In this document: piece by piece, positions 1 to 31,818 of the stretch
Layout of the letters: every line of letters begins with the position of its first letter
How positions within the stretch are numbered: the stretch's first letter is position 1
Origin: a virus
Virus record (IMG/VR): IMGVR_UViG_3300030103_001098
Location: 1 to 31,818 of that record
DNA: 31,818 nt
Reading direction: 5' to 3' (one strand)
Notes under the pieces: generated by a model
Told to the model about the DNA's origin: nothing
Database searches by the model: none
What the model saw: only the letters and a program-made list of their open reading frames with translations
Position numbers and translations under genes: made by a program

Positions 1-2592
1 CTCCGTAGCATTAGTACCAACACGTAACGAATTTGTTCCGTGGTCATAAATTAAATACCCTGCAAATTGTCCTGACCCAGAAGTTGCGTCACTGAAATAA
101 ATATTTGACCTATCACTGTCTGTTGATCTGAGTGTTAGACCAACTTTACCACTGTTAGAAACAGTTAGTCTATCTGCTTCTCCAGAGGAACCAGTAGTGC
201 TAGTGCCAATCATCACCTCGCCACTTGACCCATCCACGACAAGAGCATTCGCAACGCTACTAGATTTTACAGCAAAATTAACATTGGAATTTTGAGCATT
301 ATTAACTGTTATGCCACCGCTGCTCGTCATTCTCATTTGTTCTACGTTGTTGGTTTCAATAATTATAGGCTGATTTTCACGTTGTGTAATTCTTGCTGCA
401 CCACTGTCATTGCCTATTACAAAACCGCCTGTTACTTGCGTTGTATGCGTGTCGTTATTAAATGCTATATATGTTTGAGATCCACCATCTAAGCGCAATA
501 CATAACCACTTGTTAAATTCCCAGATGGACTTGTACCAATCCCAACATTGCCGCTACTGTCGATGCGGAGTCTCTCAACTTGGCCTGACCCTGCATTCGT
601 TTTAAACGCTAAAGCCTGAGTATAACCGCTAGAAATATAAGCAACGCTATCACTGTCAGAACCAATATCTACGCCAAATCCTGAAGTATTGTGAAATTCT
701 GCGATTGCCCCTGATGCACCTGATATACGAACATCAAGAGGAGCCGTTGGGCTTGAATGTCCAATTCCAACATTGCCGCCCTCAGACATATCAATTGTAA
801 TAGCATCAATCTCACTACCACCGTCATTACCTCTTATAACAAAATCACCGTCACTAATTTCAGATTTTACAATAAGATTGTTACCACTTTTTGCTACTAA
901 TCCAAAAGAAGTGCCACCGTCTTTAAAATTTACAATTCCATCATCTGCATCAAGAATAATATCCCCTGCTACATCAAGAGTAAAATCACCAGAAGCATTA
1001 GCTATGTTGCCAGTTACAGTTATACCTGTGGAGGTGGTGGCAAATTTAACTGCATTGTCGTGGTAAAGAGATACCGCACCGTCAGTAAGGAACTGAGCCA
1101 TATATTCAGTTGCACCCTTTTGGATAAACACACCAGTTCCGTTTGAATGAAGCTCTAGCTTGCCATCGCCAACGTCTGCGATTTTTGAATTGCCATCGTG
1201 ATAGATTTCTAAATCTGAGCCTGTGCCAAAAATGGCTTTAGAATTATCTAGAAAAGATGCATTACCACCAACGGTCATATTATTAGTTGCAATGCCACTT
1301 GAGTCTATTGTCACATAAGTCGTCGGTGACAGAGACCCAGATTGGCTAAGACCACTAGTAACTTTAAAAGATGAATTGGTCGTAATAGGTTTAGATGCAA
1401 ATGTTTCGGAGTCATCTAGTGTTAAATTGGTGCCACCCATAGCATTAAGCGTTATTCTAGCCGAATTAGCCTTTGTTAAATCGGCGGTAGATATGTTTAG
1501 AACGGATGGGACACTAGAGCTTGAACTTGTAGTGTACTGAATAAATGCATCATCGCCATCAAAAGTAAGCTTTTGGTTTTCACTTATTGCAAGACTTGCA
1601 GCTGTTACACTTCCAGTAGCAGTAAGATTACGAAAGCTTGCTATGTCTTTATTTGCGTCAACAACGATTGCTTTACTTGCGGTAACAGTTCCCGCTGTAA
1701 CACCAGTAAGAACCGACAGCCCCGAAAGATTAGAGGCAACAGAATTTATGTCAGAAATATTAGTCGCAACAGTAGTTACATTAGAATTGTTACTGGCAAC
1801 TGTAGTAACATTAGCAGAAATTCCTGCAACAGTAGTTACGTTAGCAGATATACCGCCAACAGAATTAACATTTGATATATTAGAAGCAACAGTATTTACA
1901 TTTGAAATGCCTGATGCAACCGTAGTCACATTTGATGAAACTCCTGCCACTGTTGTTACATTCCCAGAAATACCAGCAACAGTAGTTACATTAGCTCTAA
2001 TAGTATTTACATTTTGTATAGCATTTGTAGCATCTGTCCCATCTTCAATGTCTGCTAAAGTTGCTATATCAGCAGATATATTAGCCAAACTTTGAACATC
2101 AGCTATTTGTGGTCCTGCTTCTACTGCACCAGTAGATGCGTTAAAACCCAAGACCTTGCCTTTTCTGTCGTTAACTATTGGGAGGGTATAGCTAACAGTA
2201 GTGTCAAAGTCTTGGGCTTGTATAGAGCGAGCAGCCCTATCATCTAAATCGGCTGCAACCGCTACCAACCGATCTAGCTCAGTATTCAAAGCAACAATAT
2301 TAAAAGCACCAGAAACAGGAAAATCAGTAGTGCGCTCTAATTCAATATCACGGGTAATAACAACAGTAGACCCACCAGTGCCACCTGTGACAGAAATAGA
2401 AACAGTACCAGTAGAACCATCGCCACCCGAAACAGTGTAGTGCGTCGTGATTGTCTTAAGTGTTCCGTCAACATAAACATTTAAATCCGAATTATCAAAA
2501 AACTCAAACGGTACTGCAAAACTTGTTTGTGTTGCTCCCTGAGATACTGAGTAAGATACACGAGGAGAATTATCTGCTATATTAATTGTCAT
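1..2592 (-). CDS. Tail fibre, N-terminal part (cut by window edge)
   Basis: The frame is open from an ATG at 2592 to base 1, giving 864 codons without a stop. Residues 1 to about 135 look like the T7-type fibre N-terminal domain that attaches to the tail (FEFFDNSDLNVYVDG, then TRDIELERTTDFP and ALNTELDRL). A ten-residue repeat region with the pattern NVTTVA follows, then beta-rich segments with the RLRIDSSGNVGIGT signature common in fibres that end in an S74 chaperone. That C-terminal domain lies at the other window end (31302-31817). The Shine-Dalgarno AAAGGTG sits just before the ATG and overlaps a 19-base palindrome. It is the last gene of the structural block. Receptor binding is inferred from family and position. 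Confidence 0.9.
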   Translation of the reverse strand, partial: MTINIADNSPRVSYSVSQGATQTSFAVPFEFFDNSDLNVYVDGTLKTITTHYTVSGGDGSTGTVSISVTGGTGGSTVVITRDIELERTTDFPVSGAFNIVALNTELDRLVAVAADLDDRAARSIQAQDFDTTVSYTLPIVNDRKGKVLGFNASTGAVEAGPQIADVQSLANISADIATLADIEDGTDATNAIQNVNTIRANVTTVAGISGNVTTVAGVSSNVTTVASGISNVNTVASNISNVNSVGGISANVTTVAGISANVTTVASNNSNVTTVATNISDINSVASNLSGLSVLTGVTAGTVTASKAIVVDANKDIASFRNLTATGSVTAASLAISENQKLTFDGDDAFIQYTTSSSSSVPSVLNISTADLTKANSARITLNAMGGTNLTLDDSETFASKPITTNSSFKVTSGLSQSGSLSPTTYVTIDSSGIATNNMTVGGNASFLDNSKAIFGTGSDLEIYHDGNSKIADVGDGKLELHSNGTGVFIQKGATEYMAQFLTDGAVSLYHDNAVKFATTSTGITVTGNIANASGDFTLDVAGDIILDADDGIVNFKDGGTSFGLVAKSGNNLIVKSEISDGDFVIRGNDGGSEIDAITIDMSEGGNVGIGHSSPTAPLDVRISGASGAIAEFHNTSGFGVDIGSDSDSVAYISSGYTQALAFKTNAGSGQVERLRIDSSGNVGIGTSPSGNLTSGYVLRLDGGSQTYIAFNNDTHTTQVTGGFVIGNDSGAARITQRENQPIIIETNNVEQMRMTSSGGITVNNAQNSNVNFAVKSSSVANALVVDGSSGEVMIGTSTTGSSGEADRLTVSNSGKVGLTLRSTDSDRSNIYFSDATSGSGQFAGYLIYDHGTNSLRVGTNATE
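1736..2010 (-). repeat. 30-bp tandem repeat inside tail fibre gene
   Basis: Degenerate copies of a 30-base unit recur at exact 30-base spacing. On the plus strand the anchors GCAACAGTAGTTACATT or variants begin at 1766, 1796, 1826, 1856, 1886, 1916, 1946 and 1976. Each encodes ten residues, roughly V-A-S/G-x-I/S-S/A-N-V-T/N-T/S. This is a fibrous coding repeat as known in phage fibres, and copy number could vary by recombination. Confidence 0.85.
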
Positions 2593-2600
2593 GTTTCACC

Positions 2601-2619
2601 TTTAGATTTCAAATCTAAA
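2601..2619 (-). promoter_or_regulatory. Palindrome abutting the fibre ribosome binding site
   Basis: TTTAGATTT-C-AAATCTAAA is a perfect inverted repeat with nine-base arms and a one-base centre. On the minus strand its last AAA is part of the fibre Shine-Dalgarno AAAGGTG, five bases from the ATG. It could be a protein operator, or as RNA a hairpin with a few central bases unpaired that limits fibre translation. No T-run follows, so it is not a typical terminator. Confidence 0.5.
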
Positions 2620-2641
2620 TTACAGAATTGTTTAACTTGAG

Positions 2642-2651
2642 CAACGCACAA
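2642..2651 (-). promoter_or_regulatory. Late-gene motif TTGTGCGTTG, copy 3
   Basis: TTGTGCGTTG on the minus strand lies in the 80-base gap before the fibre gene. The same ten bases occur at 13649-13658 and 16977-16986, each ahead of a structural block. A partial copy, TTGTGCG, lies just upstream at about 2666-2672. Candidate late promoter or activator site; no -10 box stands at a constant distance in the three copies. Confidence 0.45.
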
Positions 2652-2672
2652 AAAACAATTTTATCCGCACAA

Positions 2673-5600
2673 TTAAAATCTACCTATTCCTATAGATCCA
2701 ACATTATCATCAACTGCTCTAGTTAAATTATTAGTAAAACCTTTTAACCAAAATAGTTGAGCAAAAGGCAAAACTCTACCAAGATCTTTTGTACCTTCTC
2801 CTATATTCCCAGTAAGAAGATTTTGAAAAGCTCTGTAATAATCTAACCCAACAGAAGGACCTGCACCTGCAACAGCAGTAACAGCATCAGCAATGTTTGG
2901 TTCTTGTGGATATTTAGGTGCAAGAATACCATTTGTTATGTTTGGACCACCAAGAGCAAGAGAGGTAGCCATAGAGGTATAAAACAAATCACTGTAAAGT
3001 GGTGCTAATCCAGAATAATCAAATGCCCTAGCAAATTGATCCTGATAACTAAGCTCTACATAATCAGGGGTTCTTACTTGCAGCACCATATACCCCAAGC
3101 CAAGAGCAGCAGCACTACCAATAAATTGACTCTTTATTTGACCATGAGCAAAAGCGCCCATTGTTTTATTAACAGCAGCAAGACTGTAACTATAAAACTG
3201 AAATGGCAGACCAAGCAATCCACTTTCTATTCTAGCATACCCTCTATATTTAGAATCTTCTTTCATTCCAAATTTTCTTGCAACATGCATAGGAATGTAT
3301 GCAATACCGTCTGTAATAATTGGTTTATCAGCAGGAGTTCCCATTAGAATAGTATTTGCAACACCAGAGCCTAATGCATTTCTAAATCTATTTTGAGCAA
3401 GCTCATCTGTCCATGTATCTGAGTTTGCTAAATATAAACCAGACTCACCTTTTTCCCATTTACCCTGTTGTTTTGCAATTCGATTAGCAATAGGAGCATC
3501 AATCAAATATCTTGCTAAATAATCTTGCTCCATTTTAGTTGCTTTGCCCTGAGATAATCTTACAGAATAATCTATTAAAGTATGACTGCGCATCATAGCA
3601 TCAAAGTCTTTAAATATTCTTGTTAATGGAGCTAATCCATTTAATAAATAAAACGCATTTTTAGACTTATCAAAAATATTTGAGCGCAAAGGATTGTTTC
3701 CAAGATCATCTACTAATCTTAAATGCACACTGCCAAACAATATTTCTAATGCTTCACCTGCTATTCTAGCCTCTTTACCACCAAGTTTAATTTGGTTGTT
3801 TTGCATAACACCAAACAAACCTCTCATGGTTTTACCAAGCCCATGCTCCATAATAATCTTTGCAGGTTCAGTAAGTGTCGCAATACCTGCCGAACCTAAG
3901 TACCCAAGCTGCGCTGCGGTTCTTAATACTTCGGCTGCTTTATAATCCCAAGAACTAGGATCTCTATGTATAACAGTTCCCGCAATTCTTTCATAAAGAT
4001 GTCTTTGATCTCTAAGGACAGCATTTCTTTTTTTTTCTTTTACACCTGCATCTATTAAATCTAGCTCTTGATCGTCTAATAGTTCGTCAATAGATCTACC
4101 GCCAAACTGCTTAGAAAACTCATACCTAGACCCAGTTCTTGTAGTGTAAGCTCTCATTACTTGAATAGGATTAGTGTGTATAAATTCTAAAACTTCTGAG
4201 TTTGGTATATCAATCATTCTGTGTTTCAAATGTTTTGATTTACCCATACCAAAAAATGCTTGGTCAAAATCTAATGGATCACCATTATTAATAATTTTAT
4301 CTGTGATGTCTTTAACTCTAGCATTTACATCACTTGTTCTTGTAGAAAGTCTAAAAGTTTCAACACCATCTTTTGTCATTCTTTCTATTTCAGCAGGGTT
4401 GTCTTTAAACCATCTAGCTAAAACAGTTTCAAATTTTTCTCTATTTTTTTTAATATAGTCCCTGTCCCAATACCTTGGTCTAAATACAGTTTCATTTCTT
4501 GGTTTTACTTTTGGTTCTTCACCTATTTCATCAAGAATAGACTGATGCATTTCCATTGTTTGCCTTTGTCTAGCAATAGATCTATTTATTGCAGCTTTTG
4601 CATCTTTGGTTTTTGCTGTCTTAAGTTTTTTTTCTAAAAAATCTATTCTGTTCTGTCGTTTTTTAATATCAGTTTTATAGAAAGCATTACTTCCAATCAT
4701 GCCCTCTTCACGTAATCTAACTTCCCAATCATCATAAAACTTGTTTAATGCAGACATTGCTTCTGACTCAAAATTATCAGCAGCCTTTTCTCCACGTATT
4801 ATTTTTGCATCTACTCTTTCAACCCATGACTCAAAATCAGATCTTTTGTGAAGATAGTCTAATGGTTTGATTGCACCTTTGCCTGTTGATTTCCCCCATA
4901 TCTGTACAAGGTCATCATAAACCTGAACCATTTCGCCATCTAATAATTTAGCGTTCTGATGAACAGAAGGTCTTAATGATTTACCTGCTTTGTTTGCAGC
5001 AAGTAATATTCCAGAATCATTTGCTATCTCTAACGTTGTTAGCTTTACGCTGTCAGGAATACTTTTGTCTTGCAGTATTCTTTTCATTGGCGTTGTTACA
5101 GCATTATAAAGCCATGAGTTAGTAAAGATACTATCAGCAATGCTTAAATCTGTAGTTGCTGTAGAAGGATCTCCAACAGTATCGAAGTCAGATAACTTTT
5201 GGCTTTTGTCAAAACCCTCACCTACAATCGTAGGCTTGTATGTAGGATCTATAGATTGTCTAAGATTATTTATTTCTACTTCTGCATCTCTAGTTGCTCT
5301 AGCTCTTCTTGTTATTGGTATAGATATAAGACCTTGTAGGGCAAAACCAAATGCAGCCGCACTGCCAATATTTATAGCGGCCTCTTGTTTTGTAGCCAAA
5401 GGATCAAAGGGATAACGAATTGCTTCCTGCCCTGCTACAATTGCACCAGTAGCAGTACCAGTTTTTAAAGCTTTGTATGCTATGCTACCGCCCTTTATAA
5501 AAGGAAGTGGTGTATAATTAATAATATCAAAAGCCTCTGCTCCCATTTGCATACCAATAGAGGCTCTTCCATAAATATCTCTTCTAGAAATATTCTCTCT

Positions 5601-5885
5601 TAAATCTTTTTCTAAATGCCTTAAATGTTCCATACTAGTTGCTCTAGCAAGTTCAACAGAATACATTTTTAAATCATCAGAAACATTATCAACTGCGCTA
5701 AAACCATCCTCTACTTCGGGACGCCAACCAAATTTATTGTACTCTCTAACTCTGTCTATAAGAGGATCGTATCTCATGCCAAGCATAGAGCCTACTACCT
5801 CCATAAACTCAGGACTTTCTTGCTCTTCAATTGGTCTATCAGGTAAATACTCTATAACAGGTTTTGTTCTTAAGGCATTTTTCAT
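2673..5885 (-). CDS. Large internal virion protein (T7 gp16-position)
   Basis: 1070 aa. It is the last of three proteins between the tail tube genes and the fibre, the place of T7 gp14, gp15 and gp16, which leave the head and form the DNA ejection channel. Alanine- and glycine-rich hydrophobic stretches occur near residues 130-190 (YTPLPFIKGG, INIGSAAAFGFALQG) and in the last third (FIGSAAALGLGYMVLQV). A charged helical section with KKRQNRIDFLEKKLK lies between them. I see no N-terminal lytic transglycosylase domain such as T7 gp16 carries. The ATG overlaps the previous stop by one base. Role inferred from size and order. Confidence 0.7.
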   Translation of the reverse strand: MKNALRTKPVIEYLPDRPIEEQESPEFMEVVGSMLGMRYDPLIDRVREYNKFGWRPEVEDGFSAVDNVSDDLKMYSVELARATSMEHLRHLEKDLRENISRRDIYGRASIGMQMGAEAFDIINYTPLPFIKGGSIAYKALKTGTATGAIVAGQEAIRYPFDPLATKQEAAINIGSAAAFGFALQGLISIPITRRARATRDAEVEINNLRQSIDPTYKPTIVGEGFDKSQKLSDFDTVGDPSTATTDLSIADSIFTNSWLYNAVTTPMKRILQDKSIPDSVKLTTLEIANDSGILLAANKAGKSLRPSVHQNAKLLDGEMVQVYDDLVQIWGKSTGKGAIKPLDYLHKRSDFESWVERVDAKIIRGEKAADNFESEAMSALNKFYDDWEVRLREEGMIGSNAFYKTDIKKRQNRIDFLEKKLKTAKTKDAKAAINRSIARQRQTMEMHQSILDEIGEEPKVKPRNETVFRPRYWDRDYIKKNREKFETVLARWFKDNPAEIERMTKDGVETFRLSTRTSDVNARVKDITDKIINNGDPLDFDQAFFGMGKSKHLKHRMIDIPNSEVLEFIHTNPIQVMRAYTTRTGSRYEFSKQFGGRSIDELLDDQELDLIDAGVKEKKRNAVLRDQRHLYERIAGTVIHRDPSSWDYKAAEVLRTAAQLGYLGSAGIATLTEPAKIIMEHGLGKTMRGLFGVMQNNQIKLGGKEARIAGEALEILFGSVHLRLVDDLGNNPLRSNIFDKSKNAFYLLNGLAPLTRIFKDFDAMMRSHTLIDYSVRLSQGKATKMEQDYLARYLIDAPIANRIAKQQGKWEKGESGLYLANSDTWTDELAQNRFRNALGSGVANTILMGTPADKPIITDGIAYIPMHVARKFGMKEDSKYRGYARIESGLLGLPFQFYSYSLAAVNKTMGAFAHGQIKSQFIGSAAALGLGYMVLQVRTPDYVELSYQDQFARAFDYSGLAPLYSDLFYTSMATSLALGGPNITNGILAPKYPQEPNIADAVTAVAGAGPSVGLDYYRAFQNLLTGNIGEGTKDLGRVLPFAQLFWLKGFTNNLTRAVDDNVGSIGIGRF

Positions 5886-8800
5886 TATGGTAAATCCACA
5901 CCATAAAATTTAATAACAGGAAGTTTTCTAAAAATACTATCTTCTGCAAAAAATGGCTTCGCACCCCTTTCCCTAGCTTTTTCTTCTTCTTCTCTAGCTT
6001 TTGCTTGAATAGATCTTAACAATTGATTGTATTTATTTTGTGCAAATTTTTCAGTCATACTTGTGTCAAACAAAGGCCATGTAAGCTCAGAAGAACCAAA
6101 CTCATCGAGTACTTTGTCATAAATAAGAGGTCTTATTTCATTGTTTTCATCTCTAAAATAAGCATAAAACTGGGGAATATCGCCGCCATCAAAAGGTACA
6201 AGAAATACCTCTTTTGTTTGCCCTGTTACTACAGTATCTTTCATTATTCTTTTTGAGCCACTTCTCGTTGAAACTTCTCTTTTTTTAATATAAGAAATAT
6301 CTTGTGGCTCTCCTAATCTAAATTCTCTAGGAAGTTCTTGATTAACAAGTTTAATAAACTCAGCTTTTTCTTCTGGATCTGGGAAAACTATGTCTAGTGA
6401 CATTTTAGAAACACTCTTACCACGAACAAATGGACTGTTAGGATCTATAACATGTTCAGATGGTTTATAATTTTCATCAAAATAATTAGTAAGCTCTTCT
6501 ATTATTTCTTGAGATGTTTTACCCATTTCAGCATACATTTCTGCTATAGGCGCAAGATCTGACACAACTACGGTATCTGGAGATATTTTGTTTTGAATAA
6601 ACTCAACAGGAGATAATTGACTAAATACTCTATCTCTATTTATTTTTGCAGTAGGAGAATTAGCTTGTTCTTTTATTTCTAATAGTATTTCATTAGCTGT
6701 TTTTTCATCTCCAAAGTATGCTTTTCTTCGAGCAACCTCCCTTAACAAAGCTGTATTTTCCCCAAAAATATCTCCAAATCTATTAACAGGACCAGATGGG
6801 CTTTCATCATTAAATAATTGAATCGCATGTTTAAGAAGTGTATCAGCGTCTACTTCTGGCGCAGTACCACTTAAAAAGTTATTAAGACCAGATATTAAAC
6901 TTTCTGGTAATGTAATTCTTGCTAGTGGGTAAAATGCAGGTGTTAAAGAATTTGGGTCAGCAGCAGAAGAAATGTTAAAATTATCTGACATTATATTGTC
7001 CATTTCTTCTCTGTGTTTTTTTTCTTTTTTTGTATTGCTTGCTGTAATAGTTTCAATTCTTAATTGCAAAAGCTCGTCAGCTTTTTTTCTCTCTTTTCCT
7101 TTTTTAGTTTCATCATCTTTTATGGCATTTTCTAAAGATGACAGGTTGCGAATAAATTTGTCGGCAACAACGTTACTTTCAGAAATAATTTTTATTATTT
7201 TATCGGCTGTAAGCAACTCAGACTCGCTAAGACCCCTATTATCGTTACCTTTACTCCCTATGTATATTTGCATTTTATTTAAAGTATCAGAAGATGGTGA
7301 ATTAAGATCATTCAGCATAGACTTTGCAGTGTTATAAGATAAACTTTGTTTTAACTGATTTTTTTCTGGAATACCTATATAAGTAGCATTCTCTATTTCT
7401 TCTTTATGTTTTAAAATATCTTCATCAGTAACAGAATTATCTCCTATACCTTCAATTAAAGCAGCATGCTTTTCATTAAGATCTAAGGCCAAAAACTGTT
7501 TTTTAAGAATTTCATTATCTTTATCTTCTGCATTCTTAAGATATTCCCTTGAGTAATCTAAATCTTCAGAACTATTATAAAAAGAAATATTATCATTTCT
7601 TAGAGAAAAAATTATTTTTCTTTGGAATGCACTTAACTCATTACCTATATTAATATTGCCGCCAGTTAAAAAACTATTTACTTTATCTATCTGACCATCC
7701 AAAGCCACTAAGCTGAGAAAAGCGTCAAGATGTTCTCTTCTTGCTTTTTCTTTTAACTTTTTGTGATCCTTTTCATTAGTATTTTTTTCTATATTATCAA
7801 TTATATTTTGGGCTTTATTGTTTGTATCCATAAGGAAATTCACAACATCAACCATTGATCGATTGTTTTTTATATCAGAACCATTGCGTAATAAAAGACC
7901 TGTAGGGTTTTGATTTAAAAGGCTATCCTTAAAACGATCCTGCTCAATTTGTAATTCAAGCGCTGCTTCAGCATTTTGCCTTGATTCTAATTGTTCATAA
8001 GTAGATCTAAATTCTTTAATACTTGATAAAATTGTTGACCTATTATCCTTACTAACAAATTTAAATTTATTATTTTCATCTATAAGTCCAGAAATTTTCA
8101 TCTTTATAAAATCAGGAAGATTTTCTGCATTATTATTTTTAATTGCAATTTCTAAGAGAATCCTGTCATTAGGATCTACCATATCAGAACCGCGCCCAGT
8201 ATGAATTTCTTCATATACTTTTGATATAAAACCAACCATAAAAGAAGCGCTGTATTCAGCATCAAAAGCACTAGGCGCTGATGCATTTAAAGTAGCTGAT
8301 AAAACACCATCTTCATTCCTGCCAATCCCAGACTCTCGGTATTGCTCAAACATTTTTACATTTTTATTTAAGCCAAAGTCATAAGAAACTTCATAGTCCA
8401 ACTGGTTTTTATCAATAATGCTTCGAGCATTTAATTCTTTCTGTCTTAGTCTTTGCTTCTCCAACATATTTGAATATGTAGCAGCGCCATACTTTTGCCC
8501 TTCATTAAGTATAAAGTTAGTATAAGCAGTTTTTTTGCCACCTTCTTCAGAAGATTTAGCCATAGACTCTAAGTATAAGGAAAACTTTTCTTTATATTTC
8601 TCTGCACCATAAGGGTCATCAATATATTCTGTTGCAATTTCCCTTCCCTTTTCTTTAAACTCATTTTCAATTTCCAATTGAAATCTATCGCTTATAACTC
8701 TAGCATAAGCTTCTGCGCCGACTCTGCCAAAGAATGGGTTGTCTCCAATCCAATCTAAAGCCTCAGGCTTTCCAGTTAAAGGATTTAAGGTTGTTATTTT

Positions 8801-8995
8801 TTTTGAGGAAACTTCCTGTGCTTCTTGTGTAGCAGATATAGTTGACTGCCTAGCCATCTCATTAATAGCTATACTTGTAAGCTTTCCTATTGACTCAGAA
8901 ATATTTGCGTATTTTTCTGACTCGCCAGTGTTAATCCTTACTACACCAACTGGTCCTATATTTTTGTACTGTCTTGTTGCTCTTACAATAGGCAT
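5885..8995 (-). CDS. Internal virion protein (T7 gp15-position)
   Basis: 1036 aa, very rich in charged residues and apparently mostly helical, with Lys/Glu-rich stretches (for example NEKDHKKLKEKARREH). No signal peptide or membrane segment is evident. It sits between a gp14-like small protein and a gp16-like large one, and joins the latter by a one-base TAATG overlap. By analogy with T7 gp15 it would be part of the internal core and periplasmic ejection tunnel. The amino acid sequence has no motif I can name, so the call rests on length, composition and order. Confidence 0.65.
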   Translation of the reverse strand: MPIVRATRQYKNIGPVGVVRINTGESEKYANISESIGKLTSIAINEMARQSTISATQEAQEVSSKKITTLNPLTGKPEALDWIGDNPFFGRVGAEAYARVISDRFQLEIENEFKEKGREIATEYIDDPYGAEKYKEKFSLYLESMAKSSEEGGKKTAYTNFILNEGQKYGAATYSNMLEKQRLRQKELNARSIIDKNQLDYEVSYDFGLNKNVKMFEQYRESGIGRNEDGVLSATLNASAPSAFDAEYSASFMVGFISKVYEEIHTGRGSDMVDPNDRILLEIAIKNNNAENLPDFIKMKISGLIDENNKFKFVSKDNRSTILSSIKEFRSTYEQLESRQNAEAALELQIEQDRFKDSLLNQNPTGLLLRNGSDIKNNRSMVDVVNFLMDTNNKAQNIIDNIEKNTNEKDHKKLKEKARREHLDAFLSLVALDGQIDKVNSFLTGGNINIGNELSAFQRKIIFSLRNDNISFYNSSEDLDYSREYLKNAEDKDNEILKKQFLALDLNEKHAALIEGIGDNSVTDEDILKHKEEIENATYIGIPEKNQLKQSLSYNTAKSMLNDLNSPSSDTLNKMQIYIGSKGNDNRGLSESELLTADKIIKIISESNVVADKFIRNLSSLENAIKDDETKKGKERKKADELLQLRIETITASNTKKEKKHREEMDNIMSDNFNISSAADPNSLTPAFYPLARITLPESLISGLNNFLSGTAPEVDADTLLKHAIQLFNDESPSGPVNRFGDIFGENTALLREVARRKAYFGDEKTANEILLEIKEQANSPTAKINRDRVFSQLSPVEFIQNKISPDTVVVSDLAPIAEMYAEMGKTSQEIIEELTNYFDENYKPSEHVIDPNSPFVRGKSVSKMSLDIVFPDPEEKAEFIKLVNQELPREFRLGEPQDISYIKKREVSTRSGSKRIMKDTVVTGQTKEVFLVPFDGGDIPQFYAYFRDENNEIRPLIYDKVLDEFGSSELTWPLFDTSMTEKFAQNKYNQLLRSIQAKAREEEEKARERGAKPFFAEDSIFRKLPVIKFYGVDLP

Positions 8996-8999
8996 ACTA

Positions 9000-9527
9000 T
9001 TAATTCTCTTTATTAGTTAAGGCTGTATTGCTTTGTGAGTCTGAAGTAGCAAATAAATTTCTGAAGTCTGCACTTGTAGAAAGATCATACATATTGCTTA
9101 AAAGATTAGTTGTAGCAACAGACCTCATTCCTGCCGCCACATTCTGACCGTATTTATATGAAACAGATGCTTGAGTTTGTAAATTAGCCTTTGTTAGTTC
9201 AAGCTGAGACTCTATAGTTCTTACATCTTCTTGAACAATATCTCTGTTTCTTTTCATATAAGCGTCAACAGATCTATCTGTACGACCTAACATATTAAAG
9301 AAGGCTATGTTTTGAGACTCTGCTATTTTTTGATCTTCAAGTCTCCTTCTCATCCTTTGATTTGCTTCAGTCTGTGCAGCAAAAAGCTCAGAAACATATT
9401 GCCTAGCTTGTAATTCTCCTGCTTCTCTTTCTTTTTGAGCAGCGTCTTGTGCCGTATCATAAGATTTTTTTGCGCCGAAAAGAGCTAAAAAAGTTGTAAT
9501 TATGGGTATTGGATTTACTGGCGGCAT
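9000..9527 (-). CDS. Small internal virion protein (T7 gp14-like)
   Basis: 175 aa. The N-terminus is hydrophobic (PIPIITTFLALFGAKK), followed by a long alanine-, glutamine- and arginine-rich helical region (AQDAAQKEREAGELQARQ, NQRMRRRLEDQKIAES). This matches the look of T7 gp14-type proteins that insert in the host outer membrane during ejection. It begins at the stop of tail tube B (one-base overlap) and ends four bases before the next gene, so the three internal proteins form one translational unit. Confidence 0.65.
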   Translation of the reverse strand: MPPVNPIPIITTFLALFGAKKSYDTAQDAAQKEREAGELQARQYVSELFAAQTEANQRMRRRLEDQKIAESQNIAFFNMLGRTDRSVDAYMKRNRDIVQEDVRTIESQLELTKANLQTQASVSYKYGQNVAAGMRSVATTNLLSNMYDLSTSADFRNLFATSDSQSNTALTNKEN

Positions 9528-11806
9528 TAGAAAGTCACCTCCGCAACCATACCATTAACTTGAACTTTTAATGGCGCTGTTTGTGTAATTGTTACTTGTG
9601 GATCTCTGCTATAACCTAACAATCTAAATTCCTTTTTACCAGTAACAGGCTGTCTAGCTTGACTAAAATCACTATTTACATTTCTAATAATTAACTTTTT
9701 GCTATTTACAGATACAGACAAAGTATCATTCATATCAAGTATTATGCTAGATAAGGTTCTTGGCCTCCCTGTTTCTGGTCCAATGTTAGTATTTAAATCT
9801 AACGGATTAGTCTTTAGCTCTACATTAAAACCAAAGCCAACCTCACAACTTGTTAGAGATGTATCAACAGCAGACACATTTAAATTGCCACCAGATACAG
9901 TAAAAGACCCAAGGTAATCAGTACCATTAATAACATCTAATACTGCACCGTTCTCAAATTGTGAAGATACAGAAAATACACCATTGGAAATTCCTGTGTA
10001 TGTCTTAGAGCAATCTAAATTAGCAGTCTTATCCAATTCACATAAAACAAAACTATTAGAACCAGAACCTAAGTCTACGTTCAAAACTGAAAATAGTTTA
10101 TCAGATACACTAGCTATAGAATGAAACTTTCCAGAGGTTTCGAAGTTTGTCCAGCCCGCAATATTTTCTACCTTATTCAAGTTGTACACCACAAGACTTC
10201 CATCAGCATTCACAAAGAAAACAGCAGCATCAGAAGAGCCTATATCACCTATGGTAACTGATGATTGAATAGGGTTATTAATTAAATGAGCAGATAGCAA
10301 TGATATTGGATCTGATTTGTAAGCAGCTTCAGAGTCACTAAATACAAAAGACCTTACGGCAGAACCGCCTAACTGTGTAAATAATGTAGAGCCGTAGAAT
10401 GGTTGAGGTCTGGTAAACGTACTACCAAATGAAGTCTGCCTTTTTACTCTTGCATTAGTAGGGGTAATTGGTTCATTCTGAAATGATGGGATAAAAAACT
10501 CAGAACCCGCTGTAAAAATATGTATATCTCTATTTGAAACAAAATGTCTTATAGTAGCAACTTCACCAATGCTTAGTATTAATTCTATGGACTCATCATC
10601 TAAAGCTTCACCTATATCAAAGTTATAATACAAACCAGATTTGCTTGCCCATATAGTATCAGGTTGTGATGGAGTGCCACCAAACCACAATCTATTCTCG
10701 TGAAAGCCTACAGCAGCAGGGTATCCTCTTAATTTAGAATATGATTGTTCGAACCATTGTTCTGTTGGAGCATGAGTAATAATTTCTATATTACCCCCAC
10801 CATCTTCAGAAACATTTGCAGCAGAACCAGCTGTTAAAGTATACCTATCCTCATTGATTACAGCTTGTATAGTTCTAGCGCCATTAATTTGTGCGGCATT
10901 TATTCCCCCAACAGCAGTGGCATTTCTTACAGTAACAGAGTCACTAGCAGACATACCATGATTTATATGCTGTATTTCTATTGTAGTAGAGCCATCTACT
11001 GTTCTTATAGCGTTCGCATCAAGCTCAACATACAACTCATCTATTACATTTCCAGTAGCTTGAAGATTAGATTGAACGCTAGTAATTAATATTTCAGATT
11101 CATGATACCTCAGTCTAACGCCTACATGCTTAGAATTTGGAAAATCACCAGTTAATTCTGATGCACCACCAGTAAGATCAAAGTAAGGAAGGCTAGTAGT
11201 TACAGTTATTCCTGTGCCTGTTGTAGCAGATGGATTTAATGTGACGCCAGTAGCTTGGAAATGATAGTAAGGCTGATATATCCTAGCAGCACCCGCTTGT
11301 GTCTGGAAAACAAAAGGCTCAACTTGAAAACTATTTAAACCAGTTCTTATAAGCTGTTGTGTTTCAAATGTAGCATGAGAAAGAAATAAAATATCACCAC
11401 CTTGAGCATAAGTTATTTCGTGTAAGTATTCAGCAGTCCATACAAGAGCATCACTATTTGTATCAGCTGTAAGAGTAGTTGCTAAAGTAACAGCGCCAGT
11501 AGTAGGGTTAACAAAAAATATTTCGACTTTTTGATTTGATAGAGCAATTATATATTGTTCATCATCTGAGAATATAAATGGAATAATTCTTACTTGCTGC
11601 GTTTTAGATGTATCTTCTGTAACACCAGTAAAGTCATGTATAAATTTAAAGCCACCTCTTTTCTTTACGCCACCTTCCGACATAAGGAAAAAGTTTTTAA
11701 CACTTTGTGCTGAAGAGTTATATATAGCAGAATCCGTCCTTGATGACAAAGACGGACTAATTTCTCCATACTGGAAGTTTGTTATTGGTACTCTGGCTTT
11801 TCGCAT
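9527..11806 (-). CDS. Tail tubular protein B (gp12-like nozzle)
   Basis: 759 aa, close to T7 gp12 (about 790). The N-terminus (VPITNFQYGEISPSLSSRTD, then KNFFLMSEGGVKKRGG) is characteristic of gp12-like and phage stabilisation proteins of small podoviruses. The rest is beta-rich, with LRGYPAAVGFHENRLWFGG and a propeller-like middle. It forms the lower tail tube. It directly follows tail tube A with a one-base overlap. Confidence 0.85.
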   Translation of the reverse strand: MRKARVPITNFQYGEISPSLSSRTDSAIYNSSAQSVKNFFLMSEGGVKKRGGFKFIHDFTGVTEDTSKTQQVRIIPFIFSDDEQYIIALSNQKVEIFFVNPTTGAVTLATTLTADTNSDALVWTAEYLHEITYAQGGDILFLSHATFETQQLIRTGLNSFQVEPFVFQTQAGAARIYQPYYHFQATGVTLNPSATTGTGITVTTSLPYFDLTGGASELTGDFPNSKHVGVRLRYHESEILITSVQSNLQATGNVIDELYVELDANAIRTVDGSTTIEIQHINHGMSASDSVTVRNATAVGGINAAQINGARTIQAVINEDRYTLTAGSAANVSEDGGGNIEIITHAPTEQWFEQSYSKLRGYPAAVGFHENRLWFGGTPSQPDTIWASKSGLYYNFDIGEALDDESIELILSIGEVATIRHFVSNRDIHIFTAGSEFFIPSFQNEPITPTNARVKRQTSFGSTFTRPQPFYGSTLFTQLGGSAVRSFVFSDSEAAYKSDPISLLSAHLINNPIQSSVTIGDIGSSDAAVFFVNADGSLVVYNLNKVENIAGWTNFETSGKFHSIASVSDKLFSVLNVDLGSGSNSFVLCELDKTANLDCSKTYTGISNGVFSVSSQFENGAVLDVINGTDYLGSFTVSGGNLNVSAVDTSLTSCEVGFGFNVELKTNPLDLNTNIGPETGRPRTLSSIILDMNDTLSVSVNSKKLIIRNVNSDFSQARQPVTGKKEFRLLGYSRDPQVTITQTAPLKVQVNGMVAEVTF

Positions 11807-12393
11807 TAACTACGCCTATTAGTAATAAACCTCGAAGTAATAAATTTTTTGGTTGTTTGTTGCTGAGAGTCAGTTGATCTGGCCTTGGCTAAAAGTCTTT
11901 CGTATTGATTTGACATAAGATTAGCTAAAGATTCATCTCTTGTTAGTGCTGTAGCAAAGATACTTGCCATTGCATACTGAACGCAAACTGAAAAATAAGA
12001 AGGCCAATCCGCCTCATTAGCCCTATAAGTGTAATCTATTATAAGCTCGTCTTGCTCAGATGCGTCACAAAATATTTTATTGCCGTATGTATTATACTCA
12101 ATCTGAAGATCTCTTACGGTAACAGCGTGAGTAAATAAAATACCAGATGGTAATTGATATGCAGCATCAAACCTTCCAGTAGGTGCTTCAGACAATCTAT
12201 TTAAAACGGCCTGATTACTAGAAAACCTCCAACGAGTAGACACTAAGTTTGATCTAGCAATATCTTCATACATATTACCTGAAATCAAAGCCTCTGAAGT
12301 ATCATCTTCAAAAGAGGTAATAGGCTCTGCACCGACAAGGATTAAAGCCCTACTACATATATCTATTGCACTATTTGATGGTGTACTTGCCAT
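11806..12393 (-). CDS. Tail tubular protein A (gp11-like gatekeeper)
   Basis: 195 aa, the usual gp11 length. The N-terminus SAIDICSRALILVGAEPITSF and the later WRFSSNQAVLNRL and DYTYRANEADWPSYF match the tail tubular A/head completion family, which seats below the portal. The ATG is only ten bases from a GC-rich hairpin (12403-12420), and I see no Shine-Dalgarno between them, so initiation may be weak or depend on upstream translation. Confidence 0.85.
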   Translation of the reverse strand: MASTPSNSAIDICSRALILVGAEPITSFEDDTSEALISGNMYEDIARSNLVSTRWRFSSNQAVLNRLSEAPTGRFDAAYQLPSGILFTHAVTVRDLQIEYNTYGNKIFCDASEQDELIIDYTYRANEADWPSYFSVCVQYAMASIFATALTRDESLANLMSNQYERLLAKARSTDSQQQTTKKFITSRFITNRRS

Positions 12394-12402
12394 GTTTAAG
12401 TA

Positions 12403-12420
12403 TGGGGGCAGAAGCCCCCA
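12403..12420 (-). terminator. GC-rich hairpin between capsid and tail genes
   Basis: A seven-pair stem (TGGGGGC with GCCCCCA) closes a four-base loop, very stable for this AT-rich genome. On the minus strand the stem is followed by ATACTTAAAC rather than a T-run, so it may be a weak or factor-dependent terminator, a pause, or an RNA end protecting the upstream capsid message. T7 has its late terminator at the equivalent place, between genes 10 and 11. Confidence 0.5.
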
Positions 12421-12429
12421 CTCCTATTA

Positions 12430-12693
12430 TTAATCCCCGTCAGTTTCAACGATGGCTGTGCCATCAGAAACATCAACTACTGAGCCAGTGTTCGAAAGAA
12501 CATTAACAAAGTTAGTTGTCGGAGTATTGGTGTCTACAACAATAATTACATCTCTAACAGCAAGCATATTAGCTGCGCTATTAAAATATCCTGATGTATT
12601 TACAGTAGCAATAGCGTCTGCTGAACTATAAAGCCAAAGATCGCCATTAGATGCACCACCAATTCGAGTAAGATTTGCTGCGCTATAAGCCAT
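12430..12693 (-). CDS. Capsid-associated small protein, possible decoration
   Basis: 87 aa, beginning MAYSAANLTRIGGASNGDLWLY and continuing SADAIATVNTSGYFNSAANML, then VIIVVDT. I recall similar proteins directly downstream of the capsid gene in many small phages. The small, beta-rich, lysine-free sequence and the position suggest a head decoration or stabilisation role, which is inference. The Shine-Dalgarno AAGGAGAG is good. It probably shares a transcript with the capsid gene, 11 bases upstream. Confidence 0.75.
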   Translation of the reverse strand: MAYSAANLTRIGGASNGDLWLYSSADAIATVNTSGYFNSAANMLAVRDVIIVVDTNTPTTNFVNVLSNTGSVVDVSDGTAIVETDGD

Positions 12694-12704
12694 GATTACT
12701 CTCC

Positions 12705-13514
12705 TTAGTTATTGTCTAGGACTTCGTAGATACCGTTATCATCGATAGCTACTGATCCCATTGACATCATTGATGTTGCTAAGTGAGAAACTTTCTCGGC
12801 AACATAGTTTACTTCTGTTTGGACATCAGAGTTAATTCCGATACCCATTGCGCTTGTATGGTAAGCAAAGTTTTTACCACCTGACACAGCAGACGTTGAG
12901 AACACCTTGAAACCAAGGAACTCTTTCATTGTCATGCCACCTGCAAATGGTAAGTTTTGAGGCCCAACAAAGTCACTTGAAGCAAATTCAGTAATTGCAA
13001 ACAAATCTGCAAAACCAGCAGGAGACATTGCAAGATAACGCTGACCATCCTCAGGAACACTTGCAGTACCAAATGTTTCAAACAATGATAGTAAATCTGC
13101 TTTTGCGAGAGCAGAGCCAGTGTCATGTATTTGAGTAGAGTTAGCACCCGCATCCATTGCAGTAATGATAAGTTCATCTGTTTTTCTACCAAGTGCAGCA
13201 GCAGCAGATTGAGAAACAGCTTGACGCTCGTTAATATTAACCTTTAATTCATCAAGCTTATCGATGTACTCAGCGGCATAATAATCTTCCATTGTCGCTT
13301 CGACAGTAGTGTGCGTTAACTCCATAGGAGTAACATTACCATTGCGAGATTTAGTTGAAGCTGATCCAGCGCCTATTTTCTGGAATCGTGCAGTTGAACC
13401 TGACACATTTGTAGAGCGAATAGTATTCCGTAGCTTAGAACCCATACGCTGATACGCCATGTGAACTTCAGTTTCAAACTGCTTTATAAAGGCTTGGTCT
13501 ATTGTATTAGCCAT
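12705..13514 (-). CDS. Major capsid protein
   Basis: 269 aa. The N-terminal half contains IDQAFIKQFETEVHMAYQRMGSKL and the middle ARFQKIGAGSAS, MELTHTTVEATMEDYYAAEYID and RKTDELIITAMDAGA, followed by an HK97-fold-like C-terminal half with GQRYLAMSP and MTMKEFLGFKVFSTS. This matches a capsid family frequent in marine podovirus genomes. It follows the scaffold gene after a 150-base gap holding a late-motif copy, consistent with separate high-level expression. The Shine-Dalgarno is AAGGAC. Confidence 0.88.
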   Translation of the reverse strand: MANTIDQAFIKQFETEVHMAYQRMGSKLRNTIRSTNVSGSTARFQKIGAGSASTKSRNGNVTPMELTHTTVEATMEDYYAAEYIDKLDELKVNINERQAVSQSAAAALGRKTDELIITAMDAGANSTQIHDTGSALAKADLLSLFETFGTASVPEDGQRYLAMSPAGFADLFAITEFASSDFVGPQNLPFAGGMTMKEFLGFKVFSTSAVSGGKNFAYHTSAMGIGINSDVQTEVNYVAEKVSHLATSMMSMGSVAIDDNGIYEVLDNN

Positions 13515-13664
13515 TTTTACAGTCCTTAATTGAGTTTCTGATTGCTACGAGTATCCATTCTTACATATCAATTCGGGTATCCATAAGGGCCGATCAATGC
13601 GATATGGGTCGTAATAAATTATTCTAAACAACAATTTTTGCAAAAATGCAACGCACAAATTTAA
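13515..13664 (-). promoter_or_regulatory. Capsid gene leader with late-motif copy 2
   Basis: Largest gap in the structural block. On the minus strand it holds TTGTGCGTTG (13649-13658), then the 12-base palindrome TTTTTGCAAAAA (13635-13646), an AT-rich stretch with TAGAAT, and two GTATCCAT copies in the untranslated leader (plus-strand sense). This layout suggests a dedicated capsid promoter and leader. No standard -35/-10 pair with 16-18 base spacing is clear. Confidence 0.5.
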
Positions 13665-14420
13665 TTATGTGTTATAAAGTTTTTGAAAACCCTCATTAAC
13701 TTGATTGATGAAATCATTATTACGTTTTGCAGGATGCCAATATTTCTCATCCTGCATCATTTCTCTAAGCCCCTGTTCAGTAATTTTACTAGGAGAATCT
13801 GCTTGAGAAGAAATGCTAGGGTCTTTCATCTTCTCCATAATAAATTCCAAAACAACAACACCATCAGCAGTTTCTGTCAATCTTTCTATAGATGGCATAT
13901 GATCTTCTGGGAAAAATTGATTAGCAAAAAGTGCAGCAGCCTCTATTCTAGAGTTTGCATTATCACCTAGCTTCTCTAATTCTTCTGTAGCATTAGGAAC
14001 TGTAGACTCAATTGCATTAATAACTTTGTTTAAACCATTAGAAAACTCTTCCTGACTAAAACCGTTTTCAAAAGAATGATCTGCCCACCACTTTAAAAAA
14101 TCTGTATCTATAACAGCTTCTTCAATAACATCATCTGGTAAAGCATAATCCCCAGAAGTCTTAGGCCTGTCTTTATAAGCTTCTGTTTGAACCTCATTTA
14201 AAAACTTTTCTCTAAGATCCTCTTCTTTAGTTCCAAGCTTTGACTCAAGCTCTTTATATGCTTTTGCTAAATCTTCACCACTATTGTATTTTTCAGGAAG
14301 CCACTCAGGTCTATCTGGCTTAGCCTCAAGATCTTCAGCTACCACAAAGTCCCTATCTTCAGCTGCTGGCAATTCTGTTTGTGTTTCTTCTGCTACTTCT
14401 GTTTGCTGTTCTTCACTCAT
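13665..14420 (-). CDS. Capsid assembly scaffold protein
   Basis: 251 aa, strongly acidic at the N-terminus (MSEEQQTEVAEETQTELPAAED), then the conserved RPEWLPEKYNSGEDLAKAYKE block that opens T7-like scaffold proteins. The rest is helical, with a C-terminal part (ITEQGLREMMQDEKYW) that would contact the capsid. Scaffold between portal and capsid is the standard order. The start overlaps the previous gene by eight bases. Confidence 0.85.
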   Translation of the reverse strand: MSEEQQTEVAEETQTELPAAEDRDFVVAEDLEAKPDRPEWLPEKYNSGEDLAKAYKELESKLGTKEEDLREKFLNEVQTEAYKDRPKTSGDYALPDDVIEEAVIDTDFLKWWADHSFENGFSQEEFSNGLNKVINAIESTVPNATEELEKLGDNANSRIEAAALFANQFFPEDHMPSIERLTETADGVVVLEFIMEKMKDPSISSQADSPSKITEQGLREMMQDEKYWHPAKRNNDFINQVNEGFQKLYNT

Positions 14421-14676
14421 TTGATTTTACTCTATGTCCTCTTTGCATGTGACGTTCTATTAAACCAACAAGATAACGCTGACCCTCAAGATGCCTTAGT
14501 TCATCGGTGGATATATTAGGACCACTTACTAACTCAATAGTAATACTCCTTAGATATTTTAGGATTTCTTTTCCAGTAGGTTCGGAAAAAACAGAAGCTA
14601 TGTTTAAGCTTATTTTATTTTCTTCTGTTTTCTTTCTTGCAATTCCATCTAAACCAATGTGACTATTCTGCGGCAA
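14413..14676 (-). CDS. Bbp19-like small structural-region protein
   Basis: 87 aa. The core VFSEPTGKEILKYLRSI and HLEGQRYLVGLIERHMQ resembles the short Bbp19-type phage proteins usually found between portal and scaffold, from memory. Function is unknown. The gene overlaps the portal end by 14 bases and the scaffold start by eight, so it is translationally coupled on both sides. Confidence 0.65.
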   Translation of the reverse strand: MPQNSHIGLDGIARKKTEENKISLNIASVFSEPTGKEILKYLRSITIELVSGPNISTDELRHLEGQRYLVGLIERHMQRGHRVKSNE

Positions 14677-16207
14677 TCTGTTGTCCTGTAACTTGTTGCG
14701 GTTGTTGCTGTTGTTGCATTTGCTGCATCATTGCAACTATCTGTCTACGCTCTTCTGCGTCACGAATCAACCCATCAGGCACACCAAACTTTTTGGCTAA
14801 ATGAATTGCAGTTTCTTCAGAGTTAATTAACATGTTTGTCATATCAGGACCAAAATACGCACTTACAAGTTCTAAGAATCTAGAAACAGCACTAATGTCT
14901 TGGTTTGATTGAGCTTGAGCAAGAGGAGAAACAGACCTGATCTTAACCTCCCGACCATTCACTGTTGGCAAATCAATTCTTCCCTGTTTCTTTAATATAT
15001 AAATAACCCTTTGCAATACTGGCTGAACTAACTCTGCTTGCAATCTTCCAAAAGCAGACCCTATTCTTCTAGACAGGTCTGCCATGCGCTCGGCAACCTC
15101 AGTAGCAGATGCAGGAGTTCTGTCAGGATTTCCTAGCATCTCGCTATAAAGTGCCCTCTTAATATTATTACGCATATCGCTCAACACCAAATCAGCTACA
15201 TCAAAACGACCTGCTGCTTGTATTGGCTGCAATCCACCAGATTGAGGAGACTTGGGTATTATTGTGCCAGGGACTAAATTGATGGTATCTGGATTTACTA
15301 TTCCATCATCATCCATCTGGTATATGCCAGATATAGCCATCTGCGCATTTTCTAATATTAATTGAATAGTTAGATTTGTAGTTTTTATTGCAGATAAAGC
15401 ATTTATTAATGGGCCTCGACCGTATACTTCCCCTGCGCATTTAGACCATCTAAAACAAACATATGGATTTGCACCAACACCTTTAAACTCTTTCTGCAAG
15501 AGATAGGTTTCTGTAGAAGTATCCACAACATAATGAAGGTATCCCTCCTCATTCTTCTTAGAATAATCTTTACAAATTACCTCTAATACTTTGCATTTAC
15601 CCTCAGGATCTCTTTGTATTCTATGCAATACTTTGTCATCAAAATCTTTCTCATTGTATATATTTTTTAGATCAGAATTTCTAATGCCTTTTCGCTCTCT
15701 AAATACATGATCGATCTTATCATCAGCACCAGTATCAAGAACAACATGAGGCAAAGGAACAGCAGAGAAAACTATAGGATTAATTGCATCGCCCTCTTCA
15801 ATGCAAAGAACACCAGTTCCAACAGCTAAATCCATAAAGGATTCATGGACTTCCTGAGAAAAATTAGAGTTCTGTAGTATCTCAAAGACATACTCAGTAA
15901 CCTCATCTAAATCATTATCAATTAAATCTTTATCTTGATCTGGTATTTCAGAACCAGAAGTTAAGTCTGCCCATCTTGCAAAATTGGGAACTAATCCCGA
16001 TTGAAGCCTCGAAGCAAATTCTTGAACACCAACCACTGCCGTTTCATCAAAAATCTTATCATCTCTACGCTGTCCAGCAGTTTCGTAATAAAAAGATTCG
16101 CGCTGTGGAAGAGCATATTCATAACACTCTTCAAAAAGATCAACAAAGTTTTGCCTATGTGCTTTAGCTTTTTCATAACGTTCCAAGTATTTTTTTGAGT
16201 CATGCAT
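14663..16207 (-). CDS. Portal (head-tail connector) protein
   Basis: 514 aa, near T7 gp8 length (536). It shows the T7-like connector family pattern: KAHRQNFVDLFEECYEYALP near the N-terminus, IFDETAVVGVQEFASRLQSG, PYVCFRWSKCAGEVYGRGP in the middle, and SEMLGNPDRTPASATEVAERM, which is the hallmark of the family. The C-terminus is glutamine-rich (MMQQMQQQQQPQQ). It forms the dodecameric DNA channel at the head vertex. It lies next to the scaffold region and just downstream of an unknown protein, with a two-base gap. Confidence 0.92.
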   Translation of the reverse strand: MHDSKKYLERYEKAKAHRQNFVDLFEECYEYALPQRESFYYETAGQRRDDKIFDETAVVGVQEFASRLQSGLVPNFARWADLTSGSEIPDQDKDLIDNDLDEVTEYVFEILQNSNFSQEVHESFMDLAVGTGVLCIEEGDAINPIVFSAVPLPHVVLDTGADDKIDHVFRERKGIRNSDLKNIYNEKDFDDKVLHRIQRDPEGKCKVLEVICKDYSKKNEEGYLHYVVDTSTETYLLQKEFKGVGANPYVCFRWSKCAGEVYGRGPLINALSAIKTTNLTIQLILENAQMAISGIYQMDDDGIVNPDTINLVPGTIIPKSPQSGGLQPIQAAGRFDVADLVLSDMRNNIKRALYSEMLGNPDRTPASATEVAERMADLSRRIGSAFGRLQAELVQPVLQRVIYILKKQGRIDLPTVNGREVKIRSVSPLAQAQSNQDISAVSRFLELVSAYFGPDMTNMLINSEETAIHLAKKFGVPDGLIRDAEERRQIVAMMQQMQQQQQPQQVTGQQIAAE

Positions 16208-16209
16208 TA

Positions 16210-16923
16210 TTAATACCTACTATAAAAACCAATTCCACCGCGAGATCCTGTCATTAATGAACCTCTACTTCTGCCGCCTCTTTTACCAGTTGCTTCTGAC
16301 ACAGCGACATCGCCCTTAGTAATACTCAACCCTCTTTCCCTACCTGTTAAAACTTTTTTTCCAGACCCAAACTCAGCCATCCCCTCTAATCTTCTTTTTA
16401 ATAAAGATCTTTTCTGTCTGGCTTTCTCCAGCCTAGATAATCTTAATTGCTCAGAAGCAACCTCTTCCTGTTTTCTTACCGCTTCAGATGGCTCTATTAT
16501 AATAGTTTGTGGTGTAACACTAGTAGTACCTATTGGTTTGCTAGGATCAACAGTTTTCAAAGATATGTCTTTATCCTCAGATTTACTCGAAGTAACATCA
16601 CCAGATTCTAAATCTTTTAATTCTTGAGTAAGATCTTTTACCCCTGTTTCTTCGTCTTTGTTCTCAGTGATTATCAGGTCTTTTGCATTTGAATTAAGCC
16701 AAGCTAATAACTGTCGCTTTTCTACATCATTACTATCATCTCTAAATATAGGACTTAGAGTACCATCTGGAAGAATAGCTTGTGCGCCAGAGTGCTTAAA
16801 TAGTCCTGCTCCTGCATTTTGCAATTTTACACCCGCTGATTGATATTTTAAAAGATCTTCAGCACCAGCCGAAAGAATATTTTTAAGCTTCATGTCAAAT
16901 GGTTTTTTGCTAAATATACCCAT
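16210..16923 (-). CDS. Unknown charged protein between TerL and portal
   Basis: 237 aa with no family I recognise. A short N-terminal segment (MGIFSKKPFDMKLKNILSAG) leads to a charged, Ser/Asp/Lys-rich middle that is probably disordered. A basic helix follows (LRLSRLEKARQKRSLLKRRL), then a Gly/Arg/Ser-rich tail ending GGRSRGSLMTGSRGG and FYSRY. The RNA- or DNA-binding-looking tail and the site before the portal suggest a virion or packaging-linked role, but that is a guess. It is the first gene after late-motif copy 1. The Shine-Dalgarno is AGAGGAA. Confidence 0.7.
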   Translation of the reverse strand: MGIFSKKPFDMKLKNILSAGAEDLLKYQSAGVKLQNAGAGLFKHSGAQAILPDGTLSPIFRDDSNDVEKRQLLAWLNSNAKDLIITENKDEETGVKDLTQELKDLESGDVTSSKSEDKDISLKTVDPSKPIGTTSVTPQTIIIEPSEAVRKQEEVASEQLRLSRLEKARQKRSLLKRRLEGMAEFGSGKKVLTGRERGLSITKGDVAVSEATGKRGGRSRGSLMTGSRGGIGFYSRY

Positions 16924-16975
16924 CTTTCAAATTCCTCTTAATTTCTTTTTTGTAAATCACAGAAAAAAATAAATT

Positions 16976-18505
16976 TCAACGCACAAGTGACCAAACACTT
17001 GGCTTTTTTGCAACACTTTTAGGTTTTCTGTTAAATACATCAAAGTCTTTTCTTGCATTAAAAACTTGTGCAGATTTTTGGTTTGACATCAAAGCCCTAC
17101 CTTCTCCTGCGCCTAACATTAAATACTGAAGTGCATCGTGAATATGTGAATACATATTCTTATCAGGTTTATCGGCATACCTCTCACCGCTTACCTCCAT
17201 TCTTTTGTAAGCATAGCCACCTTCAAACCCCTTAAGCAATTGCTGACATCTTCTGTCAACTAAAAACGCAGGTTTACCTTCAACCATTTTATTAAGTTGT
17301 TGCGCCACTGATTCCAAGCGAAGATCCACAGAATTACTCGGGGCGGGAAAAGCACGTAACCCTGCACCTCTAAGTATGTGGAAAGGGGTAGATTCGTCCG
17401 TTTGCGCCCTAAAATCACCCGCAGGATCGCCATATATATAAACATCGGAAGCCTCAGAAAACCTAGTAGCAATTTCATTTCGTAATACCTCTGCAAATCT
17501 AACAATACCCATATCAAAAGCTACTACCTCTGATTGGATTAACCATCTATTTCTTACCTTCTGACCTATAACAGCAGCAGGTGTAAGACCAAAATCTATA
17601 CCAATGTATAAAGGCAAGCCTGATGCTATAGGTATTTCCTCTTTAGCAATATGCGTTTCACTTACAAACATTGGATATACTGGCTTTCCATCTTGTATTG
17701 TACCTAACTTATTCATAACATACACATCAATCCAAGATTTTGTTTTACCCTGAATAAGATTAGTGTAATAATTTCTCATCATATTCTTTTTGTTTTCAGC
17801 TTCACTATTTGACTTGTAGCTTTCTACCTCACCATCTTCATTATAGATCTCCTTCATTGCAGATGGTTGTGTAAAAAATTGCCAGTTATCAGGCTTGACC
17901 AACATTTTTGCTTGCTCTCTAGGAATGTGATCTGGAACAGGAACCTCTCCTGACATTATAGGCCACCAATGATCTTCCTCTGGTGCGTTGGTATCTGCAA
18001 TAACACCTGTCCAACTAGGTCCGCCATCACGCATAGAAGGAAATCTACCCACCCTCATAGTACAAGCATCAATAATACTTTTGGGTATCTCCCTTGCCTC
18101 GTTAATCCAGATGCCTGTTAACTCGAGGGACAATAATTTTTTAACATCTTCTGGACGGTCAAGAGCAAGGAAGATTACCTCAAGGTCTATGTCTCCCTTT
18201 CTAATGTGATGCGTATAAGGCACAGACCAAGTAAACTTACCCCATTCATTCTCAGGAAACCAATCAAGCCAAGTCTTTATAGTGGTCGTTCTAAGCTGTG
18301 GGTTTGTATTTCTTATAATTGCCCATCGACTTTTCCTTACACCATCAGGACTTTTTTCTTGAGAAAGAGATCTTCTAAATACTTCAATACAACACCCAAC
18401 AGACTTGCCAGATCCAACTGGGCCTCTTATGCCGCGAAAAAAAGTGTTGTCTTTCATAAAATGCTTTAAGACTTCACCATCAGGTTTGTATTTAAAATTA
18501 ATCAA
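16976..18505 (-). CDS. terL: Terminase large subunit
   Basis: 509 aa. The ATPase has Walker A GPVGSGKS at residues 28-35, a Walker B-like GIWINE ending at Glu136, and a coupling-type DTNAPEEDHW at 171-180. The RNase H-like nuclease has Asp304 (YIGIDFGLTPAAV), Asp360 (VYIYGDPAGD) and Asp457 (SHIHDALQY). It cuts and pumps concatemeric DNA into the prohead at the portal. TerS is not adjacent: about ten small genes and 2.2 kb separate them. It overlaps the upstream gene by four bases. Confidence 0.95.
   Translation of the reverse strand: MINFKYKPDGEVLKHFMKDNTFFRGIRGPVGSGKSVGCCIEVFRRSLSQEKSPDGVRKSRWAIIRNTNPQLRTTTIKTWLDWFPENEWGKFTWSVPYTHHIRKGDIDLEVIFLALDRPEDVKKLLSLELTGIWINEAREIPKSIIDACTMRVGRFPSMRDGGPSWTGVIADTNAPEEDHWWPIMSGEVPVPDHIPREQAKMLVKPDNWQFFTQPSAMKEIYNEDGEVESYKSNSEAENKKNMMRNYYTNLIQGKTKSWIDVYVMNKLGTIQDGKPVYPMFVSETHIAKEEIPIASGLPLYIGIDFGLTPAAVIGQKVRNRWLIQSEVVAFDMGIVRFAEVLRNEIATRFSEASDVYIYGDPAGDFRAQTDESTPFHILRGAGLRAFPAPSNSVDLRLESVAQQLNKMVEGKPAFLVDRRCQQLLKGFEGGYAYKRMEVSGERYADKPDKNMYSHIHDALQYLMLGAGEGRALMSNQKSAQVFNARKDFDVFNRKPKSVAKKPSVWSLVR
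16977..16986 (-). promoter_or_regulatory. Late-gene motif TTGTGCGTTG, copy 1
   Basis: The motif overlaps the last codons of TerL (leucine-valine-arginine-stop reads CTT GTG CGT TGA) and lies 54 bases ahead of the 237-aa gene that opens the portal-scaffold block. A T-rich stretch follows. The two other copies are intergenic, so coding constraint does not explain the shared sequence. Confidence 0.4.
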
Positions 18506-18693
18506 CGCAAGCCCTTGTCTACACCAAACCTAATCATTTTCTCTACAACCTCTGGTCCAATACTTTCTATCAGCCTGTCACACTGCTCATCGGTCGCCAA
18601 ACCTTTAGCATCTACATGAGAAAGATGTACTTTTCTAACTATTCCTCTCAGCAAAGAAAGGTCTTGTTGGGATATACTGCTCAAAAAAGTCAT
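18502..18693 (-). CDS. Unknown 63-aa protein upstream of terL
   Basis: Short, helical, soluble-looking protein (FLSSISQQDLSLLRGIVRKVHL, then ATDEQCDRLIESIGPEVVEKM). No family recognised. Four-base overlaps with both the nuclease-like gene before it and terL after it indicate that all three are co-translated. A packaging accessory role would fit the position only. Confidence 0.7.
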   Translation of the reverse strand: MTFLSSISQQDLSLLRGIVRKVHLSHVDAKGLATDEQCDRLIESIGPEVVEKMIRFGVDKGLR

Positions 18694-19109
18694 TGTAATA
18701 CTCTAAAATCTTCTACTGGTATTTCTGCAACAGCTTCAATATCTGCGGGATCTCCCCTATCAGTTCTGCCACCTAAAGTTATTTTGTAAACCTCGGTCAA
18801 TGAAGCCCACCCTATACAATCTTTCCACCCAACTAAAAATATACACGGTAATCCAGTAGCAAGACGCATAGAAAAAGCAGCTTGAACCTTATTAGCAGAT
18901 ACAAAACAAGTAGGGTAAGTACCCTTAATATGAGTTCGGGTTCTTATTTCTACAAAAGCTTTTACATCTCTGTTTTTAACAATTAGGTAATCAAACTGAT
19001 TGTACTTGTCTTGCTTTCTCATAGCACACCCCCACTTACGGGCAGCGTATCTAGCGATGTTTTCCTCTCTACTTAAATCAGCTTCAGTCTCATATGTAGG
19101 CCTAACCAT
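18690..19109 (-). CDS. Small PD-(D/E)XK nuclease-like protein
   Basis: 139 aa. The pattern Glu15/16, Asp40 (QFDYLIV) and Glu54-x-Arg56 (AFVEIRTR) followed by a helix and strand (ANKVQAAFSMRLATGLPCIFLVGW) fits the restriction-nuclease-like fold, with arginine where the motif lysine is expected. It may be a resolvase-like or packaging-linked nuclease, or a variant with reduced activity. It has one-base and four-base overlaps with its neighbours and lies two genes upstream of terL. The fold call is moderate and comes from pattern only. Confidence 0.6.
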   Translation of the reverse strand: MVRPTYETEADLSREENIARYAARKWGCAMRKQDKYNQFDYLIVKNRDVKAFVEIRTRTHIKGTYPTCFVSANKVQAAFSMRLATGLPCIFLVGWKDCIGWASLTEVYKITLGGRTDRGDPADIEAVAEIPVEDFRVLQ

Positions 19110-19342
19110 TATTTTTTCTTAGAAAGCCTTTTCCTCTTGGGTTTTTCATACGCCTCATTTATATCAAGCGTAGAAGGGTCGTCCCCTTTAAGTCTGCCAT
19201 TGGAGCTTCTGGCTCTTACTGGTTCTGACCCTTCTACGAGACGACGAGACTCAGGTGTTTTTGTTTTTCCAGTATATGTAGTCCCTGCAAGAACATGAGT
19301 TTCGCCAGTATACAATTCACCATTTGTTAAATACCAAGCCAT
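19109..19342 (-). CDS. Small protein with basic C-terminal tail
   Basis: 77 aa: a short beta-like start (MAWYLTNGELYTGETHVLAGTTYTG) and a tail ending KPKRKRLSKKK. No family recognised. It belongs to the run of small basic proteins upstream of terL and is linked by one-base TAATG overlaps at both ends. Nucleic acid binding is plausible from the tail, not shown. Confidence 0.7.
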   Translation of the reverse strand: MAWYLTNGELYTGETHVLAGTTYTGKTKTPESRRLVEGSEPVRARSSNGRLKGDDPSTLDINEAYEKPKRKRLSKKK

Positions 19343-19482
19343 TACTTATAAACATCCTTCATAAGCGTTCTGCCCTTGGCTCTTTTCTTAGGCTTCTGTT
19401 CTTTCTTTTTATCAGCAGCCATTTTAGCAGCTTTCATTCCCTTTGCTGTATATGGGAACTTCTTTCCATTAATGTTAGGCAT
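19342..19482 (-). CDS. 46-aa lysine-rich protein
   Basis: Starts MPNINGKKFPYTAKGMKAAK and ends AKGRTLMKDVYK, with a lysine-rich middle. The Shine-Dalgarno AAGGAG is well placed and the stop shares a base with the next ATG. Similar GKKFPYT-K/A-KG mini-proteins occur in other phages as I recall. Function unknown; strongly basic. Confidence 0.7.
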   Translation of the reverse strand: MPNINGKKFPYTAKGMKAAKMAADKKKEQKPKKRAKGRTLMKDVYK

Positions 19483-19714
19483 TTCTATATCTCCTTACCT
19501 TGTTAGCAATCTTCTTCGGTTGAGCCACAAACTGTTTACCCTTTGCCTTACCCTCTCGTTTGGCTCTGGTTGTAGAGCTATACTCAGCATCACTAAGAGC
19601 AGAAATAGCTTTAGAAGGAAGGTAACGTTCACCAGTTTCACTAGACTTCTTGCCAGATTTGGTTCTCCATTTCTGTTTACCCCAATTAAGCAATGAACGT
19701 TGTGGTGCTTTCAT
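19475..19714 (-). CDS. Small basic conserved phage protein
   Basis: 79 aa with the pattern SLLNWGKQKWRTKSGKKSSETGERYLPSKAI in two parts (residues 7-37) and AEYSSTTRAKREGKAKGKQF. I recall the W-RTKSGK-S-TGERYLP block in a conserved small-protein family (possibly DUF5872), but the number is uncertain. Very basic. It overlaps the following gene by eight bases and shares TAATG with the previous stop. Confidence 0.75.
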   Translation of the reverse strand: MKAPQRSLLNWGKQKWRTKSGKKSSETGERYLPSKAISALSDAEYSSTTRAKREGKAKGKQFVAQPKKIANKVRRYRNA

Positions 19715-19878
19715 TATGAGCCAACCTGTTGTTGAGCTTTCTTATGAGCAGCAGAAAAAGTAGTGCCGCTTTTCATAAGCCTTTTCATTAGAGACATATG
19801 CTTCTTCGTATGATGCTTACTATGCTTCTCTAATGCTTTCTTTTGTCTTTTACTAAGAGCTTCATCTACAGTTTTCAT
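19714..19878 (-). CDS. 54-aa His/Lys-rich protein
   Basis: MKTVDEALSKRQKKALEKHS, then KHHTKKHMSLMKRLMKSGTT and a short glutamine-rich end. One basic helix seems likely. No assigned function. The ATG lies inside the stop region of the previous gene (ATGA overlap), and its own stop overlaps the next ATG, so coupling is tight on both sides. Confidence 0.7.
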   Translation of the reverse strand: MKTVDEALSKRQKKALEKHSKHHTKKHMSLMKRLMKSGTTFSAAHKKAQQQVGS

Positions 19879-20048
19879 GATCTATACCCTCCACCTTTGG
19901 CTTTGTAAGTCTTTGCAAGCAACTGTGCCTTTCGAGCAGACCACTGCCCTGCCGCAGTGCCATGAGTAGCCCTCGCCTTGATAGAGTTAAATAAACTCTT
20001 TCTTAACTTAGGTTTGGTATAATTACCTGCTTTGTTTACTGTACTCAT
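19875..20048 (-). CDS. 57-aa basic conserved phage protein
   Basis: MSTVNKAGNYTKPKLRKSLF followed by NSIKARATHGTAAGQWSARK and AQLLAKTYKAKGGGY. The WSARKAQLLAK-YK-GGGY ending is a recurring signature of small phage and giant-virus proteins of unknown function, from memory. Highly basic, with a four-base overlap with the next gene. Confidence 0.75.
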   Translation of the reverse strand: MSTVNKAGNYTKPKLRKSLFNSIKARATHGTAAGQWSARKAQLLAKTYKAKGGGYRS

Positions 20049-20059
20049 TTAAAACTCAT

Positions 20060-20344
20060 TCATGGGAATTTATTCCCTTCTGGTCGTGGTCCTTCTGGCA
20101 TATCCATGACCCTGTCATTCAAAAATCCCCACCGCTTCAAGAGCTTTTCTTTCTCAGGAGTCATATCACTTCGCCCACTTATCTCAGCTTTACCAGTGAC
20201 AAAGTCAAAAAACTTCTTAAAGAAACTATCAGGTTCTATTTCTGGGTCAATCTTCTTTTCAATCTCACGCATCTCATTAATGTACTTATCTCGCAACTTA
20301 ATCTGTACACCACGATTAATTAAACTTTTGTTTTTCTTCTTCAT
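20060..20344 (-). CDS. Unknown 94-aa charged helical protein
   Basis: Lys-rich N-terminus (MKKKNKSLINRGVQIKLRDK), helical middle (INEMREIEKKIDPEIEPDSF) and the conserved-looking TPEKEKLLKRWGFLNDRVMD near the end. No family recognised. The start overlaps the previous stop by four bases. Part of the terS-terL interval. Confidence 0.7.
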   Translation of the reverse strand: MKKKNKSLINRGVQIKLRDKYINEMREIEKKIDPEIEPDSFFKKFFDFVTGKAEISGRSDMTPEKEKLLKRWGFLNDRVMDMPEGPRPEGNKFP

Positions 20345-20613
20345 GACTTCTTATGTCTCCTAGCAAATGATCTAGCAGCTTCCTTAGAACCAAACCCCCA
20401 AGCCTTTAATGCTAACTTTAATCTAGTAGGTCTGCCCTTCTTATCTTTTAATGGCCCCTTCATTCCCGCAAAACGAGCAGCAAAAGAAACCCTTCGCCCA
20501 TCAGTGCCAGACTTCTGAGGACTCTTTAAATTAGAACCTTCAGTTCTCTTAAAGAAAGCCCTTCCAGCCGCATTCAAACCCCCACTTGGATTCTGATATT
20601 TCTTGGCAACCAT
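20341..20613 (-). CDS. 90-aa conserved basic protein
   Basis: Pattern GGLNAAGRAFFKRTEGSNLK, then RRVSFAARFAGMKGPLKDKK and GRPTRLKLALKAWGF, ending in a basic helix. I recall the same block order in a widespread family of uncharacterised phage and environmental proteins (possibly DUF6321, number uncertain). First gene of the small basic run; a hairpin that might be a terminator lies between it and terS. The Shine-Dalgarno AGAAAGG is adequate. Confidence 0.75.
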   Translation of the reverse strand: MVAKKYQNPSGGLNAAGRAFFKRTEGSNLKSPQKSGTDGRRVSFAARFAGMKGPLKDKKGRPTRLKLALKAWGFGSKEAARSFARRHKKS

Positions 20614-20668
20614 ATCGAACCTTTCTAACTAAAAATATTTTTCATAGTTGTTGTAAACCTTTTTGAAG

Positions 20669-20694
20669 AAAAATGCTAGTGAGGGACTACTAGC
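20669..20694 (-). terminator. Weak intrinsic terminator after terS
   Basis: On the minus strand, GCTAGT and ACTAGC form a six-pair stem around an eight-base loop, followed by ATTTTTC. The short stem suggests partial termination, which would separate terS dosage from the downstream genes. The rest of the 117-base gap holds the C-rich tract at 20718-20728 and nothing else I can name. Confidence 0.35.
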
Positions 20695-20730
20695 CACTAT
20701 AACTTAGCAGTTTTTGACCCCACCCCCCTG

Positions 20731-21108
20731 CTATGACAAGTCAATGCTTACTTTTATATCTCCTGCAACTTGTACCTGAGAACGATCTATCGGTTTGTAT
20801 CCTGCACGGTCTAGTAAATCTTTCGCAGCCTCAAGCTGAACGTACTCACTCTTAGCTCCTGTTACTAGTCTCCGTAACTGTCCTGCGGCTACAGTAGCAC
20901 TTAATCCAAATTCCTCTCCCATCCTTTGCATCATATAGTGCTGCACATGTGGGAGCTTTAACGCCTTGGTAGCAGTTACTCTTCCGCTCTCGCCCTTTGC
21001 GTATCCAGCTTGCGTGGCTGCTTCTGTGATGCTACATCCTTTTGCTACGATGGTGTCTACCAAAGCAGTCTGTTTATCAGTCAGTTTCCTATCAGTAACT
21101 TGACTCAT
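20731..21108 (-). CDS. terS: Terminase small subunit
   Basis: 125 aa. The N-terminal helix-turn-helix region (LTDKQTALVDTIVAKGCSIT then EAATQAGYAKG) is typical of small terminases that bind the packaging site, followed by KALKLPHVQHYMMQRM and LRRLVTGAKSEYVQLEAAKD, and an oligomerisation-type end. The Shine-Dalgarno AAAGGA is clear. It is the first minus-strand gene left of the divergent control region. Its distance from terL is unusual. The family call rests on the N-terminal pattern. Confidence 0.75.
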   Translation of the reverse strand: MSQVTDRKLTDKQTALVDTIVAKGCSITEAATQAGYAKGESGRVTATKALKLPHVQHYMMQRMGEEFGLSATVAAGQLRRLVTGAKSEYVQLEAAKDLLDRAGYKPIDRSQVQVAGDIKVSIDLS

Positions 21109-21235
21109 TCAACATCCTTTCTATGTTCTGCAAGCTTCACTTAGATCCAAAGTCAAGCAAGCGTTGCATCGATCTATTCGAGGCAAGCATCAAAACGATC
21201 ATTTAGTGTGAACTATCCATTTCTACCATTGCCAG

Positions 21236-21258
21236 CCCCCCTCTCCCTCTCTCCCCCC
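21236..21258. repeat. 23-base homopyrimidine tract
   Basis: Two runs of six C flank an alternating C/T stretch, giving only purines on the minus strand with G-runs of six, three and six. It is close to a mirror repeat, so it could form a triplex or a G-rich structure. It lies where a terS transcript from the minus-strand TTGACA would start. Confidence 0.7.
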
Positions 21259-21292
21259 ATTGATGCCTGTTTTGATGATACGTTGTCAATAC

Positions 21293-21328
21293 GTGACGTA
21301 GCGTCACTAACAATGTGACGTAGCGTAA
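21293..21328. promoter_or_regulatory. Two operator-like sites, GTGACGTAGCGT
   Basis: GTGACG-TAG-CGTCAC (21293-21307) is an inverted repeat with six-base arms. GTGACGTAGCGTAA (21315-21328) repeats it 22 bases later, two helical turns. A third related copy lies at 22001-22015. The sites lie between two outward-facing TTGACA boxes, so a bound regulator could act on both directions. The helix-turn-helix proteins at 23.5-23.9 kb are candidate binders. Confidence 0.6.
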
Positions 21329-21344
21329 TATACTACAATACCCA

Positions 21345-21374
21345 TTGACACTACTACAAGCCAACAGCTGTAGT
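21345..21374 (+). promoter_or_regulatory. Early promoter candidate
   Basis: A perfect -35 box TTGACA at 21345-21350 is followed after 18 bases by TGTAGT (21369-21374, four of six to the -10 consensus). It would start transcription near 21381 and make a leader of about 210 bases before the first early gene. The weak -10 fits a promoter helped by the sites just upstream. Confidence 0.45.
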
Positions 21375-21467
21375 TCGAATAGTTGAGGAGTATGCTCTTA
21401 GCCCACGTTCTCATTGATGTAGCTGTGGTGACACCGCGCATTCACTCCTTCCTTGCATTGGACTCAA

Positions 21468-21570
21468 CAGTTCGCAAGGCACACTTCGTTCTTCGACCTT
21501 GCGAACTGCAAGCGCCCTTGGCGTTTCGTCTCATTGCTGCGGGTCGATCATTGCGAGGTATCATCCTCGC
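21468..21570 (+). ncRNA. Structured early leader RNA
   Basis: Three hairpins in a row: a perfect 12-pair stem CAGTTCGCAAGG/CCTTGCGAACTG (21468-21479 with 21497-21508, 17-base loop); AAGCGCC with GGCGTTT around CTT (about 21510-21526); and GCGAGG/CCTCGC (21553-21558 with 21565-21570), which ends six bases before the Shine-Dalgarno AAGGAG of the first early gene. The stretch is richer in GC than its surroundings and lacks T-runs, so it looks like a stable leader or small RNA, not a terminator. Confidence 0.5.
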
Positions 21571-21590
21571 CACAACAAGGAGAACTAGAC

Positions 21591-21986
21591 ATGACAGAGA
21601 ATACATCTCAACTAATCGAACTAAAGCTTAAGACAATTCAATACCATTCGGGTGATAATTTAGATTACTTACAAAAGAACATTGCGCGAGACGCATGTTA
21701 CACAAGTAACAACTCAGTCGCCTACAAAAAGAAACAAATCGCAGATAGCTGTGCCGACTTTGAGTCAGCGATCAGTGAGGATCGCTCAATGCGAGCAGAG
21801 GCACTCTGCGCTCGCATCGAAAGGATGCAAGAGGAACTCGAGCATCTTGACGAAAGACACGAAGCTGATTTGGCGGTATACATGATAATCCACGATGGAG
21901 AGGAATGGACACCACACCAAAGACAGCGCAAGGTATCAGCGGATCTAGCAAAGAAGGTCGCAAACATAAAGAAGATGGTGGCGTAA
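21591..21986 (+). CDS. Unknown early protein, coiled-coil-like
   Basis: 131 aa. The ATG at 21591 is chosen because AAGGAG stands eight bases ahead; the frame stays open upstream to 21453 but that part covers the hairpin leader and has no binding site. The protein is helical and charged, with RMQEELEHLDERHEADLAVY as a probable coiled coil and a basic end (RQRKVSADLAKKVANIKK). No family recognised. First gene of the rightward operon, so a host-takeover role is possible but not shown. Confidence 0.75.
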   Translation: MTENTSQLIELKLKTIQYHSGDNLDYLQKNIARDACYTSNNSVAYKKKQIADSCADFESAISEDRSMRAEALCARIERMQEELEHLDERHEADLAVYMIIHDGEEWTPHQRQRKVSADLAKKVANIKKMVA

Positions 21987-22000
21987 GCCATCATCACTTT

Positions 22001-22043
22001 GTGACGTTACGTAACTAATGACTAGCTGCAACTAAGCAGCTAG
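22001..22043 (+). promoter_or_regulatory. Third operator-like site and adjacent hairpin
   Basis: GTGACGTTACGTAAC (22001-22015) matches the sites at 21293 and 21315 and contains the perfect palindrome GTTACGTAAC. Seven bases later CTAGCTGC-AACTAA-GCAGCTAG (22022-22043) makes an eight-pair hairpin without a following T-run. Together they fill most of the 82-base gap after the first early gene and may tune read-through. Confidence 0.5.
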
Positions 22044-22068
22044 CATACTATGACTTCGGGGAGGATTT

Positions 22069-22254
22069 ATGATGACAAAAAAAGACAAAAAATTGGTTGA
22101 TGCTGTCTTAGATCAAATTATCAAAGATATAGAAATTGGTGATCTTACAGCAATCGAAGAAATGCTTGTTCAAGTTATAAAGTATTCCCGATATTTACAG
22201 TCGGAAGAAATTTTAAAATCATATTTAGATGAAGAAACCCTCTTATGTTTATAA
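22069..22254 (+). CDS. Unknown 61-aa acidic protein
   Basis: Helical and acidic (LVDAVLDQIIKDIEIGDLTA, then IEEMLVQVIKYSRYL). GGGGAGG lies four bases before this ATG and seven before a second in-frame ATG at 22072, which may be the real start. The sequence resembles small phage proteins of the DLTAIEELL type, function unknown. Confidence 0.75.
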   Translation: MMTKKDKKLVDAVLDQIIKDIEIGDLTAIEEMLVQVIKYSRYLQSEEILKSYLDEETLLCL

Positions 22255-22268
22255 AGGAGAAGTTTATA

Positions 22269-22499
22269 TTGGAATCAGCTACATCAAAACAACTATGGAA
22301 AATCAATCAACTTGCTTGGGAATACTCAGAGCTTGTTGAAAAATTAGAAAACAAAGGGGAACTCAAGTTAATTACTGAGGCTTACTTCCCGATCACAAAA
22401 TCAATTGCAATTGATGTGATAGAGAAAATGATAAAAACAAATGAAAAGCTTGTTGAATTAGTAGCAATGGAAAAGGAGAATGAAAATGTTAATGCTTAA
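22269..22499 (+). CDS. Unknown small protein, TTG start likely
   Basis: 76 aa from TTG at 22269, which has AAAGGAG nine bases upstream. An ATG eight codons earlier (22245) lies inside the previous gene and has no binding site. The likely N-terminus ESATSKQLWKINQLA looks like those of other small phage proteins, and the rest is helical and acidic. No function recognised. The following gene starts inside its 3' end. Confidence 0.65.
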   Translation: MESATSKQLWKINQLAWEYSELVEKLENKGELKLITEAYFPITKSIAIDVIEKMIKTNEKLVELVAMEKENENVNA

Positions 22500-22830
22500 T
22501 CCAGATGTTGATGCACCTGCGGATCGCATTGTGCAAGCATTAGGTTTCTTACCCTACTGGGTGAGAGACTTCTGTGCTCAAGCAGATGATGAACACAAGC
22601 AATGTGATTTGGTTGAATACATGACGGAGCAGTACGGCTTTGGCAAACTGTATAAGTTTGGTTCAAAGCTAGTCGGCAAGAAACTCGTATCAGAATACGA
22701 AGAAGATGATGATATGGATTATCTTGCTGCATACGATACGCCAGTGGGAACAGTTTACTTTTTCCCATACGCTATCATTGCACTGCCAAAGCCAGAAGAA
22801 AACGATTACTTTATAACTAGAATGGACTAA
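22486..22830 (+). CDS. Unknown 114-aa acidic protein
   Basis: Contains ADRIVQALGFLPYWVRDFCA, CDLVEYMTEQYGFGKLYKFG and a beta-like end DTPVGTVYFFPYAIIALPKP. The ATG at 22486 is preferred over 22480 because AAAGGAG is seven bases ahead. No family recognised. Its last base overlaps the start of the next small gene (TAATG). Confidence 0.75.
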   Translation: MLMLNPDVDAPADRIVQALGFLPYWVRDFCAQADDEHKQCDLVEYMTEQYGFGKLYKFGSKLVGKKLVSEYEEDDDMDYLAAYDTPVGTVYFFPYAIIALPKPEENDYFITRMD

Positions 22831-22985
22831 TGATTTATTCTTTTTCAGAAGAAGAACTCAATCATCTTAAGGAGGTGATTGGGACTTTAGCAATCGATCA
22901 ATTCGTAGAACAAGAAGAATATAGAGTTGTAATCGATTTAATATTTGAGGAATGGAAATTCCAAAAACAGCCGTGTTCAAAATAA
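22830..22985 (+). CDS. Unknown 51-aa acidic protein
   Basis: MIYSFSEEELNHLKEVIGTL followed by AIDQFVEQEEYRVVIDLIFE and a short basic end. The TAATG overlap with the upstream gene supports coupled translation. Helical, acidic, unknown function. The Shine-Dalgarno for the next gene overlaps its stop. Confidence 0.65.
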   Translation: MIYSFSEEELNHLKEVIGTLAIDQFVEQEEYRVVIDLIFEEWKFQKQPCSK

Positions 22986-22997
22986 AGGAGAAAGCAA

Positions 22998-23210
22998 ATG
23001 GCACGTTGGACTAAACAAGACTTTGAGTTTGTTGCAGATGAAATTGCACCATTTATGCACTGGCCTACTAATATAAAAGAGCTATCAAAAAAACTTAGGC
23101 AAATGAACCCAAGATTTGATGCTGATAGATTTGAAGAACGTGCAATTGCTGCATGGGAGGAACGCTATCAAGAAAGCTTAGAGGAGATACAAGATGAAGT
23201 CCCATATTGA
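22998..23210 (+). CDS. Unknown 70-aa protein
   Basis: MARWTKQDFEFVADEIAPFM, then ELSKKLRQMNPRFDADRFEE and AIAAWEERYQESLEEI. AAAGGAG precedes the ATG at good spacing. Small helical protein of a type often seen in phage early operons (T-K-D-FEFVAD-I start); function unknown. Overlaps the next gene by 17 bases. Confidence 0.75.
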   Translation: MARWTKQDFEFVADEIAPFMHWPTNIKELSKKLRQMNPRFDADRFEERAIAAWEERYQESLEEIQDEVPY

Positions 23211-23448
23211 TGCAATGGATCAAATGTTGAATGAGATATTCAAAAAAGTTTTTTGGGAACCTCTCGAACAAAAAGAAAGAGAACAAAACTTTTGCCCCGA
23301 CTGTGGAGGATGGGGTTACGTTGAACGTGAAGTTTTTAAACCAATGGGTTTTGATCGTGACGTTGGTTGTATTGACGTAGATCAAATTGATTGTCCTGAG
23401 TGCGTAGGAACAGGGCAGAACTTAAATCAAATAGCAGAGGAGGTATAA
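23194..23448 (+). CDS. DnaJ-like zinc-binding small protein
   Basis: 84 aa. CPDCGGWG (Cys34, Cys37) and CPECVGTG (Cys67, Cys70) are two CxxCxGxG repeats, together enough for one zinc site of the kind in the DnaJ central domain. The J-domain and substrate-binding parts are absent; an acidic helical N-terminus takes their place. Candidate protein- or RNA-binding zinc adaptor. Last gene before a GC-rich hairpin and a new promoter, so it may end the first early operon. Confidence 0.75.
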   Translation: MKSHIDAMDQMLNEIFKKVFWEPLEQKEREQNFCPDCGGWGYVEREVFKPMGFDRDVGCIDVDQIDCPECVGTGQNLNQIAEEV

Positions 23449-23459
23449 TAAAATATCAT

Positions 23460-23488
23460 GGGCGGTGTGTCTCCTTCTTATGCCGCCC
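23460..23488 (+). terminator. Possible terminator ending first early operon
   Basis: GGGCGG (23460-23465) and CCGCCC (23483-23488) form a six-pair GC stem with a 17-base loop. The following bases are T-rich but interrupted (TTGACATCTTACTTATTTTT), so termination may be partial. The -35 box of the next promoter begins immediately after the stem. Confidence 0.4.
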
Positions 23489-23537
23489 TTGACATCTTAC
23501 TTATTTTTGCTCCATATATGCAGTATGCAAACATACT
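23489..23537 (+). promoter_or_regulatory. Promoter and operator-like repeat at regulator start
   Basis: TTGACA at 23489-23494 is followed by TATATG at 23515-23520 (20-base spacing, longer than ideal; CATATA gives 18). Transcription would begin near 23526, at the ATG of the regulator (23525), and no Shine-Dalgarno precedes it, so the message may be leaderless as known for lambda cI from its maintenance promoter. AGTATG-CAAA-CATACT (23522-23537) overlaps the start codon and could be an autoregulatory operator. Confidence 0.35.
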
Positions 23538-23809
23538 TAGATACAGTCAAAGATCAAGCAAAGCTTAAGCGTGTAGATTTACTACTTGCATTTAAGGTCG
23601 CGGGACTTCCGACTTCTACATACTACCGAACAATCAATGGGAAAACTGAGATGCGGTTTGAAACTGCATGTTCTGTTTTAGATGCGATAGATGAGCAGCA
23701 CAGAAGAGATGAAGCAGCCAAGCGTGCCAAACAACTACGAGATTCTGGTCAAGCTATTAATAGAAGCTCGGCACGAAAGGGGCTTAAGTCAGGAAAGCTT
23801 GGCACGTAA
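23525..23809 (+). CDS. Helix-turn-helix regulator
   Basis: 94 aa from ATG 23525. Residues 1-55 (YLDTVKDQAKLKRVDLLLAF, then KVAGLPTSTYYRTINGKTEM) look like a Cro/repressor-type DNA-binding domain: helix, turn and recognition helix around LPTSTYYR. The C-terminal 38 residues are basic and overlap the next gene by 119 bases in another frame. A GTG at 23465 would extend it through the hairpin and promoter, so I reject that start. Regulation of the early or late switch is inferred. Confidence 0.65.
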   Translation: MQTYLDTVKDQAKLKRVDLLLAFKVAGLPTSTYYRTINGKTEMRFETACSVLDAIDEQHRRDEAAKRAKQLRDSGQAINRSSARKGLKSGKLGT

Positions 23810-23930
23810 GATTGGTTGCACTGAATCTTTGGTTCACAAGTGGGAGCAGTTCAAGCGCATGCCTTCTGGGTTTATGTTAATGTGTTGGCTAGAGGCTTTA
23901 GAATATGACATCGAAGCAATTAAGAGGTAA
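23691..23930 (+). CDS. XRE-family helix-turn-helix regulator
   Basis: 79 aa. LLIEARHERGLSQESLARKI, then GCTESLVHKWEQFKRMPSGF is a clear Cro/C1-type helix-turn-helix. The start is uncertain: ATG 23691 or 23709, both inside the previous regulator in the +1 frame and without a strong binding site, so coupling or frameshifting may feed it. It overlaps the zinc-protein gene by 26 bases. Two adjacent regulators may form a small switch, though no integrase is seen. Confidence 0.7.
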   Translation: MSSTEEMKQPSVPNNYEILVKLLIEARHERGLSQESLARKIGCTESLVHKWEQFKRMPSGFMLMCWLEALEYDIEAIKR

Positions 23931-24225
23931 ACCTGCAACGTGCAAATTATGTGGAGATAAAACATATTGGTATGTCGCAATATTAAAAGGCAATCACGAA
24001 CAGACAATGGTAAAGCATTGGTTCATTTGCTTGCACTGTTATGAGGATGAGCCGTGGTTAATAGAAACAAAACTAAGGGAACTTACCATGAAAAGTGGTT
24101 CGTCAAATGGCTCACGGAAATCGGGATCAAAGCGAAAAGACAACCACTCAGCGGCAGCTTGGGAGGAGAGTATTCGGGGGACATCAAGCTCGAACTCAAA
24201 GGAAAAGAATTGGTGGGAGAAGTAA
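23905..24225 (+). CDS. Small zinc-ribbon-like protein with overprinted tail
   Basis: 106 aa. Cys13-x2-Cys16 (CKLCGDKTYWY) and Cys42-x2-Cys45 (FICLHCYEDEP) give a probable zinc knuckle in the first half. From about residue 50 on it shares DNA with the nuclease gene in another frame, and there the protein turns Ser/Lys/Asn-rich and low in hydrophobic residues, so the tail is probably disordered. No family name. Only the zinc half is likely to be under strong selection in this frame. Confidence 0.6.
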   Translation: MTSKQLRGKPATCKLCGDKTYWYVAILKGNHEQTMVKHWFICLHCYEDEPWLIETKLRELTMKSGSSNGSRKSGSKRKDNHSAAAWEESIRGTSSSNSKEKNWWEK

Positions 24226-24407
24226 AGTATCGGGATGTATCAAACTTCCCAAGCCCATTTAAAGTATTAGAAGGTCGAGACATAGCCTTTTATAAAAGAC
24301 GGAGGGGAACTCCGCAAACTTTAGTCATTATGTCTGGTGAAATATTTGAGCAATTAATGGAGAATCAAAATGGAATCACAAAACAAACAGATCAAGGCTC
24401 ACCTTGA
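24054..24407 (+). CDS. PD-(D/E)XK nuclease, Holliday-junction-resolvase-like
   Basis: 117 aa from GTG 24054, with GAGGA six bases ahead. Glu13 (GTYHEKWFVKWL), Asp43 (EYSGDIKLEL) and Glu56-x-Lys58 (LVGEVKYR) give the catalytic pattern, followed by FKVLEGRDIAFYKRRRGTPQ and a strand TLVIMSGE. This fits small archaeal/phage resolvase-like or VRR-type nucleases that trim branched DNA. It precedes the recombination genes. Its first 172 bases lie within the zinc-protein gene in a different frame. Confidence 0.75.
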   Translation: MVNRNKTKGTYHEKWFVKWLTEIGIKAKRQPLSGSLGGEYSGDIKLELKGKELVGEVKYRDVSNFPSPFKVLEGRDIAFYKRRRGTPQTLVIMSGEIFEQLMENQNGITKQTDQGSP

Positions 24408-24567
24408 GTCTGGGAAACCTATCACTGCATTGCAAGCTCTCAATGAGTTTGGATGTTTAAGATTAGCGGCACGTATTAAAGATCTTAAAGATAGCGGTAT
24501 GATTATTAACAAAGTTATGGTTACAGAAAATAGCAAAAGGTTTGCTGTCTATTGGGAGGTAAACTAA
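24370..24567 (+). CDS. Winged-helix-type DNA-binding protein
   Basis: 65 aa. QIKAHLESGKPITALQALNE, then FGCLRLAARIKDLKDSGMII and a wing KRFAVYWEV match the small phage helix-turn-helix family that I recall as HTH_39. Overlaps the nuclease by 38 bases and the next gene by one (TAATG). Probable regulator or replication/recombination accessory. Confidence 0.75.
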   Translation: MESQNKQIKAHLESGKPITALQALNEFGCLRLAARIKDLKDSGMIINKVMVTENSKRFAVYWEVN

Positions 24568-24716
24568 TGATACAGTTTCAAGTTAGAAATATTGAAATAC
24601 TTTTAGAGTGGCTTAAGACTTGCCCACATGATTTTGCAATCTCATCAATGCAGGGTGGGTTTGTTCATGTAAAGTTTTTTGTTAACGGAGAAGGGAGTGA
24701 TAGTGGCTCAGTTTAA
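24567..24716 (+). CDS. Unknown 49-aa protein
   Basis: MIQFQVRNIEILLEWLKTCP then HDFAISSMQGGFVHVKFFVN, an alpha-beta-like mini-protein. TAATG coupling with the upstream gene and overlap with the start of the next support translation. No family recognised. Confidence 0.65.
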   Translation: MIQFQVRNIEILLEWLKTCPHDFAISSMQGGFVHVKFFVNGEGSDSGSV

Positions 24717-25002
24717 AAGGCTGTCTGGTAATGGCTCGTCTTGGGATGCGCATGTCAAACGAGCTAGTACTTCTCCAAGCTTTGCCGCTGAATATCGTAA
24801 GTCAAGTTGGAGAATAGATACTCATAAAATTATGGCTAACAGAATTAAAAACGGAGAGGGAGTGGGACACTATTGGCTTGAAGGTAAACTCAAGAAAGAG
24901 TTGCTTGAAATGACAAACTTAACAGAAGATGACTTCAAAAAATATCTTGACCCCACTGCACAAACGCAGTACACAAGGCCTTATAATGATGGAGAAAATT
25001 AA
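24703..25002 (+). CDS. Unknown 99-aa protein, GTG start
   Basis: GTG 24703 has AAGGGAG five bases ahead; an in-frame TTG eight codons earlier lacks one. Sequence: AQFKRLSGNGSSWDAHVKRA, SWRIDTHKIMANRIKNGEGV and LTEDDFKKYLDPTAQTQY. No family recognised. The last base overlaps the exonuclease ATG, so it may work with the recombination module. Confidence 0.7.
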   Translation: MAQFKRLSGNGSSWDAHVKRASTSPSFAAEYRKSSWRIDTHKIMANRIKNGEGVGHYWLEGKLKKELLEMTNLTEDDFKKYLDPTAQTQYTRPYNDGEN

Positions 25003-25772
25003 TGGAACGCAAAGGTTTTATAGGTGGTTCAGACTGCGTAAAAATCATGCAAGGCAATTGGCTAGAATTGTGGCAAGTAAAAACTGGCCTGATTGAACCA
25101 GAGGATTTATCGAATAATATTGCTGTTCAGCTTGGTGTTCATACTGAGCAGTTTAATCTGGATTGGTTTGCAAGTCAGCATGATTGTGTCCTTGGTGGGT
25201 TTCAGTCTGCTTATCAACAGGACATTGGTACTGTTAAAGTCAAGGGTACTGTTGATGCAATGAATGGACACAACCCAGTAGAAGCTAAGCACACCAACGC
25301 TTACAACAACATGGATGATGTAATTAAATACTACATGCCACAACTGCAACTGTACTGCTGTTTATCTAATTCTGAGGGCATATGGATGTCGGTAATTTTT
25401 GGAAACAATAAATGGGAGTCAGCATTTGTCTCATATGATAAGGAGTATTTCGATTCAATGTGGGCAGTGGTGTCGGACTTCTGGGGTTACGTGTTACGCA
25501 ACGAAGAACCGATTGGTGTTGACACACCGAACCTCTCGACTAACCATATCCCGATCGACAACATGGTGGTGCGAGATGCAAGCAGGGATAATCAGTTCTG
25601 TTATGCCGCAATTACATACGTCAACTACTACGAAAAGAATAGGGTCTTTGACAACGCAAAGAAAGACCTTAAACAAATGGTCGGTGATAACGAACGAGAA
25701 GTATACAACGACCAGATCTCGGTCAAACGAGACAAACGTGGATCACTTAGAATAACAAGGAGAAATCAATGA
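25002..25772 (+). CDS. YqaJ/lambda-exonuclease-like recombination nuclease
   Basis: 256 aa. The N-terminal IGGSD and WLELWQVKTGLIEPED, Glu49 in QLGVHTEQFNLDW, Asp85 in VKGTVDAMNG, Glu94-x-Lys96 in NPVEAKHTN, and MPQLQLYC with Gln114 and Tyr118 match the YqaJ viral recombinase/alkaline exonuclease fold. It would resect double-strand ends to give 3' tails for the ERF protein encoded four bases inside its end. The pair resembles lambda exo and beta in logic. The C-terminal 60 residues are charged and may form a separate helical tail. Confidence 0.85.
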   Translation: MERKGFIGGSDCVKIMQGNWLELWQVKTGLIEPEDLSNNIAVQLGVHTEQFNLDWFASQHDCVLGGFQSAYQQDIGTVKVKGTVDAMNGHNPVEAKHTNAYNNMDDVIKYYMPQLQLYCCLSNSEGIWMSVIFGNNKWESAFVSYDKEYFDSMWAVVSDFWGYVLRNEEPIGVDTPNLSTNHIPIDNMVVRDASRDNQFCYAAITYVNYYEKNRVFDNAKKDLKQMVGDNEREVYNDQISVKRDKRGSLRITRRNQ

Positions 25773-26200
25773 AAGACCACATAAAATTACTAATCAAAGT
25801 ACGCAATGAAATACAGCCTATCAAAAAGAAAGGCAACAATCCTCACTTCAAGAGTCAGTACGCTACACTTGAGGATGTTATCGAGGCGGTTACTGAGCCA
25901 CTACAAAACAATGGCTTCTTCCTCAGTCACATTTGTGGCAAGGATGAGTTCGGTGCGTATGTATCTACTGAACTATTCCATGAAAGCGGGTTTACTTTGC
26001 AAACCAAAGTTCCTGTTGTCTTGAGCAAACAAGATATGCAGGGCTTGGGCAGTGCTATTACCTACGCTAGACGCTATGGTATACTATCTATTCTCAATCT
26101 TCCTACTGAAGATGATGATGGTAACGATGCTTCCCGAAAGGTGAGCGGCTCTCCAAGTAAGCCGCGAACAGGAGGGAATGTTCAAGAGATTAATTTCTAA
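25769..26200 (+). CDS. erf: ERF-family single-strand annealing protein
   Basis: 143 aa, short for the family. The ERF signature is clear: NPHFKSQYATLEDVIEAVTE, PLQNNGFFLSH, then DMQGLGSAITYARRYGILSI and EDDDGNDA. It anneals complementary single strands for recombination-dependent repair and concatemer formation. The C-terminus ends VQEINF, faintly like SSB-type tips. ATGA overlap with the exonuclease gene. The stop is immediately followed by the structured RNA at 26201. Confidence 0.88.
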   Translation: MKDHIKLLIKVRNEIQPIKKKGNNPHFKSQYATLEDVIEAVTEPLQNNGFFLSHICGKDEFGAYVSTELFHESGFTLQTKVPVVLSKQDMQGLGSAITYARRYGILSILNLPTEDDDGNDASRKVSGSPSKPRTGGNVQEINF

Positions 26201-26267
26201 TTCTTGGGGACACATCCTTAACGACAATTGGACCTGATGGGTGGCAGGTTTCCCCAAGAACCACCCG
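26201..26267 (+). ncRNA. Interleaved RNA structure upstream of SSB-like gene
   Basis: Three complementary elements in 67 bases. Stem 1: TTCTTGGGGA (26201-26210) with TCCCCAAGAA (26251-26260), ten perfect pairs. Stem 2: ACCTG (26232-26236) with CAGGT (26245-26249), plus a G-U pair; its loop holds GGGTGG (26239-26244). Stem 3: that loop sequence is complementary to CCACCC (26261-26266), directly after stem 1. This is pseudoknot topology, or two exclusive states. It ends about 11 bases before AAAAGGAG of the SSB-like gene. T4 gene 32, also an SSB gene, is autoregulated through a leader pseudoknot. Confidence 0.6.
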
Positions 26268-26293
26268 CTTAACTTTGAAAAGGAGCCAGAAGC

Positions 26294-26662
26294 ATGGCAG
26301 ATTATGATAACACAAACACAGGCGCAGCTTTCACACCATTTCCAACACAAAGACTTATCTTGCAGGGTAAGATCAACAGTGATGGTACTGACATGAAAGT
26401 TACTTGTGTTATGGATGAGACAAAAGATGGCAGTCAGATAGTTGAGATATATCAGAAAGTTGGTGTCTTATTTCAGAATGAAGGTATGAAAGAAGGAGCA
26501 CCAGATTATACTGGACCACTTTTTGACAACAAAAGACTTGCAGCTTGGAAGAAAATGAAGGACGATAAACCGTATATGTCTTTTTCGGTATCGGACAAGT
26601 TGGATAAGGGTCAATACTCAGAAGGTAAGTCATCAATAGGAAATGATGATATACCATTTTAA
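26294..26662 (+). CDS. SSB-like protein with DDIPF tail
   Basis: 122 aa. A beta-rich core (RLILQGKINSDGTDMKVTCV, then AAWKKMKDDKPYMSFSVSDK, resembling DUF736-type proteins) is followed by a flexible linker and the C-terminus GNDDIPF, the exact kind of tip with which bacterial SSB recruits partner enzymes. It sits right after the ERF gene, where phages often keep an SSB. I infer single-strand DNA binding and recruitment of host repair or replication proteins; the OB-fold is not proven. AAAAGGAG precedes the ATG at nine bases. Confidence 0.65.
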   Translation: MADYDNTNTGAAFTPFPTQRLILQGKINSDGTDMKVTCVMDETKDGSQIVEIYQKVGVLFQNEGMKEGAPDYTGPLFDNKRLAAWKKMKDDKPYMSFSVSDKLDKGQYSEGKSSIGNDDIPF

Positions 26663-26717
26663 TAGCGGTCACGCTTAGTAGGTTTTTCTTCTCCGTTCCC
26701 TACTAGTTGACACAACT

Positions 26718-26746
26718 GGCCTCCCTTTAATCGGGGAGGTCTTTTT
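26718..26746 (+). terminator. Strong intrinsic terminator after SSB-like gene
   Basis: GGCCTCCC and GGGAGGTC form an eight-pair stem (one G-U) with an eight-base loop, followed by TTTTT. Upstream, TAGTAGG (26676-26682) and CCTACTA (26699-26705) form a second hairpin. The recombination operon would end here. Genes at 26760-28130 then need read-through or a promoter I cannot see. Confidence 0.85.
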
Positions 26747-26759
26747 ATCAGGAGGTATT

Positions 26760-27101
26760 ATGAAACTATATAAATCAAAAAGCAAAGGACAGTGGGTAGG
26801 AACTCAAAGGGATGCCCAGAAAAACTTTCCCCGTGATTGGAAAGAGACGGACGTTCCGACTAGCAAAGCTGAATTGATAGCTTTTCTGAACAGGCATCAG
26901 GTAGGTGCTATGCAGATTGAAAAACGTACAGATGTTTACACTCATCCATATGGGAAACCCATAGCACCTGACCCAGAACAGCTAAATCCAGAAGCAAGCT
27001 CTTGGGTCTGGTGGGCATACGAAACTCTTAGAAGAGGTGACAAAAAAGAAGCAGAGGCAATGCTACTCAGAGGATTAGAAAAACAAAAAAAGGAAAGATA
27101 A
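26760..27101 (+). CDS. Unknown 113-aa protein
   Basis: KLYKSKSKGQWVGTQRDAQK start, PTSKAELIAFLNRHQVGAMQ in the middle, and a helical end (SSWVWWAYETLRRGDKKEAE). No name, but I recall similar proteins in marine phage genomes. AGGAGG five bases before the ATG is a strong binding site, right after the terminator. One-base overlap with the next gene. Confidence 0.75.
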   Translation: MKLYKSKSKGQWVGTQRDAQKNFPRDWKETDVPTSKAELIAFLNRHQVGAMQIEKRTDVYTHPYGKPIAPDPEQLNPEASSWVWWAYETLRRGDKKEAEAMLLRGLEKQKKER

Positions 27102-27352
27102 TGGAAACATATGCACAAATGAAAGTACGCCATGAGCGAGAAGTAAAAGAGCTAGTTCTAAAGTTTAGCGGAAAACACACAATAGCAGAAGCAGCAAGAA
27201 AAATTGGTATGGACAAAGACAAGCTGAGACGTTTTGCACATTATCACGGAGTATCATTTAAGAAAAAATATGGAGATGATATAACAAAATGTGATACAGT
27301 ATATAAAAAAAGATCAGTTACACTCTCAGCAGCGCCTTGGGAAATACAATGA
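27101..27352 (+). CDS. Helix-turn-helix-like small protein
   Basis: 83 aa. KHTIAEAARKIGMDKDKLRR followed by FAHYHGVSFKKKYGD looks like a resolvase/transposase-type helix-turn-helix (TIAEAARKIG). DNA binding is plausible. The N-terminal helix METYAQMKVRHEREVKELVL is charged. Overlaps its neighbours at both ends. Confidence 0.65.
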   Translation: METYAQMKVRHEREVKELVLKFSGKHTIAEAARKIGMDKDKLRRFAHYHGVSFKKKYGDDITKCDTVYKKRSVTLSAAPWEIQ

Positions 27353-27594
27353 TTAATTTATTTTGGACATTTCTTGTTATTCACTACTGGGTTGAAGGTG
27401 AAAGATTATCAACTAGCATCCTCTTCCCGAGCGAAGAACAATGTTACTCTGCCATGAACAGGGGAATACTAGATGATGTATACTTTGAATTGCTTAACAC
27501 CTACGGCAAAAAAATAATGATGACTTGCCAGCGGACTCCGCTCATATCAAAGCAGTTAGTTAAGCCAATGCCAAGACCAACAGATGCCGATTAA
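27349..27594 (+). CDS. Small exported or membrane-anchored protein
   Basis: 81 aa from ATG 27349 (ATGA overlap with the previous stop). A hydrophobic N-terminus (MINLFWTFLVIHYW) is followed by LFPSEEQCYSAMN and a later Cys (MMTCQRTP). The layout of short hydrophobic start, EQC and second Cys recurs in the protein at 29894-30100. A periplasmic disulfide-bonded protein is likely; function unknown. A start at 27337 is possible but less well supported. Confidence 0.65.
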   Translation: MINLFWTFLVIHYWVEGERLSTSILFPSEEQCYSAMNRGILDDVYFELLNTYGKKIMMTCQRTPLISKQLVKPMPRPTDAD

Positions 27595-27934
27595 AGACCC
27601 AGTAAAAAGAAAAGAATATGCAAAAGAGTACGGACGCAAATGGTATCGACGCAATAGAGAAAAAGTTATTGCAGCAAATAAAAAAAATAAAAGAAAAAGA
27701 CACAACGCTTGGTTGGAATTTAAAGCTTCACTCAGCTGTCAACATTGTGGTATACAGCATCCTGCTTTGATTGATTTCCACCATATAGGTGACTCAAAAA
27801 AAGAAGCAGAAGTAAGCACATTTGTAAATCAAGGGCAATACTCAAGGGCATATAAAGAAGCGGGGAAATGTATTCCACTTTGCCCCAACTGTCATAGAAT
27901 ATTACATTGGAATGAAAGACATGGATCTACCTGA
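27584..27934 (+). CDS. HNH endonuclease
   Basis: 116 aa. CQHCG (zinc pair), ALIDFHHIGD (catalytic histidine region) and CIPLCPNCHRILHWNERH (second pair and HNH end) give the zinc-HNH fold. The N-terminus is a very basic helix (RKEYAKEYGRKWYRRNREKV) typical of phage HNH proteins. It could be a homing enzyme or a packaging-linked nicking enzyme; it is far from terminase, so homing or recombination is as likely. Overlaps the upstream gene by 11 bases. Confidence 0.88.
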   Translation: MPIKDPVKRKEYAKEYGRKWYRRNREKVIAANKKNKRKRHNAWLEFKASLSCQHCGIQHPALIDFHHIGDSKKEAEVSTFVNQGQYSRAYKEAGKCIPLCPNCHRILHWNERHGST

Positions 27935-28130
27935 GTACTTTAACACTGCAAATAAAATTATTGAAAGAGCACATAGAGGCTTACCACATGACCGGTGGAT
28001 GATTGGCAATAAAGAAATGGAACACTTTCTCAAGGCTTACATGAGCTTGTTAGATGTATGCCACACAATGAATAAAGACATAATACAACGTGGCACAGAC
28101 TCGATGAGTACAGATCCAAATAATACTTAG
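27912..28130 (+). CDS. Unknown 72-aa protein
   Basis: MKDMDLPEYFNTANKIIERA, then GLPHDRWMIGNKEMEHFLKA and YMSLLDVCHTMNKD. Helical; no family recognised. A second ATG at 27921 could be the start. It is the last rightward gene, and its end overlaps the convergent endolysin gene by four bases. Confidence 0.65.
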   Translation: MKDMDLPEYFNTANKIIERAHRGLPHDRWMIGNKEMEHFLKAYMSLLDVCHTMNKDIIQRGTDSMSTDPNNT

Positions 28131-28600
28131 ATGATTAGCTCAAAATGTGGTCCATCAATAAATGGCCTTCGTCCTTGTGATCTTCTCAGATCAACGTATG
28201 TATTCATTGCTTCTTCCATTGACCCACTCCATTTAGATATGTCCATTGGGTATGGATCAGATGGTGTTGCCCATGCAGCCCCCCAACATACGCCGATGTC
28301 AAACTTACGTGCAGCTTCTGCCATTGCGTCAGCAATATCATCATATAGATTGAGTTCCCAACTGGCTCTTGACCCGACGTAAGCCATAAGGTCAACGGCT
28401 ATTCCATCAAGATGTTTACTTTTCATTGTCTGGCTTGCACCAGACTCAACTAATTTACGTTGCTCTGCTTCAGTTCGCTTGCCGCAAATTACTCCAAAAT
28501 CAATTTTAGTTATTTTGATTGCTTCTCGAACAACATACTGCATACGAGGATCAACAGTATTTAGCCTGTTATTACTTCTTTTAGATAGTTGAAATGTCAT
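28127..28600 (-). CDS. Endolysin, M15 peptidase
   Basis: 157 aa. SKHLDGIAVDLMAY carries zinc ligands His63 and Asp70, and GPHFELII near the end carries His152: the SxHxxGxAxD and HFE pattern of M15 L-alanyl-D-glutamate peptidases such as the T5 endolysin. No signal peptide, so release depends on the holin candidates upstream. Last gene of the leftward lysis cassette. Confidence 0.9.
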   Translation of the reverse strand: MTFQLSKRSNNRLNTVDPRMQYVVREAIKITKIDFGVICGKRTEAEQRKLVESGASQTMKSKHLDGIAVDLMAYVGSRASWELNLYDDIADAMAEAARKFDIGVCWGAAWATPSDPYPMDISKWSGSMEEAMNTYVDLRRSQGRRPFIDGPHFELII

Positions 28601-28611
28601 TTAACTTTACC

Positions 28612-29100
28612 TTAATCGCAAGAATAATTTTCATCAGTTACACAAACCAAAGTATTTGATGAGCTAGTAGAAGTGTTTGTTACAATTGTTGCTTCTGCAA
28701 TTGAGTTCATTGTAGAGTTTGTTGAAATTGCAACATCTTTATTATTATTACTGCTATTCATAGAAATCTCTTTACTGTCCTCAGATTGCAACACTGATAC
28801 AGCACCATTAACAGCAACACTCAAGCCCTGAGTTATCGATGGGACAAGCACTCCTGCCCACTGTAAAGCAGTTCCAGAACCAGTATTGGGTGCAGAATGA
28901 TTTGCTTGGTTAGTGTTCTGCATCATCATAGCAGCCGCTACAGCGCCTGTTTCTCCTTGTGAGGCTATCTCCGCGATTGCATTTAACCTAGCCCTCTCGC
29001 GCTCTATAACAGCTCTCTGATAGTGTTCATTCATTGCAACATCATTCTTAGTAGAGCAAGAAGCTAAGAGAAGTGTTGACATTAAAATAATTTTTTTCAT
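28612..29100 (-). CDS. Lipoprotein, possible outer spanin
   Basis: 162 aa. MKKIILMSTLLLASCSTKND has a signal peptide and lipobox LASC with Cys15. The mature part is Ser/Asn/Thr-rich with short helical parts (ERERARLNAIAEIASQ) and four later-part features: a polar low-complexity middle and Cys residues in the last 12 positions (VCVTDENYSC). Its place between holin and endolysin suggests a role in outer membrane disruption, but it is longer than usual Rz1 proteins. It overlaps the holin stop by one base. Confidence 0.75.
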   Translation of the reverse strand: MKKIILMSTLLLASCSTKNDVAMNEHYQRAVIERERARLNAIAEIASQGETGAVAAAMMMQNTNQANHSAPNTGSGTALQWAGVLVPSITQGLSVAVNGAVSVLQSEDSKEISMNSSNNNKDVAISTNSTMNSIAEATIVTNTSTSSSNTLVCVTDENYSCD

Positions 29101-29558
29101 TACGGTTTACCCTTCATGTATTTTGAGACTGCTCTGCCGCCAAACCAAAAGCTAATGATAGCCGCAAACAGGCCAGAAGTTGCATCGTCCCAAATTAAAT
29201 TTATAGACCCTGCCAGATCGTTCCCCTCCTTCATCAAAGACATTAAAGCTGTGACTTTGACGGCAATGAAAAGGCCAAAAAAAACATAAGTGATAACAGG
29301 CCTGACAGACCCCCTAAGTGCGTTAATAAAACCTCCTGCATCCATACTGGCATGTTGATATAATCCTTTTGTTTCTTCGATACCTGCTTGCATGTCGGTT
29401 AAACGCAAAGTCATTTCGTTACGCTTTTCCATAAGCTCAAATTCAAGTTTCATTTGTTGAAGTTTATGTTTCTGGTCTTGCCCTGCTTTAAAATAATTTA
29501 AAACTTCTGGCAGAAATGAAGTCCCAAAACCAAGCAAGCTACCTAAAAGAGTTATCAT
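29100..29558 (-). CDS. Holin, GTA 3TM type
   Basis: 152 aa. A short hydrophobic N-terminus (LLGSLLGFGTSFLPEVL) precedes a charged coiled-coil segment (QKHKLQQMKLEFELMEKRNE), then two hydrophobic helices (VRPVITYVFFGLFIAVKVTA and WDDATSGLFAAIISFWFGG). This matches the 3TM holin family first described from gene transfer agents. It would permeabilise the inner membrane for the endolysin. A close alphaproteobacterial link is known for this family. Confidence 0.8.
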   Translation of the reverse strand: MITLLGSLLGFGTSFLPEVLNYFKAGQDQKHKLQQMKLEFELMEKRNEMTLRLTDMQAGIEETKGLYQHASMDAGGFINALRGSVRPVITYVFFGLFIAVKVTALMSLMKEGNDLAGSINLIWDDATSGLFAAIISFWFGGRAVSKYMKGKP

Positions 29559-29816
29559 CTACTTGCCCTCGTAACTTTGCTCATGAGTAACAGCAGCCTT
29601 TGATACTGTAGTCTTAGAAGATTGGCTTTCTTTACCCATCCAAATACCAAAGCAACCAGTTAAAGCACCCATGCAAACACTGACTAAACCACTCTGAGAA
29701 ATTGAAGGGTCAGGCAAAGACATAAACCAATGCACTGCTTGATATGTTAGTATAGTGACTGCAAGCATCATTAGCCTTGGTATTATTTTCCAATCATCAA
29801 TTACTGTGTGAGCCAT
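29559..29816 (-). CDS. Small two-TM membrane protein, holin or antiholin candidate
   Basis: 85 aa. Two hydrophobic helices (IPRLMMLAVTILTYQAVHWF and SGLVSVCMGALTGCFGIWMG) flank a short loop with SLPDPSISQ, followed by a polar tail. It begins the lysis cassette after a likely promoter and lies directly before the 3TM holin. Shine-Dalgarno AAAAGGA. It could be a second holin or a regulator of the first. Confidence 0.75.
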   Translation of the reverse strand: MAHTVIDDWKIIPRLMMLAVTILTYQAVHWFMSLPDPSISQSGLVSVCMGALTGCFGIWMGKESQSSKTTVSKAAVTHEQSYEGK

Positions 29817-29851
29817 TGACTATCCTTTTAGCTATATTTTTATACGTTGTT

Positions 29852-29879
29852 ATTATAACGATTTTACCATTATCGTCCA
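29852..29879 (-). promoter_or_regulatory. Promoter candidate for the lysis cassette
   Basis: On the minus strand TGGACG (29879-29874, four of six) is followed after 16 bases by a perfect TATAAT (29857-29852). The -10 overlaps the 11-base palindrome GTTAT-A-ATAAC, a possible operator. Transcription would begin about 30 bases before the 85-aa gene. Confidence 0.5.
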
Positions 29880-29893
29880 GAACGATGTATTTA

Positions 29894-30100
29894 CTATTTC
29901 TTTCGATCAACCTCAAAGCAATGCACTGCCGTATTATTTTTTACAACCATCACTTTCGCCTTACTTTTTTCTATTTCGCACTGCTCTTGTGAACCGTAAA
30001 CCCCAACTTGATAATATTCAAACTGACCTGTCGCAGAAACAAAATGCATCCAGACAAGAAACCACATCACCAACGGCCTTGCTGTCGGCCTATAAGCCAA
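29894..30100 (-). CDS. Small exported protein, EQC type
   Basis: 68 aa. Hydrophobic N-terminus (LVMWFLVWMHFVSATGQF), then YYQVGVYGSQEQCEIEKSKA and a second Cys (NTAVHCFEVDR). The spacing of hydrophobic segment, EQC and later Cys resembles the gene at 27349. Probably anchored or secreted to the periplasm, with a disulfide. Its first 34 bases overlap the previous gene. Function unknown. Confidence 0.65.
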   Translation of the reverse strand: MAYRPTARPLVMWFLVWMHFVSATGQFEYYQVGVYGSQEQCEIEKSKAKVMVVKNNTAVHCFEVDRKK

Positions 30101-30543
30101 AACATAAAACCAAGTGCAGCCGCACCGCCAAGAAATAATAAGAAACCTATAGTAAAATTAATCATAGCATCTATGCGCTCTTGCTTTTTATATAACTCCT
30201 CCTTGCGTTGCTTGCGCATACGAGCCTCAATCTGCAAAACTTCTTCCCAAGCACTAGGCCCATAGTTCCAAGAAATGTGATCTTTGATCTCTGCTCTCAT
30301 CTGTTCCATTTTCTTTTTGTTTGCAAATATTTCTATTGCTGTTTCTTCATCCGATCCTTTGAAAGTTCTTTGCCAAAACGGAGGATTCTTTTGTCTTTCC
30401 TCAAGGTTTGTAAAATCAGAAAAAGCTTTGCCCCAAGTGGAAAGCTGAGAAGTCATATCTTGTATGTCTTTCCCCGCCCCGATTGCTCCCTTGAGCGCCT
30501 TAAACGCCCCTGTGGCCATCATAACACAACTTACTGGGTCCAT
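30067..30543 (-). CDS. Membrane-anchored helical protein, lysis region
   Basis: 158 aa. N-terminal Ala/Gly-rich segment (ATGAFKALKGAIGAGKDIQD), a long charged helix (WEEVLQIEARMRKQRKEELY), then one strong membrane helix near the end (FTIGFLLFLGGAAALGFMFW). Unknown family; I recall relatives in marine phage lysis regions. The one-base overlap with the upstream gene and position suggest a lysis or envelope role. Confidence 0.7.
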   Translation of the reverse strand: MDPVSCVMMATGAFKALKGAIGAGKDIQDMTSQLSTWGKAFSDFTNLEERQKNPPFWQRTFKGSDEETAIEIFANKKKMEQMRAEIKDHISWNYGPSAWEEVLQIEARMRKQRKEELYKKQERIDAMINFTIGFLLFLGGAAALGFMFWLIGRQQGRW

Positions 30544-30773
30544 TAGTCAGCCGCCATTTTCTCCAATGTTTCACGGATAGCTTTAATATTCTCATCAATT
30601 CGAGCAGACATTAGAGCTTGAGCTTGGGCTGTGTTTTCTAACTTATCGATACTAATTTCATGTCGTGCAATATTACGAGCATTCTCGTCAACGTCGCTCC
30701 CAAGGGTACTTACATACCAAACAACCCCACCTACTTGAAGTGTAATTGCAATTATAAGAGCGACCTTTTCCAT
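30543..30773 (-). CDS. Inner-membrane coiled-coil protein, spanin-like
   Basis: 76 aa. N-terminal membrane helix (VALIIAITLQVGGVVWYVST) and a periplasmic coiled coil (NARNIARHEISIDKLENTAQ, then RIDENIKAIRETLEKM). This is the layout of an inner-membrane spanin, and the lipoprotein at 28612 could be its partner, though the genes are not adjacent. The call is from architecture only. Confidence 0.6.
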   Translation of the reverse strand: MEKVALIIAITLQVGGVVWYVSTLGSDVDENARNIARHEISIDKLENTAQAQALMSARIDENIKAIRETLEKMAAD

Positions 30774-30971
30774 TTAGTCAATCAATTCATTTTTTAATCT
30801 TTGCACAAAAGCCTCACGACCTACTTGCAGTTGCGTTAAATTAAACTGAGTGCTGGCTATCTTTTGATCCAAAGATCCAATATGATTTAGACAGCCCTTT
30901 GCTTCATCGTTAAGTTGATCTTCTGTATATTCTATATCGTCGATCGTAATGACCTTTTTATCTTCAGTCAT
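30774..30971 (-). CDS. Small conserved phage protein (DUF6447-like)
   Basis: 65 aa. KVITIDDIEYTEDQLNDEAK then NHIGSLDQKIASTQFNLTQL matches a family common beside tail fibre genes in cyanophage and pelagiphage genomes (DUF6447 by memory). Role unknown; it is soluble and helical. Zero-base gap to the next gene. Shine-Dalgarno AAAGGAGA. Confidence 0.75.
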   Translation of the reverse strand: MTEDKKVITIDDIEYTEDQLNDEAKGCLNHIGSLDQKIASTQFNLTQLQVGREAFVQRLKNELID

Positions 30972-30989
30972 GTTGATCTCCTTTCTAAG

Positions 30990-31298
30990 TTATGCAGCCC
31001 AAGGTGTCCCAGAGCCTGTTGTTGGTGCTTTTTGGATACCAATATTATCAGCGATACCTGCTTCAATCGCATCCTTGTCTAAAGCAGCTTGCGCCCAAGC
31101 AATGCAATTTTCCTCAGTTACGCTGTCGTAAGCAATGAAACCGCTATCTGATGCATTTGGCGTGTGGCCTGTTGTGCCATAGCTAGACGCTGAGTGATCG
31201 CCATCTACCCCTGTGCATCGCCAATGAATTACAGTAATACCACCGTCAGACAGATTGCGTTCTACTGTGGGGATAGTCCAAGTGTATGTTACAGCCAT
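30990..31298 (-). CDS. Small conserved protein next to tail fibre
   Basis: 102 aa. AVTYTWTIPTVERNLSDGGI, TVIHWRCTGVDGDHSASSYG and the ending KAPTTGSGTPWAA mark a beta-rich family that I recall in many marine phages near fibre genes. It might be a fibre accessory or virion protein. It starts three bases after the fibre stop, with AGGAGT as binding site. Confidence 0.75.
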   Translation of the reverse strand: MAVTYTWTIPTVERNLSDGGITVIHWRCTGVDGDHSASSYGTTGHTPNASDSGFIAYDSVTEENCIAWAQAALDKDAIEAGIADNIGIQKAPTTGSGTPWAA

Positions 31299-31301
31299 GT
31301 G

Positions 31302-31817
31302 TTATACTCCTTCTAATGCTGTTATTCTTGCTTCTAGCTCTTGAATTGTTTTTACTAGCAATGGCACAAGATGACTGTGATCAATGCCTTGCATAACAGG
31401 GTTACCCTCTTCATCGACCTCATCTTTTATGCCTGTAATTGCCTGTGGTACAACTGTCTGCACTTCGTGCGCTAGGAAGCCATCAACTGAAGTGTCAGCA
31501 TCAGCAATAAAATTAAATTGTGCTGGCTTGAGTTGCTTCAGGCGAGTGGTTGCATCCCAAGAATAAGTTACGTTTTCTTTAAGGCGGTAGTCTGATGAAG
31601 TGTTGTAGGCTGTAGCTGAACCTGACATTGCTATTGAACCAACAGTATTATTAGTATTTGTAAAAACTATACCAGTACGGCTAGATGAGGAGTCAGCCGC
31701 TACATTTATAGCAGGTCTGTTTCCGTCATTTACGACAACAATTTCACCAGATGAAGAATTTACTGTTGAGCTAGTTGTGTTTCGCAAAAATTGACCACCG
31801 CTGTCTACACGGAACGC
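31302..31817 (-). CDS. Tail fibre, C-terminal part with S74 chaperone domain
   Basis: 171 codons open to the window end. The frame begins AFRVDSGGQFLRNTTSS and the last 110 residues contain SSDYRLKENV, DGFLAHEVQTVVPQAITG and SHLVPLLVKTIQELEARITALE: the intramolecular chaperone/peptidase S74 domain, which helps trimerise the fibre and then cleaves itself off near SSDYRL. It matches the gene opened at 2592. If the ends were joined directly the frames would differ by one base, so 3k+2 bases are missing between the two parts. Confidence 0.88.
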   Translation of the reverse strand, partial: AFRVDSGGQFLRNTTSSTVNSSSGEIVVVNDGNRPAINVAADSSSSRTGIVFTNTNNTVGSIAMSGSATAYNTSSDYRLKENVTYSWDATTRLKQLKPAQFNFIADADTSVDGFLAHEVQTVVPQAITGIKDEVDEEGNPVMQGIDHSHLVPLLVKTIQELEARITALEGV

Positions 31818-31818
31818 C

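Follow-up and report, generated by a model that had tools for sequence, protein, structure and literature searches.

A ten-base sequence, TTGTGCGTTG, and a protein of 79 amino acids probably form a switch that turns on the virus-building genes of a marine podovirus late, by way of the host RNA polymerase. The genome is an IMG/VR record of 31,818 bases (IMGVR_UViG_3300030103_001098, positions 1 to 31,818), analysed at its full length and called the window below. We consider it likely that TTGTGCGTTG is the upstream half of late promoters for the host sigma70 polymerase, and that these are activated by the 79-aa HTH_3/XRE protein bound at the box. In the proposed mechanism, TTGTGCG would be the activator box, lying directly upstream of the -35 and partly merged with it through the last TTG (TTGACA before terS), and a TGn extended -10 with a weak -10 hexamer would follow 16-19 nt downstream. 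The 79-aa protein, made from the early region, would bind the box at about -42 to -36 and probably contact sigma region 4, recruiting the polymerase to three late units: 237-aa/portal/scaffold, capsid/tail/internal proteins, and fibre/lysis side. We infer DNA binding, activation rather than repression, the sigma contact and late timing from comparison of sequences, the last of these because the genes controlled are structural. The use of sigma70 is not certain, given a poor -10 with 3 nt of variation in its position.

The timing of late genes in marine podoviruses lacking a polymerase is the gap addressed here. The paper on Polarivirus skadi describes sigma70 promoters only, close to genes for replication (PMC10504331), and in transcriptome work on a pelagiphage that encodes no polymerase the late switch was left open (PMC12753301). 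In the present case the comparative sequence of uncultured phages alone names both halves of a candidate switch, the box and the protein, and sharp predictions follow for the binding site, the start sites and a residue that may set specificity. As a tentative suggestion, the switch could be of a new type, in which an XRE protein, as a monomer or in tandem, attaches to an asymmetric box of seven bases and takes over sigma70 -35 recognition throughout the late regulon, and this across a large, uncultured group of marine podoviruses, with one site inside the codons of a structural-region gene.

The ten-mer in the window and in related genomes

The minus strand of the window carries terminase, portal, scaffold, capsid, tail and internal virion proteins, and the plus strand recombination and small early genes. 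The fibre gene spans both ends of the record (1-2592 and 31302-31817), which makes the genome circular or circularly permuted. An attempt to assign a host from contigs of bacterial genomes gave four matches, in MAGs of unrelated phyla, and was unusable. The features discussed are collected in Table 1.

Table 1. Positions of the motif copies, associated promoter elements and small early proteins in the window.
Feature	Position	Strand	Remarks
TTGTGCGTTG	16977..16986	-	ahead of the 237-aa/portal/scaffold unit; 68 distinct sites of relatives at the equal place
TGATTTACA, TG element and weak -10 of the preceding site	16951..16959	-	offset 27 from the motif; found by EM
TTGTGCGTTG	13649..13658	-	ahead of the capsid/tail/internal-protein unit; 83 distinct sites of relatives
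TGTTTAGAAT, TG element and -10-like hexamer of the capsid site	13621..13630	-	found by EM
TTGTGCGTTG	2642..2651	-	ahead of the fibre and lysis-side unit; 25 distinct sites of relatives
TGTAATTTA, TG element of the fibre site	2616..2624	-	found by EM
TTGTGCGG, second heptamer copy	2665..2672	-	21 bp upstream of the fibre site; kept in close relatives
TACAACAACT, lost site from terS to the 90-aa gene	20646..20655	-	TTGTGCGTTG with identical flanks in relatives
TTGACA, -35 of the terS promoter	21284..21289	-	preceded by TCACGTA in the window and by TTGTGCG in 11 relatives
84-aa zinc-finger-like protein	23194-23448		weak match to Q-like antitermination PHROG_6060, E 0.003
114-aa small regulator-like ORF	23465..23809	+	extends over the start of the 79-aa gene
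79-aa HTH_3/XRE protein, candidate late activator	23691..23930	+	profile, structure model and co-occurrence with the motif

An earlier note on this DNA, made from the letters alone, had described three copies of the ten-mer in a single orientation, and this was borne out: all three are exact and lie on the minus (structural coding) strand, and plus-strand-reading copies number zero. The same note held that such a recurrence was unlikely by chance. Statistics of the window give this only moderate backing. Dinucleotide shuffles contained 0.07 exact copies of TTGTGCGTTG on average and 1 at most; however, six 10-mers with at least five G+C occur at least three times in the window, against 1.2 expected, and since TTGTGCGTTG was picked post hoc and five others recur as well, the window alone is only moderately convincing. 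The relatives settle the matter. In 293 related loci, gathered via capsid, portal, internal protein, terS and one early protein, the structural strand carries 304 exact copies and the opposite strand 1 (overlapping loci are counted more than once), while the reversed pattern, taken as a control in the first 153 loci, gave 3 against 3. The motif is found in 21 of 25 near-complete relatives, with one to five copies each and on a single strand within each genome. When IMG/VR was scanned for the pattern irrespective of homology, 31 of 118 stretches belonged to the podovirus group studied here, with a strand ratio of 29:2 in favour of the structural strand; the control (reversed) pattern led to the same group in 2 of 80 stretches, 0 of them on the structural strand. 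The motif is unreported in the literature searched, the matches listed there being unrelated sequences only.

Five places are occupied in relatives: upstream of terS, between terS and the 90-aa gene (g90), after terL ahead of the portal block, and upstream of the capsid and of the fibre gene. The places before structural blocks that had been claimed for the three copies of the window were checked in relatives for absence of the motif, and relatives carry it at identical places. The fibre copy lies between the gene of the 1070-aa internal protein and the fibre gene, and the capsid copy 145 nt upstream of its gene. The placing of the copies near gaps needs correction for the third, about 50 nt upstream of the 237-aa gene: it does not lie in a gap but overlaps the 3' end of terL, where it covers the codons L-V-R plus two bases of the stop codon, the first and second.

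Elements downstream of the ten-mer

The absence of a -10 box at a fixed distance, as first noted, calls for some qualification. A fixed TATAAT-like -10 was sought by PWM, with no consistent offset and no good TATAAT; EM on the non-coding sites gave instead TG[CT]T, with a log-likelihood of 326 against at most 55 in shuffles. The site thus has two parts, the ten-mer and, separated from it by 16-19 nt, TG[CT]T (26-29 nt from the start of the ten-mer), after which a sigma70-type but weak -10 hexamer follows.

The relation of the box to the -35 can be read from the terS promoter. TTGACA is kept there in 97 of 105 distinct loci, at a fixed place ahead of a G-rich tract, and TTGTGCG stands directly before it in only 11 loci; the window lacks the box at this place. 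Since TTGACA is kept with or without TTGTGCG, the box is separable from the -35 and directly upstream of it. The last TTG of the ten-mer serves as a -35. TTG-N4-TTG is present in all sites, as a repeat with a period of 7, and the ten-mer has no dyad symmetry (best dyad match 2 of 5), an asymmetry unusual for the box of XRE dimers.

Two further elements were seen around the terS promoter. Directly upstream of its -35 is a palindrome, GTGACGCTACGTCAC (21290-21330, minus strand), and in many relatives TCAC[AG]TA precedes TTGACA; this is perhaps the operator of another regulator. Between the promoter and terS is a purine tract, GGGGGGAGAGAGGGAGAGGGGGG (21236-21258, minus strand), with a G tract at its position in about 100 relatives, which is possibly a packaging signal.

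The 79-aa protein and its loss together with the motif

To find what protein accompanies the motif, all ORFs of the window and its relatives were clustered, and each family was searched with profile HMMs. Among the 25 near-complete relatives (the 30-kb fragment G022 and the outgroup Hodr were set aside), the HTH_3 family was present in 21/21 motif-bearing and 0/4 motif-lacking genomes. It was the only family with perfect agreement (1.0), the next best reaching 0.45. The four negatives have 124-137 nt between the two neighbours of the HTH gene, which are themselves conserved, against 248, and no remnant of the gene by tblastn. In a second set of records the gene was found in all 12 motif-bearing records that hold the neighbouring gene, and the sole informative motif-lacking record of that set, G044, is without it, which brings the informative motif-lacking records to five in total, a small number. 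The other early gene families failed to track the motif, among them the 83-aa HTH protein (27101-27352), found in only 11 motif-bearing genomes and with a member in motif-lacking G014.

The 79-aa protein scores 32.8 bits against PF01381 (HTH_3), above the curated cut-off of 23. Its AlphaFold model reached a pLDDT of 87 from an alignment, the single-sequence fold being poor. XRE structures top the Foldseek list (probability 1.00, E 0.004), and the best fold matches include restriction controller proteins, HipB and P22 c2; a CII-like PHROG also matches, at 6e-6. By profile and modelled fold the protein is a member of HTH_3/XRE, an assignment that stops at the XRE level. Its true start may be at 23709 or 23726. 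About 115 nt are shared, in different frames, by the 114-aa and 79-aa genes, an arrangement that most relatives conserve. The family member in Hodr is only a distant one, with a different recognition helix.

In a tree of terL, portal and capsid, G003 and G014 are nested among motif-bearing genomes and G011 and G012 lie outside, so that the protein disappeared along with the motif on at least two independent occasions. In G003, G011 and G012 the gaps at terL and the internal protein measure 2-29 nt, where most motif-bearing genomes have about 46-80. Such shrinkage after loss of the protein would be expected of an activated promoter that had become useless, and not of a promoter freed of a repressor. 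This argument for an activator is not complete, as G014 keeps a fibre gap of 56 nt although protein and motif are gone.

The pattern of loss bears on the opposite sign of regulation, in which the 79-aa protein would be a repressor and the box an operator over the -35, keeping late promoters closed until replication of the genome titrates the protein. XRE proteins are often repressors, and the box both overlaps the -35 and adjoins the perfect TTGACA before terS; but the core elements of the other sites are weak and seem to need help, and motif-lacking genomes have lost the core elements and most of the gaps, whereas loss of a repressor should spare the promoter. We regard repression as unlikely. 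A little less credence still is given to the idea that another factor reads the motif, be it a host regulator, an unrecognised phage sigma or an antiterminator such as a Q-like zinc-finger protein, with the HTH gene tracking the motif indirectly. A phyletic correlation does not equal binding, and the window does encode a protein with a weak Q-like match (Table 1), yet G003 and G014, which lack the motif, do have a member of the Q-like family, the HTH family alone tracks the motif, and a sigma70 region 2 domain (PF04542) was absent from the genome in a profile search in which the controls matched. A phage RNA polymerase was not found by PHROGs scans; a search with PF00940 gave no match, its own control being silent as well. 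The suggestion in the earlier note of a late activator site used with host polymerase gains support from the places kept in relatives, from the absence of the HTH gene where the motif is absent and from the lack of a sigma domain.

Activation by the 79-aa protein would have parallels in several known systems. As a small XRE regulator the protein is like the C proteins C.AhdI, C.BclI and C.Esp1396I, P22 c2 and lambda CI, which at PRM is an activator beside the -35. As in the class II arrangement of C proteins and lambda CI, the box adjoins the -35 of a weak promoter (it is separable from TTGACA, and the -10 is weak), but a dyad-symmetric operator for a dimer was not found (2 of 5). The lambda CII site, TTGC-N6-TTGC, likewise has direct TTG repeats astride the -35, but the format here is TTG-N4-TTG with a period of 7 rather than 10 bp, and the regulon would be late structural genes where that of CII is lysogeny. 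The C-boxes of the controller proteins of restriction-modification systems lie just upstream of, or overlap, the -35 of a weak promoter (PMC6237814) and serve autoregulation, in contrast to the multi-site late regulon proposed for the marine podovirus motif. T4 MotA is a phage DNA-binding activator that works with the host polymerase at a short asymmetric box in the -35 region, and many of its promoters carry a TGn extended -10 (PMC2988021); redirection of host polymerase through such a box and the TGn element are the points of likeness. However, at MotA promoters the centre of the box is at -30, a good -10 lies 12 +/- 1 bp away, the box replaces the -35 and the genes served are middle genes (PMC2988021), whereas here the ten-mer is followed after 16-19 nt by the TG element, the -10 is poor and TTG is kept downstream of the box; nor is MotA an XRE protein. 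The late promoters of phage 7-11, GTAAtg-(16)-aCTA, are read by a phage sigma factor (PMC8948821). They share with the present sites a bipartite element with a spacing of about 16 nt, a place ahead of late units and the host polymerase core, but phage 7-11 encodes its sigma factor, and the marine podovirus genome is without sigma region 2. Because of the missing dyad, and of a box position and -10 unlike those of MotA promoters, we assign the switch to neither the C-protein/lambda CI nor the MotA type.

The capsid site and its leader

In most relatives a GNAT-like gene, named by eye from the sequence and not by profile search, lies between scaffold and capsid, and the capsid site falls within its F-V-R-C codons near the C-terminus. 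The Val codon at this site is GTG in 93 of 95 cases, against 11% genome-wide, and the Arg codon is CGT, against 22%. The holding of these rare codons indicates that the DNA is selected beyond the protein. The window has a remnant of the gene, its last codons only (13540-13664), with an in-frame stop shortly past the site, and the site is kept. A regulatory site would thus be retained inside codons, and retained after decay of the gene. Where a genome lacks the other sites, its capsid site has drifted too, to FERC in G011 and G012, to GTT in G014 and to FIYC in G003.

A concerted change was found in G007 and G016, each of which has TTGTGCATTG at all three non-coding sites but retains G at the codon-overlapping capsid site, in which A would turn Arg into His. 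Such a change suggests that a single factor recognises the sites. In the 79-aa protein, the second residue of the recognition helix is Val in 4 of 5 genomes with the A-variant site and in 0 others of that set; it may set specificity, although, the genomes being related, this is suggestive only.

An action of the motif in RNA (processing, antitermination or a translation signal), or in DNA packaging or recombination, is very improbable. The motif does lie, strand-specifically, in untranslated leaders, and a conserved hairpin is also present in the capsid leader; but the sequence is identical in unrelated leaders, is joined to a partner element of DNA type, overlaps the -35, stands at variable distances from start codons (54-145 nt), occurs only at the starts of units and is tracked by a DNA-binding protein. 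That the motif is conserved only as protein code, FVRC near the GNAT C-terminus and LVR-stop in terL, deserves practically no weight: two contexts do overlap codons, but the fibre, terS and g90 contexts are non-coding, which already refutes it, the codons used are rare ones, and the window keeps the site after loss of the frame.

The leader of the capsid mRNA (13515-13640, minus strand) is itself conserved family-wide. An Rfam search gave no match for it. It contains a second element, GGAUACYCG, and a hairpin around CCC...GGAUAC, whose stem changes between relatives are compensatory (TCGG:CCGA, GCGG:CCGC, GAAG:CTTC and AAGG:CCTT).
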